Part shown: positions 1-55,988 of the stretch, one piece after another
How positions within the stretch are numbered: the stretch's first letter is position 1
Layout: every line of letters begins with the position of its first letter
DNA from: a virus
IMG/VR virus record: IMGVR_UViG_3300042323_000878
Span: 1-55,988 of that record
Reading direction: 5' to 3' (one strand)
DNA: 55,988 bases
The notes under the pieces: generated by a model
What the model saw: only the letters and a program-made list of their open reading frames with translations
Told to the model about the DNA's origin: nothing
Database searches by the model: none
Translations under genes and position numbers: made by a program

Positions 1-1094
1 ACAGGATGATTTGAGATAGAGCCTATTTCCGGTCTTGTGGAATAACTGATGCCTCCGAAAATCGTCCCGTTGCCAACTGCCAGAACCCCGCCGCGAACAT
101 CCAACTTATAGGCAGGCGTCCCGCCAATCCCCACATTACCGGATGCATCCGCAATCAGCTTCACATTCCCATCACCATCACTCAGGACAACATTGTTGCT
201 AGAGGTTCTGATGTCGTAGCCGCCTTGGTTGCCGGTGAATGAGCCGAGGATTGAATGGCCGGTTCCTGTGGTTATTGCGCTGCCAGAGCCTGAGCCGAAA
301 GCGCTGTTTTTACCGCCAGTCGCAGCTATTAAAGCCTGATGCCCAAAGCCGGTATTGTTGCTGCCTGTTGAATTTGCCTGCAACACATTCACGCCGCCGC
401 CAGAGTTGAATTGTCCAGACGTGTTGTTAGACAAAGCGCCCCCACCAAAAGCTACATTGCCAACACCTGCGCCAGTGTTGTTGACTAAAGCACCTTGACC
501 CATCCGCACGTTAAACGGCACATTACCAGCGCCCAAACCTACGGGGACGGTGTTAATAGTCGCATCGCTCGTGGCGCTCAGTGTCGTGAACGCACCGGAG
601 TTGGGGGTCGTGTTGCCGATGGGGCCAGGAGTGGACAGTTGTGTGTTGCCGCTGAGCTGGAATCGTGTGCCGTCGTCAATGATGTTCATCGTCGCGCCGA
701 CAGGGATGTCCCCTGCAATCAGCGGTGTCGTCCCGTTCTTGGTGATGGCGCGTGCGCCGAGACCGTTGATGTTGATGGTGACGGCACCGGTATTGGTCGC
801 AGCTGCAACAAAGCGGTACGATTGCCCTGCGCCGTAGGCCGTGAGCGCTGGAGTTAAGGAGCCTGTGATGGTGTTCGTTCCAGCCACCGAGGTGATCCAC
901 ACCGCAGCACCGTTTCTGCCTACTGGATTTATAATGCCGATGCGCTGCACGACTCCGGACGAGTCTTCGTAAAACAAGACGCCGTCTGCAGTGTTGATTG
1001 CGAGTTCGCCGTCTGCCAAGTTCGTGTTCGTCGGGACAGCACTCGCAGTCGCGGAACGGTACAATTGTATCGGCACGTAACCGGGTTGTGGCAT
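1..1094 (-). CDS. Tail fibre protein A, C-terminus cut by window edge
   Basis: The reading frame is open from ATG at 1094 (start MPQPGYVPIQLYRS, ribosome site GAGGTAA) to the window edge, about 364 codons. The first 60 residues contain a tail-fibre-like stretch (NLADGELAINTADGVLFYED). The middle is Gly/Asn-rich with YadA-head-like repeats (GVGNVAFGGGAL, NNTGFGHQAL). The last 42 codons (bases 1-127) are identical in DNA to part of the second fibre gene at 54788-55960. It is the last gene of the adaptor operon. Role inferred: host-receptor binding. The real C-terminus is not in the window; it may resemble that of the second fibre. Confidence 0.8.
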   Translation of the reverse strand, partial: MPQPGYVPIQLYRSATASAVPTNTNLADGELAINTADGVLFYEDSSGVVQRIGIINPVGRNGAAVWITSVAGTNTITGSLTPALTAYGAGQSYRFVAAATNTGAVTININGLGARAITKNGTTPLIAGDIPVGATMNIIDDGTRFQLSGNTQLSTPGPIGNTTPNSGAFTTLSATSDATINTVPVGLGAGNVPFNVRMGQGALVNNTGAGVGNVAFGGGALSNNTSGQFNSGGGVNVLQANSTGSNNTGFGHQALIAATGGKNSAFGSGSGSAITTGTGHSILGSFTGNQGGYDIRTSSNNVVLSDGDGNVKLIADASGNVGIGGTPAYKLDVRGGVLAVGNGTIFGGISYSTRPEIGSISNHP

Positions 1095-1100
1095 GGTGTG

Positions 1101-1448
1101 TTACCTCAGATTTTCTAGTTTGTAAAGCGTCTTCAAATACAAAGCGCTCAACTCGTCCACAATGTTCCCCAAGGCGGCGATGTCGCAGCACAGCTTGTCT
1201 CGGTTGTCTTCCAACCAAACCACATCGCCCTTGAGCTGTTGGGTGATGTCCTTGATTGTTTCGCCGGGCACATCGCCGACCAACCCAAAAGCGCCTTGGT
1301 GCGCTTCAACGTACTTGTCTAGTGTTTCCGTTAAGCCTTCATAAAACTCGCCCAGTGCGGAGTGTTGAGAAAAAGACTTTGTCGTCCAGTGCGACAGGTG
1401 CGCACCGTTGCGGGTCTTGAAGGAGCGGGAGATAAGTTTTTCGATCAT
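1101..1448 (-). CDS. Dps/ferritin-like helical protein (DUF5856-type)
   Basis: A 115-aa, probably all-helical protein. Residues 16-50 follow the Dps/ferritin-like pattern: HLSHW, then a His, then ALGEFYEGL and a D/E pair, like the HW...H...Y...D..E region that holds the Dps ferroxidase ligands. It is shorter than Dps (about 160 aa), so iron or DNA binding is not proved. The start ATG at 1448 overlaps the stop of the upstream gene by 4 bases. Its place between a tail adaptor and a tail fibre suggests a virion-associated or host-takeover role, which is inference. Confidence 0.6.
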   Translation of the reverse strand: MIEKLISRSFKTRNGAHLSHWTTKSFSQHSALGEFYEGLTETLDKYVEAHQGAFGLVGDVPGETIKDITQQLKGDVVWLEDNRDKLCCDIAALGNIVDELSALYLKTLYKLENLR

Positions 1449-1672
1449 GGGATTAAAGGCCCATCAGGTCTCACAAAAGGCAACAACGCACTTTCTGTGC
1501 CGCGTGCCGCGAGTCGATACGGGTCGAAGTCGTCTAGGTCGTCTTTGCAAACGCGCAACCCGTTGTTGTTCGGGTCCAAGAGCAATTTGCTGAGAGGAAA
1601 CTTCTTCGAGCACCGGCCACAAAGCCCAATGCCGTAGGTGCTCTCTCCGGAGGTGTCGAGGTAGAGGCTCAT
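1445..1672 (-). CDS. Small protein with CxxC pair, unknown function
   Basis: 75 aa. Residues 18-21 form a CGRC pair, and a further Cys lies at about residue 42, followed by an acidic DDLDDFDPYR stretch. This resembles a small zinc-ribbon-like phage protein often found near head-tail genes, but the family function is not known to me. It overlaps its upstream (1669) and downstream (1448) neighbours by 4 bases each, so translation is probably coupled with the adaptor and the Dps-like protein. Confidence 0.6.
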   Translation of the reverse strand: MSLYLDTSGESTYGIGLCGRCSKKFPLSKLLLDPNNNGLRVCKDDLDDFDPYRLAARGTESALLPFVRPDGPLIP

Positions 1673-2661
1673 GCCGTGTACACCGAGATCGTGGGTTGAA
1701 CGCGCATGGGCGAGCCGTCGTTGTCGCCTGAGCGAGCGTTTTGCAAAGCAAAGGCGGCCTTGGCTTCCAGTGGCTGCATCAGCGCCATGTCTGCAGAGGG
1801 TGTTTGGTACAACAGCGCAGCGGCCAAGCCACTGATAATTGCTTCCATCCAGCGCTGAGGGACTTCAATGTCTTGCGTCAAGGTGCCCACATCCATGATG
1901 TGCCGGTGCCTCCAAACAACCAACTGCATGAATTCTGCTGCATCGTTGGGCGCAGGCCAGACATTGATGACCGGGTTGAGCTGGTTGCGCTGGAACCACA
2001 TCGACAGAGGTCTGCCTTGAAAAACCTTGTTGCTCTGTGCAACGTAGTCGTCTCGGTTCAAAATGCCCATGGGTATTTCTTGCGGCAGTGTGCCGAGATA
2101 GACCCGCGAAGACAACCGTGGAGCGACCGACAAAACCCGGAAATAAGCGGCAAAACGGGCAGGAAGGATGTCAACCCACGTCCATTGCCCGGCAACCGCA
2201 GCAACCGACGATGCGCCCACCTGCGTCCATGTTGCGCCGTCAGGAGATGTTTCGAAGGTGACAGGAACAGATGCACCTGACCATTTTATGCCCACCGTGC
2301 TGACTTGCGGAGAGGCGCTGATTTGCCCGGTGAAGTTGACTGAATAGCTGGTCGGGGTGTCGGTCACGACACCAATTGCTTCTTGCGTGACGCGCAAATT
2401 GGCGTTGAGCACGTCTACCGTGCCGACATCCAGTGTGACGAGGGGTTGCCCTGTGTAAAAGGGATAGAGTTGCTTTTCGATGCACCACGACGGGGCTTTG
2501 TCGTTGGCGAGTTGCGAGAGGAACAAATACAGTGCGTCTTTTGCGTACTCCTGCATCTCAGGCGTGATTGCTTGAGCGCTGAGCCGCAGACGGCGGAATG
2601 CCTGATCCACGACACGGTTTGTGTTGAACGCAGTCGCGCTAATTGTTCCTGAAACAGCCAC
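1669..2661 (-). CDS. Head-to-tail adaptor / tail accessory protein with inserted discoidin-like domain
   Basis: 330 aa. The N-terminus (VDQAFRRLRLSAQAITPEM..., residues 16-60) and the C-terminal part (WPAPND...VWRHRHIMDVG...VPQRWMEAIISGLAAALLYQ) resemble P22 gp4-like tail accessory proteins, which plug the portal after DNA packaging. Between them, about residues 110-190, is a beta-rich segment (FETSPDGATWTQVG...) that looks like an inserted discoidin-type (F5/8C) domain, possibly sugar binding. It is the first gene after the promoter at 2720-2747. A second, shorter adaptor-like protein is encoded at 51857. Confidence 0.65.
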   Translation of the reverse strand: MAVSGTISATAFNTNRVVDQAFRRLRLSAQAITPEMQEYAKDALYLFLSQLANDKAPSWCIEKQLYPFYTGQPLVTLDVGTVDVLNANLRVTQEAIGVVTDTPTSYSVNFTGQISASPQVSTVGIKWSGASVPVTFETSPDGATWTQVGASSVAAVAGQWTWVDILPARFAAYFRVLSVAPRLSSRVYLGTLPQEIPMGILNRDDYVAQSNKVFQGRPLSMWFQRNQLNPVINVWPAPNDAAEFMQLVVWRHRHIMDVGTLTQDIEVPQRWMEAIISGLAAALLYQTPSADMALMQPLEAKAAFALQNARSGDNDGSPMRVQPTISVYTA

Positions 2662-2719
2662 TAAGTACTCCGTTTTGTTGACGGGTGACGGGCTGTTTCA
2701 GCCTGTGCCTTGCCCTCGA

Positions 2720-2747
2720 ATTATAGCTTAAAACCCACTTTTTGCAA
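2720..2747 (-). promoter_or_regulatory. Late-type promoter PL1 (TTGCAA-16-TATAAT)
   Basis: Read on the minus strand, TTGCAA (2747-2742) is followed by a 16-base spacer and TATAAT (2725-2720). The same arrangement occurs at 7769, 12239 and 52538. The spacer shares GGGTTTT with the copy at 12239. It overlaps the 3' end of the 55-aa gene and should drive the adaptor, the small Cys protein, the Dps-like gene and tail fibre A. Confidence 0.75.
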
Positions 2748-2749
2748 AA

Positions 2750-2917
2750 TTAAGCTTGCGCACTTTGTAACTTGACGAGTGCGCTTTCAGCTTCTGCGAT
2801 TTGTGCGTCGATGAGGTTAATTGCGGCGACATCGCCGCGCTGCTCTGCTTGGACGCGTTGCTGTCGTTGATACGACAAGAGGTTGTTGAGCAACCGGATA
2901 ATTTCTTGAGTAATCAT
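2750..2917 (-). CDS. Small helical protein, unknown function
   Basis: 55 aa, starting MITQEIIRLLNNLLSYQRQQ. It is rich in Gln, Ala and Leu and looks like a single amphipathic helix or coiled coil. A strong ribosome site (AAAGGGGGAA) lies before ATG 2917. It is 10 bases downstream of the 709-aa structural gene and its stop codon lies next to promoter PL1. No family recognised; small helical proteins here can be assembly chaperones, but nothing proves that. Confidence 0.65.
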   Translation of the reverse strand: MITQEIIRLLNNLLSYQRQQRVQAEQRGDVAAINLIDAQIAEAESALVKLQSAQA

Positions 2918-2927
2918 AGTTCCCCCT

Positions 2928-5057
2928 TTAAACAGTTCTTGACAGTTTGACTTTGACTTGACCAGCAGCTACGGCGGTTGTATCGGTGTCCGCTACAGCG
3001 CCAGTAATTGCGATTCCCAAGCCCAAGGCGAAGCGGTAGGACTGAAAGCCTGCCGTCAGTTCAGCAACACCTGGCACGCCAGCAACAGCAGCAGGGACGC
3101 AGATAACCATCTCTGGGACATCTGTTGCCAACACTGGGGCTGTGGCTTTGTTGTAAAGCTTCACAAAGGCGGCGGTAGCTCCAATGTTGGTTGCATAGAA
3201 GCTGCTCACCCCGCTAGTGCCTGTCAAAATCAGCGCAATATTCGTCGTTGCCAAGCTGTTGACGAAGTACGGCGTGGCAGGGGCCGCTGGCGTGCCTTGC
3301 GTAGTGATGGCTCCAATGTTCCAAGTGCCGGACTGAGAGGCTGCAGTCGTGCCGCCTTGCAACACCACCGGCATCGCGGACGCTGTGTCTCCTGTAGACC
3401 GGGCCAATGCTTCGACGCGCAACCGCTCATAGTCAAATATCCGCACAAAACTCATGCGCAAATCGGTGCGCTTGATGACGCCGCCGCCGCAGTCCGTCAC
3501 GGCAAAGTCTGCTGGCAAGGTGCGCTGTCCATTGAAGGGCAAGACGAGCGTCAGCACCGTGGTTGCGAAGTTTGCAACTTTCCAAGGCCCGTCCACGCCC
3601 AAGCTCACGCCGGTCAAGTTCGCACGCACACCGACGAGGTTTGCCAAGTCACCAATGACCAATCCTGCCCAGTTGGTATTGCCTGTGAGCACCAACTGGC
3701 GAGTGCCGTCCACCAGTGTGGTCAGCGTTGCATTTTGAGCAACGACCGCATTGGCTCCGAGCGCCGACATTAAGTTACCGCCTTGCACCTTGGCGACGTA
3801 GCCTCCGTAGCTCGTAATCGTTCCAGCCGCACCTTGAACAATGGTGTATTCGGTAGGGCTGACGATTGAAGCAACAACGGTCGCCACCAGCAAATTTGGG
3901 AACTCCGTGGCTCCTTGGGCGCGCGTGCCATATTGCACGACAAGGTCGCCAATAATCAAGCCGTGGGGCCGGTCTGTGACGATGTTCGCCGTGGTTGTTC
4001 CGGTCTTTGTGGCGGTCACAATCTGCGCCACTGGCACCGTCAGCGACTTGTTGTTGGTCGACCGGATTCGCAGCTTGTACATCTCTGCAGGGTCAGGACA
4101 CACCTGCGTGCGAGTGCTCCGTGCAGTTGTTTGCGCTAGCGAATCTACCGGGCTGTCTGCCCATTGAATTCGGTCAGACTGCAACAACAACCTGTATTCA
4201 CTGGCAGGGACGAAGGCGTAAGTGTACGCGCTGTTGACGAGTTGCGTGGATGCGGTTGTGCTGACTGTCATGGCATGGTTGCCAGCGACCGTGCCGCTGG
4301 GCAGGGCATCACCAGACTCCGACCGAACATACAGCGAGGCATTGGTGGCTGTGCCGTTTTCGAAAATCTGCGACACGCCGTTGCGAGCGCGCCCGAACCG
4401 TTCACGGAAGTAAACAAAGCCTTTGGCCCCAACGGGGTTGGTGATTGTTTGCGATGGGAGGGTGCCGCCCGGTCCAGCAGTGCAGGTAATTTGCGTTGGC
4501 GTCGGAATAGAGGCAACCACCAACGCTGGGTAGTTTGCAAGCTCGTTAGCGCAGTCTTTGACCCCAATCGACTTGCCAATGCTCAGACCGTGTGGCAAAA
4601 CAGTGTCGATGGTCAGCGTACTGGTGGTCTGCGAGATTGCCGAAATTTCCAACTCAGGCACATCCGGCAACGGAGTCCCGGTGTCTACCGCTTCTATGGC
4701 AAACTCTTGCCCAAGTGTGCGTTGCGACATGTGGGCACCGAACGCAATTTCCGTGGGCATGTGAAAATAATCGCTCGGACGAAGCTCAACAATCGTCTCG
4801 GTTCCCGCTGTCAAGGGGTCTTTGCTGATCACGAGATACGAAGCGGCAGCCGCGTTGCCGTCCACATAAACCAAGTCTCCCGGCGCTTTTGTTTCTGTCC
4901 AGCTGCTGCCGTTCACAGGGTCATAAACTTCAAACGCCTCACGAAACTTGTTGGTGACGTTCTCTGCAACTGTGTGAGGGACTTTGGTCCCGTCGCCGTT
5001 GTCCGTGGCCACCAATTTTTGGCCGTGATTGAAATAATACTCAGGCGTTGCGCTCAT
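2928..5057 (-). CDS. Large beta-rich virion structural protein
   Basis: 709 aa, very rich in Thr, Val, Ala and Gly, without signal peptide or membrane segment. Repeated motifs of the type (T/V)DRPHGLIIGDLV and LPHGLSIGKSIGV, at about residues 155 and 365, suggest two copies of the same beta domain. The last 130 residues (ATNIGATAAFVKLYN...FRFALGLGI) resemble a C-terminal beta-sandwich seen in many phage decoration or fibre-like proteins. It lies downstream of the capsid genes. Exact virion location is unknown; a head decoration or whisker role is possible. Confidence 0.6.
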   Translation of the reverse strand: MSATPEYYFNHGQKLVATDNGDGTKVPHTVAENVTNKFREAFEVYDPVNGSSWTETKAPGDLVYVDGNAAAASYLVISKDPLTAGTETIVELRPSDYFHMPTEIAFGAHMSQRTLGQEFAIEAVDTGTPLPDVPELEISAISQTTSTLTIDTVLPHGLSIGKSIGVKDCANELANYPALVVASIPTPTQITCTAGPGGTLPSQTITNPVGAKGFVYFRERFGRARNGVSQIFENGTATNASLYVRSESGDALPSGTVAGNHAMTVSTTASTQLVNSAYTYAFVPASEYRLLLQSDRIQWADSPVDSLAQTTARSTRTQVCPDPAEMYKLRIRSTNNKSLTVPVAQIVTATKTGTTTANIVTDRPHGLIIGDLVVQYGTRAQGATEFPNLLVATVVASIVSPTEYTIVQGAAGTITSYGGYVAKVQGGNLMSALGANAVVAQNATLTTLVDGTRQLVLTGNTNWAGLVIGDLANLVGVRANLTGVSLGVDGPWKVANFATTVLTLVLPFNGQRTLPADFAVTDCGGGVIKRTDLRMSFVRIFDYERLRVEALARSTGDTASAMPVVLQGGTTAASQSGTWNIGAITTQGTPAAPATPYFVNSLATTNIALILTGTSGVSSFYATNIGATAAFVKLYNKATAPVLATDVPEMVICVPAAVAGVPGVAELTAGFQSYRFALGLGIAITGAVADTDTTAVAAGQVKVKLSRTV

Positions 5058-5098
5058 TCAAATCTCCTGTTCAAATATGGGGCCGCAGCCCCTTGGGA

Positions 5099-5575
5099 TT
5101 ACTGAGGAGCGGACGAACCGTCTGGTGCGCGCTGGGCGTAAACACAAACAATCGTCACAGAGCCGGTGGACAATCCCGAGCCGGTGGCGGTGTAATTAAT
5201 CAATGCGTCTGTTGCGCCCACATTGTTCCACAAAGCAGTGACTGCGTTGGATGCAGTGGCACCAGTCATGGCTGTGGGGTTTGCGGGGCCGGTGACTGTG
5301 GTGACGCCGGTGATGTCGGTGGCTCCGATGGTGAGCTTGATTGTGGTGGCACCGCTGAATGTTGCTGTCGTGAAGAACGTGAGCGAGTGCAAAATAGAGC
5401 CTGCGGGCAGCACAAACGCGCGACCGGTTAAGCCTGCGTTGATCGAGGCAAAGCCGAGCGTGAAGGTTTGCACCAGCTGCAACACGCCTGTGTTGCGCAG
5501 CGTGCCTGCGGTTGTGCCTGTGGTGGCAGGCACTGTGCCAACGCGCAACGGGCCAGAATAAGTAGAAAATCCCAT
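5099..5575 (-). CDS. Beta-rich structural protein, probable capsid decoration
   Basis: 158 aa, Thr/Ala/Gly-rich, starting MGFSTYSGPLRVGT. Stretches such as TFTLGFASINAG and LPAGSILHSLTFFTTATFSGAT suggest a jelly-roll or beta-sandwich fold. It lies after the capsid protein, separated from it by a hairpin at 5673-5694, and before the 709-aa structural protein. Its function is inferred from position and composition only. It could instead be a minor tail component. Confidence 0.55.
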   Translation of the reverse strand: MGFSTYSGPLRVGTVPATTGTTAGTLRNTGVLQLVQTFTLGFASINAGLTGRAFVLPAGSILHSLTFFTTATFSGATTIKLTIGATDITGVTTVTGPANPTAMTGATASNAVTALWNNVGATDALINYTATGSGLSTGSVTIVCVYAQRAPDGSSAPQ

Positions 5576-5672
5576 GATAGTTCCTTACATGCAAGTGTTG
5601 GCGCGTCTGTCTGCATGTCGTCAGCCGGGCAAGGCTGTCAGACGCACCTGTGGGTTTTAAAAGTGCCCTGCA

Positions 5673-5694
5673 AACACCCCTCGGGAGGGGTGTT
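5673..5694 (-). terminator. Perfect hairpin downstream of capsid gene
   Basis: A perfect inverted repeat (10-base arms, AACACCCCTC and its complement, 2-4 base loop) lies 14 bases after the capsid stop codon. On the minus strand it is followed only by TTTG and, later, TTTT, so it is a weak intrinsic terminator or an mRNA-stabilising 3' hairpin. It would let the capsid message end or be protected while some transcription continues into the 158-aa gene. Confidence 0.6.
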
Positions 5695-5707
5695 CACGGG
5701 AGCACTC

Positions 5708-6622
5708 TTAGACGCCTGCGGTGCCGTAGAATGCGCGCGGGTCAGTCCAGCTCACGTCGTAACGCTCAGTGGCTTTGTAGCGCATGGAGTCGGTTTCGAA
5801 GTCGCCTTCCATGGACTTGTCCAGCGCCCGACGCATCATCAACTTCAAGCCTTCAGGCGCGTCGGTCTTGACGCCCCACAGCGTGGTGGAGGTGATACGG
5901 CTGAGGTTGGCTTGTCCTTCGCTCAACAGCCCCATGGAATGAATGGGGTTGATGTCGTTGTCGGACGAACCAGCCCGCAGCACCGACTTGAGCAGCACTT
6001 CTGCCTGGAACACGTTGGATGGACCGGTGACGATCTTCTTCGGTGTGAGGCGGATGCGCTTGCCGTTGTTGTCGACTGCATTGCGCACTTGGATGAGCAG
6101 TTGTTCCAGCGAGGTCTGAGACAATGCAGCAGCGGTCGCGAGGACGTTGCTGAATGTGCCGCTGACGAGCGGATGGTTGTTCGCGGCCAAGGCCACCCCG
6201 TCGCCGCCCACAAACGCACCGTTGAAGGCGCGGTTGATGATGTTGGCGCAGAGAGTTTCTTTGGTCTCGATCAACGACTGGGCCAGGTGCTTGGCGTAGG
6301 TCTGACCAATACGGATGTGGTCCCCGTCTTCTACCAAGACCTTGGTCAGCGCAAAGGCCAAGCCATACACCTTGTAGACGTAGCGCTTGTTGTACAAGAC
6401 GCCGCCAGATTGGTACGTGACCGGAAAGCCGTCAGGCAACTCCGGTGCTGCGCCGAAGCCGAACAACACAGGCTCTTCGTGATACGTGCGGGCAATGCCC
6501 TTGCGCTCATCGAAAACCCCTTTCCATTCGTCTGCACGCTGGTTGTAAACACCGTCAAACACTTCGTTCAGAATTGGTTCAACAACGGATCTGAAATCCG
6601 TCGATCTCATCGGATTTGACAT
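5708..6622 (-). CDS. Major capsid protein (HK97 fold, gpT-like)
   Basis: 304 aa. The sequence looks like the Mu gpT-type major head subunit: N-terminal MRSTDFRSVVEPILNEVF, the central LVEDGDHIRIGQTYAKHLAQS helix, NHPLVSG, and LTPKKIVTGPSNVF followed by a C-terminal strand (YDVSWTDPRAFYGTAGV). Length fits the smaller HK97-fold capsid proteins. The neighbours are the decoration-like 185-aa gene (1 base between them), scaffold and portal. It forms the capsid shell. The start ATG 6622 is preceded by AGGAGTG. Confidence 0.85.
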   Translation of the reverse strand: MSNPMRSTDFRSVVEPILNEVFDGVYNQRADEWKGVFDERKGIARTYHEEPVLFGFGAAPELPDGFPVTYQSGGVLYNKRYVYKVYGLAFALTKVLVEDGDHIRIGQTYAKHLAQSLIETKETLCANIINRAFNGAFVGGDGVALAANNHPLVSGTFSNVLATAAALSQTSLEQLLIQVRNAVDNNGKRIRLTPKKIVTGPSNVFQAEVLLKSVLRAGSSDNDINPIHSMGLLSEGQANLSRITSTTLWGVKTDAPEGLKLMMRRALDKSMEGDFETDSMRYKATERYDVSWTDPRAFYGTAGV

Positions 6623-6623
6623 A

Positions 6624-7181
6624 TTACACTCCTACCTTGTTGCCGAAGGCAATCTGTGATTGAGCCAAGGAAACTTGCACAATGGTGAACGCATCACCCG
6701 GCAAATTGTCCACTTGTGTGCCGAAGCCAATGATGCGCCACTGAGACTGGGTCGTGCCGTTGGGCGCAGCCAGTGTGGTGGTGCTCAGCCCGGTGGCGGT
6801 CGAGCCAGATGCGGCGGTGGTGTTGGCTTCTTCGCCGATGTTCGCCTGAGTCACAGACCCGACGGCTTGCACCTCGTAGATGGTCGTGTAATCGTCAGAG
6901 ACCCACGCGGTGATGTTGGTGGCGACAGTGTTGGCAGGCCAAAAAGCACTGACGGTCGGTTTGCCCGAAGCGTCCGTGTATTCGCAGCCTTGGAAGACGC
7001 CCAAAAGGTCGCCCGTAGTGCCACCAGCGACAATGGTGCCGCCAGTGCCTTCTAAGGCAACCGTGCCGCCAGAGAAGATGTTGGTGTTGTAACCTGAAGC
7101 AATCGTGTACTTACGTGCCCGGACTTGTCCGGACGGGTTGTAAGCCGGACGAAAGCCGAACGGTGCGTTCGTTGCTGACAT
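6624..7181 (-). CDS. Head decoration / capsid-associated protein
   Basis: 185 aa, starting MSATNAPFGFRPAYNPSGQ. It matches in style the structural proteins encoded just before the capsid gene in many podoviruses: FGFRP start, an SGGTVALEGTGG beta segment and a Thr/Gly/Ala-rich rest, with no membrane segment or signal peptide. Only one base separates it from the capsid start, so both are probably translated from the PL2 message in high amount. A stabilising decoration role is inferred. Confidence 0.65.
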   Translation of the reverse strand: MSATNAPFGFRPAYNPSGQVRARKYTIASGYNTNIFSGGTVALEGTGGTIVAGGTTGDLLGVFQGCEYTDASGKPTVSAFWPANTVATNITAWVSDDYTTIYEVQAVGSVTQANIGEEANTTAASGSTATGLSTTTLAAPNGTTQSQWRIIGFGTQVDNLPGDAFTIVQVSLAQSQIAFGNKVGV

Positions 7182-7209
7182 AAATGGCTCCTAAAATTGA
7201 GGAAAAAGA

Positions 7210-7737
7210 TCAAGCCAACTCAAACTGAGCCGACCGCTTTTGCCCTAACTCTGCGTTGCCATCACCCTTCAAGAGATTCGATCCAGACGCGCGTGCTTGT
7301 TGCTCCAAGTATTCCGCCGTATCGGTGAGCTTTTCCTCTTCGCGCAACGGCGCGTCGTGGTGGGCTTCCCGCATAAAGGCTTCATACAGGCTCATCGGCA
7401 ACTTAAACGCCAGCATCTCGTTCACCCCGATAAAACCCGCGTATTCGCCTGTTTTCAAGGTCGCATACTCCCAGCCGGGAACGTCTTCCGGCTTGATGGG
7501 TTCGTATCCCAGGCGCAAACGCGTCTGGATTGAATCTCGGGGATTCGTGGTCGTCAGCCAGCACGCATGCCAGCCGGGTATTTTTGGCAAATCAGGTAGA
7601 GCAGATTGAAAGAACTGCTGCCGGAACATTTCAACTCGCTCTGCATCGGAGACGGCACGGTTTTGCGTCGCTGGGCGATCAGCGACTGAGCGGCTCTCAC
7701 GAGAATCAGCGGTCTTTTTTAGACGTTCATCGGACAT
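7210..7737 (-). CDS. Conserved-type virion-region protein, unknown function
   Basis: 175 aa, hydrophilic, with a charged N-terminus and the central segment PGWHACWLTTTNPRDSIQTRLRLGYEPI, a pattern I know from proteins of unknown function that sit between scaffold and capsid genes in podoviruses. No catalytic motif or membrane segment is visible. It is the first gene after promoter PL2 (7769-7796) and is co-transcribed with the decoration and capsid proteins, so a head-assembly role is likely. Confidence 0.6.
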   Translation of the reverse strand: MSDERLKKTADSRESRSVADRPATQNRAVSDAERVEMFRQQFFQSALPDLPKIPGWHACWLTTTNPRDSIQTRLRLGYEPIKPEDVPGWEYATLKTGEYAGFIGVNEMLAFKLPMSLYEAFMREAHHDAPLREEEKLTDTAEYLEQQARASGSNLLKGDGNAELGQKRSAQFELA

Positions 7738-7768
7738 TTTGTATTGCTCCTTTCAGCAATTGAGTGGA

Positions 7769-7796
7769 ATTATAACTTGACTTTGCAGAAACGCAA
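7769..7796 (-). promoter_or_regulatory. Late-type promoter PL2 (TTGCGT-16-TATAAT)
   Basis: On the minus strand TTGCGT (7796-7791), a 16-base spacer and TATAAT (7774-7769). It lies in the gap between scaffold and the 175-aa gene and should drive the 175-aa protein, the decoration protein, the capsid and possibly the two structural proteins after it. Confidence 0.75.
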
Positions 7797-7807
7797 AATT
7801 ATGGGCT

Positions 7808-8773
7808 TTATGCACGGTTTGTGCGGTCGTATTCTGCGTAGCGCTTGACGTACCTTTGCCTTAGCACAGGATCGTCCCACACACCTGCGTCGACGAGCGC
7901 TTGTTTGCGCTCCGGACTGATGTAGATCTCGCGCCGGGTGCTTGTCGGTGCGTGCTCACGACCAGAACCGACGTTGGGGCCGCCGCGTGGACGGCGCTCT
8001 TCGCGCGTTGGCTCTGGTTCTTCACGGGCGGAGAACTTCTCAGGCAACCGACGGGCCGCGCGCTTGCGCAACTCGGTCCAATAGTCTTCGCTCTTGGGGT
8101 CATACCCGTCCTTGATCAAGGCCGAGTCAATCGCCAGCACAATCGCTGAGTCCTCGTCTCGACCGTGAATGTCGTACCACTTGTTTTCTTCCAAGAATTC
8201 CTTGGCATGCAGCGCAACTCGGTCGTCCAAGCCGGGGTTGGGCTTTTGCGGAGGCACGGCATTTTGCCGAGTGTAGCTGAGTTGGTTGACACGGGCGAGG
8301 GCTTCGTCCCGGTACTTCATCGCCTTCACGACATCTTCACCGTTTCCAGCGGCGATGGCCTTGGCGATGACCTGATCCGCCATGCGCACCTCGTCGGAGT
8401 GGTGCTTGATCTGGCGGTCCACGTCCTGCAACTGCGTTCTGAACGTGTGCGTCTCCACACCATCCAACCGGCGCTCCAAGTCTTCGTTGCGCTTGCGCAA
8501 GAAGTCCATCTCCAACTTGTCGCGGCTGATGGCGACTTCTTTGCGCTGCTTGCGGTCAAGCTTTTCCTGCCTGCGTCGCTCGCGGATTGCTTCGCGCTCC
8601 TCTTCGGTGCGGGCGTTTGCCGTTTCGCGCTGTTCTTCTGCAGTTTCAGGCTCGACTTTTTGCGTCCTGTCGCCCGTGTCGGGCTTGTCTTCGACGATTA
8701 CAATTTCGTCGGGTTCCTTTTTCTCTGGCAGGTCGTCATCAACCTCAACCATAACGCTGTCTTTTGTGGCCAT
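7808..8773 (-). CDS. Head scaffolding protein
   Basis: 321 aa, highly charged. The first 60 residues are acidic (VEVDDDLPEKKEPDE...). Residues 55-115 are a long Arg/Glu/Lys coiled coil (EEREAIRERRRQEKLDRKQRK), and the C-terminal third is basic, ending RQRYVKRYAEYDRTNRA. Charge layout, length and position between portal/co-chaperonin and capsid fit a podovirus scaffold, which shapes the procapsid and then leaves. Upstream is the GroES-like gene, 12 bases away. Confidence 0.7.
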   Translation of the reverse strand: MATKDSVMVEVDDDLPEKKEPDEIVIVEDKPDTGDRTQKVEPETAEEQRETANARTEEEREAIRERRRQEKLDRKQRKEVAISRDKLEMDFLRKRNEDLERRLDGVETHTFRTQLQDVDRQIKHHSDEVRMADQVIAKAIAAGNGEDVVKAMKYRDEALARVNQLSYTRQNAVPPQKPNPGLDDRVALHAKEFLEENKWYDIHGRDEDSAIVLAIDSALIKDGYDPKSEDYWTELRKRAARRLPEKFSAREEPEPTREERRPRGGPNVGSGREHAPTSTRREIYISPERKQALVDAGVWDDPVLRQRYVKRYAEYDRTNRA

Positions 8774-8785
8774 AGGGAGTGCTCC

Positions 8786-9178
8786 TTAGAAAAAGGCTTT
8801 GATTGCCAAGGGGTCGCTGGTGACGAGGCCCAAGACGTCCAGGTCGTTGAGCAGGACGTAGTAAGCTTTTGCACCATCTGCCGCAGGCGATGTCCAACGG
8901 TCGCCGCCGTAGCGAGGCGCGCGGACGTAGTCGCCCGGTTTGCACCATGCGCCTTCGGGCCACAGCTCTGCCGTGTTGCGATTGTGGAAAGCCAACGGGC
9001 CGACAGAGATGACTTTTGCGATTTGAGTATTCCACATTTGGGTATCTTTGTCGCCCTCAGTGAGAATAATGCCGCCTCGTGTCTTGGTCTCGGGGGTGCG
9101 GATTTGCACCAACACACGCGAACCCAAAGGCGTGATGCCAGGGTCTGCTGCCGGAAAAGCCATATCTAATTCACTCAT
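8786..9178 (-). CDS. GroES-like co-chaperonin
   Basis: 130 aa. It has the Cpn10 beginning PLGSRVLVQI, a mobile-loop-like segment KTRGGIILTEG, then AKVISVGP and the KPGDYVRAPRYGG beta turn, all in the right order for GroES (about 97 aa), with a C-terminal extension. It probably works with host GroEL to fold the capsid protein, as T4 gp31 does. The ATG at 9178 was chosen over an upstream GTG because AAAGGAG lies 9 bases before it. Placed between scaffold and portal. Confidence 0.8.
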   Translation of the reverse strand: MSELDMAFPAADPGITPLGSRVLVQIRTPETKTRGGIILTEGDKDTQMWNTQIAKVISVGPLAFHNRNTAELWPEGAWCKPGDYVRAPRYGGDRWTSPAADGAKAYYVLLNDLDVLGLVTSDPLAIKAFF

Positions 9179-9232
9179 AACCACATGCTCCTTTCAGCAA
9201 TGCTCTGCTCACACAACGCGAGCAAACTTCTT

Positions 9233-9427
9233 TTACAGCGGATCGTCTTCGCGACGCTCCTCGCTCAAAATTTCTAACAGCGCGTTCACTGCACGCTCCA
9301 AGCCTGCCACGTACCCCGCGCGCACACCGAAGTCGAATTCGGTCTTGTTGCCGGGGTTCTTCAAGCTGTCGAGGGCGTACTTGGCTTGTTCAGCCTTGAT
9401 GCGCCCGATGAATGCTTCCTCGTTCAC
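9233..9427 (-). CDS. Small helical protein, unknown function, GTG start
   Basis: 64 aa, starting MNEEAFIGRIKAEQAKYALD; the whole chain is likely helical with an acidic tail (SEERREDDPL). It begins with GTG immediately after the TGA of the 36-aa gene (TGAGTG), so its translation probably depends on ribosomes finishing that gene. No family recognised; it lies in the portal to scaffold operon. Confidence 0.6.
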   Translation of the reverse strand: MNEEAFIGRIKAEQAKYALDSLKNPGNKTEFDFGVRAGYVAGLERAVNALLEILSEERREDDPL

Positions 9428-9538
9428 TCAGCAAGGCGTCTTGGGGGTTTTGGACGGAGCCGGGACGGGCTTGCCGCCAGCGGCCATGCGCTTGCGCTGA
9501 GGGACGAGGGGTGAATTGGCGATTGGTACAGTTGCCAT
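9428..9538 (-). CDS. 36-aa basic microprotein ending TPC
   Basis: Starts ATG 9538 behind CAGGAGCATCTT. The peptide is basic and Pro-rich (RKRMAAGGKPVPAPSK) and ends KTPKTPC before TGA. The 50-aa gene upstream of the portal ends in the same way (RTPC, TGA, then GTG), and the 12 bases CCTTGCTGAGTG are identical at both junctions. Its function is unknown; it may be a leader that couples translation to the next gene. Confidence 0.55.
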   Translation of the reverse strand: MATVPIANSPLVPQRKRMAAGGKPVPAPSKTPKTPC

Positions 9539-9585
9539 AAGATGCTCCTGAGTGGTTTGAAAATAAATGCAAAAGTGGTTCATGA

Positions 9586-12057
9586 TCAACCGGGATTGAT
9601 GCCGCCCCCAGTAGACACACCCACTCGTTCGCCGGTAGCGATCTCTGCAGACGCTATGTTGAGCGCGGTTTGATTGTCTTGGTAATTTATACGCTCACGA
9701 GACGCGAGCTCTGCGGCCAACCTGCGATCCTCTGACTGCTCGGCAAACTGGCTTTCCATCATGCTCACTTGCTGCGCTTTTTCCTGCAGCTGCAACTTGA
9801 GCTTGTCGAGCTCTGCGCGCTGAGCGGCCAGTTGCTGATCCATGCCCATCTTTTGCTGCGACAGTTGCAACTTGGCTTGTTCGGATTGTTGTCGCTGCGC
9901 CAAGGTCATCTGCGCAATCTGCATGCTGTTGTCGGGCGGCATCGGGGGTTGCGGCTTGAACTGCTGCGCGGCCTGATCGATTTGCGCGAGCATCTGGCTG
10001 AAGTTGCCAAGTTCTTGCTCGATCAATCGTTGCACATTGGCAACGATTTGCGCTTCCTCTTTTGCGTCGCCTGTGTCGGCTTTTTGCACGGCGCTGTGCG
10101 CTTCGGTCAGGTAGTAAGTCAACAAGTGGTCTCGCAAGTGCGTCGCGATGGGGTAGAGGTAAGTCTTGACGATGGCCGGGTTCTTGCCGAACACAGGACT
10201 GTCTAAAAAAGCCATGTGCAACTTCAAGTGCGCGAGGTGGTCTTGTCGCGGCAGCACGTAGACGGGGCGGCCCATGGCAGCCGCGACATTCTCGGACACC
10301 GGGTCCATGTCGTCTTCGCCGGGCTTGGGTTGCAGGATGTTGTCCGGCACCTTGAGCGTGCGCAAGAACATTTCTTCCACTTGCCGCGCGTCGTACAACT
10401 GAGGCACGAGCGCCGCACGCTGCATGATGGCCTGTGTTTGCGCAAAGCGCTGCGTCTCGCTGAAGATGGCAGGGTCGCTGACCGGGATTACGTCGATCGG
10501 GCCGTCAAAGTCTGCGGGCTTTATTTCCAAGTCACCAGCTTCCGCCTCGATGTCCTCCTCCGTGAGGTAGGCGCTGTTGATCCGGTGCAGCACCTTGAAC
10601 ACACGACTCATGGAATTGTGAATGCGCGAGTGGATGGAGCTGAAGACCACCATGCCCTGTTCGATGAGCGCGAGCGTGGTGCCGACGGGTTGGTCGCCGC
10701 GCTGGTCGGCCATCTTCTCGAAGGTTGTTTGCACGACCCCTTTGCCTGCGTCGACCAAGAACCCAAGCAACTGGAACAGCGTTGCGTTGGGCCCGGGAAA
10801 TGGCATCGGCATAATCAACTTGCGGATGTCGTCGACCACACCAGAACCTTCAATTTCCACGACCTCGGTCGGCTGGATGTTGAGCGTCTGACCGTTGGGG
10901 CCACCTTTGAGCTTCAAGGCGGTCGGCACGTTCTGGATGTGTGCTGAATCTAGCAGCGCCCGCAACGCGCCTGTGGCAGCGCCTGAGAGCCCACCAATGA
11001 GGTGAGTCAATCCGATAGGATACGCGCCGCGCCAAGGAATGAACGGGAACTCCACAATCCACTCCAACTCGGTGCGACTCTCATCTTCCTCGTCCCAGTT
11101 GCGATACAAGGCGAGCGCCTTCTCAGAACTCTTGTCGATGGTGATTATGTAGGGGCAGAACTCGCCTTCATTCTCAATGTCCAAGTGCGTCGAGACCTCG
11201 AACACCGTGCGCAGGCCGTCCTCGTTGTAATGCGTCGCCTCTCGACCCTCGATCTTGTCGTTGGCTTTGGACGCGAGGCTGAAGTCTGGCAGCTCGGGAG
11301 AGGGCAACTCTGCGTCTCGGTAAACGCCCGACTTGCATCGCTCGCCGTAGGTGGATTCTGTGATGTACTGGACGTGTGTGCGCCGCTCTGCCGTGTAGAA
11401 GTTGGTCGCGGCGAACGGCAAGTAGATGTCGTCGATGGGGATGAACTCGGCCATGGGGCGGCGGCGCTTTGCGTTCCAGCACATTTTCATGTACTGCGCG
11501 CCACCGAGCGGCAACTGCGTGCTGAGCTGCTCCAACTCTGAGCGGAACTCCTGCATCTGCTCCGTCATCTGCCAATTCATGAACTCTGCTTTGCGTCGAC
11601 CTTTGTCGACCTTCTCTTTTTCCTGCTTGCCTAGGATCTTGCTCTTCACCGGGCCGTTGGCCGGGAAAATCTCCTTCATCACTCGCGCAGAAAAGTCGAC
11701 GCATGCCTCGACAAGGAGCGGATGGACGACACGGTTGGCGCCTGTGAACTGAGCCCCTCCGGGCGCATCGTCACCCAAGCCGGTGCGTCGCAAACCGTCT
11801 TCATACAACTTGTCGCGCTTTTCTCGGGCTTTTTTGTCGCGCTCAATTTTCTCGATCAGCTCGGAAACTGCGGTCGTCAGAGCCTTTTGGTCTACGTCGT
11901 CAACGATATTGGCAAAGTGCTTTTGTTGCTGCGCGTTGTCGCGCTCTTCGTCGAGGACGATGGTGGCAGAGCCGTCATCATTTTCGATGACGGATTGCTT
12001 TGTTTCCTCCAACTCAACGGTCTCGCCACTGAGCTTGGTGTCTAGGGATTCAGCCAC
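9586..12057 (-). CDS. Portal protein
   Basis: 823 aa, the size of large podovirus portals. Visible features: an acidic N-terminus, then a charged helical stretch (IEKIERDKKAREKRDKLYEDGL), the wing-region motif GAQFTGANRVVHPLLVEACVDFSARVMKEIFP, WIVEFPFIPWRGAYPIGLTHL, and a long Gln/Ala-rich C-terminal coiled coil (barrel-like). It forms the dodecameric DNA gateway at the capsid vertex. GTG start at 12057, directly after the TGA of the 50-aa microprotein. Promoter PL3 lies upstream. Confidence 0.85.
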   Translation of the reverse strand: MAESLDTKLSGETVELEETKQSVIENDDGSATIVLDEERDNAQQQKHFANIVDDVDQKALTTAVSELIEKIERDKKAREKRDKLYEDGLRRTGLGDDAPGGAQFTGANRVVHPLLVEACVDFSARVMKEIFPANGPVKSKILGKQEKEKVDKGRRKAEFMNWQMTEQMQEFRSELEQLSTQLPLGGAQYMKMCWNAKRRRPMAEFIPIDDIYLPFAATNFYTAERRTHVQYITESTYGERCKSGVYRDAELPSPELPDFSLASKANDKIEGREATHYNEDGLRTVFEVSTHLDIENEGEFCPYIITIDKSSEKALALYRNWDEEDESRTELEWIVEFPFIPWRGAYPIGLTHLIGGLSGAATGALRALLDSAHIQNVPTALKLKGGPNGQTLNIQPTEVVEIEGSGVVDDIRKLIMPMPFPGPNATLFQLLGFLVDAGKGVVQTTFEKMADQRGDQPVGTTLALIEQGMVVFSSIHSRIHNSMSRVFKVLHRINSAYLTEEDIEAEAGDLEIKPADFDGPIDVIPVSDPAIFSETQRFAQTQAIMQRAALVPQLYDARQVEEMFLRTLKVPDNILQPKPGEDDMDPVSENVAAAMGRPVYVLPRQDHLAHLKLHMAFLDSPVFGKNPAIVKTYLYPIATHLRDHLLTYYLTEAHSAVQKADTGDAKEEAQIVANVQRLIEQELGNFSQMLAQIDQAAQQFKPQPPMPPDNSMQIAQMTLAQRQQSEQAKLQLSQQKMGMDQQLAAQRAELDKLKLQLQEKAQQVSMMESQFAEQSEDRRLAAELASRERINYQDNQTALNIASAEIATGERVGVSTGGGINPG

Positions 12058-12210
12058 TCAGCAAGGGGTGCGAGAGTTCTTGGCGACTGCGCCGCCCTTG
12101 GCGTAGGCGTCCATTTTCTTGGCAGGTGCTGCGGATTTGCGCTTCATCTCGGGAGGGGCTTTGGCAGATTTGCTGTCTTGCATGAGCTTTTCGAACTTTT
12201 TGATGGCCAT
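12058..12210 (-). CDS. 50-aa Lys/Ala-rich microprotein ending TPC
   Basis: Starts ATG 12210 with CAGGAGCAC before it. The peptide is basic (MAIKKFEKLMQDSK..., PAKKMDAYAKGGAVAK) and ends NSRTPC, followed by TGA and at once the GTG of the portal. It shares the GG-containing motif and the TPC ending with the 36-aa gene at 9428. A DNA-binding or internal-head role is possible from its charge; nothing more can be seen. Confidence 0.6.
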   Translation of the reverse strand: MAIKKFEKLMQDSKSAKAPPEMKRKSAAPAKKMDAYAKGGAVAKNSRTPC

Positions 12211-12238
12211 GGTGCGTGCTCCTGAATAAAGTGAGGGA

Positions 12239-12266
12239 ATTATAACTGAAAACCCGATTTATGCAA
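12239..12266 (-). promoter_or_regulatory. Late-type promoter PL3 (TTGCAT-16-TATAAT)
   Basis: On the minus strand TTGCAT (12266-12261), 16-base spacer containing CGGGTTTTCAG, and TATAAT (12244-12239). It overlaps the last codons of the PcfJ-like gene. It should drive the microprotein, portal, microprotein, 64-aa protein, co-chaperonin and scaffold genes. Confidence 0.75.
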
Positions 12267-14334
12267 ATTCTTTGCGCAAATTGGCCACTATTGCGTCGAT
12301 TTCTGACTCGTCGTAGTCGTTGGCTTGGACCAAGCCACCTGCTGCGTAGCCTTCTGGCGGCGCGAATGGTTCTGGCGGCGTGAACCGCTCTCCCGGTAGA
12401 GACTCAAGATAGTTGTCTAGTTCTGACTTAGGCACAAAACGGCCACCGAGCGCTTCCATGCGCTTGGGGAACCGCTGCAAATCCACCAACCCCGCATTCC
12501 CCAAGTCCCCCACATCTGACCACTGGCCTGAGCGCACAAAATCCTGCACAAAGGGCAGGTATTCCTCTTTCGGTGCGAGGTTGGCTTTGCCCTTGATTTG
12601 GGCGATGCGGTCGCCAATTTGCCGATCGGACAAAGACTTCTGCACCAAGACCTCAAACTCCTCGCGAGAGCCGTCAAAATCAGCCAACTGATCTCGAACG
12701 GAGTCTGGCAAATCAGCTTCTGTTAATTTCCTGCCCGGCAGCACCTCCACCGTCACATGTGGCTGACCTTTTGCGTCGCGCAAGGAGTAGATGCGGGAGC
12801 GACCTTCCATGACGTCTGGGCAATAGCCGCCGACGCAATGGCCCATGGTTTCGCCTTCGTACTTGAGGGCGTCTTCGAGGGCGGCTTCGTCGAGTGTGTC
12901 GTGAAGATGCGTGACAGCGTCTTTTTCAGACTTCAGGCCGGTGGTGATGTATTTGCCGGTTTCTTTGTCCATGATGGCGAACGTCTCTGCACTGGGCGTC
13001 GGTCGCACAATGGAGTATCGCTGCGGCACCTGCCAAGCGTCCCAGCCCCCTTCCGGCTCATTGCGCACTTTCAACTCCACCCAGCGCAGCCCCTTGTCGT
13101 TGGGGGTGTTGAGCCCAGGAATGGTCGCGTACTCTTTGTGCACGACAGACGCTGCGTTGTTGGCGCGCATCATGTCCGCCTCAGCCTTCTGCGCCGCGCG
13201 CCACTCGTTGATCTTTGCAACTCGCTCGACCGCCTGCGGCACAGTGACCTTGGGCAAGGATTCGTACTTCAGCAACAGCTCAGGCGGCAATCCAGACGCA
13301 GGGTTGGTGGCGTTGCGGAGTTCGTCGATGAGGTGGTTGAAGCCGAGGCGATTGGCAGAACGTCCTTCGAGGTCATCAAAAATAGAATGAACGATCGTCT
13401 CTGGCGGCACCTTGGCCAGCCACGGATTGCGAGAAACGGTTGTTGTGCCGTCTTCGCCTGTTGTAGCCATAAACCTGCGTGCGACATCGTTGTTGACAAT
13501 AAAATCCGACATGTTTTCCCAACCGCGTGCTTGCTCTGATGACGCCAAACCTTGAGCCGGGAATCCTGCATCGACGCGGTCTATCGTCAAAACTCGACGG
13601 CCAGTGCGCGCCTCGTCTCCAAAATCTTGATGCAACATCCCTCTCTCAGCGAGCGCGCGCACAGGATCTTCGGGCGTCGCCATTTCGTTCTTGATGTACT
13701 TGGCGAGGGTTTTGTCGATCCAGTTGTTGAGGGCGCTGTCGACAGGAGGCAACGGGGGCGCTTGAATAAAGTCGCGAGCTTCTTGCGTCGTCAATCCCGG
13801 ACGCGCGTTCATCAGTTGGCGCACGGCTTCTGCCTCTGGATCTCGACGCAACCCCCGCAACGAATCTTCCAACGACCCGGCGAGCCAGTTACCGCCCTTG
13901 TTCTTTACGACGTTGGAGGACGGCGCACCTGCAGCACGGACAAACTCGCGCGCACCGTGAGCGATTGCACCGGGTGCTTGCACCAGCGCACGCAACGGCG
14001 AACCTGGCCCGAAGTAATTGCCGCCGACCAACTTGGCCCCTTCTGTGACGGCCTTGCCCGCAGGAGTGGTGCTCACCGAGCGCAACGGCAGCATCGCCTC
14101 CATCGAGTCGCTCGTGGGGAAGAAAGGTGCGTCGTATTGGAACCCTTTGTCGCGGAGCCAGTTGACCGCTGATCCTCCGAACGACTCGATGTCGCCCGGT
14201 GCGCCCAAAGCCCCTGCGAGCAACCCTCGGATTGTCGCGACAGGCAAGTCCTTGGCCGCCTCGCGGTCGTTGTTGCGCTCCGGGCGGCGACCAGCAGAGC
14301 GATAGCCGATGTAGGGTTTGTTTTCGTCAGCCAC
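12259..14334 (-). CDS. Large protein with PcfJ-like domain, possible virion cargo
   Basis: 691 aa. The N-terminal 230 residues are Ala/Gly-rich and resemble internal or ejected phage proteins. Around residues 495-545 is GETMGHCVGGYC, then SRIYSLRDAKGQPHVTVEV, the signature of PcfJ-like proteins, whose biochemical role is unknown to me. Near the end is YAAGGLVQANDYDES. GTG at 14334 was chosen because AAGGAG lies 7 bases before it; it overlaps the upstream gene by 8 bases. Located between terminase and portal, a strange place for a PcfJ domain, so it could be injected with the DNA or be an early effector. Confidence 0.55.
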   Translation of the reverse strand: MADENKPYIGYRSAGRRPERNNDREAAKDLPVATIRGLLAGALGAPGDIESFGGSAVNWLRDKGFQYDAPFFPTSDSMEAMLPLRSVSTTPAGKAVTEGAKLVGGNYFGPGSPLRALVQAPGAIAHGAREFVRAAGAPSSNVVKNKGGNWLAGSLEDSLRGLRRDPEAEAVRQLMNARPGLTTQEARDFIQAPPLPPVDSALNNWIDKTLAKYIKNEMATPEDPVRALAERGMLHQDFGDEARTGRRVLTIDRVDAGFPAQGLASSEQARGWENMSDFIVNNDVARRFMATTGEDGTTTVSRNPWLAKVPPETIVHSIFDDLEGRSANRLGFNHLIDELRNATNPASGLPPELLLKYESLPKVTVPQAVERVAKINEWRAAQKAEADMMRANNAASVVHKEYATIPGLNTPNDKGLRWVELKVRNEPEGGWDAWQVPQRYSIVRPTPSAETFAIMDKETGKYITTGLKSEKDAVTHLHDTLDEAALEDALKYEGETMGHCVGGYCPDVMEGRSRIYSLRDAKGQPHVTVEVLPGRKLTEADLPDSVRDQLADFDGSREEFEVLVQKSLSDRQIGDRIAQIKGKANLAPKEEYLPFVQDFVRSGQWSDVGDLGNAGLVDLQRFPKRMEALGGRFVPKSELDNYLESLPGERFTPPEPFAPPEGYAAGGLVQANDYDESEIDAIVANLRKEFA

Positions 14335-15586
14335 AATCACACTCCTTCGCTTGAGCGAGTCCGCCGTGTTTGAATCCGACTTTGAATGGCAACAGCTCTA
14401 GGCGGCGGAACTCTTGGTTGCCTTTCAGCGGCCCATATTCGATCGTCTGGTTGCGCATGTATTCTGGCAGCAACCCTTCGCGAGCTTGCAGGTCATAAAA
14501 CTCACCCATAGTCTTCAAGTCCATTGCTTTTGCCTTGTCGTATACGCTGTCCGTCGGACGCGGCACGTACTCGATGCCGAGTTTCTTGACTGCTTTTTCT
14601 GTCGACAAAGATGGCTCGTAATTCAAATCATAAATCCGTCGCACGTGCTCTGGCGTCACGTCTCCATGAATCTGCGCTTCAACGTAGTCCATCGGGTCTC
14701 TGAGGCCCAACTTGTTTTTCAAGGACACAATGTCTTCAAGCGAATACAACTCAGACCGCATCATCGGTGAACCTTCCAGCTCTGTGAGCACACGGGGCAC
14801 TTGCCTAGCGAACCGAGGCGTGCCGCTGCCGTCTTGCAAAGGCTTCAGCCCGTATCGCTCCATGAGCTGAGCGAACTTGCTCGGCAAGCCTTGTTCGTTC
14901 AGCACCTTGGACAAATCGTGCTCGTCTCGACCGTACAGCATGCCCGCCTTTTGCAACCCCAACTTTTCTATCGCGTCTTTGCGGGCTTGGCTGTAGTGCT
15001 TGGCCAATTCATAAAGCATCGACCCCTCAGCCACCGAGTCGTGATAAGGATTGCCCCCTCGCAACACCTCGTCTGCTGTGGCAAAGTTGCCTTTTGTCCT
15101 GTCGAGAGAATCATCGAACGTGATCGTTGTGCGCGCTCGGTGCTCAGGGTGCAACTCTAGTGCGTACTGGCCGTATTGCGGGATGGTGCTTTGGGGAGCG
15201 AGATAGCCTGAGCCTCGGTCAGGGTAGCGCGGGGAGAAGTAATTCTTGGTCGTGGCGAACGGATCCTCTGTCAAGTACCCGTAAGTTTGCCCCTTGTCTG
15301 CGAACATCTCTGGCTCAGCAGCGCTGCGAGCTTCGATCGAGCGTTTTGCACCAGAAGAAGCGCCTGTGCGCTTGGATTCGTGCACGCTCTTGAGTCGCCC
15401 CTCCTTCAGGTCTGTGAGCGATTTGCGACGAACGAGCACTTGTGCTTCGTTGATTGCGCGCAACTCTTCTGGGTTCAATGTGCGCGTGACCAACTCTCCC
15501 GTAGGCGAGCGCGTGGAGGCTTGCAACAGTGCGGCGAGCCTTTGTTCTGCGGCTTGGGCCTTGGCAATCAGATTAAGGATGCTCAT
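14327..15586 (-). CDS. DUF3626-like protein, possible effector
   Basis: 419 aa. The N-terminus is helical. Residues 90-160 contain MFADKGQTYGYLT and YALELHPEHRARTTITFDDSLD, which recall the DUF3626 family (RTT...T.DSL motif), of unknown activity. The C-terminus ends GFKHGGLAQAKECDCG, with the GGLAQ motif also found in the neighbouring 691-aa and the 596-aa internal virion proteins. The ATG at 15586 overlaps the terminase stop by 4 bases. An ejected or host-directed enzyme is conceivable; the assignment is by eye. Confidence 0.5.
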   Translation of the reverse strand: MSILNLIAKAQAAEQRLAALLQASTRSPTGELVTRTLNPEELRAINEAQVLVRRKSLTDLKEGRLKSVHESKRTGASSGAKRSIEARSAAEPEMFADKGQTYGYLTEDPFATTKNYFSPRYPDRGSGYLAPQSTIPQYGQYALELHPEHRARTTITFDDSLDRTKGNFATADEVLRGGNPYHDSVAEGSMLYELAKHYSQARKDAIEKLGLQKAGMLYGRDEHDLSKVLNEQGLPSKFAQLMERYGLKPLQDGSGTPRFARQVPRVLTELEGSPMMRSELYSLEDIVSLKNKLGLRDPMDYVEAQIHGDVTPEHVRRIYDLNYEPSLSTEKAVKKLGIEYVPRPTDSVYDKAKAMDLKTMGEFYDLQAREGLLPEYMRNQTIEYGPLKGNQEFRRLELLPFKVGFKHGGLAQAKECDCG

Positions 15587-17163
15587 GCTGCATACGGGTT
15601 GGCATATTGATGCTTGGGCTTGCGGCGATGTTCGACAACATCCTCAGCCACTTGCAGCTCAAACCAGTGCTCGTTCTTGAGGTAGATGATGGCCTGGCTG
15701 AACGTGTCGACGTAGTCATCATGCTCAGCAACAGGGAACTTGGCGAGTTGCTTCAAGAACGGTTGCGCCCAGCTCACGAACTGTCCAGGGTTTTTTGTCG
15801 ACTCTGGTATCCATAGCACATCCATTTCCAAGGTAGGTGCGGCTTGGTGGGCACGAGCAACTTTGTCCGCGTTTCCTGGATTGTAACCTATGACCGGAAC
15901 CCGTGCCAACCTTAAGTCTTGGATCAGTGACTGACCACTCGCTTTGGCTTCCACAAGGATACGATCAGGCCTTCTTGGCTTAGTGGGTTGGCCTTTGTGT
16001 GCACCCTTAGACCCGCCATACTCTGCCGTCCAGTCATCTACCGCCTTCTTGCGCAAATCAGGGTAACCGAGATGATCATCCCAAGCGTCCAGCAACATCG
16101 CATTGCGCACCCCTTTGCGAGTAAACATACCCCAAACAGTACACGCGGTTGGATCGCCTGATGACTTCTCAGTGAACGCACAATCGTAAGACTGCAACAC
16201 GAACTCCAGTTGTGGCATTGGGTCTGCCGCTGGCCAGCGTTGGAAATGTTTTACACGCAGCAAAGTGGCTTCAGTTGGCACAGGATTTTGTTGCAACTGG
16301 CCTGCAGAGCCGTACTCACCAAGCAACTGCTTAAGGTCAGTCAACTCTTTGGGTCCAAAGCGCTCAGGGCAGATGAGTTCGTCTTTAACTTTGCGTGGAT
16401 CGTATGGGCCAAGCGAGGTCTTGCGATGCTCACCGTCCCACTCAGCAGGGATGCAGATGTGTTCCCAACCGCCAAGGTCTTCAAGGATGTGACCAGAGAC
16501 GTCCTTTTCATGCAGTCGCTGCATGACCACAACCATTGCGTCGGCCTTCGGGTTGTTGAGTCGTGTGCTCCAAACCACATCAAACCATTCTAGAGTTGAT
16601 GTGCGTAAAGCATCAGACTGGGCTTCCTGAGCTGAGTGTGGGTCGTCAAGCAGCAGCCTTGACCCACCTTCGCCTGTTGCTGTACCACCCACAGAAGTTG
16701 CCATTCGGTATCCGGTCTTGTCATTCTCAAACCTGCTTTTTTGGTTTTGATCGCCGGACAGAGCAAACATTGAACCCCAACGCTCTTGGTACCAAGGGGA
16801 TTGGATCAGCCGCCGTGTCTTCAGGTTGTCACGGATTGATAGGTTGCCGGCGTACGACGAGCAAAGATACTTCTGTTGAGGGTCTGTAAGCCACTCCCAT
16901 GCAGGGAACATAACGGAAACGATCGTGGACTTGGAGTGGCGAGGAGGAATGTTGATCAACAAGCGGCGCAGTTCGCCGCTCGCTATGGCTTCAAGGTGCT
17001 CACAAATGACTTCGATATGCCAGGACGGAATAAACGGGATTCCAGGCTCAACAACGTGCCAACTCTGCTTTACAAACTCATAGAGGTTTGACTCAGCTCT
17101 GCGTTTATCACGCTCAAAGCGGATAAGCTCGAGCATGGCGGCAGGGCTAAGACTGCCTCCCAT
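15583..17163 (-). CDS. Terminase large subunit
   Basis: 526 aa. ATPase part: NIPPRHSKST (71-80, Walker A type), LLLDDPHS (170-177, Walker B). Nuclease part with RNase H fold: SYDCAF (325-330), LVEAKASG (403-410) and HDDYVDTFSQA (481-491) give the acidic metal ligands. It pumps DNA into the procapsid through the portal and cuts it at each round. It starts directly after the small terminase stop (TAAATG). Length and motif order are normal. Confidence 0.92.
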   Translation of the reverse strand: MGGSLSPAAMLELIRFERDKRRAESNLYEFVKQSWHVVEPGIPFIPSWHIEVICEHLEAIASGELRRLLINIPPRHSKSTIVSVMFPAWEWLTDPQQKYLCSSYAGNLSIRDNLKTRRLIQSPWYQERWGSMFALSGDQNQKSRFENDKTGYRMATSVGGTATGEGGSRLLLDDPHSAQEAQSDALRTSTLEWFDVVWSTRLNNPKADAMVVVMQRLHEKDVSGHILEDLGGWEHICIPAEWDGEHRKTSLGPYDPRKVKDELICPERFGPKELTDLKQLLGEYGSAGQLQQNPVPTEATLLRVKHFQRWPAADPMPQLEFVLQSYDCAFTEKSSGDPTACTVWGMFTRKGVRNAMLLDAWDDHLGYPDLRKKAVDDWTAEYGGSKGAHKGQPTKPRRPDRILVEAKASGQSLIQDLRLARVPVIGYNPGNADKVARAHQAAPTLEMDVLWIPESTKNPGQFVSWAQPFLKQLAKFPVAEHDDYVDTFSQAIIYLKNEHWFELQVAEDVVEHRRKPKHQYANPYAA

Positions 17164-17643
17164 TTAAGCTTGTCCTGCAGCTTTCACCATCAACTTTTCC
17201 ATCGCAGCAAGTTCTGCGTCATTCAACCCTTTAAGGTCGATGTTTCTCGTCTGTATCGCACCGCCATTGAGCCCGGTCAATTCACTGCGTGCCAACTTAG
17301 GCACGTGGTACTCGACAACGGATTGAAACAAGTTAAATGCACGCTCAGGGTTTGGCCTGACCAAGTAGACAGGATTGCCTTCAGAATCGTACACCGGCTT
17401 ACCGTCTTTGTCGAGCAACACTTCGCCGTTAGCAACCTTGTCTAGCCAACCTTCAAGGCGGTGTGCGTTGCCATCCACGAACTCAGCAATCGCTGCTTTG
17501 GCGGTCAAAGTAATTTTGTTCTGTGTACCAACGGCACGACCAGAACCTTTTGGCTTTGTCGAACCCGGCTTTGCACCGCCGCCATTATTCGACCCAGGCT
17601 TTGCCCCGCCCTTGTTCACCGGAGCAGGCGTTCTTAGCTGCAT
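17164..17643 (-). CDS. Terminase small subunit (probable)
   Basis: 159 aa. The first 40 residues are low-complexity and basic (KGGAKPGSNNGGG...), followed by a helical region with RAVGTQNKITLTAKAAIAEFV and the typical AFNLFQSVVEYHVPKLARSELTG segment near residue 105, seen in many small terminases. It would recognise phage DNA and load the large subunit, which begins at the next base. The N-terminal tail could be a DNA-binding arm. The call rests on position and the conserved segment. Confidence 0.7.
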   Translation of the reverse strand: MQLRTPAPVNKGGAKPGSNNGGGAKPGSTKPKGSGRAVGTQNKITLTAKAAIAEFVDGNAHRLEGWLDKVANGEVLLDKDGKPVYDSEGNPVYLVRPNPERAFNLFQSVVEYHVPKLARSELTGLNGGAIQTRNIDLKGLNDAELAAMEKLMVKAAGQA

Positions 17644-17668
17644 AAATCAACTCCTTCAGTCAGATTGT

Positions 17669-17695
17669 CCTTAACAGATTCTACACCTATTTTTT
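17669..17695 (-). promoter_or_regulatory. Possible promoter before small terminase
   Basis: On the minus strand TTGTCA, about 15 bases, then TAGAAT, overlapping the end of the VRR-NUC gene. Spacing is short for sigma-70 and it does not match the four PL promoters, so it is a weak candidate for starting the terminase operon. Confidence 0.35.
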
Positions 17696-18160
17696 ATTTG
17701 ACAACATCTCTATCTGCAGTGGTTTGCTCTTGCCAAAAGGATCCAGGAAGCGCGTTAACCAATTAGGGATGTGATCACCATAGACATACCCCAACAACTC
17801 CTTGTAAGCCTCATCTGCCCCTTCACAAACGGTGACTTTGTAACCTTTTTGCCTCAACTTCACAATCAACGCGTCTTGCTCTTGGCTTGTTTTGCCCCCG
17901 ATCCGTTTCATCTCGATAAACAACCCGCAATATGGCGGTCTTGGCTCGGCAAGGAATAAATCCGGTGCTCCTGACAAAACTCCTTCTCTTTTCATCTGTG
18001 CCGCTACTCGAAGATCTCTTTTGCCTCCGTTTGGGATGGACATAAAAACCAGGTCAGGATGAAAGTTGCGCACCCTGGCCACAAGCGTAGTTTGCTCGCT
18101 AGATTCCGATTTTGGCTTGGCTTTAACCGGTCCAGGTTTGACTACTTTTGGCTTGATCAT
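17687..18160 (-). CDS. VRR-NUC domain nuclease
   Basis: 157 aa. After a Lys/Pro-rich leader, residues 25-130 have the VRR-NUC order: FMSIPNGGKRD, GVLSGAPDLFLAEPRP, GLFIEMKRIGG (the E-x-K of the PD-(D/E)xK core) and QDALIVKLRQKGYKVTVCEGADEA. Such stand-alone phage nucleases are thought to act on branched DNA before or during packaging, like a Holliday-junction resolvase. It lies between the origin-like repeat cluster and the terminase genes, a sensible place for that role. Confidence 0.85.
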   Translation of the reverse strand: MIKPKVVKPGPVKAKPKSESSEQTTLVARVRNFHPDLVFMSIPNGGKRDLRVAAQMKREGVLSGAPDLFLAEPRPPYCGLFIEMKRIGGKTSQEQDALIVKLRQKGYKVTVCEGADEAYKELLGYVYGDHIPNWLTRFLDPFGKSKPLQIEMLSNKK

Positions 18161-18371
18161 TTTGGTTCGCGGTTCGGGTTCGAGTTTACTTCCAGTCCGT
18201 TCCCGGTATTTAAGCGCATATCATTATTTTTGTATTTCATATATTACCTGCCGGCAGCCAACTTTATAGTATTATCTCGAACCTCGAACCTTTTAGATAT
18301 AAATATCATATAAATCAATAACTTAAATAGGTTCGTGTTTAGGTTCGGGTTTAGGTTCGGGTTCGAATAAA
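18161..18371. other. Putative replication origin with GGTTCG iterons
   Basis: This 211-base gap has nine GGTTCG hexamers: direct at 18164, 18171, 18177, 18330, 18342, 18354 and 18360, inverted at 18278 and 18285. Those at 18330-18354 are spaced exactly 12 bases. Between the groups lie a perfect palindrome CTGCCGGCAG (18248-18257) and a nearly pure A/T stretch (18291-18329). Iterons plus an AT-rich melting region beside the PrimPol-helicase gene fit an origin. No strand-skew or functional evidence is available. Confidence 0.55.
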
Positions 18372-20756
18372 TTAGCTCAAAAGGTCATTTGCACCGGGTT
18401 TTTCAAGCACGGACCTTACAAGCTCGTTAATCTCCGATCGACTTTTTTCTTTGAACTCTCTGAATGTCGAACCTTTTACCCAAATTGTGCAAGCTTTTCC
18501 TTCCCATTTCACAGGGTGTTCAAGGACCGAAAAGCCTAATTTCATGAGCATTTTATGTAATGCTTTGCCCTTAGGCACCTCAATATCTTCGACAAAACTG
18601 AGTGCTGTTGTGAAGTGTCTGCTAGACAAAATTTGGCTGTTGAAGCCATACCCACCCTCTTCAATGAGGTCTTTAACAACCCCAAAAGCATCGCTGACGT
18701 TTAGGCTGATCATCTGATTTTTAGCCAATGAGGTCGGTGCTTGGCCTTTTGGATTGAACAACGGGCTTAATTGGTATTCAATAAGCCACTTCCTAAGGCC
18801 AGGGCCATGATCTTTAATCGAGTCAAACAAGATGCTAAAGTAATCAGAATCAGCAACTGCTAGCAGCTCTTCTTGTGTATTAAATGGTGTAAATTGAACC
18901 CACCAGCGCCTATCAGTATCTTCTAAAGGCAGTGCATCGTGGTGGTTAGTAAAGGCAATGTAGTTGACTGTATTAGGGGCAACGTACTCATTTACACCCT
19001 TTGGGTGGATGGTAATTTGGTCATTTGTAATGTACGGTTTGATGGTATTCAGCACATCATGGCGGTTATGACCAACCATCCGGATCTCTTCCAAAACATT
19101 GACACAACGGCCAGCCGCCCAACTTGTAAAGCCAGTACCAAGCACCGAGGGTGACACAATGCCCACGTTTGGCATGCCCATGACCCCCATCATCAAGTTG
19201 ACAAGCACTGATTTACCATCACCCTCAATGCCTTTAATTAGAGGTGCCCAGCGGATCTTTTCACCTGGATTCTGGACACAATAAGCAATCCAACTAAGCA
19301 TGATCTCGACTGAATAAGTTTCAACCAAGATCATTGCAAGGTGGGCTTTAACCACCTCAATCGCCTTAAGATCGCCAGGGCTAAACGTTACAGGTATGTC
19401 TGGTGGGCTGTTTCTGTTGTATTCATTGGCGCACGGTGCGCCGTTAAGATCAAACAAATCATCAGCCATGGGTAGATAGATGATTTTATCTGGCGTTGGT
19501 ATACGAAACAAGTCAAGAGCCAAAGTTGCAGCCGAGTCGTCACCACAATGCCTGTTAAACATAGCTGCAAAGCCTTGCTGGCTAACTTTGCGTTTAGTCG
19601 TAACATTAAAAAACTTGTCTTCATGGGTCACATAAACCCAATCAGCCAACCATTCAGGCACGCCTTCATGCACCTTCGGTTTAATCAAACCTTTAGCATC
19701 GCCGATAGAAATTGGAAAGCCTAGATCCTTAAACTTGGTTTTAAGGATGCCAGCAAGGACCCCTCTGCTTAAATGATCCAACCCTAACTCTGCTTTGATC
19801 CCATCGACAACTGTGGTCCTTAAGCTCTCCAAATCGGTTTCACTCTCAATGGTAGTCTTGCATCTGTCAAACGTGCGTTGTTGCTCGGCTTTCTTGTGCT
19901 CACCTGCGCGCATAATGATCGAGGCAAGCGTTACGGCGCCTTGACCACCGTCCCGCTGCTCACTAAATGAATCCCACTTAGCTTCTAGTTCCCGCCGGTC
20001 ATAAGAACCTGTTTGTCGGCTTACTTTGTCCCAAAGCTCCATCCATTCTTCATCTCCACGGCCCTGATGATGCAAAGCCATGCCGAGTTGAAGCCAAAGA
20101 TCATAGGGTTCAATGTCGCCAACGTAGGGCAGCAACTCATTTTCAACACGGTCGAGGTCCCAGTCAGAAAGAGGGGGCTTATATGCCTCAAGAGAAAACG
20201 ATTCATTAGAGCTAAAATGCTCTTCAACAAACCAACTAACATCTTGAATGGAGGATGGTAAAGCTTCATGTCCATTAAGCTGATGGCCAGTGACTGTAAA
20301 GTAACGACCATCTCTATAAACTTCGATGTTGCCTTTTTTGCCGTTGATTGCAAGGTTGGACTTGGTGAATAGTTTAATGCCTGTGCCTGATGGACTTGTC
20401 TCGGCGTATCCATCAACTCGGTCTAACAAGTCTTTAGCCAACGGACTCATGACCCCATTAACGATGCACTTATCCAAATCGATGCCTTGAATGCCGTCAC
20501 TGCCATCAAAGGCTATACCGATGCCCTCATAACCTTCCATGAGGTAGGTGTCTAGAGCATCTTCAAAACTTGACCAATGCTTTGGATTAGTTACCTGGGC
20601 CAAACGACCATTAACCTGGTGTGGTACTTTCTTCCAAACTATCTCACCACTCTTTTTGACTGATTGCTCAAGTTTCCATACAACCCAGCGATGGATTGCT
20701 TTAAGCTCTTGAGGGATTGATTCTGGTTTGACAGCTAATGGTGTTGGTCGGCTCAT
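18372..20756 (-). CDS. PrimPol-SF3 helicase (D5-like) replication protein
   Basis: 794 aa. N-terminal PrimPol domain: GIDLDKC (91-97, metal acidic pair), ETSPSGTGIKLF (119-130) and IEVYRDGRYFTVTGH (144-158). A PriCT-like region follows (DLWLQLGMALHHQGRGDEEW, about 219-238). The C-terminal SF3 helicase has GIEGDGKS (509-516), CVNVLEE (551-557) and YIAFTNHHDALP (599-610), then DRRWW. It unwinds DNA and makes primers. It overlaps the upstream 71-aa gene by 4 bases and is read toward the iteron cluster. Confidence 0.88.
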   Translation of the reverse strand: MSRPTPLAVKPESIPQELKAIHRWVVWKLEQSVKKSGEIVWKKVPHQVNGRLAQVTNPKHWSSFEDALDTYLMEGYEGIGIAFDGSDGIQGIDLDKCIVNGVMSPLAKDLLDRVDGYAETSPSGTGIKLFTKSNLAINGKKGNIEVYRDGRYFTVTGHQLNGHEALPSSIQDVSWFVEEHFSSNESFSLEAYKPPLSDWDLDRVENELLPYVGDIEPYDLWLQLGMALHHQGRGDEEWMELWDKVSRQTGSYDRRELEAKWDSFSEQRDGGQGAVTLASIIMRAGEHKKAEQQRTFDRCKTTIESETDLESLRTTVVDGIKAELGLDHLSRGVLAGILKTKFKDLGFPISIGDAKGLIKPKVHEGVPEWLADWVYVTHEDKFFNVTTKRKVSQQGFAAMFNRHCGDDSAATLALDLFRIPTPDKIIYLPMADDLFDLNGAPCANEYNRNSPPDIPVTFSPGDLKAIEVVKAHLAMILVETYSVEIMLSWIAYCVQNPGEKIRWAPLIKGIEGDGKSVLVNLMMGVMGMPNVGIVSPSVLGTGFTSWAAGRCVNVLEEIRMVGHNRHDVLNTIKPYITNDQITIHPKGVNEYVAPNTVNYIAFTNHHDALPLEDTDRRWWVQFTPFNTQEELLAVADSDYFSILFDSIKDHGPGLRKWLIEYQLSPLFNPKGQAPTSLAKNQMISLNVSDAFGVVKDLIEEGGYGFNSQILSSRHFTTALSFVEDIEVPKGKALHKMLMKLGFSVLEHPVKWEGKACTIWVKGSTFREFKEKSRSEINELVRSVLEKPGANDLLS

Positions 20757-20968
20757 TGCGCAGACCTTTCACGTTCAATCATCATGTCTACCAGGGTTAG
20801 TATATTCGTGGCATTAACGTCACGAAGCTTAAGGCCGATGAGGACTGACCTGGCGGTATAGATCAATGAATGGAGTTCCTCAACAGACTTGACCATTCCT
20901 GGACCAAAGTCAGTTAAAGGCTTAGTCTCAAGCGCAGAAAAGTACGGGCCTTGATCATCATCTTCCAT
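20753..20968 (-). CDS. Small acidic protein before the PrimPol-helicase
   Basis: 71 aa, starting MEDDDQGPYFSALETKPLTDF. ATG 20968 was chosen because AAGGA lies 7 bases before it; an upstream ATG at 21010 would add 14 residues but has no ribosome site. The C-terminal half is probably helical. ATGA overlap with the PrimPol gene suggests a fixed partner or regulator of replication. No family recognised. Confidence 0.6.
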   Translation of the reverse strand: MEDDDQGPYFSALETKPLTDFGPGMVKSVEELHSLIYTARSVLIGLKLRDVNATNILTLVDMMIERERSAQ

Positions 20969-21056
20969 AGCGGGTTCCTTAAACAACAAAAATGAGAAAG
21001 TATCATACACTAAAAATTAGATGTACAATCATTGGACACTAACTTTTTAAATCAAA
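20969..21056. promoter_or_regulatory. Divergent promoter/operator between the two transcription blocks
   Basis: The gap separates the minus-strand replication and late block from the plus-strand early block. It holds one TGTACA (21022-21027). On the plus strand TACAAT (21024-21029) could be a -10 box. On the minus strand TTGTAC with TATGAT or TGATAC 15-17 bases further could serve the PrimPol genes. TGTACA recurs at all main plus-strand promoters, so it is a candidate operator for the neighbouring HTH protein. Confidence 0.5.
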
Positions 21057-21311
21057 ATGACAAAAGACCCGCACCTTCAAGAAGCTTGCCAAAAGGCTCT
21101 CGAGACTCTCCTGGCCCACTTTGGTACCAAAGCAGAAATGGCGCGCAAAGCCGGTATGAGTCGCAACGCCGTAGGGCTTTGGTTCACTAGAGGCCAAGTA
21201 GGTAGAAAAGCAGCAATCAAGTTTGGCAAGATGAAGGCGTTAGGTCTTAGCAAAGAAGATATGCGGCCAGATGTGGTTGACTGGACCCCTATGAAGAAAC
21301 GTAAAAAATAG
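21057..21311 (+). CDS. Cro/YdaS-like HTH regulator
   Basis: 84 aa. Residues 18-55 form a helix-turn-helix: HFGTKAEMARKAGMSRNAVGLWFTRG, followed by AIKFGKMKALGLSKEDMRPDV, the typical C-terminal part of small YdaS/Cro-type phage regulators. A basic tail KKRKK ends it. It is the first plus-strand gene, next to the divergent promoter. Few bases and no clear ribosome site lie before ATG, so a leaderless or weakly translated message is possible. TGTACA elements around the early promoters are its likely targets. Confidence 0.7.
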   Translation: MTKDPHLQEACQKALETLLAHFGTKAEMARKAGMSRNAVGLWFTRGQVGRKAAIKFGKMKALGLSKEDMRPDVVDWTPMKKRKK

Positions 21312-21364
21312 TTGTACAACTCTTAAAAAAGTAGTGTACAATGCACTTACGGCAACATCGCCGT
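21312..21364 (+). promoter_or_regulatory. Promoter-leader module P1
   Basis: TTGTAC (21312-21317), 19 bases, TACAAT (21337-21342); two TGTACA sites have centres 22 bases (two helix turns) apart. The leader then has a hairpin ACGGC-AACATC-GCCGT (21349-21364) and ATGTTGTAAAGG before the 77-aa gene. About 60 bases are nearly identical to module P3 at 33185. The element starts at the stop codon of the HTH gene. Confidence 0.7.
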
Positions 21365-21390
21365 CTTAATGTTGTAAAGGAAAATTAAAA

Positions 21391-21624
21391 ATGAACGCAA
21401 AAGATTTCACCCCGGCCCAAGCAGACGCTTGGATCAAACAAGAATTCGGCAAAATAAAAACTAAGACGGACGCCAGCAATTTCTTAGCAAGTTACGCAAA
21501 AAGCGATTGCTTGTTTTTTGCGACAGAAGCTGGCATCGCTTCTGGACTCCGCATGCCCAACGCGCGCAATGCCCGCCATAAATTGTCAGCGATGGTGCAA
21601 GAAAAAATCTTCCCAGAATCTTGA
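21391..21624 (+). CDS. Small early protein, unknown function
   Basis: 77 aa, starting MNAKDFTPAQADAWIKQEFG, mixed charge, likely helical, with one Cys. It is the first product of module P1 and has a good ribosome site (AAAGGAAA) 10 bases before ATG. Genes at this place, first in a strong early transcript, often take over host functions, but nothing in the sequence names a target. Confidence 0.65.
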   Translation: MNAKDFTPAQADAWIKQEFGKIKTKTDASNFLASYAKSDCLFFATEAGIASGLRMPNARNARHKLSAMVQEKIFPES

Positions 21625-21649
21625 AATTCAACCCAGAAAGGAAATCATC

Positions 21650-21748
21650 ATGACCTCGCTCGTCCTCCCGCGCGCCGAAGCTCGGTTCCAAGATTTTGCG
21701 GATTGCTTGTCCATGACCGAAACTTTTGAAGCGATTGCTGCCCAGTAA
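21650..21748 (+). CDS. 32-aa microprotein
   Basis: ATG 21650 has AGAAAGGAAATC before it. The peptide starts MTSLVLPRAEARFQDF and is acidic at its end (TETFEAIAAQ). An in-frame upstream start exists but lies inside the 77-aa gene and has no ribosome site. Function unknown; it belongs to the same early operon. Confidence 0.5.
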   Translation: MTSLVLPRAEARFQDFADCLSMTETFEAIAAQ

Positions 21749-21753
21749 CCCTT

Positions 21754-21867
21754 ATGAAATTCAGTTTGGCTCTAGCCATCATTGTGTGCCTACTTCCTTT
21801 TGTGGGTTTAGGCATGCTTGCAACTAAATGGATCAGTCAACTGTGGGTATGGGCTGAGTCAAAATGA
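21754..21867 (+). CDS. 37-aa single-pass membrane microprotein
   Basis: Starts MKFSLALAIIVCLLPFVGLG, one hydrophobic membrane segment (residues 3-24), then a short Trp-rich tail (KWISQLWVWAESK). The ATG is 5 bases after the previous stop and its TGA overlaps the helicase ATG (ATGA). It could insert in the inner membrane; the role is unknown. Confidence 0.5.
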   Translation: MKFSLALAIIVCLLPFVGLGMLATKWISQLWVWAESK

Positions 21868-23411
21868 AGCTATACAAGCATCAACCTCAGGCAGTTGAAT
21901 GGCTTAAGCCGCGACCTAAGGCTTTGTTGGCATTGGACATGGGCCTTGGCAAATCATGCATAGCTAGCTTAGACCTTCAAGCGCCTGCCTTGGTTGTGTG
22001 CCCCGCGTCACTCAAACTCAACTGGAAAGCAGAGCTAAAGATGTGGCGGCCTGAGCTAACTAGCCATGTCGTCAAGCAGGCAAAAGATGTACTCTTGCCT
22101 GCTGATGTGACGATCATTAACTACGACATTTTAGATAGAGTAGATTTACCAACCCACAAAACACTTATTGTTGACGAATGTCACTACATTAAGTCACATA
22201 AGGCCAAGCGCACAAAGCTAATGATGCGGTTGATTAAGGCCGCAGACCGGGTGCGCTTACTTAGTGGTACACCTATCTCAAACAGACCCAATGAGTTGTG
22301 GACTTTGATGTATAGCATTGGTGCTACCAAACTAGGCTGGTTTGAATTTGGTCGTCGGTTTTGTGCAGGTTGGATGACTCCTTGGGGCAGCTTTGACGTG
22401 TCTGGCTCAAGCAACGAAGAGTCATTGAGAGACTTGCTTAATCCGGTTATGTTGCGAATGACGAAAGAGCAGTGTATCGATTTGCCTGAAAAGACTTACC
22501 GGGTAATCGAGCTTGATTTGCCTGTTGACAAACGCGAAAAGCAGTTTACACAAGCGCAGATTGAAAGGCCTGACAGTATCCCTTTTGAAGCTATATCTGA
22601 CATAAGGCGCATGAACGCTGAGCGCAAGTTAGATCAGTCTGTAAGCTACATAAAAGACGTGCTTGAACAAACCGATAAGGTTGTTGTTTTCGCGCACCAC
22701 ACCCACATTATAGCGGCTCTAGAGGGCGCTTTAATTGTTTACTCACCTGTAGTGCTTACAGGAGCAACGAAGAATGATGACCGACACGCGGTTGTCACAA
22801 GGTTTCAAACAGACCCTACTTGCCGTGTGTTTATAGGTAACATTAAAGCTGCAGGCGTTGGTCTTACACTCACAGCAGCAAGTCACGTTGTGTTTGTTGA
22901 ATCGAGTTGGTCGCCGGCCGAGCTTAAACAAGCCGGTGATCGCTGTCACAGGATTGGTCAAAAGAACAACGTCACAATTGATCTTTTGTCAATAGGGGGA
23001 AGTATTGATGCTCTGATACTCCACTCGGTACTTACAAAAATGGGCGTAATCGACAACATTATTACGGAGTCTACTGACATGAACGAGAAACTAATTGCAA
23101 CCAAGCTGCGCGAGCTGGCTAACCTGTTTGATATGGCCGAAGAGGCACCTGCCGTTGAACAAGAGGCGCCTAAGCAAAAGGCCAAGCCGGTACCTACGGA
23201 TCCTGAGAAGCAAATCGAGTTGTCCATTGAAACTACTAACCAAGCTGGACCAACGCTTGACTCTTTAAGGAATGCAATGGCCAAACTGATCGGCGCAGGC
23301 AAACGTGATCAAGCCCTTGCCATCCTGGCTAAGTTGGGCGTGGCTAAGGTCAGTGAAATTCCAGAAGAACGATTTGCTGAGGCCATGCAGTTGGTTAAGG
23401 AAGCTTCTTAA
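21864..23411 (+). CDS. SNF2/SMARCAL1-like DNA helicase
   Basis: 515 aa. Motif I DMGLGKS (25-31), Ia VVCPASLKLNW, II DECH (104-107), III LLSGTPISNRPNELW (133-146), and in the second RecA-like domain VVVFAHHTHI, GVGLTLTAASHVVF (331-344) and QAGDRCHRIGQ (356-366). The order is that of SNF2-type translocases such as SMARCAL1. The C-terminal 100 residues are Glu/Lys/Pro-rich and specific to this phage. It likely remodels forks or recombination intermediates. It is followed by the DUF2800 nuclease with a one-base overlap (TAATG). Confidence 0.88.
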   Translation: MKLYKHQPQAVEWLKPRPKALLALDMGLGKSCIASLDLQAPALVVCPASLKLNWKAELKMWRPELTSHVVKQAKDVLLPADVTIINYDILDRVDLPTHKTLIVDECHYIKSHKAKRTKLMMRLIKAADRVRLLSGTPISNRPNELWTLMYSIGATKLGWFEFGRRFCAGWMTPWGSFDVSGSSNEESLRDLLNPVMLRMTKEQCIDLPEKTYRVIELDLPVDKREKQFTQAQIERPDSIPFEAISDIRRMNAERKLDQSVSYIKDVLEQTDKVVVFAHHTHIIAALEGALIVYSPVVLTGATKNDDRHAVVTRFQTDPTCRVFIGNIKAAGVGLTLTAASHVVFVESSWSPAELKQAGDRCHRIGQKNNVTIDLLSIGGSIDALILHSVLTKMGVIDNIITESTDMNEKLIATKLRELANLFDMAEEAPAVEQEAPKQKAKPVPTDPEKQIELSIETTNQAGPTLDSLRNAMAKLIGAGKRDQALAILAKLGVAKVSEIPEERFAEAMQLVKEAS

Positions 23412-24514
23412 TGGCACACGCTAAACTTAGTCCGTCGGCCAGTGCCCGCTGGCTCACATGCCCAGGCTCTGTTTGGCTTGAACCAGATTTACCTGGCGGT
23501 GGGTCAAGCGTGTACGCAGAAAAAGGCACCGCTATGCACGAAGTGTCTGAGCAGTGCTTGACTAAAAGCTTATCACCTTCGTCATTCATCGGCAAAACAA
23601 TCAACCATCACATCATCACCCATGATATGGTTGAGTTGGTTCAAGTCTATGTTAACTACATCAATGCACTTGAAGGCGACAAGTTTTACGAAGAGAAAGT
23701 CACACTCGCAGAAGTAATCAACGACTGCTTTGGCACAGCTGACGCAATAGTGGTGTATGGTCCGCTAATGCGAGTAATCGACCTTAAAACAGGCGGTGGG
23801 GTTCGAGTAGAGGCAGAGGGCAATACCCAGCTACTCTGCTATGCGCTTGGTGCATACCTTAAATATGCGCCGGTTTATGACATTGAAACCATAGTGGTGA
23901 CCATTGTCCAACCACCAATGAACAGCATTGACTCATGGACTATCACTCTTGATGAATTGTTGTCCTTTGCCGAAGAGCTCAAGCGTGCATACGTAGCAAT
24001 ACAAAATGAACCTAACAAGTATGTAGCTAGTGAGAAAGCATGTAAATGGTGTCATGCAAGAGTTAAATGCCCTGAGATGAAGCGGCTCGCCGGAGAAGCT
24101 GCTGCATTGGACTTTGCAGGTTTAGAACCAGACTCAGTTGACGAATGGATGCCTAAGCTCACCTTACTCAAATCCTTTATTGAGGCGGTTGAAGCTAAGG
24201 CTAAAGACACTCTCCTCAATGGTGGAATTGTCAAAGGCTACAAGGTGGTTGAAGGCCGCAAGAGTCGTGACTGGGCTGATGGAGCTGCCACTGAACTGTG
24301 GCTCAAACAACAAGGCTACGACGACATATACACTAAGCCTTCACTACTTAGCGTTGCGCAAATGGAAAAAGCGTTAAAAGGAGAGGCATTAGACTTGTCG
24401 CCATTAGTTAAGGTTAGCTATGGCCAACCAACCATTGCACCGGTAACAGATGGCAGAGCCGGTGTAGACAAAACCCAGTCAGCTAAAAAGGATTTTGAAC
24501 CCGTTACAAAATAG
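23411..24514 (+). CDS. DUF2800 PD-(D/E)xK exonuclease
   Basis: 367 aa. It starts with the DUF2800 pattern (KLSPSASARWLTCPGSVWLE), has AEKGTAMHEVSEQCL, the catalytic VIDLKTGGG (about 125-133) and QLLCYALGAYL, and the cysteine group CKWCHARVKCPEM (about 211-223), similar to the Fe-S cluster of Cas4/AddB nucleases. It probably resects DNA ends for recombination together with the SNF2 helicase and the DUF2815 protein. The last codons overlap module P2. Confidence 0.8.
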   Translation: MAHAKLSPSASARWLTCPGSVWLEPDLPGGGSSVYAEKGTAMHEVSEQCLTKSLSPSSFIGKTINHHIITHDMVELVQVYVNYINALEGDKFYEEKVTLAEVINDCFGTADAIVVYGPLMRVIDLKTGGGVRVEAEGNTQLLCYALGAYLKYAPVYDIETIVVTIVQPPMNSIDSWTITLDELLSFAEELKRAYVAIQNEPNKYVASEKACKWCHARVKCPEMKRLAGEAAALDFAGLEPDSVDEWMPKLTLLKSFIEAVEAKAKDTLLNGGIVKGYKVVEGRKSRDWADGAATELWLKQQGYDDIYTKPSLLSVAQMEKALKGEALDLSPLVKVSYGQPTIAPVTDGRAGVDKTQSAKKDFEPVTK

Positions 24515-24567
24515 TTGTACAACTCTTAAAAATCCGACGTATAATGCTACCACGACGCTTTTGTCGT
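24515..24567 (+). promoter_or_regulatory. Promoter-leader module P2
   Basis: TTGTAC (24515-24520), 19 bases, TATAAT (24540-24545, perfect -10). The leader hairpin is ACGAC-GCTTTT-GTCGT (24552-24567): the same shape and place as in P1 and P3, but with the middle base pair changed on both sides (G-C to A-T), and with a different loop. AATGTTGTAAAGG follows before the DUF932 gene. Confidence 0.75.
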
Positions 24568-24589
24568 ATCAATGTTGTAAAGGTATATC

Positions 24590-25546
24590 ATGGCACACGA
24601 ACTCGATTTCTCTAATGGTCAAGCTAACGTTGCACTTGCCAAAAAAGGTGCATGGCATGGTCTTGGTCAAATCCTCGAAGCAGGTCAATCAATCGACGTA
24701 TGGGCAAAAGCTGCAGGCTTGACCCATACTGTCGAGCGTTCGGCCGTTCAATTTCAAGATCACGAAGGATCTTTTGCAGCCTTTCCTGGCAAAGATGTGC
24801 TTTATCGCTCAGATACATTTGCACCTCTCGGTGTGGTTAGCAACGAGTATAACATCGTTCAACCTGCAGATGTGCTTGACTTCTTTGCTCGTCTTGCAGA
24901 GAACAATCATTTTGAACTTGAAAGCGCAGGGTGTTTGTCTGGTGGTAAGCGTATTTGGGCAATGGCAAAAGTCAATGACGGTGCTACCATAATTAACCAG
25001 GACGTTGTCAAACCTTATGTCTTGTTGGCAACATCATACGATGGCACTCTCGCTACCACAGCGCGTTTTACCAGTGTTCGTGTTGTGTGCAGCAATACAC
25101 TCGGCTACGCTTCTGCTGAGTCCGGCGACACGGTTCGTATCAACCACTCAAAAGCATTTAGTGCTAAAGATGCTGCATTGGATTTAGGCATTGCACTCAA
25201 TGGCTTTGACAAGTTTCTTATTGAATCCCGCCTTCTTGCTAAGAAGCAAGTTAATGAGACCTTTGCGGTTCATTTCCTTAAAACACTTTTGCCTGTTAGC
25301 ATAGATGTAAAAACCAAAGAAGTACAACCTGTTGAAAAGACCAAAGCATTTAAATCCATCATGGCGTTGTTTAAAGGCAATGCGCTGGGCAATGAGTTTA
25401 TTGAAGCTGAAGGCACTGCTTGGGGGTTGCTTAATGCAGTCACAGAGCATGTTGATCACGGGCTGAACATGAACGCAGCATGGTTTGGCTATGGCAACAC
25501 TTTGAAAAATAAAGCACGCGGCCTTCTGATGGACGTTGTTGCTTAG
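24590..25546 (+). CDS. DUF932 (phage/plasmid TIGR03299-like) protein
   Basis: 318 aa. The typical start is LAKKGAWHGLGQILEAGQSIDVWAK, followed by LGVVSNEYNIVQPADVLDFF, LATSYDGTLATTARFTSVRVVCSNTLG and a helical C-terminal half. These fit DUF932, a common phage and plasmid family near recombination and replication genes; its biochemistry is not established. It has its own promoter-leader (P2) and a likely terminator behind it, so it may be made in large amounts. Confidence 0.8.
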   Translation: MAHELDFSNGQANVALAKKGAWHGLGQILEAGQSIDVWAKAAGLTHTVERSAVQFQDHEGSFAAFPGKDVLYRSDTFAPLGVVSNEYNIVQPADVLDFFARLAENNHFELESAGCLSGGKRIWAMAKVNDGATIINQDVVKPYVLLATSYDGTLATTARFTSVRVVCSNTLGYASAESGDTVRINHSKAFSAKDAALDLGIALNGFDKFLIESRLLAKKQVNETFAVHFLKTLLPVSIDVKTKEVQPVEKTKAFKSIMALFKGNALGNEFIEAEGTAWGLLNAVTEHVDHGLNMNAAWFGYGNTLKNKARGLLMDVVA

Positions 25547-25560
25547 CACGTAAATAGTTG

Positions 25561-25610
25561 CCCGATGCTATCTCATCGGGTTGCCAGGTCGGAAAGACGG
25601 CCATTTTTAT
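25561..25610 (+). terminator. Double hairpin with T-tract after DUF932 gene
   Basis: A perfect hairpin CCCGATG-CTATCT-CATCGGG (25561-25580) is followed by a second, imperfect stem (GCC-GTC paired with GAC-GGC, 25583-25601) and then CATTTTTAT. The second stem plus T run looks like an intrinsic terminator. The following leader (TTAATGTTGAAAG) resembles the ends of modules P1 and P2, so partial readthrough or processing into the DUF2815 gene is possible. Confidence 0.55.
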
Positions 25611-25633
25611 AACCTTAATGTTGAAAGTTAACT

Positions 25634-26161
25634 ATGAGCACAAAGTTAGTTACCCCGGAGTTTCGTGGATCATTTGTCCACCTGTTAGAGCCGCACGCAA
25701 TCAAAGGTGTGGAGAATGCCAAACCGCGTTACCAAATCACAATTCCTTTGCCAAAAAAAGATGCTTTTTGGACCAAGCTCAATCAAATGGTTGATGAGAC
25801 GGCCAAAGCCAAATGGGGAAAAATTCCCCCGAAAATGAAGTCGCCTGTCAAAGATGGTGACGAGGAAGAACGACCTGAATTGGCCGGTTGTTATAGCATT
25901 CAGGCTACCAGCAACAACAAACCTGGAATTGTTGACGCTCAACTGCAGCCTATCATGGACGCAAATGAGATCTATTCAGGTGCCTACTATCGGGCCTCAG
26001 TTCGTGCCTATGCTTGGGACCATCCTACCGGTGGAAAAGGAGTTTCGATTGCTTTGGACAACATTATGAAAACCAAGGACGGTGAAGCATTCAGCGGTCG
26101 CACAGACGCGTCTGAAGACTTTGCTGACTTTGCACAAGCTGACAACGACATGCTTGGCTAA
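25634..26161 (+). CDS. DUF2815 ssDNA-binding-type protein
   Basis: 175 aa. It has the DUF2815 features: FVHLLEP, PRYQITIPLPKKD, the central CYSIQATSNNKPGIVDAQLQPI, SGAYYRASVRAYAWD and KGVSIALDNIMKTKDGE, then an acidic tail (DASEDFADFAQADNDMLG) like the C-terminal tip of single-strand-binding proteins. It likely coats ssDNA for replication and recombination with the DUF2800 exonuclease and SNF2 helicase. The acidic tip would bind partner proteins. Confidence 0.8.
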   Translation: MSTKLVTPEFRGSFVHLLEPHAIKGVENAKPRYQITIPLPKKDAFWTKLNQMVDETAKAKWGKIPPKMKSPVKDGDEEERPELAGCYSIQATSNNKPGIVDAQLQPIMDANEIYSGAYYRASVRAYAWDHPTGGKGVSIALDNIMKTKDGEAFSGRTDASEDFADFAQADNDMLG

Positions 26162-26218
26162 CCTGCCATTTACCAACACGGGTTGGCGTGTCAATCAGGT
26201 GCAAAGCCTGTCCTAATT

Positions 26219-26228
26219 AGTTGTACAA
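26219..26228 (+). promoter_or_regulatory. TTGTACAA operator-like site before modification cluster
   Basis: The eight-base palindrome TTGTACAA (26221-26228) lies 32 bases before the ATG of the MazG-DUF5664 gene, in a 98-base gap that also holds a small stem CAGG-TGCAAAG-CCTG. TACAAT could be a -10 box but no good -35 is visible, so a regulated or weak promoter is possible. Confidence 0.4.
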
Positions 26229-26259
26229 TCAACTACCAATCAATACGAAGGAGTTGTTT

Positions 26260-27123
26260 ATGGAAAGCAGGATCATGGGCCTTGTCAAAGCCATGCACGA
26301 AAAGTTTGGTTTAGCTAATGCTGTAGGCCCGATTAGTTTACAAAAAGAAGAAAAAGAATTCCGCATTGCCGCGATGCAAGAAGAACTTAACGAGTACGCT
26401 GAAGCGGAAACATCAGTCGACCAATATGACGCTCTTTTGGATCTTATCGTCTTCGCTGTAGGCACACTCGAGCGTCATGGCTTTCCATTGCTTGAAGGTT
26501 TTGAAGAAGTTATAAAGTGTAACATGGCCAAGGAGTTAGGCCAGAATGGTAAAAAGCGTGGTGGCTTTAAGCGTGATTTAGTCAAGCCTGCAGGTTGGAC
26601 CGGCCCTGAAGAAAAGCTTATGGACATACTCGTCAAAGCCAGTGTTGCAGCCGCCCCAAAGCCGCGTATGAGTCCTTTTTGCGTTGCACAATCGCCAAAA
26701 GAAATAGCCCCTTCCGTTGCACAATCGCCAAAAGAAATAGCCCCTTCCGTTGCACAATCGCCAAAAGAAATAGCCCCTTCTTCTGATGGAACAATTCAAC
26801 CGGGCTTTGCTCCGAAGTTTGATGCTACAAAGGTGCGTGTCGACCTACTCCCTGTCGGCCCCATGTTGCAGATTGCCGAAGTATTTACATTTGGCGCAAA
26901 AAAGTATTTTGCCGATTCGTATCGGCAAGGAGAAACCGTTGCGTGGTCGCGTACTTATGGGTCGATTATGCGCCACATGATGTCTTTTTGGAATGGCGAG
27001 GACAAGGACCCTGAGAGTCATTTATCTCATTTGGCGCATGCAGGTACTCAATTGTGTATTTTGATGGAGCACTCAACCTACAACAAAGACAAAGATGACC
27101 GTTTTGTAAGGGGCCAATCGTGA
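26260..27123 (+). CDS. Fused MazG-like and DUF5664 nucleotide pyrophosphohydrolase
   Basis: 287 aa. N-terminal domain (about 1-110): EKEFRIAAMQEELNEYAEA...DALLDLIVFAVGTLE, the EExxE...D pattern of MazG/PRA-PH-type all-alpha NTP pyrophosphatases. A linker of three 11-residue repeats VAQSPKEIAPS follows (33-base DNA repeats, 26683-26781). C-terminal domain: KVRVDLLPVGPMLQIAEVFTFGAKKY...YGSIMRHMMSFWNGED...SHLSHLAHAGTQL, the DUF5664 family annotated as dATP/dGTP diphosphohydrolase. It would remove unwanted dNTPs. ATG 26260 was chosen for the GAAGGAG site. Confidence 0.75.
   Translation: MESRIMGLVKAMHEKFGLANAVGPISLQKEEKEFRIAAMQEELNEYAEAETSVDQYDALLDLIVFAVGTLERHGFPLLEGFEEVIKCNMAKELGQNGKKRGGFKRDLVKPAGWTGPEEKLMDILVKASVAAAPKPRMSPFCVAQSPKEIAPSVAQSPKEIAPSVAQSPKEIAPSSDGTIQPGFAPKFDATKVRVDLLPVGPMLQIAEVFTFGAKKYFADSYRQGETVAWSRTYGSIMRHMMSFWNGEDKDPESHLSHLAHAGTQLCILMEHSTYNKDKDDRFVRGQS
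26683..26781 (+). repeat. Three tandem 33-base repeats in the linker
   Basis: Three copies of a 33-base unit (26683, 26716, 26749) differ by only one base at the end of the third copy. They encode VAQSPKEIAPS three times and link the two enzyme domains. Near identity at DNA level points to recent slippage duplication. Confidence 0.9.
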
Positions 27124-27767
27124 ACGTAACAAGCATCAGGCAGATATTTGTTAATAAGCTTGCCAATGAAGACTTTGCCGATGATGGCAATCTGGAGATT
27201 GTCAACGCCTCGTTTATCGCCGATGCGTCTTTGATCTTTGGCACTGTAAACGATGAATGGAACGGCAGAGAGCTCGAGTGGTACCTGAGCCAGTCTCTCA
27301 ACGTGAATAGCATTAGGCCTCCGGTGCCTGTTGTTTGGAAAAATGTTGCTACAAAAGACGGGCGCATAAACAGCAACTATGGTTGGTGTATTTTTAGCCG
27401 AGAAAATGGGTATCAGTTCCATAAAGCAATTGACGCGTTGGTTGCTAATAAAGCAAGTCGCCAAGCAGTCATGGTTTACATCCGGCCGTCGATGCATGAA
27501 GACTCTAAAGCCGACGGGATGCGTGACTTCATGTGCACCTACTCAACCCAGTTACTTATTCGTGGTGACCAATTGCACATGATTGTTAACATGCGGTCAA
27601 ATGACGCAATCTACGGATTTAAAGGAGACAGGTTTTGGCAAAGTACAGTCCTTGACTATAGTTTGATCAGATTGAAACAAACGTACCCAGAACTTGTCAG
27701 AGGCAACCTTTACTGGAATGCTGGCAGCTTGCACATCTACCCTCGTCACTTTGGTTTAGTTGAATGA
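27120..27767 (+). CDS. Thymidylate-synthase-family pyrimidine hydroxymethylase/methylase
   Basis: 215 aa, shorter than ThyA (264). NYGWCIF (86-92), the catalytic Cys in DFMCTYSTQLLIRGDQLHM (Cys139) and MRSNDAIYGFKGDRFWQ (158-174) fit the ThyA fold. By eye, the Asn that selects dUMP in ThyA (in PFN) is Asp here (GD, residue 170), as in dCMP hydroxymethylases. So the product could be hydroxymethyl-dCMP, hydroxymethyl-dUMP or dTMP. GTG start overlaps the previous stop by 4 bases. It feeds the modification pathway. Confidence 0.75.
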   Translation: MNVTSIRQIFVNKLANEDFADDGNLEIVNASFIADASLIFGTVNDEWNGRELEWYLSQSLNVNSIRPPVPVVWKNVATKDGRINSNYGWCIFSRENGYQFHKAIDALVANKASRQAVMVYIRPSMHEDSKADGMRDFMCTYSTQLLIRGDQLHMIVNMRSNDAIYGFKGDRFWQSTVLDYSLIRLKQTYPELVRGNLYWNAGSLHIYPRHFGLVE

Positions 27768-28723
27768 TTTACAACCCATTCACCAATATACCTAAGCAGC
27801 CTAGGTCCCATGTGCGTGGCTGGGCGCTGCATTGGGCCGAATGCCTAGGCACTACAGTTGCCGGACTTGACAGCCGGCTCGATGACCACTCTACTATCTA
27901 CATTGAACATGGAGTCAACTTTGGTGGAGTGCTTAACTTGTTTGGCGGAGTAACGGGGCAATTGGTTGATCGGTTAGATGAGTTGGTTAACTATAAAGGT
28001 AACTTAGTCAGCCTAGACTGGCCAATGCCAAACTATGCACATCAACTAAGTCTACGAATAGGCCAAGCAACATGTTCACCTAGACTGACACAAACTCTTT
28101 TGGATGCATTAGAAGAAAGATTAACGCGGTCAATCACACTGACCCAACGCGATTTGTCAGTTGACCACGTAACTATTGGTGACAGTCACTCAACTGCTTT
28201 TGCACCTGTACAATCTAGCGTCTTACGTACAAACGGGCTTACTTTACACGGGGCACTTCAAAAAGGCCACTTTATTGGGCAAATGGGCCGCTTGGTTCAT
28301 CAACCAAAGCGCGTAACTTTGGCCTGTGGATCAATAGACATCCGACACCATATAGGCCGTCAGGCAGACCCTAAGCAGGCACTTTTAGGGTTATGTGGCA
28401 ACTATTCAGACCTAGCTGACTTTTTGGCAGATGAGTATGGCGTTGAGGTTGAAATAGCGACCCCGGTGCCAGTGGAATGGGAAGGTAGAAAGATACCACA
28501 AACAGGGTTTTATAAGAAGGAGCCATTTAGCGGCACACAAGCCCAAAGGCGCGAATGGACTCAAATGTTCATTGACAAAATGTGTGAGCACGGGCTAATT
28601 AGCCCGCCTCAAGGCTGGTATTCAATGGATGGCAAAGAGTACGCAGACACCTACATGGAGCCTAACTCTTCGGTGCACATTGCACCGCCTTTTTATCGTA
28701 GAAATGATTGGGGACAACTATGA
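27764..28723 (+). CDS. SGNH-hydrolase-like protein of the modification cluster
   Basis: 319 aa. TIGDSHS (137-143) is like SGNH block I (GDS), ACGSIDIRHH (187-196) stands where block III (G.ND) is expected, and SSVHIAPP near residue 305 could supply the catalytic His of block V. The first 100 residues have no clear relatives in my memory. The gene is locked by ATGA overlaps between the TS-family and PLP genes, so it probably acts on the same modified nucleotide. Substrate unknown; a deacylase or transferase are options. Confidence 0.5.
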   Translation: MIYNPFTNIPKQPRSHVRGWALHWAECLGTTVAGLDSRLDDHSTIYIEHGVNFGGVLNLFGGVTGQLVDRLDELVNYKGNLVSLDWPMPNYAHQLSLRIGQATCSPRLTQTLLDALEERLTRSITLTQRDLSVDHVTIGDSHSTAFAPVQSSVLRTNGLTLHGALQKGHFIGQMGRLVHQPKRVTLACGSIDIRHHIGRQADPKQALLGLCGNYSDLADFLADEYGVEVEIATPVPVEWEGRKIPQTGFYKKEPFSGTQAQRREWTQMFIDKMCEHGLISPPQGWYSMDGKEYADTYMEPNSSVHIAPPFYRRNDWGQL

Positions 28724-29634
28724 GTCTATTTACCATCACGACTGACAAGTCAAATAAAGACATTCCTGATGGCATGGACATCGTACAGGCTAAGCAACAC
28801 TATGTCGCTATGCGCAAAGGTTTTGTCTCTAAGCTAAGTCCTGCGGTAGTTAAAAGATATGAGGGCAAGTGGGTATTTCGTGGCGATGTAAGTGCGAGTA
28901 GTTTGAAAGGTTATGGGGCTGAGCAGTTAATAGCTGAATGCAAAGAAGAAGTGCTTGTTTATTGCGCGCCTAGGGTAGGGATGGCTATGGACGCAATTGC
29001 TACATTGGCCAAGCTTTACGGTAAGCGTTGTGTTTTCTTTTGCCCAGCTTCTAGCGAAGCATCAATGCACCAAAAAGCGTTGCTTGCCTATGGTGCCGAC
29101 TTACGCTTCATCAAGATTGCAGCCATGCCAACACTTAATAGTTATGCAAAAAAGTGGGCCGATAAACATGGTGCAAAGTATCTTCCATTTGGCCTGGCCA
29201 AAACACCCTCAGTCACAGCAGGCATCATCAACTTGGCCGATCAAATGAAAATTGTGCCGAGTGAGATATGGATGTCAGTCTCTACCGGGACCGCAATCCG
29301 GGCCCTACAGATTGCCTGGCCAGGAGCAGCGTGTAAAGGGGTTGTTGTGGCTCGCAACATGCATGATGGTGAAATAGGTCAAGCCATGTTGTGGTCATCA
29401 TCACAGCCATTCTTAAAAGACGTTCCCGTGGCTCATAGGCCTCCCTTTCCATCGACATCAAATTACGATGCAAAATGCTGGCAAGATTTTGATGCATTTG
29501 CTGCCCCGGATGCAATCTTCATCAATGTAGGAACAGACGATAAGGTGTTGGAGATGTATAAGCAGGTAGCCAACGTGCCGCTAAAAAGCCAGCGCGAATG
29601 GCATGACCTACGTGATTTGGAGCGTGGGCTATGA
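28720..29634 (+). CDS. PLP-dependent enzyme, fold type II
   Basis: 304 aa. SSLKGYGAEQLI (61-72) resembles the PLP-lysine motif of tryptophan-synthase-beta-like enzymes (S-F-K-x-R-G-A), with Lys63 as the probable cofactor lysine. RVGMAMDAIATLAKLYGKRCVFF and LLAYGADLRFIK match the following conserved region, and SVSTGTAIRAL the glycine loop that holds the phosphate. Such enzymes act on amino acids or amino-acyl adducts. In hypermodifying phages PLP enzymes change an amino acid already attached to DNA. ATG 28720 was preferred over TTG 28708 because of the ATGA overlap. Confidence 0.65.
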   Translation: MSLFTITTDKSNKDIPDGMDIVQAKQHYVAMRKGFVSKLSPAVVKRYEGKWVFRGDVSASSLKGYGAEQLIAECKEEVLVYCAPRVGMAMDAIATLAKLYGKRCVFFCPASSEASMHQKALLAYGADLRFIKIAAMPTLNSYAKKWADKHGAKYLPFGLAKTPSVTAGIINLADQMKIVPSEIWMSVSTGTAIRALQIAWPGAACKGVVVARNMHDGEIGQAMLWSSSQPFLKDVPVAHRPPFPSTSNYDAKCWQDFDAFAAPDAIFINVGTDDKVLEMYKQVANVPLKSQREWHDLRDLERGL

Positions 29635-30767
29635 GAATAGAAACCACGGCCTATTATGATGAAATGGTTCGTTATGCAGCCATGGCAAAAACTCAACAAG
29701 CAGAGTGTAACTTAGGCACAATCCCGCACATGGAAGGATCAGTCAAGGATGATCTAATGCGCCATGTTGAGCTTTATGACGTGGTCAATCGCAAATACGC
29801 CGGCTTTACACAAATTGTACTTGACCTTTGGTACAACACATCGCCTGACCATCCTTACGCCCATAAGCTGCACTCTGTCAGAAAACCGATATGTAATTCG
29901 TTTCAAGGAGTTGAGAATGAGTGGTGTTTAGCTGAATGGCTTTATGTCTTTATCGTACATCGAGTCACAGGCAGCGGCATCAACTACGCCAAAAAACCGA
30001 GTGGCTATAACAACACTATTTTGCCTAAGTTTGCATCTTGTGGCAGCATCGATCAAATGGTTCAAGTCATTAAGGGTCGTGGTCCAGAATCGATTTACAC
30101 TTCTGTTGGTTATCAATTTCCGGCATTCCCTAAGAAGGTAGACGGGTACAGACTCGGCGGTGATTACTTCCTTTGTGCCTATGCACCTCAACTTGCCCGT
30201 GAAATGTCAGAATGGTTAAACTGTGGCACAAAGCATGACTTGCGCGACGTTGGCGAGTGGATGTTTGAATGGAATAAAAAGCAAGGGCTTAGGGCTTACA
30301 AATTCCAGTACGCGGCAGTCGTTAGTGATATAGCCGACTTTTTTCCCCGATATGTCAACCCGCATAGCCTGTTTTTCTATGGCACTAACGCAGTCGAGTG
30401 TTTGAAGTACGCAGCTAAGCCCTTAAGTAAAGGTAGTGAGCAAGAATTTCTAGACGAGGTATCTATGCGTTTTAGTAACGACATCGGGTCTACAGCCTAC
30501 GACGGGGAAGATATTTTTTGCGATGGAATTCGCTGGATAGAAAACTATGTACGCCCTGGCCATGACTATCAACATGTCGACAGAGATAGAGTTTGGAATA
30601 GTAGCAATATCGTAGACCACCCTTATGGCCGCCAGAAGGCAATGCTGCATCATGGCTTGATCGACTCGTTTAACAAGTTGACTGTCCACCCATCAGATGA
30701 CTACGTACTTAAGCAGGCAGGGATGAGCAAAGACCAATATACACTTAAAGTGCATGGCTTGGACTGA
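29631..30767 (+). CDS. Putative amino acid:DNA transferase (aGPT-pyrophosphorylase-like)
   Basis: 378 aa, helical. Segments recall the alpha-glutamyl/putrescinyl-thymine pyrophosphorylase families: the helical core EWLYVFIVHRVTGSGINY (102-119), NTILPKF (128-134), FQYAAVVSDIADFFPRYV followed by SLFFYGTNAVECL, and DIFCDGIRWIENYVRPG. Such enzymes displace pyrophosphate from an activated 5-hydroxymethyl pyrimidine in DNA with an amino acid or polyamine. The match is by eye and needs a profile search. It follows the PLP gene with an ATGA overlap. Confidence 0.5.
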   Translation: MRIETTAYYDEMVRYAAMAKTQQAECNLGTIPHMEGSVKDDLMRHVELYDVVNRKYAGFTQIVLDLWYNTSPDHPYAHKLHSVRKPICNSFQGVENEWCLAEWLYVFIVHRVTGSGINYAKKPSGYNNTILPKFASCGSIDQMVQVIKGRGPESIYTSVGYQFPAFPKKVDGYRLGGDYFLCAYAPQLAREMSEWLNCGTKHDLRDVGEWMFEWNKKQGLRAYKFQYAAVVSDIADFFPRYVNPHSLFFYGTNAVECLKYAAKPLSKGSEQEFLDEVSMRFSNDIGSTAYDGEDIFCDGIRWIENYVRPGHDYQHVDRDRVWNSSNIVDHPYGRQKAMLHHGLIDSFNKLTVHPSDDYVLKQAGMSKDQYTLKVHGLD

Positions 30768-30960
30768 CAAAAGAGGACGCTTAGTTTGCGGTTGTGGTGG
30801 TTATCACTTTCCACACAGAAAAAGAAGTCTTCGATGCTGGTATCATCCAAATGCTGAATACTTAGCAATGAGACGTCAAGGTATGGACCACATGGAAGCG
30901 ATGATTGAGTTGATATGGCATAGTGACAAAAAGCCATCAAACGATCCTTGCCCCTTCTAA
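30754..30960 (+). CDS. Small Cys/His-rich protein
   Basis: 68 aa. CGCGGYHFPHRKRSLRCWYH gives three Cys and four His/aromatic residues in 20 positions, a probable metal-binding finger. The tail is SNDPCPF. The start overlaps the transferase gene by 14 bases. It could be a small DNA- or zinc-binding accessory to the modification enzymes; no family recognised. Confidence 0.6.
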   Translation: MAWTDKRGRLVCGCGGYHFPHRKRSLRCWYHPNAEYLAMRRQGMDHMEAMIELIWHSDKKPSNDPCPF

Positions 30961-30964
30961 ATAC

Positions 30965-30972
30965 ATTGTACA
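30965..30972 (+). promoter_or_regulatory. TTGTACAA operator-like site before dCMP deaminase
   Basis: The palindrome TTGTACAA lies about 10 bases before the ATG at 30982. If TACAAT is a -10 box, the message would begin at or next to the ATG and be leaderless. It is another copy of the TGTACA element found at modules P1-P3. Confidence 0.4.
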
Positions 30973-30981
30973 ATTAAATTT

Positions 30982-31410
30982 ATGACTAGACCGACCCTCG
31001 ACCAGACCTATATGGAAGTTGCACGAGCATTTGCCAAACGTGCAACTTGTAGCAGAAGGCAGGTAGGTGCCGTCATTACCGGAAAAGGCTACATACTGAG
31101 CTCCGGCTATAACGGATCTTATCCTGGTTCTGTTCATTGTATAGACTCACCATGCGCAGGCTCAGGTCTGCCTAGTGGTACAGGTCTTGATAGCTGTATG
31201 AGCGCCCACGCAGAACAAAATGCTATTGCCAGGTTAAAAGACTTTGATGGTGCAGATACGTTGTACGCTACGACTTCTCCCTGCATTTCGTGTACAAAAT
31301 TGATTCTTTGTACGAATATTCGTCGCATCGTTGCTGATCAAAATTACCCGCAAAGCGGAAAGGAATTGTGGCTAAGTGCCGGCCGAGTGTGGGTCAACTA
31401 TGCGGACTAA
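30982..31410 (+). CDS. dCMP deaminase
   Basis: 142 aa. Zinc and catalytic motif HAEQNAI (76-82) and SPCISCTKLI (99-108, PCxxC) are intact; RRQVGAVI and SSGYNGSYPGSVHC are the typical substrate loops. It converts dCMP to dUMP, supplying the TS-family enzyme, or could deaminate a modified dCMP. Length fits phage deaminases. It sits between the modification cluster and the polymerase. Confidence 0.9.
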   Translation: MTRPTLDQTYMEVARAFAKRATCSRRQVGAVITGKGYILSSGYNGSYPGSVHCIDSPCAGSGLPSGTGLDSCMSAHAEQNAIARLKDFDGADTLYATTSPCISCTKLILCTNIRRIVADQNYPQSGKELWLSAGRVWVNYAD

Positions 31411-33184
31411 AGCAGTATTTGACATTGAGTGCTATACTAACTATTTCCTTATAGCAGTTAAGTCACTAGCAAACAATAAGCATGTTTTGTTTGAACGCTC
31501 AGATTGGACAGACTTTGACGTTGAACAGCTTAAGGGCCTTCTTAGCAAGTACACCATCATCACGTTTAACGGTAATCGGTACGACATTCAGCTCCTTAAG
31601 TACGCTATTAGTGGTGCCACCGCGACACAACTAAAAGTACTTTCTGACGACATAATTGTAAACGATCTTCGTTCATGGGTTGCTGAGTCCAAGTACAACT
31701 TGCCTAGGTGTCAGTACCTAGACCACATCGATTTGATTGAAGTTGCACCTGGTAAAGCTTCATTGAAGATTTATGGAGGTAGACTGCATAGCAGAAGAAT
31801 GCAAGATTTGCCTATAGAACCAAATGCAATTATAACTGACGACCAAAGGGCTTTACTCAGCGCGTACTGTCTAAACGACCTTGACACAACAATCGACCTT
31901 TACAATCGACTTAAGGGTCAAATAGAACTACGCGAGCAAATGGGTAAAGAGTATGGTATCGACCTACGCTCAAAGTCTGATGCACAGATAGCCGAGGCCG
32001 TGATAAAAAAACAGATTGAGGCGATCAAAGGGGACCGAGTCTATCGGCCTGACTTGCCTAAAAACTACTCGTTTAAGTATGTTGCACCCTCGTTCATACA
32101 GTTTAGCGATCCACAACTTAAACATGCACTAAACGTATTTGAAACACACCCTTTTACACTTGACGAAAAAGGCGACGTCGCTGAGCCTGAAGAGGTCGGC
32201 AAGCTTAAGATCAAACTTGGTCGCAGCGAGTACCAACTAGGCATTGGGGGCATTCATTCTTGCGAGAAGAAAGTCCACTATGTAGCTGACCAAGACCACT
32301 TACTCATAGATCGTGATGTCACGAGCTACTATCCAAACATCATTTTGAGTCAAAGGCTTTTTCCTAAGCACATTGGGCCTGAATTCCTGACCGTATATAA
32401 AGGGCTTGTCGATCGGCGCGTTAAGGCTAAGCGCGATGGTGACAAAGTGACTAATGAGGCACTTAAGGTGACGATAAATGGATCCTTTGGCAAGTTTGGA
32501 AGCCGGTGGTCGGCCCTTTACGGTCCAAACCTGTTGATTCAAACAACCGTGACAGGCCAGCTCAGTTTGCTTATGTTGATAGAGGCTCTTGAAGAGGCAG
32601 GCATACAGGTTGTGAGTGCCAATACTGACGGCATCGTGATCTATTGCCACAAGCGCAACCAAGCGGTCCTAAATCAAACAATTGTTGCTTGGGAAGAGGC
32701 AACCGGCTTTACCACAGAAGAGACCAGCTATACTGCACTCTACTCCCGTGACATTAACAACTACCTGGCGCTCAAGCCAGGGGGAAGCTATAAGGCCAAA
32801 GGGACATACGCTGATGCGGACTTGTCTAAAACCCCTACTGCTCAGATATGCACCCAAGCGGTTGTGGATTATCTACAGCTAGGTATACCGATTCAAACGA
32901 CCATTCACTCTTGCCAGGACATTCGTCAGTTTGTGTCTGTCAGGTCTGTCACCGGCGGGGCTGTCAAAGGGGATAAATACTTAGGCAAAGCGGTACGTTG
33001 GTACTATGCAAAAGGAGAGAAAGGTGCCATTAACTACAAGAAAAATGGCAACAAGGTTGCTATGACCGATGGAGCAAAGCCACTAATGCTGCTGACTGAC
33101 ACTTTGCCAGAAGACCTCGACTATGAATGGTATGTGGCAAAAACCATGTCTATACTTAAAGATTTGGGGGTTGTTACAAAATAG
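31400..33184 (+). CDS. Family B DNA polymerase with 3'-5' exonuclease
   Basis: 594 aa, compact. Exonuclease: DIE (8-10), FNGNRYD (56-62), YCLNDLD (156-162). Polymerase: motif A DVTSYYPNII (306-315, like DxxSLYPSII), motif B KVTINGSFGKFG (356-367), motif C ANTDGIVI (407-414). Motif C has Thr-Asp-Gly where family B usually has Asp-Thr-Asp-Ser. It copies the phage genome, perhaps with modified nucleotides. ATG 31400 overlaps the deaminase by 11 bases; GTG 31376 would add 8 residues. The stop lies at the beginning of module P3. Confidence 0.85.
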   Translation: MRTKAVFDIECYTNYFLIAVKSLANNKHVLFERSDWTDFDVEQLKGLLSKYTIITFNGNRYDIQLLKYAISGATATQLKVLSDDIIVNDLRSWVAESKYNLPRCQYLDHIDLIEVAPGKASLKIYGGRLHSRRMQDLPIEPNAIITDDQRALLSAYCLNDLDTTIDLYNRLKGQIELREQMGKEYGIDLRSKSDAQIAEAVIKKQIEAIKGDRVYRPDLPKNYSFKYVAPSFIQFSDPQLKHALNVFETHPFTLDEKGDVAEPEEVGKLKIKLGRSEYQLGIGGIHSCEKKVHYVADQDHLLIDRDVTSYYPNIILSQRLFPKHIGPEFLTVYKGLVDRRVKAKRDGDKVTNEALKVTINGSFGKFGSRWSALYGPNLLIQTTVTGQLSLLMLIEALEEAGIQVVSANTDGIVIYCHKRNQAVLNQTIVAWEEATGFTTEETSYTALYSRDINNYLALKPGGSYKAKGTYADADLSKTPTAQICTQAVVDYLQLGIPIQTTIHSCQDIRQFVSVRSVTGGAVKGDKYLGKAVRWYYAKGEKGAINYKKNGNKVAMTDGAKPLMLLTDTLPEDLDYEWYVAKTMSILKDLGVVTK

Positions 33185-33237
33185 TTGTACAACTCTTAAA
33201 AAAGTAGTGTACAATGCACTTACGGCAATATCGCCGT
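33185..33237 (+). promoter_or_regulatory. Promoter-leader module P3
   Basis: TTGTAC (33185-33190), 19 bases, TACAAT (33210-33215), hairpin ACGGC-AATATC-GCCGT (33222-33237), then TTAAAGGAAA before ATG 33261. Nearly identical over 60 bases to P1. It should drive the 26-gene chain to 41674. Confidence 0.7.
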
Positions 33238-33260
33238 CTCAAAGTCTTAAAGGAAATATT

Positions 33261-33353
33261 ATGCGAAAACTTAAACGTCTTCAAATTACAAAAATGCGTT
33301 TTCAAACCGTCTTCTTTTGCGGATTCAAAACTTACACAATGAGTCTGAAATGA
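33261..33353 (+). CDS. 30-aa basic microprotein, first gene of the chain
   Basis: Starts MRKLKRLQITKMRFQTVFFC; strongly basic with Phe-rich middle. AAAGGAAA lies before ATG 33261. It is the first of 26 plus-strand genes joined by 4-base ATGA overlaps. Translation of the whole chain may depend on this start. Function unknown. Confidence 0.55.
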   Translation: MRKLKRLQITKMRFQTVFFCGFKTYTMSLK

Positions 33354-33529
33354 AAAAGTACTTAGTAACTTTTCAAGAGTCAGGCAAACCTCGCGTTAGG
33401 TTTATCGTTTTGGGCAAAAGTTCACTTGAATCACTTGAATCACTGCCAAAAAGCATTGTTGGTGACGCATACATCTCTGTGCGCCCTGCGACAGCTGAAG
33501 ACATTAGTCAGTATGGAGATGTGAAATGA
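33350..33529 (+). CDS. Small protein, unknown function
   Basis: 59 aa, starting MKKYLVTFQESGKPRVRFIVLG; beta-strand-like start and the C-terminal segment SVRPATAEDISQYGDVK. ATG 33350 is fixed by the ATGA overlap. No family recognised. Confidence 0.6.
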   Translation: MKKYLVTFQESGKPRVRFIVLGKSSLESLESLPKSIVGDAYISVRPATAEDISQYGDVK

Positions 33530-33636
33530 CTCCTCTGGAAGCTTTGTACGCACGACTCGGCCACCCACGGTGGTTCTGGCCTGCGGTGATGGCTGTGCTG
33601 CTGTTGCTCGTCTTGATCGGAGGCAACGACCAATGA
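33526..33636 (+). CDS. 36-aa single-pass membrane microprotein
   Basis: Starts MTPLEALYARLGHPRWFWPAV and continues AVLLLLVLI, one membrane segment (about 15-31). ATGA overlaps on both sides. A membrane-directed early peptide; function unknown. Confidence 0.55.
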   Translation: MTPLEALYARLGHPRWFWPAVMAVLLLLVLIGGNDQ

Positions 33637-33845
33637 TCGACAAAGTTTTGTCTTACGTCATGACCGCGCTTGCTGGCATAGGTGTGGTCTCGCTGCTGTT
33701 TGCAGGGATGATCCTCATGACGCCGCAACCTAAGACCCGCCCTGTCTCACTGACCAACCCCACCCCTTGCGAACTGAAGGGCGGCGAGAACGCAGTGGAG
33801 CAGGATGGTAAATGTTTCACAAAGAAAGGACGGGAAATCAAATGA
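33633..33845 (+). CDS. Small membrane-anchored protein
   Basis: 70 aa. A hydrophobic segment (residues 8-29, VMTALAGIGVVSLLFAGMILM) is followed by a Pro/Lys-rich, probably periplasmic or cytoplasmic tail with two Cys (PCEL, KCF). The start was placed at ATG 33633 because of the ATGA overlap, shortening a longer open frame. Function unknown. Confidence 0.6.
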   Translation: MIDKVLSYVMTALAGIGVVSLLFAGMILMTPQPKTRPVSLTNPTPCELKGGENAVEQDGKCFTKKGREIK

Positions 33846-34042
33846 ACATCACCCAACAACTCAAGCGAGTCTTTCGCAAGCTCACTCCTGCGGAGATGGC
33901 AGCAACGGAACTGGCGGAGGCTGAGTTGAACCGGCTCGACGCACAGACAGCAGTTGAGTACGCCACATCGGTGGTCGGTTACGAGGACGCAAGGATCAAG
34001 CGCCTCAGGAAATTCTTGGCAGATCAGGAGAAGGCATCATGA
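33842..34042 (+). CDS. Small helical protein, unknown function
   Basis: 66 aa, starting MNITQQLKRVFRKLTPAEM, almost all helix-forming residues (AATELAEAELNRLDAQTAVEYA). This pattern, a short protein with PxEMAxxELxEAExxLLxAxxxxEYA, recurs in many phage early regions. No function known. ATGA overlaps on both sides. Confidence 0.6.
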   Translation: MNITQQLKRVFRKLTPAEMAATELAEAELNRLDAQTAVEYATSVVGYEDARIKRLRKFLADQEKAS

Positions 34043-34317
34043 CCGGAGCCGTTTTAGCCGGCATTTTGTCTACCTTTGTTTTTTCGTTGGTAATTTTTGG
34101 TATCTTTACGTTTGTTCTGCATAGTCGGATTATGTCGTTGGAGCGTGAAGTGCGGCTTCTTGACTCCGAGGCTGCGTCATTTAAGCACCTGCTCGACGAA
34201 AGAACAAAACAGTTTTACGCACGGCAACAACTGCTTGAGCAAGCACTGGGCATGACCTTTGTCCCAGCACAAACACACAAAGAACCTGCACGGTTTGTGA
34301 AAGGAGAAACACTATGA
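34039..34317 (+). CDS. Membrane-anchored coiled-coil protein
   Basis: 92 aa. One N-terminal membrane segment (residues 4-27, AVLAGILSTFVFSLVIFGIFTFV) and then a coiled coil (MSLEREVRLLDSEAASFKHLLDE). It resembles small single-pass proteins of unknown role in phage early operons. ATGA overlaps on both sides. Confidence 0.6.
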   Translation: MTGAVLAGILSTFVFSLVIFGIFTFVLHSRIMSLEREVRLLDSEAASFKHLLDERTKQFYARQQLLEQALGMTFVPAQTHKEPARFVKGETL

Positions 34318-34823
34318 AAACACCACACCCACAAGGCGGAATAAGTTATTACGGAGCAGGACAACAAGGCAAAGTTCAACCTGACTTGCATACCCCTTGC
34401 TTGCATCAGATGAATTCGGGAATTGGTGAACCCAAAGGAACAACCACACAGGAACAAACAAAGGCAATCATGAAAACACCACACCAATCGAATTCAACAC
34501 ATGGCCTCAAACCGTGCCCATTTTGCGGAGGGGATGCAGAGCATCAAAAAGATGATTTGCGGCATGGATACGATGAATACGAGCGGGAAGAAACCTATCA
34601 CTTTATAAAATGCAAAAATTGTGGCTCATCCTCTGGCCGACTTCACCAAAAGCACCTGTGCGATTTCACGAAATACACGGTGCGAGATTTCCGCGAAAAC
34701 CCGATTCTCAGGGCCAAAGTGGAAGACGAATATAGCGCCTACTGTGAGCAGTTGAAGCAGCTTTCTATTGACGCATGGAACTTGCGTACTGCCATTACCA
34801 AAGCAACTGGTGGTGCAGTATGA
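34314..34823 (+). CDS. Lar-like zinc-ribbon protein with extra N-terminal segment
   Basis: 169 aa. Residues 66-155 resemble Lar/restriction-alleviation-type zinc proteins: LKPCPFCGGDAEH, KCKNCGSSSG and a final IDAWNLR. The first 52 residues seem added: they begin MKTPHP and a second in-frame start at 34470 again reads MKTPH, with AAAGG before it, so a 117-aa product is also likely. Lar proteins lower host type I restriction; that role is inferred. The ATG at 34314 fits the ATGA chain. Confidence 0.6.
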   Translation: MKTPHPQGGISYYGAGQQGKVQPDLHTPCLHQMNSGIGEPKGTTTQEQTKAIMKTPHQSNSTHGLKPCPFCGGDAEHQKDDLRHGYDEYEREETYHFIKCKNCGSSSGRLHQKHLCDFTKYTVRDFRENPILRAKVEDEYSAYCEQLKQLSIDAWNLRTAITKATGGAV

Positions 34824-35221
34824 AAACACCACACCCACATAAAGATTTAATTATCCAATGGGCAGAGGATACGAGTTTGAAAATTGAGAGAAGAGCCATG
34901 CCAGAAGGAGAATGGCAACACGACAGCGGCTGGCAGAGGGTGCATATTACAGATTTAGTTGTTACACCAGGCTATGAGTACCGTTTTGCGCCCAAGATGA
35001 TCAGCCTCAACGGATTTGAGTATCCAGAGCCTCTATCGTCAGCACCGCCAAAAGGCACTGTTGTTTGGACTACGTGGGTAAGAAGTGTTGAATCGATAGT
35101 ATTCAGCGAGCTAAATGAATCAGCAATGGCAATGCTCAAACAACGACGCCTTCACCTAACCCGAGAAGCTGCGGAAATGCATTTTGAAGCGCAGATTAAA
35201 GCTGGCGGGGGTGAGGTATGA
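34820..35221 (+). CDS. Small phage protein of the HPH-start type
   Basis: 133 aa, starting MKTPHPHKDLIIQWAEDTSLKI; the pattern HPH.DLI..WA......W followed by GYEYRFAP matches a widespread small phage family of unknown function. The first 17 bases of the gene are the same as those at 34314, a sign of duplication. The start is set by the ATGA overlap. Confidence 0.65.
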   Translation: MKTPHPHKDLIIQWAEDTSLKIERRAMPEGEWQHDSGWQRVHITDLVVTPGYEYRFAPKMISLNGFEYPEPLSSAPPKGTVVWTTWVRSVESIVFSELNESAMAMLKQRRLHLTREAAEMHFEAQIKAGGGEV

Positions 35222-35562
35222 AAGAACTGATTGAACTGCTGCGCTTGGGCGCAAGCATATCGCGTGAGCGCCGCCTTTCACTTGACTACGCAAAGGTGGC
35301 CGATAAAGCCGCCGATGCACTTGAGCGGCTTACGCAAGGGGATGTTGGTTTGCCAGAGCCGGACGTAATAAACAAGTATCCGACACAAGGTTACTACACC
35401 GAGCAAAAGCTACTCGACTACGGCAACCGACGCGCTGCTGCTGCTGTGCTTGCGGATGAAGCACTGATGCGGGAGTGTTTGATAGAACTTTGGTGCTATG
35501 TGCCTCCAAAGCAGCGAGGGGACTTGTTCGACAAACTCAAAGCACGATTGGGGGAGAAATGA
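35218..35562 (+). CDS. Small helical protein, unknown function
   Basis: 114 aa. Residues 1-40 (MKELIELLRLGASISRERRL...VADKAADALERL) are helical, and the middle contains PDVINKYPTQGYYTEQKLLDYGNRRAAAA, a pattern seen in small phage proteins. No enzyme motif. ATGA overlaps on both sides. Confidence 0.6.
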   Translation: MKELIELLRLGASISRERRLSLDYAKVADKAADALERLTQGDVGLPEPDVINKYPTQGYYTEQKLLDYGNRRAAAAVLADEALMRECLIELWCYVPPKQRGDLFDKLKARLGEK

Positions 35563-35768
35563 AACTTACACCATGGTACAGAGGCGACCAGAAGCCTGTC
35601 AGAGTTGGGGTTTTCAAAAGACGTTATCCATCAGGCTCAGAGGCGTATTGCTGGTGGGATGAAGAAGGGTTTAGCAACGGCTGTAAGACTGTGTACGAAG
35701 CCAAAGAGAGTAAAGACTTGGGGTACTCACTCCTTCAATCCCTCCCATGGCGCGGGGTGGCGAAATGA
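35559..35768 (+). CDS. Small protein, unknown function
   Basis: 69 aa, starting MKLTPWYRGDQKPVRVGVFKRR. The pattern TPWYRGDQKPVRVGVFxR and the later YCWWDxxGF are typical of a small phage family that looks like a compact beta domain; function unknown. The start at 35559 is set by ATGA. Confidence 0.65.
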   Translation: MKLTPWYRGDQKPVRVGVFKRRYPSGSEAYCWWDEEGFSNGCKTVYEAKESKDLGYSLLQSLPWRGVAK

Positions 35769-36088
35769 GCCTAGACGTTTACCTTATGGAAATGAAGCCG
35801 GTCAGTATTTTCGAATCCAACATAACACATAACCTGATCAAAATGGCTGATGCTGTTGGCATCTATCGGCACCTTTGGCGACCAGACGAAATTGATGTTA
35901 CCAAAGCAGCGCAATTGATTGAGCCGCTTCAAACGGGACTTGCCAAGTTGCTGAAAGACCCCGAGAAATACAAGGCGCTAAACCCCGAAAACGGATGGGG
36001 CACCTACGATGGCCTTGTTCGTTTTGTGGCGGAATACCTTGAGGCTTGCGAAAAGAATCCATACGCAGATGTAAAGGTTTCAAGATGA
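35765..36088 (+). CDS. Conserved-type phage/bacterial protein, unknown function
   Basis: 107 aa. MSLDVYLMEMKPVSIFESNITHNLIKMAD, IYRHLWRPDEI and NPENGWGTYDGLVRFVAEYLEAC form a widespread family of unknown function in phages and bacteria. Start at 35765 by ATGA overlap. Confidence 0.7.
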   Translation: MSLDVYLMEMKPVSIFESNITHNLIKMADAVGIYRHLWRPDEIDVTKAAQLIEPLQTGLAKLLKDPEKYKALNPENGWGTYDGLVRFVAEYLEACEKNPYADVKVSR

Positions 36089-36234
36089 ACGACAAACAAC
36101 AAGCAGAAGTGATCATGAAAATGACTGCTTTGGAGTTGCTGGACTACGTGATGACGTTTCCAGAATATTTGATGGACAGCTATTACAAGGTTTTTGGCGA
36201 TGCTATTCGCGCACGATACAAGGAGTTGAAATGA
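36085..36234 (+). CDS. 49-aa helical microprotein
   Basis: Starts MNDKQQAEVIMKMTALELLDYV; charged, with Met/Tyr-rich helices. ATGA overlaps on both sides. Nothing else can be said. Confidence 0.55.
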   Translation: MNDKQQAEVIMKMTALELLDYVMTFPEYLMDSYYKVFGDAIRARYKELK

Positions 36235-36821
36235 AATCAAACTATGGATACGCCGACCAGATGCAAGAATACGGCCGCCAGCCAGACAGATTGCAGAATA
36301 TAGGCTTCGCACCAAAGGGGCTTATGGATGCGCAAACGCAAGAGCAAATCATCGGAAAGCCCGATAACCTTGATCAAATCATTAATGAGTATGTTGAGTC
36401 CTACGAACTTCGCGGCGATGAGGGTGATTACACCCCGTCGGAAGGTGAGCTAAATCTCATTAAAGACGCCATCATTGGCTTGCTTGCTGACCCTGATTGG
36501 GATGCCGCATGGGGAACGCATATTAAAGCTCTTTCACAGCCACAGCGATATCTATGCGATCAGGCTGACCACGGCAATGGAATACCTTGCTCACGGTGTC
36601 AAGCACTACCAAGTGAGCCAACAGGCTGGCAACCGATAGAGAAAGCGCCGCAAAAAATGGCTGTTGATCTTTGGTGCAAAAGTAAGCACTGCAAAGATTA
36701 TGGGCGCAGAGTTACTAATGTTTGTTTAGTGGGGGATGCATGGTACGGATCAGGCCTCCCAAATGCAACTTTTGGCGAATACGCCTCCCACTGGATGGCA
36801 CTACCGAAAGCACCAACATGA
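36231..36821 (+). CDS. DUF551-like small phage protein
   Basis: 196 aa. The C-terminal part GWQPIEKAPQKMAVDLWCKSK...GSGLPNATFGEYASHWMALPKAP has the W-x-P-I-x-x-A-P and (T/S)HW-x-x-L-P marks of DUF551-type phage proteins. Four Cys/His near residues 105-122 (YLCDQADHGNGIPCSRCQ) could bind metal. The first 100 residues are acidic. Function unknown. Confidence 0.6.
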   Translation: MKSNYGYADQMQEYGRQPDRLQNIGFAPKGLMDAQTQEQIIGKPDNLDQIINEYVESYELRGDEGDYTPSEGELNLIKDAIIGLLADPDWDAAWGTHIKALSQPQRYLCDQADHGNGIPCSRCQALPSEPTGWQPIEKAPQKMAVDLWCKSKHCKDYGRRVTNVCLVGDAWYGSGLPNATFGEYASHWMALPKAPT

Positions 36822-37225
36822 GCCGCAGCGGATATTCAGAAGACTTAGACGAATGGGCGCTGATCAGGTATCGCGGCCAAGTGGCGTCAGCCACACGCGG
36901 TAAACGCGGCCAAGCACTGCTCAGGGAAACCCTGGCCGCGCTTGATGCCATGCCGGTAAAGGTGCTTATCAGTCACGAGCTAATTGCAATTGCAGATGGC
37001 GCGTTTTGCACGCTGGGCGTTGTGGGCAAGCAGCGCGGGGTTGATCTTACGGCGCTTGACCCAGAAGACATTGAGCGTGTTGCGCAGCAGTTTGACATTG
37101 CAGCCTGCCTTGCGCGAGAAATCGTTTATGAAAATGATGAGGGTGGGGATTACAAAGAATTACCACATCAACGCTGGGTGCGTATGCGCCAGTGGGTTGC
37201 GCAACAAATTAAGGAGACAACATGA
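36818..37225 (+). CDS. Conserved-type betaproteobacterial phage protein
   Basis: 135 aa, MSRSGYSEDLDEWALIRYRG, VASATRGKRGQALLRETLAALDAMP, then FCTLGVVGKQRGVDL and LAREIVYENDE: a family I know from phages and prophages of betaproteobacteria and pseudomonads. Function unknown. Start at 36818 by ATGA overlap rather than the longer upstream frame. Confidence 0.7.
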   Translation: MSRSGYSEDLDEWALIRYRGQVASATRGKRGQALLRETLAALDAMPVKVLISHELIAIADGAFCTLGVVGKQRGVDLTALDPEDIERVAQQFDIAACLAREIVYENDEGGDYKELPHQRWVRMRQWVAQQIKETT

Positions 37226-37554
37226 AAACCCTCACCGAACTGATGGAGTTAGCTGATGCTTATGCGGAGGCGGTGGCTCAACGCACGCTAGTAAGGCGCG
37301 CCAATACTCACGCCGACCTAAAAGCCTCGCTGGCCGAAGTCTTTGCAGAGAACGAGCGACTAGCCGGTGAGCGTGATGCAGCTATTGCAGAGCGTGATGC
37401 TTTGAAGGCTGATGCTGAACGCTTGGATTGGTTTGAAACCCAAGGCATTTCCTATGGGTTTGAGGGCGTGCTTGAAGGAAACAGATGGGGAATATGCGGC
37501 CCATTCACAACGCTACGGATTGCTATCGACGCCGCAATGAAAGGAACATCATGA
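37222..37554 (+). CDS. Coiled-coil protein with C-terminal small domain
   Basis: 110 aa. Residues 30-65 are a coiled coil (LAEVFAENERLAGERDAAIAERDALKADAERL), followed by DWFETQGISYGFEG and a RIAIDAAM end; similar ends occur in many small phage early proteins. It may be an adaptor or multimeric protein. ATGA overlaps on both sides. Confidence 0.6.
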   Translation: MKTLTELMELADAYAEAVAQRTLVRRANTHADLKASLAEVFAENERLAGERDAAIAERDALKADAERLDWFETQGISYGFEGVLEGNRWGICGPFTTLRIAIDAAMKGTS

Positions 37555-38690
37555 ATAAACCAGAACCACTTACGCCAGAGCAGATTGCAGTTTTTGCAAA
37601 GCTAGACGCGCCCTATGCCGAAGCATTATTAAATGCCCGTGATGCTCAGTGGGTTGAGATGCTGAGTAAGCAGGAGCCGGTGGCTGAAATTGAACTGGAC
37701 GCCGTGGATTTGGAGGAAGAAATGTTTGACGCGGCAGTTAGTTGGTGCGAATCAAATGGCATTATTGTCTTTGAGCCAGAACAACTGGGATCTTTGGTGA
37801 GTACGCTATTTGTCACGGTGCGCGATGCAGCACCACAGCAGACAAAACCATTTGACTTAATGGTTATCACCACAGCCTATGAGCAGGGCGTCGGCAAGGG
37901 CATCAAGCGTGAAAATTCCAACCCATACCAGAACGACACAGATGCTCACGCAGCTTGGCAGATTGGCTACGAAGAAGGTGAAAGCAAGCCAGCACCACAG
38001 CAGGAAAACATCCAAGCACTGCTGAAAAAAGCAGCTTATGAAGAAGAAAATCTCGCTGCAAGAAAAACAGTCATAGCCTTGGGGTACAAATACCACGGTG
38101 GAGAGCTTTGGAAGCCTCCCCTTGGGTCTTTGCCACAGCAGGAGCCCAAGTACAAGGTCACCGTTGTCGATGATCAGCACCCTAACGGCGTACCGCTGGC
38201 GCAGTGGTGCAACCCACAGCAGCCAAACCATACCGAGCATCCCCTCGAAATGGTGCGCAAGCCTTTTGGATACGTTACTCCAGGCGGGGAATTCCGTAAA
38301 ACACCCGAAGCTGCGAATGCTTATGAGTGGGGACAGAAGTTTATCGCTGTCTATACATTGCCGCAGCGCAAGCCGTTGACCACCGAGGAAATCCTCAAAT
38401 GGTATGCATCAGAAAACGGCCTTGAGGATATGTACATGGCAAAACTTTCCGATTTTGAAACGATGGTGCGAGCTGTTGAAAAAAAGCACAAGATCAAAGA
38501 CGCCAGTGTTGACCATATTCCTGACGCCACGAAAATGGTGCGTCATCCTCAGATAAACGGGTGGATCAAAAAGAGCGAACTTGACCAAGCCAAAAAGTTT
38601 GGAGGCTCTATAAACCTATGGCTTGAGCGCCATGATTGTGATACCAGGGTGTTTATTGACGCCGCGCACGGCATTAAGGACAACACATGA
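37551..38690 (+). CDS. Largest protein of the chain, unknown function
   Basis: 379 aa, hydrophilic, no membrane segment. It contains several short segments of the Q-x-E-P type (SKQEPVAEIEL, APQQTKPFDLM, KPAPQQENIQALL, PQQEPKYKVTVV), as in modular phage proteins built by joining small pieces, and KPLTTEEILKWYASENGLEDM. No catalytic motif recognised. Start 37551 by ATGA. Confidence 0.6.
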   Translation: MNKPEPLTPEQIAVFAKLDAPYAEALLNARDAQWVEMLSKQEPVAEIELDAVDLEEEMFDAAVSWCESNGIIVFEPEQLGSLVSTLFVTVRDAAPQQTKPFDLMVITTAYEQGVGKGIKRENSNPYQNDTDAHAAWQIGYEEGESKPAPQQENIQALLKKAAYEEENLAARKTVIALGYKYHGGELWKPPLGSLPQQEPKYKVTVVDDQHPNGVPLAQWCNPQQPNHTEHPLEMVRKPFGYVTPGGEFRKTPEAANAYEWGQKFIAVYTLPQRKPLTTEEILKWYASENGLEDMYMAKLSDFETMVRAVEKKHKIKDASVDHIPDATKMVRHPQINGWIKKSELDQAKKFGGSINLWLERHDCDTRVFIDAAHGIKDNT

Positions 38691-39070
38691 AAATTTGCCC
38701 AAAACACAACATTGTCTGCGCGAATGTGCCAGTGCAGGAACAATGCACGGCTTACTGCAGCCCTTATTTAAGCGCACCAAAAGCAACAGCAGTTTTTGGC
38801 GTTCCACCTGTCATGACCGTTGCCCCAAACCCAGAAATTGCCTCACGAGATATGACCCTGCGCCAATATGCGGCTATCAAACTGAAAGTTCCAGACTCAG
38901 GAATAGATTGGCTAGACGAAATGATCACTAAAAGTTTGTGCGATGATTTTGCTGCGAAGGCGATGCAAGCTATTTTCTCAACAGTTCCGCACTTGCAATC
39001 CATTGATCCGGCTTTGGCCTCTATCGAATCCTACGAAATTTCTGATGCAATGATGGAGGCAAGGAAATGA
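38687..39070 (+). CDS. Small protein with N-terminal Cys cluster
   Basis: 127 aa. The first 25 residues hold five Cys (KICPKHNIVCANVP...QCTAYCSPY), possibly a metal site or disulfides. The C-terminal half (MTLRQYAAIKLKVPDSGIDWLDEMI...DDFAAKAMQAI) matches the RDYFAAKAMQ-type small phage domain. Function unknown. ATGA overlaps on both sides. Confidence 0.6.
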   Translation: MKICPKHNIVCANVPVQEQCTAYCSPYLSAPKATAVFGVPPVMTVAPNPEIASRDMTLRQYAAIKLKVPDSGIDWLDEMITKSLCDDFAAKAMQAIFSTVPHLQSIDPALASIESYEISDAMMEARK

Positions 39071-39375
39071 CTGAACAAAAAGAATTTGAACTGGTGGCTA
39101 GGGCTGCTGGGTACCCGCAAGGTCGCAGTAGGTCTGGCAACGGAATGCTTATGGCAAACGATTTGTATTGGAACCCCAAACTAGACGACGGGGATTCTTT
39201 CCGGCTGATGGTGAAGATGGGCATTGCTTTTTGCGCTGATAAAACAATTGCCCGAGCCGCACAGGCAATTGCGCCGTATAAAGTGATTACTGAGCAAGTG
39301 GCCGATGATGAATGCGCCGCCGCTCGTTTAGCAGTTTGGAACTGCGCTCTTGAAATTGCAAAGGGGATGAAATGA
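39067..39375 (+). CDS. Small protein, unknown function
   Basis: 102 aa, MTEQKEFELVARAAGY, NDLYWNPKLDDGDSFRLMVKMG; the DGD(S/A)-R-L-(A/M)-V motif is found in many small phage proteins with unknown function. It seems a compact alpha/beta protein. ATGA overlaps on both sides. Confidence 0.6.
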   Translation: MTEQKEFELVARAAGYPQGRSRSGNGMLMANDLYWNPKLDDGDSFRLMVKMGIAFCADKTIARAAQAIAPYKVITEQVADDECAAARLAVWNCALEIAKGMK

Positions 39376-39785
39376 AACACCATGCTTGGAACGACACCTA
39401 CAGCTTTGAAATGTCTGATCTTATTGGCCGCGTATTTAAAACGGCTATCGGCGGTATCGGTGCAGATACGCTAACACTGTCGTGCGATGAAGGCGATTTT
39501 GTTTTCCACCACGATCAGAACTGCTGCGAATCAGTCAGAATACAAGACATCACCGGTGATCTGACTGACCTTCTGGGCAGCCCTATCACTTTGGCAGAAG
39601 AAACCACAAGCTCAGAAGCGCCTGAAGGTCTGGAGCGCAACACCGCATACATAGAGAGCGAGACTTGGACTTTTTACAAACTCGCCACTATCAAGGGTTA
39701 TGTTGATATTCGCTGGCTCGGTGAAAGCAATGGCTATTACAGTGAGAGTGTTGACCTTAAATTTATTCCACGGAGGGAAGAATGA
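39372..39785 (+). CDS. DUF7448-type small protein
   Basis: 137 aa. HHDQNCCESVRIQDITGDLTDLLGSPI, LAEETTSSEAP and SETWTFYKLATIKGYVDIRWLGESNGYYSESVD form a clear conserved family (DUF7448 type) seen in phages and actinobacteria; function unknown. The CCESV and NGYYSE segments are its most conserved parts. Confidence 0.7.
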   Translation: MKHHAWNDTYSFEMSDLIGRVFKTAIGGIGADTLTLSCDEGDFVFHHDQNCCESVRIQDITGDLTDLLGSPITLAEETTSSEAPEGLERNTAYIESETWTFYKLATIKGYVDIRWLGESNGYYSESVDLKFIPRREE

Positions 39786-40129
39786 GAAGACTTTTATTTG
39801 CAGCAGCACGAGGCGCTAGGATTGAGGCCAAGTCGGGGAGCGAATGGTGTCCGGCGCTTTCTTTGCCGTGCTGGATTCACGACCCCGTCTACCGCATCCA
39901 CCCAGATGACGAGCACCTGCAGTATGGGCCGGTTAGCACAGAGATAAAGACAATGGCTTGCCAACACCATTGGCTGAAGCAGCGTTTTATACCCAGCTTA
40001 GCGCTGGATGTCATCCTGCTAACTCCCTATGCAGACCGTTGGATGACTACATGGGGGTCTCAATCGCCGTTTGAACGGTCGCTTGCGCTGCTGATCTTGG
40101 CTGAAGCACTTGCAGACGAGGGGCTATGA
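39782..40129 (+). CDS. Small protein, unknown function
   Basis: 115 aa, starting MRRLLFAAARGARIEAKSGSEW; the DPVYRIHPDDEHLQYGPVSTEIKTMA middle and a C-terminal helix (SLALLILAEALADEGL). No family recognised. ATGA overlaps on both sides. Confidence 0.55.
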   Translation: MRRLLFAAARGARIEAKSGSEWCPALSLPCWIHDPVYRIHPDDEHLQYGPVSTEIKTMACQHHWLKQRFIPSLALDVILLTPYADRWMTTWGSQSPFERSLALLILAEALADEGL

Positions 40130-40350
40130 ACAAGCCCAAACCGCCAGAAGTCATCCATGACCTGTTTGCCAAGGCCGTGGAAAAAGAAGTCGTCCGAGAA
40201 ACTCGACGGCTCAACAAGCGCATCACAACGCTTGAGCGGCAAGCAACCCAACTGCGTGCGACGCTGCTGGAGTACAGAAACCACATGTCCCGCTACCAGA
40301 AAGAACTCAGGGAGTTTAGATCAATGATGAGAAGAGGAGAATTGGTATGA
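40126..40350 (+). CDS. Basic coiled-coil protein
   Basis: 74 aa. Residues 8-65 are predicted helix, with heptad-like EKEVVRETRRLNKRITTLERQATQLRATLLEY; Arg/Lys-rich, possibly nucleic-acid binding or dimeric. ATGA overlaps on both sides. Confidence 0.6.
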   Translation: MNKPKPPEVIHDLFAKAVEKEVVRETRRLNKRITTLERQATQLRATLLEYRNHMSRYQKELREFRSMMRRGELV

Positions 40351-40727
40351 TTCTGCAACTTTACAACGGGGAACGTCTTGCTATCAAAATAAGCGGCTCC
40401 TCTATTGGACTCCGTGTGGAAAGCGTCACCCTTAACTTGCATGATATGCGCGACTTGTTGAACATGGACGCAGGCGAACTGCGCGAATTCATCGGCACAT
40501 TGTGCACAAGGTTTGTGCCAGCACAGGCGAACGAAAAGCACGGTTGCCACGGAGGGGAAAATTCTACCCTGCCACAAAGGCAGTGGGTAGGGTTGACGGA
40601 TGAGGAAATCTACGCACTCTGCTCAGACTTTCACAATTGGTCAGAGTGGGACGGCGGTCGGTTTCAGAAAAAGTGGCTTGATTTAGGCAGAGAAATCGAA
40701 GCAAACCTTAAGGAGAAGAACACATGA
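40347..40727 (+). CDS. Small protein with WVGLTDEEI domain
   Basis: 126 aa. The C-terminal part QRQWVGLTDEEIYALC is a common end domain in small phage proteins. The N-terminal part (MILQLYNGERLAIKISG) looks beta-rich. It ends NLKEKNT, where the DNA of the last codons is also the ribosome site (AAGGAGAAG) for the next gene. Function unknown. Confidence 0.6.
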   Translation: MILQLYNGERLAIKISGSSIGLRVESVTLNLHDMRDLLNMDAGELREFIGTLCTRFVPAQANEKHGCHGGENSTLPQRQWVGLTDEEIYALCSDFHNWSEWDGGRFQKKWLDLGREIEANLKEKNT

Positions 40728-40966
40728 CGCCTTCAGAGACGCTGCACATAGACGCAGCGAGATATGCAACAAATCGCAAAAACGCTTATGCCGAAAGAAT
40801 GAAACGAAAAGAAGTCGCTCGTGTGAGCGAAGAAGACCTCAATGGAATTTGGCTTGCTCATTATGAAGGTTATCGGGAAGGCTATTGGGTAGCAACAGGT
40901 GATACACGGTTTAGCACCGACCCCGGAACGGTTGCAGAAACCAAACTCAAGGAGAAAAACACATGA
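40724..40966 (+). CDS. Small helical protein, unknown function
   Basis: 80 aa, MTPSETLHIDAARYATNRKNAY, with EEDLNGIWLAHYEGYREGYWVATGD. It ends KLKEKNT like its upstream neighbour, so the two 3' ends look copied. ATGA overlaps on both sides. Confidence 0.55.
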   Translation: MTPSETLHIDAARYATNRKNAYAERMKRKEVARVSEEDLNGIWLAHYEGYREGYWVATGDTRFSTDPGTVAETKLKEKNT

Positions 40967-41190
40967 ACGCATTTCACTGGAGAGGCAAACCGAGCATCTT
41001 CTGCTACGGCAAGGACGCGTATTTCTTGACCAACAAGCACATCGAGAACGTGCACAAGCAGTCACTTTCTAGGAAGCCCAACCCTGTCTCGCTAGAAAGC
41101 GGCTCTGTGCACTTGGAGCCGACCATGCTGCGCCGCCCCAAGGCGGTCGACAAGTTGTTGTCCGGTGGTGAATTAGGGAGGAAGAAATGA
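40963..41190 (+). CDS. Small basic protein, unknown function
   Basis: 75 aa, MNAFHWRGKPSIFCYGKDAYFL; Lys-rich tail GGELGRKK. No family recognised. ATGA overlaps on both sides. Confidence 0.55.
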   Translation: MNAFHWRGKPSIFCYGKDAYFLTNKHIENVHKQSLSRKPNPVSLESGSVHLEPTMLRRPKAVDKLLSGGELGRKK

Positions 41191-41474
41191 GCGAACACAC
41201 AGAAGTAGACTTTTCGACTTGGGGGCAAGGAACTCTGGCCAGGCTTGCTGCAGAGTTGCACAAGGAGAACAAGCGCTTAAGCACGCTCAACATCGACCTG
41301 CAGCAAGCCAACCTCCAGCTCCAAAGCGACCTCAAGGACGCGATGGCCGAGTTGCGCAAAACCATCAAGGATCAAGAAACCATCGACGAGCTGTTCGACT
41401 TGCACGCTGGTGCGCATGATGGTAGACTTTCCAAGGTCGACGCCCCGGCTTTCCTGAAGTCTGTTTTATCATGA
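41187..41474 (+). CDS. Coiled-coil protein, unknown function
   Basis: 95 aa. Residues 18-65 are coiled coil (LAAELHKENKRLSTLNIDLQQANLQLQ). It has an acidic start and an alpha-helical end. Possibly a structural adaptor. ATGA overlaps on both sides. Confidence 0.6.
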   Translation: MSEHTEVDFSTWGQGTLARLAAELHKENKRLSTLNIDLQQANLQLQSDLKDAMAELRKTIKDQETIDELFDLHAGAHDGRLSKVDAPAFLKSVLS

Positions 41475-41674
41475 CAAAGCCCATTGCGCCCGTTTGGGAA
41501 TACATCTCTGAGCTTTTGGGGGCCGGGTTGTACTGGGGCAAGTCCCAGGACGAGTTGTTGCTGGCCATAGCTCGGGCTAAGGCGGGTGGACGGAAGGACG
41601 CGGCTGACCACCTCCGCACCATCCTCAAGAACCGCAACCGGGTGATGTTTGAGGATGCCAAAAAAGAACCCTGA
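41471..41674 (+). CDS. Last gene of the chain, unknown function
   Basis: 67 aa, MTKPIAPVWEYISELLGAGLYW, then KSQDELLLAIARAKAGGRKDAADHL; helical, basic end. It closes the chain and overlaps the first stem of the terminator-like hairpins with its last codons. Confidence 0.55.
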   Translation: MTKPIAPVWEYISELLGAGLYWGKSQDELLLAIARAKAGGRKDAADHLRTILKNRNRVMFEDAKKEP

Positions 41675-41715
41675 CCAGTTGCCGGGCCAGGGTTAAGGAT
41701 CGATGTCAATCGATC
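41667..41715. terminator. Two hairpins between convergent blocks
   Basis: Stem 1: AACCCTG (41667-41673) pairs with CAGGGTT (41688-41694). Stem 2: GATCGAT (41698-41704) pairs with ATCGATC (41709-41715) around GTCA, a perfect 7-base hairpin. They lie where plus-strand and minus-strand transcription meet (41674 stop, 41735 stop). No T run follows on either strand, so they are likely pause, processing or Rho-assisted ends. Confidence 0.5.
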
Positions 41716-41734
41716 AAGGGAGACAACCAACGAA

Positions 41735-43705
41735 TCACTTCAAGGTCTTGAGGTAATCCTCTATGCCCATAGAGCCAGAGTCGACCGGTGCGCTCGCAGC
41801 GTCGTCAATGCTTTCTTGAGGGGCTTCGGTTCCTTGCGGGGACGGCCAGACCGCAGACGCGGCCCCAGTCGTCAGTCCTCGTTCTGTCGCCCCTGCCGCA
41901 AACGCTTTTGGTCCAGCGCCAGCAGCTTGCTCTTCAAGCAACTTGACGACCGCAGCGACGTCTTTCGGGCTTTTAGACATCAGCATCTCAGAGAGCTTGT
42001 CTGCTGTTTGTTCGCTCATAGAAGCGTTGCGCGTTGCGCGGCTCGCCAAGTTGGTGAGCGAATTCCAAAAGCCTCCCGATATCGCATCTGCCACAGCGCT
42101 GCCGATGCCTTGCCCTTCTTCGAACTGCTTTTGCATCTCAATCCGTTGGCCAGTTTGCGAGCCGCCTAGGATGCGGTTAGATTGATTGAACAATTGCGAC
42201 TCGCGCTCCAGCGCTGACTTGAACAAGTTGAATTGCGCAGGGTTGTCGAACAAAGGTTGCAACTTGGCTTGCATCTCGGGAGAGCCGATGATCCGTTGAG
42301 CCGCGTTCATGTTGCCCGATGGGCCCATGATTTTGCCGTACAAGTCTCGAGACACCCCTGTGCGGAAAGCTTCTTTTTCTGCAGGGCCCATGCCTTTAAC
42401 TAAGTTGACGACCTGCTCATGGTCCAGCTTGTTGAAGTCGTTCATCCCTTTGCGCAAAGCATCAATCACCTCCATGTCGCCTGCGTAAGCTTGTCGTGCA
42501 AATTGGTAAGCCGGGACATTCTCGTCGATGGCGTTCACAAAAACCTTGCGCAAGTCGCGCAAAGCGCTGGCCTCTGCCGTGCTCATGCCTTTGCCTTTGT
42601 AAGCGTCGTCGATGGTCGCGTCGATGCCGCGCTTGATGTAATCCAGTGTGCGCACGTCTGGTGTCTGGACAGATTCCACGATTGTGTTGCCTGCCCGGTC
42701 TTTGCCTAGCTTGTAGATCTCAGGCAGCATATATTTTGCCGGGTCTTGCCCACTGAGCTTTGCCGCCATGGCTTCTTTGTTGGCGATTGCTTTTGCTTTT
42801 TCGAAGAACCCCGCAAACTCAGGGTCTTGAAGCACTTGCATGATCCGAGGGTCGTCGACTGCGCCGTGCGCGTATGCGTCGTCGTAGACGGTTTTTGCTC
42901 CTGCGCGCAGCTCAGAAACCAGTCGTTGCTCGTCGTCGTAGAAGTTGCCGGGCTTGAGCGCGGCGGCGACTTGCTGGTGAGTGCGTTCCTTGGCTCCGAG
43001 CTTTTGGTCTGTCAGCGCTTTTTCTATCCGCAAAGAACCGGCCCCAGACCTTTGTGCGACGGTTTCTGCGAGCTTGGCTGTGCCGGGGGAGGTGTTGGCA
43101 ACAACCGAAGGCACGCGCATCGAGGTGTCTTGCCGCATCATCTTTTCAATTTGCTGAGGGGTTGCGCCGGTTTGCGCGAGGGCGGTGTTGAGCTTGCCGG
43201 CAGCGCGGTTGGCGATGAATCCCTCTGTCGGAGCCAACCGCTCCCGCAACCACGTCGCTCCTGCACTAGCGCCTCGCACCACGGGAGCCGCTGCTGCGCC
43301 CATAGCACCACCCAAGGCAGCGCCCGAAGCCGCTCCAGTGCCCCGTTGGCCTTCGGTCGCTGTGCCTGCACCGGAGACGCCGCCAGCCAGTGCGCCCAAC
43401 CCGCCCAACTTCGCTGCAGCAATTGCTGACGTCCTGCTGAGTTGATTCACACCGAGCGCTTGTCCGCCCGGCACCATCATCATCGCAATTCCCGGAGCCG
43501 CGCCGCCCACGAATTCAGAAGCTCCGGAGGTGAATGGGTAGTTCTTGGCGTAATCTCCATACTCAGAGCGGATCTTGGCGACATTTTCTTCGTATGTGCC
43601 TTGTCCGAGCTTGGACCGCAACCAAGCTTCCGCCTCGTCGCCCCAACCCATGCCGAGTCCTTGCCCAAGAACGGCACGAGCTGTGTTTTTGCCAAAGTCT
43701 GCCAT
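41735..43705 (-). CDS. Internal virion / DNA-ejection protein
   Basis: 656 aa. The N-terminal 170 residues hold very Gly/Ala-rich hydrophobic stretches (VGGAAPGIAMMMVPGG, GGLGALAGGVSGAGTA, ASGAALGGAMGAAAAPVV) that could cross a membrane; the rest is a helical Gln/Lys-rich rod. This is typical of podovirus proteins carried inside the capsid and ejected to form a channel through the cell envelope. The start ATG 43705 overlaps the upstream stop by one base (TGATG). Last gene of the tail operon. Confidence 0.7.
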   Translation of the reverse strand: MADFGKNTARAVLGQGLGMGWGDEAEAWLRSKLGQGTYEENVAKIRSEYGDYAKNYPFTSGASEFVGGAAPGIAMMMVPGGQALGVNQLSRTSAIAAAKLGGLGALAGGVSGAGTATEGQRGTGAASGAALGGAMGAAAAPVVRGASAGATWLRERLAPTEGFIANRAAGKLNTALAQTGATPQQIEKMMRQDTSMRVPSVVANTSPGTAKLAETVAQRSGAGSLRIEKALTDQKLGAKERTHQQVAAALKPGNFYDDEQRLVSELRAGAKTVYDDAYAHGAVDDPRIMQVLQDPEFAGFFEKAKAIANKEAMAAKLSGQDPAKYMLPEIYKLGKDRAGNTIVESVQTPDVRTLDYIKRGIDATIDDAYKGKGMSTAEASALRDLRKVFVNAIDENVPAYQFARQAYAGDMEVIDALRKGMNDFNKLDHEQVVNLVKGMGPAEKEAFRTGVSRDLYGKIMGPSGNMNAAQRIIGSPEMQAKLQPLFDNPAQFNLFKSALERESQLFNQSNRILGGSQTGQRIEMQKQFEEGQGIGSAVADAISGGFWNSLTNLASRATRNASMSEQTADKLSEMLMSKSPKDVAAVVKLLEEQAAGAGPKAFAAGATERGLTTGAASAVWPSPQGTEAPQESIDDAASAPVDSGSMGIEDYLKTLK

Positions 43706-44934
43706 CACTCTGCCTCCTCAGACTGGGCAGGGCTTGTGTCGCGGTAAACACCTGCGCTGACGTCCGATAAACGCTTGGCCGCGCGAGCGCGAGAAGTCTT
43801 GAGTGCTTTGTATGCGTTGGCCATGATGGCTTTGCGCTCTTCTATTGTTTTTGCTTCCAAACCTTGCACAGCCATGAGCGCCTTGCGTTCGTCGTTGGAA
43901 ATTGCTCCGGGGAAGGTCTCTTTCAACTGAGACAAAGCCGCTTTTTGCAACAAATTTTCCATCGTGCGAGTGTTTTCGAGCTTTTTGTCTTTGGACCCAA
44001 CAGCTTCCAGCGCGACGCGTTGTGCTTTGTCGACAAGAGAGGCGTCGAACGTGTTGGGGTTAAGCCGGAAAGCCTGATCCAAGCCGACCAGCGCCTGATC
44101 GACTTGCGCGACATGGTCTTCCGTTTCTCTTTTCAGCTGCACTTCTTTGGGTGTCAGTTTTTTGCTTGCCTCTTGCTGCGCCGTCATTTTTTCTTTGTTC
44201 AGCGCGAGCGTTTGTCCGGCAATTCCCGTCATCATGGCCTTGTACCAGTCGCCTTTTTCTAGGTTAGCCTTTATGTCTTTTTCCACAAAGGCATTGTACT
44301 CAGGTGTTCCGGGTTTCAAGCCGCTGTCTGCTGCACGCTTGCCAGAGTCTGACTGAGGTTTGCCAGACGCAAGGTATTGTTCCATCATCTTCACTTCGCG
44401 CGCGCGGTTGTCACGCATTTCTTCGCTCGCCAAGGTACGCACGGTGGCGAGGTCTGTGTTCGCCGCGTCTACCCGGTTTTTCGCGCCTGCTATGCCTAGT
44501 TGCATCTTGGCCGCGCGGTCTGCCGACTGAGCCGCGCGCTCTTCTTTCTTGAACTCTGCCATCGACCCTGCCGCGCCAGCCAAGCTCTCGCTGAACGCGC
44601 CTGTCCTTGTCGGTGCGCCGAACGCTGCTGCCAGCCGAAAGTACATCTCAGCCTTGGACGGGCCGTTGCCGGGTTGATTGAGGGCTTGCGTAATCATGTT
44701 GTTGAACGAGTCTGTTTCTTTTTTTGCAGCTTCACGAGCAGACCGGACTTCGCCGCCATAGTCGTTGGTGCGCGGTTGGGCCATGTAAGCCTGAAACATT
44801 GCACGGATGTCGGGTGCAGCGACAGGCGCGCCTTTGGGCGCGGCGGCCACTTCCTGTCGCTGCATAATCACGATGTCTGACGGCTTTGCGCCAGTCATGT
44901 CGTATTTTTCTGCCAATTGCTCGAAATCTTCCAT
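43705..44934 (-). CDS. Internal virion protein
   Basis: 409 aa, highly helical, rich in Ala, Lys, Glu and Met (EFKKEERAAQSADRAAKMQLG..., ERKAIMANAYKALKTSRARAAKRL). No membrane segment. Its position between two Gly/Gln-rich virion proteins suggests an ejectosome component or core protein. No enzyme motif. Confidence 0.6.
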   Translation of the reverse strand: MEDFEQLAEKYDMTGAKPSDIVIMQRQEVAAAPKGAPVAAPDIRAMFQAYMAQPRTNDYGGEVRSAREAAKKETDSFNNMITQALNQPGNGPSKAEMYFRLAAAFGAPTRTGAFSESLAGAAGSMAEFKKEERAAQSADRAAKMQLGIAGAKNRVDAANTDLATVRTLASEEMRDNRAREVKMMEQYLASGKPQSDSGKRAADSGLKPGTPEYNAFVEKDIKANLEKGDWYKAMMTGIAGQTLALNKEKMTAQQEASKKLTPKEVQLKRETEDHVAQVDQALVGLDQAFRLNPNTFDASLVDKAQRVALEAVGSKDKKLENTRTMENLLQKAALSQLKETFPGAISNDERKALMAVQGLEAKTIEERKAIMANAYKALKTSRARAAKRLSDVSAGVYRDTSPAQSEEAE

Positions 44935-44946
44935 GGTGGATCCTTT

Positions 44947-46692
44947 TTAGCTCAATAGCCCTTTGCCGATGGCCATGCCTGATGCGATTTGCGACAAAGG
45001 CGAAGGCGAGTAAGTTTGTCCTGTGCTGGAAGACTGGTTGGTTTGCACAGAAGGCGTTATTGGCGCCATGCCGCGAACTTGGGTGCTGAGCCAGTCCAGC
45101 GTTGTCTTCGGGTAATCGCGCTGCTGCAAAAACTGATTGTAAGCAGAGTCGGCTTGTCGTTGCGCGAGAGACTGCATACCTTGTCCTGCCGCGTCCAACG
45201 ACGCAACATCTGCACTCCGCATCGATTGCCCTGCGCGCGCCAAGTCGGACAACGTGCCTGTGGCTTGTTGTTGCCGAGCCAAGTCGCTTTGCGCCGCGTT
45301 GAGTCCTTGGTAAAAACCAGACTGCTGTCGATTCAGGTCGGCTTGCTCCGCGTTCATGCCTTGGTACAAGCCAGATTGTTGCCGGGCCAGCGCAGCTTCA
45401 GCCGCGCTGAGCGCTTGTCCGTAGCCTTGTTGTTGTCGGCTGAGGTCGGCTTGCGCTGCGGTCAGTCCTTGCCCGTAACCTTGCTGCTGGCGTGCAAGGT
45501 CGGCTTGCGACAGACCTGCTCCTTGGTAAAAGCCTTGCTGTTGCCGGGCCAAGTCGGCTTGTGCCGTGGACATGCCTTGTGTGTAGCCTTGCTGTTGGCG
45601 TGCGAGGTCGGCTTGTGCAGCGGTCAACCCTTGTCCGTAACCGGCTTGTTGTCGAGCCATATCAGCTTGTGCCGCTGACAAGCCTTGTCCGTAACCGGCT
45701 TGCTTTCGGGCAAGGTCGGATTGTGCCGCCGACAAGCTTTGTCCATACCCTTGTTGCAACGCTTGCGACTGCTGTCCGAGAATCGAATCTTGCGTATCGC
45801 GCAATGCTCGTGCACCAAACTCCCCCATGCGGCTAGAACCAAACTGCCCTGCGCGCACAAAAGAGTCAGACACACCGGGCAACAAAACCTCGTTCAAGTT
45901 GCGAGCGCCCAGTTGCGCAATTCTGTCTGTGACAGCTGCGTTGTAGGGGTTCATGTAGTTGCCTACTTGCTGATAAGCGTCTTGTTGCGTTTCAGGAGCT
46001 AGGTAATTCCCGCCAAAGGCTTTTTGGTTCGTTTCGGGCGACAAATAATTACCGCCGAACGCTTGCTGTTGAGACGCAGGCGACAAATAATTACCGCCGA
46101 ATGTTTTTTGCCCTGCGTCCGGCGAGAAATAATTACCGCCCAAAGTTTGCTGCCCTGTGGCCGGGGCCAAGTATTCGCCGCCAAACGCTTGCTCGCCAGC
46201 TTGCGGCGAGAGGTACGAGTTGCCGAACCCGCCGAACGCTTCTCGCTGGTTGGAAATGGGATTGTAGTTTCCTTTAGCGGCTTTCTGATAAGTCTGCGGA
46301 GCCAAGTAATCCCCTCCGACCAAGTCGCTCGCGCTCTTACCAGCCATCGCCTGCATCCCGCTGAGAGATTGCTGATAAGCCGGGTTCCATGCGCCTGCGT
46401 TTTGTTTTGTGGCGTCATAAGCTTGCGATTGCAAGGGGTCTGCACCTGCAACCAAGCTCCCCGCGTAACCTTCGTACGGTCTTTGCGCAAGGTTCGTGGA
46501 CCACTGGATCTGGTTGTAGATGGCGTCTTGCATCCACTTTGGCGTCTCTGTTGTGGAGGTGACGTAAGAGGTGGCTTTGTTGGGTGCGCCTTGGAATAGA
46601 GATGCTGCCATATTGGATCCTGTGTTTGTGGGCGCGGTTGGGCCCATGTTCTGCGCCTTAGCCAACTGTTCGTCTAAGTAAGCGGAGGGCAT
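44947..46692 (-). CDS. Repeat-rich internal virion protein
   Basis: 581 aa with two tandem arrays. Residues about 153-238 have units of 14 residues of the form AFGGNYLSPETNQK, at least six copies. Residues about 315-476 have nine units of 18 residues of the form GYGQGLTAAQADLARQQQ. The second array would form a regular helical rod; the first looks beta/turn-rich. Such arrays in ejected virion proteins may set the length of a channel. Residues 240-300 (NPYNAAVTDRIAQLGARNLNE) are unlike either repeat and seem the conserved core. Confidence 0.65.
   Translation of the reverse strand: MPSAYLDEQLAKAQNMGPTAPTNTGSNMAASLFQGAPNKATSYVTSTTETPKWMQDAIYNQIQWSTNLAQRPYEGYAGSLVAGADPLQSQAYDATKQNAGAWNPAYQQSLSGMQAMAGKSASDLVGGDYLAPQTYQKAAKGNYNPISNQREAFGGFGNSYLSPQAGEQAFGGEYLAPATGQQTLGGNYFSPDAGQKTFGGNYLSPASQQQAFGGNYLSPETNQKAFGGNYLAPETQQDAYQQVGNYMNPYNAAVTDRIAQLGARNLNEVLLPGVSDSFVRAGQFGSSRMGEFGARALRDTQDSILGQQSQALQQGYGQSLSAAQSDLARKQAGYGQGLSAAQADMARQQAGYGQGLTAAQADLARQQQGYTQGMSTAQADLARQQQGFYQGAGLSQADLARQQQGYGQGLTAAQADLSRQQQGYGQALSAAEAALARQQSGLYQGMNAEQADLNRQQSGFYQGLNAAQSDLARQQQATGTLSDLARAGQSMRSADVASLDAAGQGMQSLAQRQADSAYNQFLQQRDYPKTTLDWLSTQVRGMAPITPSVQTNQSSSTGQTYSPSPLSQIASGMAIGKGLLS
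45265..45750 (-). repeat. Nine 54-base tandem repeats (18-aa units)
   Basis: Nine exact-phase units of 54 bases, the first at 45697-45750 and the last at 45265-45318, coding for G(Y/F)xQG...AQADLARQQ(Q/A/S). Units differ by several silent and a few amino acid changes, so the protein repeat is kept by selection, not only by recent slippage. Confidence 0.9.
45979..46236 (-). repeat. About six 42-base tandem repeats (14-aa units)
   Basis: Units of 42 bases at 45979, 46021, 46063, 46105 and 46147, plus a longer divergent unit to 46236, coding for (A/T)FGGNY(L/F)(S/A)P. This array is separate from the 54-base array and has different composition. Confidence 0.85.
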
Positions 46693-48483
46693 TTATGCAA
46701 CCTCAGCAATGTAGTTCAAAGGGGACTTGGCGTTGGCGCTGATTTTGCCTTTGGCCAAATTGCGACCCTTGTGTTGGCGCAATTTTTCGCGCATCTGATT
46801 GAGCTTCATTGCGCCTGCTTTTGTCGACCCATCACCGAGCATGGCGACCGTTTCTGCGTCCATAACGTATTCGCCGTCCGACAAGCGAGCGTCGATTGTG
46901 TCGTCTCGACCAGAACCGCCGCCTTGCGCCAACCGCATCATCGCCAATCCACCAGAAGCCATTGTCATCGGGGCAGGCGTGTAGTTGGAGCCTGCTTGGG
47001 CGGATGGGTCGGGCTTGTTGTATGCGCCGCCAGTAATGTTCTGCCAGTTGCTGGACATGTATTGCGACAAAGGCATATTTTGTTGTTGCGCATCGCTCAT
47101 CAACTTGCCCCAATCCCAATACTGATTCGGGCGGTTGAAATATTCTTGCTGAGAAGGGCTCAGCTTTTGTATCTCAGGAGCAATGTCTTGTGGCACTGCA
47201 CTCATAGAGCCGAGCGCAGCGAGTGTGCCAACGTTCATCAGTGCGCTGCCTGTGGCTTTGTTGAGGCCTAGGTTGGTGCCGTCTATGCCTGTGCCCGTGC
47301 CTGTTGCTGCTTGAGGGCTTGCGCCGCCACGTGCCGCAACTTCAAATTCAGGGCCAGACATTGTGTCGATGCTTGGGCGTGAAGCGTATTGTTCGAATTC
47401 AGGGCCAGACATGGCATTGACTTTGGCCAGTTGGGAGTCGTATGCGCCCATGTCGATGTCCAATCCATCGACAGATTTTTGTCCGATGGAAAGGGGCTTT
47501 ACAGCGGCAGCGCTCATTCCTCCTGAGACAAGACTGCCGAGCAAGGCTTGTTGCGGGGTGTATCCTGCGGCCATAGAGTCTCCAAAAGTCTTGCCCCCAG
47601 ACGTCAACGCCCTGCCCAGCGCACCGGTGTTGCCTGCAGCAAGATCCGCAACTTTGCTGCCTGCGTACGTGCCCAAGCCGCCCATGAGCGCTCCTTGCTC
47701 GAAGCCCTTGCCTTGCGCCATGGAGCCCAAACCTCCGGCAAGAGAATTTCCGATCAAGTTCTGAGTCACGCCAGAAAGAGCTGACCCTCCCATGGACTGG
47801 ACCAACCCGCTCGCGCCACCACCTATCATGGACCCCAACCCGCCGCCCAGAGCGCCGCCAAGAGCGCCTTGCGCAAAGTTGCCGCCAGTCAATGCAGAGG
47901 TCGCGCCGCCCAAGAGGGCAGAACCCACAATCCCGAGGCCTGGGAACATGATATTGGCCGCAATAGGAACAGCAATTTTAACGATGTCGCCCAAGAATCC
48001 GCCGCCGCCTTTGAACTCGCGCAACCCGGTGTTGGGGTTGACGGTGCCGGAACCGCCCATGGCCTTGAGCACGGCGGCTTCGCGCGGGTTGATGTGGGCG
48101 AGCATTGTGTCGCCGCCGCGCCCCATGGATGCGATTTGCGCTAACCCGCCGTGGGCAAAGGCTTGCTGTTCCATGGGCTGCGGTTGTTGCTGGCTCATGC
48201 GAGAGGCAACATCGTGCAACGCTGCGAGCATGATTAGCAGCAATTTCTCGTTGAACTCTTCGGGCAAGTCGCCCGCACTGACAAAGCCTTTTTGGATGGC
48301 GGTTTGCAACACCATCTGATACTGGTCCGGGTTCTCGAGCACGAATTCGAGGGCCTTGATCACTTCGATGACCGCCTCGATGCTGATGCCGCGCTGCATT
48401 AGTTGCTGCTCCATCTGATCAGAGGCTTGCTGCATCTGAGGATTCTGAGCAACCATCGCTGCCAATTGTTCGGGTTTAATCAT
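46693..48483 (-). CDS. Gly-rich internal virion protein
   Basis: 596 aa. After a Gln-rich helical start, residues 175-290 are Gly/Ala/Leu-rich and hydrophobic (GALGGALGGGLGSMIGGG), able to insert in membranes. Flanking this are FAHGGLAQIASMGRGGDTMLAHINPREAAVLK and, near the end, RLSDGEYVMDAETVAMLGDG, a motif found in many large phage virion proteins. Two SGPEFE repeats sit near residue 365. ATG 48483 overlaps the GNAT stop (ATGA) and has GGAGAG before it. Confidence 0.65.
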   Translation of the reverse strand: MIKPEQLAAMVAQNPQMQQASDQMEQQLMQRGISIEAVIEVIKALEFVLENPDQYQMVLQTAIQKGFVSAGDLPEEFNEKLLLIMLAALHDVASRMSQQQPQPMEQQAFAHGGLAQIASMGRGGDTMLAHINPREAAVLKAMGGSGTVNPNTGLREFKGGGGFLGDIVKIAVPIAANIMFPGLGIVGSALLGGATSALTGGNFAQGALGGALGGGLGSMIGGGASGLVQSMGGSALSGVTQNLIGNSLAGGLGSMAQGKGFEQGALMGGLGTYAGSKVADLAAGNTGALGRALTSGGKTFGDSMAAGYTPQQALLGSLVSGGMSAAAVKPLSIGQKSVDGLDIDMGAYDSQLAKVNAMSGPEFEQYASRPSIDTMSGPEFEVAARGGASPQAATGTGTGIDGTNLGLNKATGSALMNVGTLAALGSMSAVPQDIAPEIQKLSPSQQEYFNRPNQYWDWGKLMSDAQQQNMPLSQYMSSNWQNITGGAYNKPDPSAQAGSNYTPAPMTMASGGLAMMRLAQGGGSGRDDTIDARLSDGEYVMDAETVAMLGDGSTKAGAMKLNQMREKLRQHKGRNLAKGKISANAKSPLNYIAEVA

Positions 48484-48956
48484 TTTGCTCTCCACCATTT
48501 ATGCGACTCATATTCGCGTTTCAAAAAACCATAAATCAATAAATCTTCGCCGTCTGGGAACGCCTCTCTCATGCACCCTTCTGCCTTGAACCCCAAGTGC
48601 TCATCGAACCGCACCGCGCCTGCGTTGCTCTTGCGGACGAGGCCTGTGACGCGCTTGGCGTTCAGGGTGTCGAAAACATAGCCAAACAACCCATTGAACA
48701 TGGCCACAATCGCGCCAGGCGTGGCCCAGGACGATCCTTCGGTCGCAGCGGTGTGCATGTCCACATTGCGGCTCGTGAAGTTGCTCATGACCACAACAAA
48801 CACAAATTCCCCTTCTTTGTTCACGCAGCTCATCGCTCGGCACAATCCAGTCGGACAAGTTATGCCTAAGACCTCTTTTGCCCAGCTGATCGCTTCTCCT
48901 TCTCGCTCGAATCCAATGAATCTCAAAGCAACGCTCCCACAAATCTGTCTGCCCAT
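48480..48956 (-). CDS. GNAT-family acetyltransferase
   Basis: 158 aa. FVFVVVMSNFTSRNVDMHTA, FGYVFDTLNAKRVTGLVRKSNAGAVRFDEHLGFKAEGCMREAFPDGEDLLIYGFLKREY has the GNAT core: the (K)RVTG..R..N..A......GF..EG region binds acetyl-CoA. A TTG at 48926 with GGGAG before it and a TTGA overlap could be the true start (148 aa). In the tail operon it could acetylate a virion protein or a host target. Confidence 0.7.
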   Translation of the reverse strand: MGRQICGSVALRFIGFEREGEAISWAKEVLGITCPTGLCRAMSCVNKEGEFVFVVVMSNFTSRNVDMHTAATEGSSWATPGAIVAMFNGLFGYVFDTLNAKRVTGLVRKSNAGAVRFDEHLGFKAEGCMREAFPDGEDLLIYGFLKREYESHKWWRAK

Positions 48957-49150
48957 TCGTTCCAGTTATCGAACCCGTACGGGTCTGGCACCCCTTTGCC
49001 CAAAGCAACGATGTTGCGGAATTGCACCGCCCAGTCTTGCCATCGAGCTTCGTCGTCCAGCCGCCCCAAAGCCGCGTACGAGTCCAACTCCAACACAACA
49101 CAGTCTGACCAGTCTCTGACGGTCATTCCTGTCGGGCGCGTAATGTTCAT
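48923..49150 (-). CDS. Small protein, unknown function
   Basis: 75 aa, MNITRPTGMTVRDWSDCVVLELDSY, DDEARWQDWAVQFRNIVALGKGVPDPYGFDNWNEWADRF: Trp-rich, acidic. This type often lies beside the stabilisation protein in podovirus genomes. ATGA overlap with the upstream gene. It may be an assembly factor. Confidence 0.6.
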   Translation of the reverse strand: MNITRPTGMTVRDWSDCVVLELDSYAALGRLDDEARWQDWAVQFRNIVALGKGVPDPYGFDNWNEWADRFVGALL

Positions 49151-50679
49151 CCGCCCACCATCGTGCCGTCTCCCGGCTCCATGTGCCCGATGATCAGGCC
49201 CATCTGATAGTCGCCGCCAATCACATTCGAACGAAACTTCACGCGCAACTGTCGGCGCTGCTCTTTGAGCGAGATGATTTGTTCGCTAGGAATGCTGGCG
49301 ACCTCAGGAATGGGAAATTCCACGCTGTCCACGTCTGGCGCTCTTGCGTTGGCTCGCCCAACAATTTGCACAGTCATAGGGCCTGTTTGAACAAAGTCAG
49401 GTTCAATCGCGGCTATGCGCACTTTTTTGTTTACGCCGCGCAGCGTGATCAGCGAGATGTCGCAGGTCACAAAGTACGAGTCTATCGGGTAAATTGCAGC
49501 GCCGTCGATTGCGTCGACGCCTGATTCGTGGATCCAAACTTTGTACGTGCTTGTGTCTGTTTCCGCACTCGCCATCAATGGTGCAGGAAAGAGGTTGCTG
49601 AATGTTGCCGATGTGCGCCCGATAGAAGGCAGCTCTGTGTCGTACCAAGACTGCTCTCGTGTGTTGAAAATTATTGCGTGCGAGCATTCAGTGGCGCTGC
49701 CTCTTGGATAGCACCACCATATCTCGCCATGTCTGGGCACAGCAAAAGAAAATATTTTGGGCTTTTGGGCCGGGTTGATGTTGTCGAAGAACCAGTTCAT
49801 GTTCATGGTGTTGGGCACTTCGCGCACGACCCCGTTGAACATGAAGAATCTGTCTACTCCGGCCCAATAGATGACGCCGTCCATATCGACGACCGCGTCT
49901 GGGGAGATTATCGAGGTGCCGGTGGCGATGGTGTCGAAATTGAATATCGCGGCACCTCCTGTGAAGGACGAGCGCAGCACAGCGTCGTACGCGATGAACA
50001 ACCCTGCAGGCGCAGAGCCTGAGCCTGCGCGCAAGGGCATACCCTTAATTATCTTGCTGCCCCAAGGCCGAGCCTGTCCGGAGCCCACGCCTGTCAGGTC
50101 TGTAGGTTGCCCTGCCACCGACCAGCCAATTATCCCGTTGCTGCCGTAATAAAACAGATACGGACTGAGGTTGACGATGCCGCCAGTGGCGTTTGCGTTG
50201 GCTGGTAGCGTCACAGCGGTGAGTGCGGAAGTGCCAATCGCGTCGCCTGTGAATATTTGGCCACCCACCGCATTCGCCAAAGATGCGTTGTTGGGCGCAA
50301 CGTGAGCGACAATGACTTGGTTGGTGCCGGAGGTGTTGTACGCAAAGTCGAACATCCACTTGTTGTCCGTCGACGCCGTCAAGCCCACCGGCGTCCTGTC
50401 AAAAATCACCGAGCTGTTGCCTGCCGCATCTATCGTGAATCTCTCTAGCGTAGAAGCGCCGCCAGAGTGACAATAAACCAAGTCCCCTTCCACAAACGAA
50501 GCCAACCCGCGCGATGTCTGAGAAAGGTATTTAGAAATGCTGCGGAAGCCGTTAATCTTGCGGGGCAAGCCCCGTTGAAACCGCACCCACTGCCCGTCGG
50601 TGTAATAGTCGCCGTCGAATGAGGTGCCGTCGCGCTTGATGCCGGGCTTGGAGACGACAGGAGAGGTTTGAGCGGCCAC
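49147..50679 (-). CDS. Tail hub / packaged DNA stabilisation protein (P22 gp10-like)
   Basis: 510 aa. The beginning PVVSKPGIKRDGTSFDGDYYTDGQWVRFQRGLPRKINGF is the usual mark of phage DNA-stabilisation proteins, followed by a beta-propeller-like run of repeated strands (VYCHSGGASTLERFT, GVIYWAGVDRFFMF, IIFNTREQSWY). It seals the portal and supports the tail. GTG 50679 was chosen two bases after the upstream stop; a longer open frame to 50880 lies inside the fibre gene and codes for unlikely residues. Confidence 0.7.
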   Translation of the reverse strand: MAAQTSPVVSKPGIKRDGTSFDGDYYTDGQWVRFQRGLPRKINGFRSISKYLSQTSRGLASFVEGDLVYCHSGGASTLERFTIDAAGNSSVIFDRTPVGLTASTDNKWMFDFAYNTSGTNQVIVAHVAPNNASLANAVGGQIFTGDAIGTSALTAVTLPANANATGGIVNLSPYLFYYGSNGIIGWSVAGQPTDLTGVGSGQARPWGSKIIKGMPLRAGSGSAPAGLFIAYDAVLRSSFTGGAAIFNFDTIATGTSIISPDAVVDMDGVIYWAGVDRFFMFNGVVREVPNTMNMNWFFDNINPAQKPKIFSFAVPRHGEIWWCYPRGSATECSHAIIFNTREQSWYDTELPSIGRTSATFSNLFPAPLMASAETDTSTYKVWIHESGVDAIDGAAIYPIDSYFVTCDISLITLRGVNKKVRIAAIEPDFVQTGPMTVQIVGRANARAPDVDSVEFPIPEVASIPSEQIISLKEQRRQLRVKFRSNVIGGDYQMGLIIGHMEPGDGTMVGG

Positions 50680-50681
50680 GC

Positions 50682-51860
50682 TTAAAAAGTTCCGCTGGTG
50701 TTGAGCGCTGCGAATGCTGCGTTTGCGTCTGCCGCTGTGAACACGCCAATGCCCACAGACGTCCCTCCCAAGTTGATCAGCGCCCCTCCTGGCGAAGTCG
50801 CCCCGGTGCCGCCTTGCGCAACGGACACAGGCAGAGAAACTCCGCTGGTGGAAGCGGTCACGACATTGGCCCCGTTGCAATAGAGGATGGACGTGCTACC
50901 GGCCAAAACACCTGAGCCAGACCCCGCAGCAGTCTTCACCGTCAACGTGAACGCACCCGTCGTGTTGTTGCTGACCCAATACTGCTGCACGGTTGCCGGC
51001 ACAATTATGACCCGGTTGCCCGTCAAGACGCCCGTAAAATTGTAAGATATGCGGTTCAACTCGCTGCCGGTGAGCGTGTAGTTGCCGGTGCCGGGAACAG
51101 CGATGGCCGTGTAATCGAACCCAAAAGACGTTGCTTTGCCGTAACCGATGGTGTAAAAGTTGGTTCCGTCGGTCACAATTATTGCCGACTCCAGCGGAGC
51201 AAAAGTCTTGGTCGAAGAACCGTCGATCAGAGGCGACCCGGTCGGATCCACCACCAACGACCCACTGCCTGCGTTGCGCACCATCAAGAACCAATTGTTG
51301 CCGACCGTGCCGGGCAATGGTAGCGTGAATGTGCCTCCCGCGCCCGTCCACACATACATGATGCCACGGTCGCTGGTGCCTGCGGAGAAGTTGGAATTGA
51401 ACGTCACCACAGGCACCGCAGGGCTGAGCGCGGAGCCGATGGCGACAAGCCCAGTGCCTGCGAGCGCGGCTGCGTTTTCAGCGGACGCTTGTGCGCCGTA
51501 TTGCAGCGCTGTCCAAACGCCAGCGGAGGTGAGGTTGACGGTTAAGTAAACTTGCCAAGAAACTCCCGGAGCAACCGAAGCAACAGAAACCCCTGCCGCG
51601 TTCAAAACGCTGAAAGCAAAAGCGCCTTTGTTGTTGAAGAGGATCGTCTCTCCGTTGCTCACTTGCGTAGCGTCAGGCAGCGTGATGGTGAGCGACCCCG
51701 CACTCGCCGTCACATCCATTATTCGGGCAGCATAATTTGCACCGGTCGAGGTCTCTTGCGGCCACAAAAGCGTTAAGTTTGCGCTGAGCGCAACCGCTGA
51801 ATAAGAAAGCTCAGAAGGGGATATTGGCGTGCCGCCAAAAACGTCTGTGTAGGTCGTCAC
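50682..51860 (-). CDS. Tail-associated fibre-like protein
   Basis: 392 aa, Thr/Ser/Gly/Val-rich, beta-structured. It has repeated strand patterns (DPTGSPLIDGSSTKTFAPLESAIIVTDGTNFYTIG) and ends with VAQGGTGATSPGGALINLGG, the QGGTG(A)TS motif common in short tail-fibre C-termini. It lies between adaptor and hub genes, so it may be a stubby tail fibre or tip protein. ATG 51860 overlaps the adaptor stop by 4 bases. Confidence 0.6.
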   Translation of the reverse strand: MTTYTDVFGGTPISPSELSYSAVALSANLTLLWPQETSTGANYAARIMDVTASAGSLTITLPDATQVSNGETILFNNKGAFAFSVLNAAGVSVASVAPGVSWQVYLTVNLTSAGVWTALQYGAQASAENAAALAGTGLVAIGSALSPAVPVVTFNSNFSAGTSDRGIMYVWTGAGGTFTLPLPGTVGNNWFLMVRNAGSGSLVVDPTGSPLIDGSSTKTFAPLESAIIVTDGTNFYTIGYGKATSFGFDYTAIAVPGTGNYTLTGSELNRISYNFTGVLTGNRVIIVPATVQQYWVSNNTTGAFTLTVKTAAGSGSGVLAGSTSILYCNGANVVTASTSGVSLPVSVAQGGTGATSPGGALINLGGTSVGIGVFTAADANAAFAALNTSGTF

Positions 51861-52489
51861 GCTTCGCTCCTAGAGGCAGCACGGTCGAGTATCTTTTTCA
51901 AGTCCTCCCCGTCGATTGCTTGCGCTGCACGGTCATACGCGGCTTGCCAAGTGGCAATGCGCTCGTCGTTCTTGATGAACGGGGAAGCTTCCAACAACAC
52001 CGCATACTGCAACAAGTTCGGGATGTACGCGGTCATCCAATTCACCTCGTTCGCCTCGTCTAGCAATTGAGGTTGCTCGTAATAGAGCACCTCCATCAAG
52101 GCGGAAGCGTTGGGTGTTGGCGCAATGAGCCAATTTTGGTAATTGTAGTCTGCGTAAAATTCAGGCGTCGCTGTGAGTGCGTCGTCTGGCCAATAGCTGC
52201 GGCAGTATTCGTAAGAGCGCGCGAAGAGAGGTTCGCCAGCGACCCGGATCGAAATGGTTTCGCGCCAGCGGTCGGGCTTCTGATAAGTGGACTGACCCAC
52301 GACGATAGGGGTGGTGACGGCCTTGATAAAGCCTTGCAGCTTTAACTCGCGCGCGATGCGCCGCTCTGCCATGTTGATCAGGCGCGGCAACTGCTCGTAA
52401 ACATACGGGTCATCCTGCGCCGTGAATCCGCGCTCCAGATAGCGCCGGGTGTCGTCCTGCAAAGAGCTGAAAGTCATTGTGTAAGCCAT
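51857..52489 (-). CDS. Head-to-tail adaptor (gp6/gp4-like)
   Basis: 210 aa. It has the typical adaptor start: SLQDDTRRYLERGF, then YVYEQLPRLINMAERRIARELKLQGF, KPDRWRETISIRV, and the C-terminal helical part ANEVNWMTAYIPNLLQYAVLLEASPFIKNDERI..WQAAYDRAAQAI. The protein joins portal and tail. ATG 52489 was chosen over GTG 52492 because AAAGGA lies 7 bases before it. First gene after promoter PL4. Confidence 0.75.
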   Translation of the reverse strand: MAYTMTFSSLQDDTRRYLERGFTAQDDPYVYEQLPRLINMAERRIARELKLQGFIKAVTTPIVVGQSTYQKPDRWRETISIRVAGEPLFARSYEYCRSYWPDDALTATPEFYADYNYQNWLIAPTPNASALMEVLYYEQPQLLDEANEVNWMTAYIPNLLQYAVLLEASPFIKNDERIATWQAAYDRAAQAIDGEDLKKILDRAASRSEA

Positions 52490-52537
52490 CACTGTGTCCT
52501 TTGAGAAACAGCTGCTTGTACAGTCAGCGATTGCTTG

Positions 52538-52565
52538 ATTATATCCTGAAAATTCATTTTCGCAA
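52538..52565 (-). promoter_or_regulatory. Late-type promoter PL4 (TTGCGA-16-TATAAT)
   Basis: On the minus strand TTGCGA (52565-52560), 16-base spacer and TATAAT (52543-52538). It overlaps the last codons of Rz and should drive adaptor, fibre-like protein, hub, GNAT and internal virion genes down to 41735, about 11 kb. Confidence 0.75.
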
Positions 52566-53030
52566 AATATCTACGGCTGCGTTGTATTGGGAGTAGCAGG
52601 CTTTAAGCCCGAGCCTAAGCTCGTCTGCGTCCCGAGCGAGCCGCGCAAGAAATTCGCTATCGCTTTTGTAAAGTCCTGCTCCAGTGCAGCCTGCGGGAGT
52701 TCCTGCATCGGCGGGAGCTGCGGAGGCTGGACGATTGGGGCGTGACGACAACCACTCAACAAGAGCAGCGTTATCAGTGCGGAGCTTGAGACTTTCATCT
52801 TGATATTTCCTTTGTTGAGTTGCTATTGTCGCGTTGAGCGCTTGCTCTTTGGCCCTTGCGTCTTGGCCGGCCTTGACCGCCGCTTGTGCAGCAGCAAACA
52901 TCTGCTCGTTCCATTCGGCACGACACTCTGCGCCGCCCATCTTGTAGGCTTTCCAATGGCTCGCGGCCAAAGCCACTGCCACAGCGACTGCTGCCCAGAT
53001 GTGCCAGTTAAAGACCAGACCTAGAGGCAT
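52554..53030 (-). CDS. Rz: Inner-membrane spanin (Rz-like)
   Basis: 158 aa. N-terminal membrane segment (about 7-23, FNWHIWAAVAVAVALAA), then a long helical periplasmic domain (EWNEQMFAAAQAAVKAGQDARAKEQALNATIATQQRKYQDE). This is the type II signal-anchor layout of Rz. With the lipoprotein encoded inside it, it would fuse inner and outer membranes at lysis. It begins within the 3' end of the holin-like gene (23-base overlap). Confidence 0.75.
   Translation of the reverse strand: MPLGLVFNWHIWAAVAVAVALAASHWKAYKMGGAECRAEWNEQMFAAAQAAVKAGQDARAKEQALNATIATQQRKYQDESLKLRTDNAALVEWLSSRPNRPASAAPADAGTPAGCTGAGLYKSDSEFLARLARDADELRLGLKACYSQYNAAVDILRK
52571..52798 (-). CDS. Rz1: Outer-membrane spanin lipoprotein (Rz1-like), nested in Rz
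   Basis: 75 aa, read in another frame wholly inside Rz. The signal peptide MKVSSSALITLLLLSGC has a lipobox LSGC with Cys17 as the lipid-modified residue. The mature part is Pro/Gln-rich (PIVQPPQLPPMQELPQ), as in Rz1. The embedded arrangement is that of lambda-like spanins. Confidence 0.75.
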   Translation of the reverse strand: MKVSSSALITLLLLSGCRHAPIVQPPQLPPMQELPQAALEQDFTKAIANFLRGSLGTQTSLGSGLKPATPNTTQP

Positions 53031-53346
53031 CGCTGTCTCGCTTCAAGTCGATGTAGTTCCGCAGCGCTTTTGCGCCTGTCCATGTCGCCATATAGAGGCC
53101 TGCGTACCATTCCGTCATCTTGCCATCTTGGATCAATGCCACAAACCCCCATGTGGACACAACAAGCGCAGTGGTCAGCCCGACCTTCTCCACGCCGATC
53201 TTGCCTGTCTTGTTATCCAGCAGCATGTGCCGCAAATCAAACTCACCCGGCTCTTTGTGCCACAACCACAACAAGTATGCTGTGACAATGCTGCCAAACA
53301 GCAGCGCTACCATCGACGGGTCTTGCAGGAAGTTGAGCCAGTCCAT
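53008..53346 (-). CDS. Holin-like membrane protein
   Basis: 112 aa. Two clear membrane segments, about residues 12-30 (MVALLFGSIVTAYLLWLW) and 57-74 (GLTTALVVSTWGFVALI), and possibly a third at 79-95 (WYAGLYMATWTGAKALRNY). Basic end. Position between the DUF5675 gene and the spanins supports a lysis role as holin or antiholin. ATG 53346 overlaps the upstream stop by one base. Confidence 0.6.
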   Translation of the reverse strand: MDWLNFLQDPSMVALLFGSIVTAYLLWLWHKEPGEFDLRHMLLDNKTGKIGVEKVGLTTALVVSTWGFVALIQDGKMTEWYAGLYMATWTGAKALRNYIDLKRDSDASRSGL

Positions 53347-53789
53347 CACGCCACTTCCGAAGGGTTGTTGACGTCAATCCAGACATCCTCACCTTGGGCA
53401 ATTGCTTGCCTGACCACGGTTTTAACCAATGCCACAGCAGGGCGCGAAGTACCGGCAACAAGGCTCCGGTCTGTTGCAGTCATGCCTAGCAAGGGGCATC
53501 CTTCCGTGTCGGCTGCGGTGTTGCCCGCGTGTATACGGACAAACTGAAAGCCAGGCACATCGTGAATGGTTAATGTTTCAGGCCCGAAGCGCGGGGAGTT
53601 TTCCAGCGTCACCCGATAGCGGCCAGCGGGGATGGCGGTCTTGCCTTTGATCTTCCACTGGCTGATAGGTGTGTCAAACACTTCGCGGATCTCGTCTTCA
53701 AGCGTGTGGCACAAAAACTTGTCATTAGCGTACAGCTTGCCAAGCGTTGCGCCTGCGTGACTCTGTGATCGATTAAGAACCAAGTTCAT
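53346..53789 (-). CDS. DUF5675 protein, candidate cell-wall lysis enzyme
   Basis: 147 aa. Family pattern: LYANDKFLCHTLEDEIRE, KGKTAIPAGRYRVTLENSPRFG and IHDVPGFQFVRIHAGNTAADTEGCPLLG. His87 and Cys98 in HAGN...TEGC recall the H...SxGC core of YkuD transpeptidases; that comparison is mine. No muramidase, amidase or peptidase is seen elsewhere, so this is the best endolysin candidate, next to holin and spanin genes. ATG 53789 is set by an ATGA overlap; the longer upstream frame is not likely. Confidence 0.55.
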   Translation of the reverse strand: MNLVLNRSQSHAGATLGKLYANDKFLCHTLEDEIREVFDTPISQWKIKGKTAIPAGRYRVTLENSPRFGPETLTIHDVPGFQFVRIHAGNTAADTEGCPLLGMTATDRSLVAGTSRPAVALVKTVVRQAIAQGEDVWIDVNNPSEVA

Positions 53790-54178
53790 AGCCACCCCAA
53801 CTTCTTCGCTGCTGTTGCGACTGCCAATCCAACAACCGCAAACACAGACCGGTCGACCCAAACGCTCGCCCTCTTGCCGTCCGGGGCTATTTCCTCAAGT
53901 CGCTTTGTGCGCTCTTCGAGTTTTTTGAGTGAAAGTGCAGAATGCTCTAACGCAGGGACAGAAGTTTCGAGCTTGATGAGCCTGACGTCCACCTTCTCCA
54001 ATGCAACGAATGCTCTTTCTGTGGCTGCCGCGCCGTTTGCTTGGCGCTCTTCAATCACGCTCAATCGGTTGACCGATTCGGTTAAGCTCTTTAGCACGAG
54101 TTTCATCTCGCTGACGTTGTCTTGTATGGCGTCTAGCTTGACCCCATACGCGTCAGTGATTCTGCGGTCTTCTGTCAT
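53786..54178 (-). CDS. Coiled-coil protein with C-terminal membrane anchor
   Basis: 130 aa. Coiled coil from residue 10 to 95 (LKSLTESVNRLSVIEERQ, LEERTKRLEEIAP) and a C-terminal membrane segment (SVFAVVGLAVATAAKKLGWL). This is the XhlA-type layout of small lysis-cassette proteins, which may help the holin. ATGA overlaps on both sides. Confidence 0.6.
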   Translation of the reverse strand: MTEDRRITDAYGVKLDAIQDNVSEMKLVLKSLTESVNRLSVIEERQANGAAATERAFVALEKVDVRLIKLETSVPALEHSALSLKKLEERTKRLEEIAPDGKRASVWVDRSVFAVVGLAVATAAKKLGWL

Positions 54179-54369
54179 TTTTCGTCCAATGGTTTGCTGG
54201 TCAAGACGCGCAGCACTGCGATTGCAACGCTCACAACAACGCCGACATACATCTGTTGCGTTGGCGTTATTGGGAGCATCGTGATGTAGCCTTGCACGAC
54301 AGAGAGCGCGGCCAAGAAAGCAGCGAAGATCAGGGTCTTAGACTTGAAGAGTTGGATGATGGTCGGCAT
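54175..54369 (-). CDS. Small holin-like protein, two membrane segments
   Basis: 64 aa. Membrane segments at about 12-30 (LIFAAFLAALSVVQGYITML) and 40-56 (MYVGVVVSVAIAVLRVL), with a charged tail SKPLDEK: a class II holin layout. It is followed by the XhlA-like gene. Which of the two membrane proteins is the true holin cannot be decided from sequence. Confidence 0.65.
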   Translation of the reverse strand: MPTIIQLFKSKTLIFAAFLAALSVVQGYITMLPITPTQQMYVGVVVSVAIAVLRVLTSKPLDEK

Positions 54370-54372
54370 GGC

Positions 54373-54777
54373 TTATTCCGTGGTGACTTCGAGGCGAGAC
54401 TGCAGCTCGTCGATGTTTGTGTCTTTTGCTGCCAGTTCTGCTTCTTTAGCTGCAATCAGCGCATCCTTCTCAGCGATGATTCGGTCTTTGTCTGCAAGTG
54501 CAGTTGCATGAGCGCCCAGCGCATTGGCTAGGTCTTGCTCTGCTTTCACTTTTGCGTCGAGGCTGGCGGTGTTGAAAGCTGCCAAGAAAGCGTTGACGTT
54601 AAGGCTCCCCACACCGACATTGAATCCAGCTAGGTCAGCGCCATAGGCTTTGCGCTCGAAGGTTTCGCTGATTACTTCTGTACCGCGCTTGATCTGGTTT
54701 GCCCATTGGACGTTCACCATTTTTGAATCAGGGAGGATGGTGATTTGCTTAATGATTTTGGTTTCTGAGAGTGACAT
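54373..54777 (-). CDS. Tail-fibre-associated protein with coiled coil
   Basis: 134 aa. The first 50 residues (SETKIIKQITILPDSKMVNVQWANQIKRGTEVISETFERKAY) are typical of small proteins downstream of tail fibre genes, followed by a coiled coil (DLANALGAHATALADKDRIIAEKDALIAAKEAELAAKD). It could help fibre folding or attach to the fibre. ATG 54777 with AAAGGA was chosen over a longer frame inside the fibre gene. Confidence 0.6.
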   Translation of the reverse strand: MSLSETKIIKQITILPDSKMVNVQWANQIKRGTEVISETFERKAYGADLAGFNVGVGSLNVNAFLAAFNTASLDAKVKAEQDLANALGAHATALADKDRIIAEKDALIAAKEAELAAKDTNIDELQSRLEVTTE

Positions 54778-54787
54778 GGTGAGTCCT

Positions 54788-55960
54788 TTAGACGAAGTAA
54801 GTTGCAGAGCCGTAAATGATGGTAGAGGTGGCAATGGTGCTTGAAAATAAATTAGTCCCACTGACTAAACAAACACCTGTAATGGAACCTGACGTATTTG
54901 CTGTAAGACTTCCTGTCCCGTTCACGGTCCCAGCAAAAGGCAAGCCTGCGCACGCAATGCCACCAGCCGCAGCCGCGATTGAAGTCGATCCACTCAGAAT
55001 GAAAACAACAGTGACCTGCCTGCCAACTTTCGTATAAGTACCGCTCGAACTAAACGTCCCCACTACAGTAAGCCCAGCGCCTTGCGTAGGCGTCCAAGTT
55101 CCTTCTTCATAATCATCCAGCGTATTCGCATTGCTCGATGCAAGCTGAGTCGCTGGGAAAGCAATGCCGGTGCCTGCTGCGCTTGTTGCGCCTTCGAGGG
55201 CTAGGGTTGTTCCTAGGCCGACTGCGAGGGATTGCGTGAAGGTGATTGCGTTGCCTGCTGTGCCGGAGGGGGATGAGAACCAGCGGAACGTTCCTTGAAA
55301 CTGATCAGATACGGTGGCTTGTGTGCCTGTGGCGATATATTTCCAGCCGCTGTTGTAATAAGCATTGTGCGAAATAATCAAACTTGAGTTATCGCCTCCG
55401 TAGCTAGCACGCCCACTTTGATAGACTTTGTAAGTTGAATCCCAAGCACTCGGAACAACACCTAGGCCGAGGTTTCCAGGCACATCCAATAGCATCTGTG
55501 TAGTGTTATTTGTAATAAACCCAACAGGATGATTTGAGATAGAGCCTATTTCCGGTCTTGTGGAATAACTGATGCCTCCGAAAATCGTCCCGTTGCCAAC
55601 TGCCAGAACCCCGCCGCGAACATCCAACTTATAGGCAGGCGTCCCGCCAACCCCCACATTACCGCTGGCATCTTCCTTAATCGCATTGGTGGTCAGCCTG
55701 CCCGTGGTGGTGATGTCATTGGTGGCAATAGCCACCGGCATGCCCGTTGCCAGGTTAAACACGCTCACCCAGCCGGTATTGGCTGCATTGCGGATTTTGA
55801 GTATCCCGGCCGTCACGTCTGCCCAGGGTTGATAGGCGCGGGTGGTTGTGGGCTCGGTTGCGCCGCTGCTGTGGGTGCCCAGGGCAACCAGTGCGGCGTT
55901 TAGGTCTGACCTGAAGCCAGGAAAGCCTTGATTGGCAATGTCTAAATCGTGCTGTGGCAT
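54788..55960 (-). CDS. Tail fibre protein B
   Basis: 390 aa, start MPQHDLDIANQGFPGFRSDLN. The N-terminal 60 residues (FRSDLNAALVALGTHSSGATEPTTTRAYQPWADVTAGILKIRN) are a known tail-fibre N-terminal type that joins the virion. The middle has the KLDVRG-like beta segment also present in fibre A (identical DNA 55524-55650), and the C-terminal part (TLDDYEEGTWTPTQG...GTYTKVGRQVTVVF) is typical of fibre tips with the DDYEEGTWTP motif. It likely binds the host receptor. Confidence 0.8.
   Translation of the reverse strand: MPQHDLDIANQGFPGFRSDLNAALVALGTHSSGATEPTTTRAYQPWADVTAGILKIRNAANTGWVSVFNLATGMPVAIATNDITTTGRLTTNAIKEDASGNVGVGGTPAYKLDVRGGVLAVGNGTIFGGISYSTRPEIGSISNHPVGFITNNTTQMLLDVPGNLGLGVVPSAWDSTYKVYQSGRASYGGDNSSLIISHNAYYNSGWKYIATGTQATVSDQFQGTFRWFSSPSGTAGNAITFTQSLAVGLGTTLALEGATSAAGTGIAFPATQLASSNANTLDDYEEGTWTPTQGAGLTVVGTFSSSGTYTKVGRQVTVVFILSGSTSIAAAAGGIACAGLPFAGTVNGTGSLTANTSGSITGVCLVSGTNLFSSTIATSTIIYGSATYFV
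55524..55650. repeat. 127-base exact direct repeat of window start (1-127)
   Basis: Bases 55524-55650 equal bases 1-127; after that the copies differ at once (C against T), agree for 12 bases, then diverge. Both copies lie in the same frame of minus-strand tail fibre genes and code for AYKLDVRGGVLAVGNG and following residues. Confidence 0.95.
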
Positions 55961-55988
55961 GGTGTTACTCGTACATGATGTTGATTGA

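What the first reader, a model, noticed from the sequence alone, without database searches (positions are those of the whole stretch)
26260..33184. Candidate pyrimidine hypermodification system: TS-family enzyme, SGNH-like, PLP enzyme, amino acid:DNA transferase-like protein, deaminase, polymerase
Seen: a tight run of overlapping genes for a fused MazG-like/DUF5664 pyrophosphatase, a TS-fold protein with Cys139, an SGNH-like protein, a fold-II PLP enzyme with probable Lys63, a helical protein like alpha-glutamyl/putrescinyl-thymine pyrophosphorylases, a dCMP deaminase and a family B polymerase. Known: in phages with hypermodified thymidine, a TS homologue makes 5-hydroxymethyl-dUMP and, after activation in DNA, an amino acid:DNA transferase and PLP enzymes build the side chain. 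Inference: this phage makes a modified pyrimidine, perhaps amino-acid-derived. The set differs from those I know in having the SGNH-like member and no visible hydroxymethyluracil DNA kinase.
Basis: partly seen in the sequence, partly recalled or inferred. Interest (0 to 1): 0.93.

Follow-up and report, generated by a model that had tools for sequence, protein, structure and literature searches.

The report
Phage cassette for amino-acid-decorated cytosine
This virus, seen only in metagenomes, carries a compact set of genes that probably turns the cytosines of its DNA into 5-hydroxymethylcytosine and then attaches and trims an amino-acid-derived side chain, without the DNA kinase used by the known thymidine versions of such systems.

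Summary
The genes are real and coupled by ATGA/GTGA overlaps (26260-33184). The 'TS-family' protein is a dCMP hydroxymethylase of the T4 gp42 type, with Cys139 and with Asp170 at the position that selects dCMP. The starting base is therefore cytosine, not thymidine. The SGNH-like protein has a T4 beta-glucosyltransferase-like N-terminal part and an SGNH-hydrolase C-terminal domain. The PLP enzyme belongs to the family of phage M6 gp52, encoded in M6's 5-aminoethyl-deoxyuridine cluster. The 378-aa protein has no Pfam or PHROG match; its confident model has a helix-hairpin-helix glycosylase-like fold, and its nearest structural relatives are annotated as amino acid:DNA transferases. In IMG/VR the SGNH, PLP and 378-aa genes form a conserved module (34/34 and 31/34 well-flanked loci), often with dCMP hydroxymethylase, dCMP deaminase and MazG. 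No 5-hmdU-DNA-kinase (P-loop or helical domain) was found in 15 and 19 such records; both occur in all three thymidine-hypermodifying control phages. Best reading: amino-acid-derived hypermodification of 5-hydroxymethylcytosine, with the SGNH/BGT-like protein in the kinase's place. The side chain and the SGNH step are inferred. No cultured phage record tested carries the 378-aa protein.

The parts
26260..27123 (+). Fused MazG-like (PRA-PH) and DUF5664 (dATP/dGTP diphosphohydrolase N-terminal) protein; by analogy with T4 gp56 probably removes a normal dNTP such as dCTP (inferred)
   Evidence: PF01503 E=1.3e-5 (residues 9-86) and PF18909 E=1.6e-26 (186-281); ATG at 26260 behind GAAGGAG
27120..27767 (+). 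dCMP hydroxymethylase (T4 gp42 type), 215 aa, Cys139 and Asp170
   Evidence: About 50% identity to T4-like dCMP hydroxymethylases; profile hits PDB 1b49 at E=3e-105 against 3e-22 for thymidylate synthases; D170 invariant in 22/22 relatives
27764..28723 (+). SGNH-fold protein with BGT-like N-terminal part, 319 aa; proposed to act on hydroxymethylcytosine in DNA (activation by acylation, or acyl transfer/hydrolysis)
   Evidence: Model pLDDT 93.4; SGNH esterases Z about 12 over residues 127-316; T4-Gluco-transf in 15/42 relatives; hhalign to T4 BGT P=2e-5; homologous to the N-terminal part of Aeromonas phage 44RR ORF233c
28720..29634 (+). Fold-type II PLP enzyme, 304 aa, Lys63; family of M6 gp52 (phrog_7093)
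   Evidence: phrog_7093 E=2e-45; M6 gp52 is phrog_7093 E=2e-159; hhalign to M6 gp52 prob 97, E=1.2e-10; remote match to cysteine synthase
29631..30767 (+). 378-aa helical protein, amino acid:DNA transferase-like (HhH glycosylase-like fold)
   Evidence: Model pLDDT 87, pTM 0.88; nearest viral models named amino acid:DNA transferase domain proteins; AGOG Z 8.1, DUF2419 Z 7.9; 303 relatives in IMG/VR
30754..30960 (+). 68-aa ORF, probably a small protein; role unknown, not constant in the cassette
   Evidence: phrog_17384 E=3e-6; found in only 3 loci
30982..31410 (+). dCMP deaminase, 142 aa
   Evidence: PF00383 E=2e-19, phrog_174 E=4e-36
31376..33184 (+). Family B DNA polymerase, 602 aa
   Evidence: phrog_1252 E=3e-200; about 50% identity to Queuovirinae polymerases

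Best explanation
The cassette makes a hypermodified cytosine. (1) The gp42-type enzyme converts dCMP to 5-hydroxymethyl-dCMP, and the MazG/DUF5664 protein and dCMP deaminase adjust the pools so that the phage polymerase incorporates hm-dC. (2) In DNA, the SGNH-fold protein, whose N-terminal part resembles T4 beta-glucosyltransferase, is proposed to flip out or bind hmC and give the hydroxymethyl group a leaving group (an ester). It would thus take the place of the kinase used in thymidine systems. (3) The 378-aa amino acid:DNA-transferase-like protein replaces that group with an amino acid. (4) The gp52-like PLP enzyme trims the attached amino acid, probably by decarboxylation, leaving an aminoalkyl-type side chain that shields the DNA from nucleases. 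Shown by homology: the gp42-type enzyme with dCMP selectivity (strong), the PLP family link to M6 gp52 (strong), the SGNH and HhH-like folds (good), the module's conservation and the lack of detected HMUDK-type kinases (good). Inferred: the identity of the side chain, the order of steps, and the exact reactions of the SGNH and 378-aa proteins.
For: Hydroxymethylase of T4 gp42 type with invariant Asp; the three distant TS-family proteins of other module-bearing genomes also have Asp, whereas the M6 enzyme has Asn. Independent work ties Asp177, and the TS + PRA-PH + dCMP deaminase set, to phages selected for modified cytosine (PMC8670742). PLP family shared with M6 gp52, which lies next to the ADDT gene. 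Fold of the 378-aa protein. SGNH fold and BGT-like N-terminal part. Module conservation: SGNH 34/34 and PLP 31/34 around the 378-aa gene, with the missing PLP found elsewhere in two genomes. The reverse bait agrees: all 11 loci without the 378-aa gene are cut at a contig edge beside the module. HMUDK_hel absent from 19 and M6-type P-loop kinase absent from 15 module-bearing records, both present in M6, Vi01 and phiW-14. No P-loop kinase in the window. Relatives with the closest polymerases carry 7-deazaguanine DNA-modification genes upstream of PolB.
Against: The 378-aa protein has no sequence-level match to ADDT or HMUDK_hel, and its glycosylase-like structural matches are of middling strength (Z about 8). 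The SGNH reaction is a guess: its oxyanion Asn and triad Asp motifs look altered. Known fold-type II PLP enzymes do many reactions, and the decarboxylase role of M6 gp52 is recalled from the literature, not read here. No chemical data exist. Many contigs are fragments, so kinase absence is not proof.
Confidence: 0.6

Rival explanations
1. Thymidine hypermodification as in M6, ViI and phiW-14: the TS homologue makes 5-hmdUMP, which is phosphorylated in DNA and substituted.
For: PLP family shared with M6 gp52; ADDT-like fold.
Against: The hydroxymethylase has Asp in place of Asn and is gp42-like; HMUDK_hel and the P-loop kinase were not found.
Confidence: 0.06
2. The SGNH protein is the main decorating enzyme: it acylates (or aminoacylates) hmC in DNA directly, giving an ester-linked side chain, and the 378-aa and PLP proteins supply or shape the acyl donor.
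For: SGNH fold includes acyltransferases (general knowledge); BGT-like N-terminal part suggests hmC in DNA as acceptor; SGNH homologues occur with dCMP hydroxymethylase but without PLP in Aeromonas phages 44RR and 25.
Against: Esters on the exposed side chain would be labile; the obligate partner has a fold related to base-substituting enzymes.
Confidence: 0.2
3. No leaving group is made: the 378-aa protein condenses hmC directly with a nucleophile, and the SGNH protein trims or protects the product afterwards.
For: C5-methyltransferases can exchange the hydroxyl of hmC for thiols in vitro (general knowledge); no kinase was found.
Against: The SGNH gene is as obligate as the 378-aa gene, which is unusual for a late trimming step.
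Confidence: 0.1
4. The genes provide only plain 5-hmC, and the SGNH, PLP and 378-aa proteins serve another function (for example nucleotide or cofactor metabolism).
For: None specific; no chemical data.
Against: Constant linkage of the three genes, often with the hydroxymethylase, across unlike phages with contigs up to 256 kb; gp52 family in M6 next to ADDT.
Confidence: 0.04

Closest known systems
Thymidine hypermodification cluster of Pseudomonas phage M6 (5-NedU; gp51 ADDT, gp52 PLP, gp53 annotated photolyase, gp54 P-loop kinase, gp55 HMUDK_hel, gp58 TS)
   Same: Hydroxymethylase, ADDT(-like) protein and gp52-family PLP enzyme clustered near replication genes
   Different: Cytosine instead of uracil; no HMUDK_hel or P-loop kinase found; no homologue of gp53 was seen in the cassette; an SGNH/BGT-like protein is added; the 378-aa protein is far from gp51 in sequence
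T4 gp42 dCMP hydroxymethylase and beta-glucosyltransferase system
   Same: Same hydroxymethylase family (E=3e-105); N-terminal part of the SGNH protein resembles the N-terminal part of BGT
   Different: The BGT C-terminal glycosyltransferase domain is replaced by an SGNH domain; PLP and ADDT-like proteins are added
5-carbamoyloxymethylcytosine system found by MetaGPA (PMC8670742)
   Same: Asp177 TS, PRA-PH and dCMP deaminase together with a decorating enzyme acting on hmC
   Different: There the decorating enzyme is a carbamoyltransferase; here it is the SGNH/PLP/378-aa module
Aeromonas phage 44RR2.8t ORF233c
   Same: N-terminal part homologous to the SGNH protein (33% identity); phage has a gp42-type enzyme
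   Different: C-terminal part is fused and weakly HMUDK_hel-like (E=0.0036); no PLP relative in the genome

Membership tests
dCMP hydroxymethylase (T4 gp42) | Overall sequence match better than to thymidylate synthase | tested here: met
   1b49 E=3e-105 versus best TS about 3e-22
dCMP hydroxymethylase (T4 gp42) | Catalytic Cys and Asp at the E. coli Asn177 position | tested here: met
   C139 and D170 invariant in 22/22
dCMP hydroxymethylase (T4 gp42) | Hydroxymethyl (not methyl) transfer to dCMP | not testable with these tools
   Needs an enzyme assay
M6 gp52 PLP family (phrog_7093) | Sequence family and Schiff-base Lys | tested here: met
   phrog_7093 E=2e-45; hhalign prob 97; K63 invariant
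M6 gp52 PLP family (phrog_7093) | Decarboxylation of a DNA-linked amino acid | not testable with these tools
   Role of gp52 recalled; primary paper not held
Amino acid:DNA transferase (PF18724) | Match to the Pfam ADDT profile | tested here: not met
   No match in the window, in 32 relatives, or in 13 other records; the three control phages match
Amino acid:DNA transferase (PF18724) | Shared helical (HhH glycosylase-like) fold | tested here: inconclusive
   BFVD A0A6J5LCY1 (ADDT domain) E=5.9e-4 but TM about 0.4; 52% identical A0A6J5L8T5 bears the ADDT name; PDB Z about 8
5-hmdU DNA kinase (HMUDK_hel plus P-loop) | HMUDK_hel profile and P-loop kinase in the genome | tested here: not met
   HMUDK_hel absent from 19 and M6 gp54-like kinase absent from 15 module-bearing records; both present in controls
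SGNH hydrolase superfamily | SGNH fold with GDS block I Ser and C-terminal His | tested here: met
   Z about 12; G139-D140-S141 and H305 invariant in 42/42
SGNH hydrolase superfamily | Block III GxND Asn and DxxH Asp | tested here: inconclusive
   Sequence reads G[N/S]ID and no Asp three before His; invariant E299 may replace it; no residue-level structural alignment available
T4 beta-glucosyltransferase (PF09198) | BGT-like N-terminal part | tested here: inconclusive
   15/42 members, best E=0.0046; hhalign P=2e-5 over 63 columns; Foldseek 1j39 E=8.7e-3, TM 0.25
T4 beta-glucosyltransferase (PF09198) | C-terminal UDP-glucose-binding GT domain | tested here: not met
   Residues 127-316 are an SGNH domain
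Phage thymidine hypermodification system | dUMP (Asn177-type) hydroxymethylase | tested here: not met
   Asp at that position; M6 gp58 has Asn

The most novel reading that the evidence does not exclude
A kinase-free route to an amino-acid-derived hypermodified cytosine: an SGNH-fold enzyme guided by a BGT-like DNA-binding part esterifies 5-hydroxymethylcytosine in DNA, a divergent amino acid:DNA transferase displaces the ester with an amino acid, and a gp52-like PLP enzyme trims it. This would be a widespread modified nucleobase of a kind not yet isolated.
Probability: 0.3. Interest if true: 0.87.

Novelty: new variant of a known kind. Interest (0 to 1): 0.76.

Why it matters
If right, amino-acid decoration of phage DNA is not confined to thymidine, and it can start from 5-hydroxymethylcytosine without the DNA kinase central to the known pathways. 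The module has hundreds of relatives in environmental viruses, yet the 378-aa protein was not found in the 50,697 phage records searched, so a common DNA chemistry may have escaped isolation. It names two enzymes to test: an SGNH protein with a BGT-like part, and a divergent transferase. Both could be tools for labelling hydroxymethylcytosine.

Tried and rejected
Pfam, PHROGs and NCBIfam scans of the 378-aa and SGNH families gave nothing usable except the weak T4-Gluco-transf and GDSL matches. PDB profile searches with both gave only chance hits. Foldseek of the 378-aa model against PDB gave no significant match. hhalign of the 378-aa family with ADDT, HMUDK and the 44RR C-terminus was negative; the control is weak because ADDT and HMUDK sets of three sequences did not find each other either. 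tblastn of two 378-aa relatives into phage isolates found none. Thymidine as the starting base was rejected because of Asp170. A glycosyltransferase reading of the SGNH protein was rejected because the sugar-donor domain is absent. The primary papers on thymidine hypermodification are not held.
Full report
What is there. The window is a 55,988-base virus record with a terminase large subunit and a portal protein. Between a Gp2.5-like single-strand binding protein (25634-26161) and a family B polymerase lies a tight + strand run: MazG/DUF5664 (26260-27123), TS-family (27120-27767), SGNH-like (27764-28723), PLP enzyme (28720-29634), a 378-aa protein (29631-30767), a 68-aa ORF (30754-30960), dCMP deaminase (30982-31410) and PolB (31376-33184). 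The first five are joined by 4-base GTGA/ATGA overlaps.

The starting base is cytosine. The TS-family protein is about 50% identical to T4-like dCMP hydroxymethylases, and a profile of 22 relatives finds T4 gp42 (1b49) at E=3e-105 against about 3e-22 for the best thymidylate synthases. The residue at the E. coli Asn177 position is Asp (D170) in all 22. It is also Asp in three remote TS-family proteins of other module-bearing genomes. The TS of phage M6, whose DNA carries a uracil derivative, has Asn there. MetaGPA (PMC8670742) independently links Asp177 and the co-occurring PRA-PH and dCMP deaminase domains to viral contigs selected for modified cytosine.

The PLP enzyme ties the cassette to amino-acid chemistry on DNA. 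It belongs to phrog_7093, and M6 gp52 is a full-length member of that family. hhalign of 26 relatives with M6 gp52 gives probability 97 and E=1.2e-10 over 214 columns. In M6, gp52 lies directly behind gp51, the Pfam ADDT member. That gp52 is a decarboxylase of the DNA-attached amino acid is my recollection of Lee et al. (NAR 2021), which is not held; it is a lead, not a test. Fold type II is supported by a weak match to cysteine synthase. The usual Ser/Thr-x-Gly-Asn substrate loop reads Pro-Arg-x-Gly here, so an unusual substrate is likely (inference).

The 378-aa protein. It has no Pfam, PHROG or phage-isolate match, but 303 relatives in IMG/VR and four contigs in metagenome-assembled bacterial genomes, which carry the same neighbouring genes. 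With 32 relatives AlphaFold2 gave pLDDT 87 and pTM 0.88. The nearest viral model is 52% identical and is named 'amino acid:DNA transferase domain-containing'. A remote one with the same name scores E=5.9e-4, and the phiW-14 and SP10 5-hmdU kinase helical proteins follow more weakly. In the PDB, AGOG 8-oxoguanine glycosylase (Z 8.1) and DUF2419 queuine salvage enzyme (Z 7.9) lead. At this Z the match could be only a common helical arrangement, but it agrees with the viral matches. By sequence it is not an ADDT or HMUDK_hel member. I therefore say 'works like', not 'is', an amino acid:DNA transferase.

The SGNH protein. The model (pLDDT 93) matches SGNH esterases at Z about 12 over residues 127-316. 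GDSH and His305 are invariant in 42 relatives, but the usual GxND reads G[N/S]ID and the usual DxxH Asp is missing, with an invariant Glu299 nearby. The N-terminal part resembles the N-terminal part of T4 beta-glucosyltransferase: 15 of 42 relatives hit PF09198 (best E=0.0046), hhalign to T4 BGT gives P=2e-5 over the FFGG region, and Foldseek lists 1j39 at E=8.7e-3. Each is weak; together they are suggestive. Homologues occur in Aeromonas phages 44RR and 25, which also have a gp42-type enzyme. In 44RR the protein is fused to a weakly HMUDK_hel-like part (E=0.0036), and in phage 25 it lies near a UDP-galactopyranose-mutase homologue.

Conservation of the module. With the 378-aa family as bait, 34 of 34 loci with at least 3.5 kb on both sides have the SGNH gene and 31 of 34 the PLP gene, in varied orders. 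Two of the three exceptions carry the PLP gene elsewhere. With the SGNH family as bait, 11 loci lack the 378-aa gene, and all end at a contig edge beside the module. The hydroxymethylase, deaminase and MazG genes are near in about half of the loci. A further helical protein, X2, is present in 31 loci.

No kinase. The known thymidine pathway activates 5-hmdU in DNA with a kinase (PMC6449724). HMUDK_hel was absent from 19 module-bearing records and an M6 gp54-type P-loop kinase from 15, several of them over 100 kb. Both were found in all three control phages, M6, Vi01 and phiW-14. The window's only Walker A motif is in the primase/helicase-like ORF at 18.4-20.8 kb. Since the SGNH gene is as constant as the 378-aa gene, I propose that it takes the kinase's place, for instance by esterifying hmC. 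This step is inferred.

Context. The nearest polymerases belong to Queuovirinae phages, which carry queE, queC, queD, folE and tRNA-ribosyltransferase-like genes (7-deazaguanine DNA modification) just upstream of the polymerase and its processivity factor. That position appears to host alternative DNA-modification cassettes.

Verdict. Hydroxymethylcytosine as intermediate: about 0.9. Further decoration by the SGNH/PLP/378-aa module: about 0.8. Amino-acid-derived side chain: about 0.6. SGNH as activator in the kinase's place: about 0.3. Literature searches for amino-acid-derived cytosine modification in phages found no report, but the library is incomplete. I rate it a new variant of a known kind.

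Noticed in passing
L205 (Pseudomonas phage JG054) and L206 (Alteromonas phage R7M), upstream of PolB: Phages with the nearest polymerase carry 7-deazaguanine modification genes in the position where the window has this cassette, which suggests exchange of modification cassettes.
   Followed up: partly
L012:9992-12379 (Aeromonas phage 44RR2.8t ORF233c): SGNH homologue fused to a C-terminal part with a weak HMUDK_hel match, in a T4-like phage with dCMP hydroxymethylase; its DNA modification appears undescribed in the papers searched.
   Followed up: partly
L013:6767-10038 (Aeromonas phage 25): SGNH homologue near a UDP-galactopyranose-mutase homologue and an unknown 358-aa protein; perhaps a sugar-based variant.
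   Followed up: no
L010:3559-4566 and 30 other loci: X2, a second conserved helical protein of about 330 aa next to the 378-aa gene, mainly in larger phages.
   Followed up: partly
L010:6507-7730: A protein with C5-methyltransferase-like motifs (PCAGLS) directly behind the module.
   Followed up: no
window 26700-26800: The linker of the MazG/DUF5664 fusion contains three perfect copies of VAQSPKEIAPS.
   Followed up: no
L102/L103 (Erythrobacter phage R6L, Microcystis phage Mae-JY30): Relatives of the PLP enzyme in proteins annotated as DNA modification methylase, next to ParB/sulfiredoxin genes in Mae-JY30; possibly another DNA modification system.
   Followed up: no
window 1-18000 and 42000-55988 versus 18000-40000: Structural arms have mostly 55-58% GC, the replication/modification part 45-50%.
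   Followed up: no
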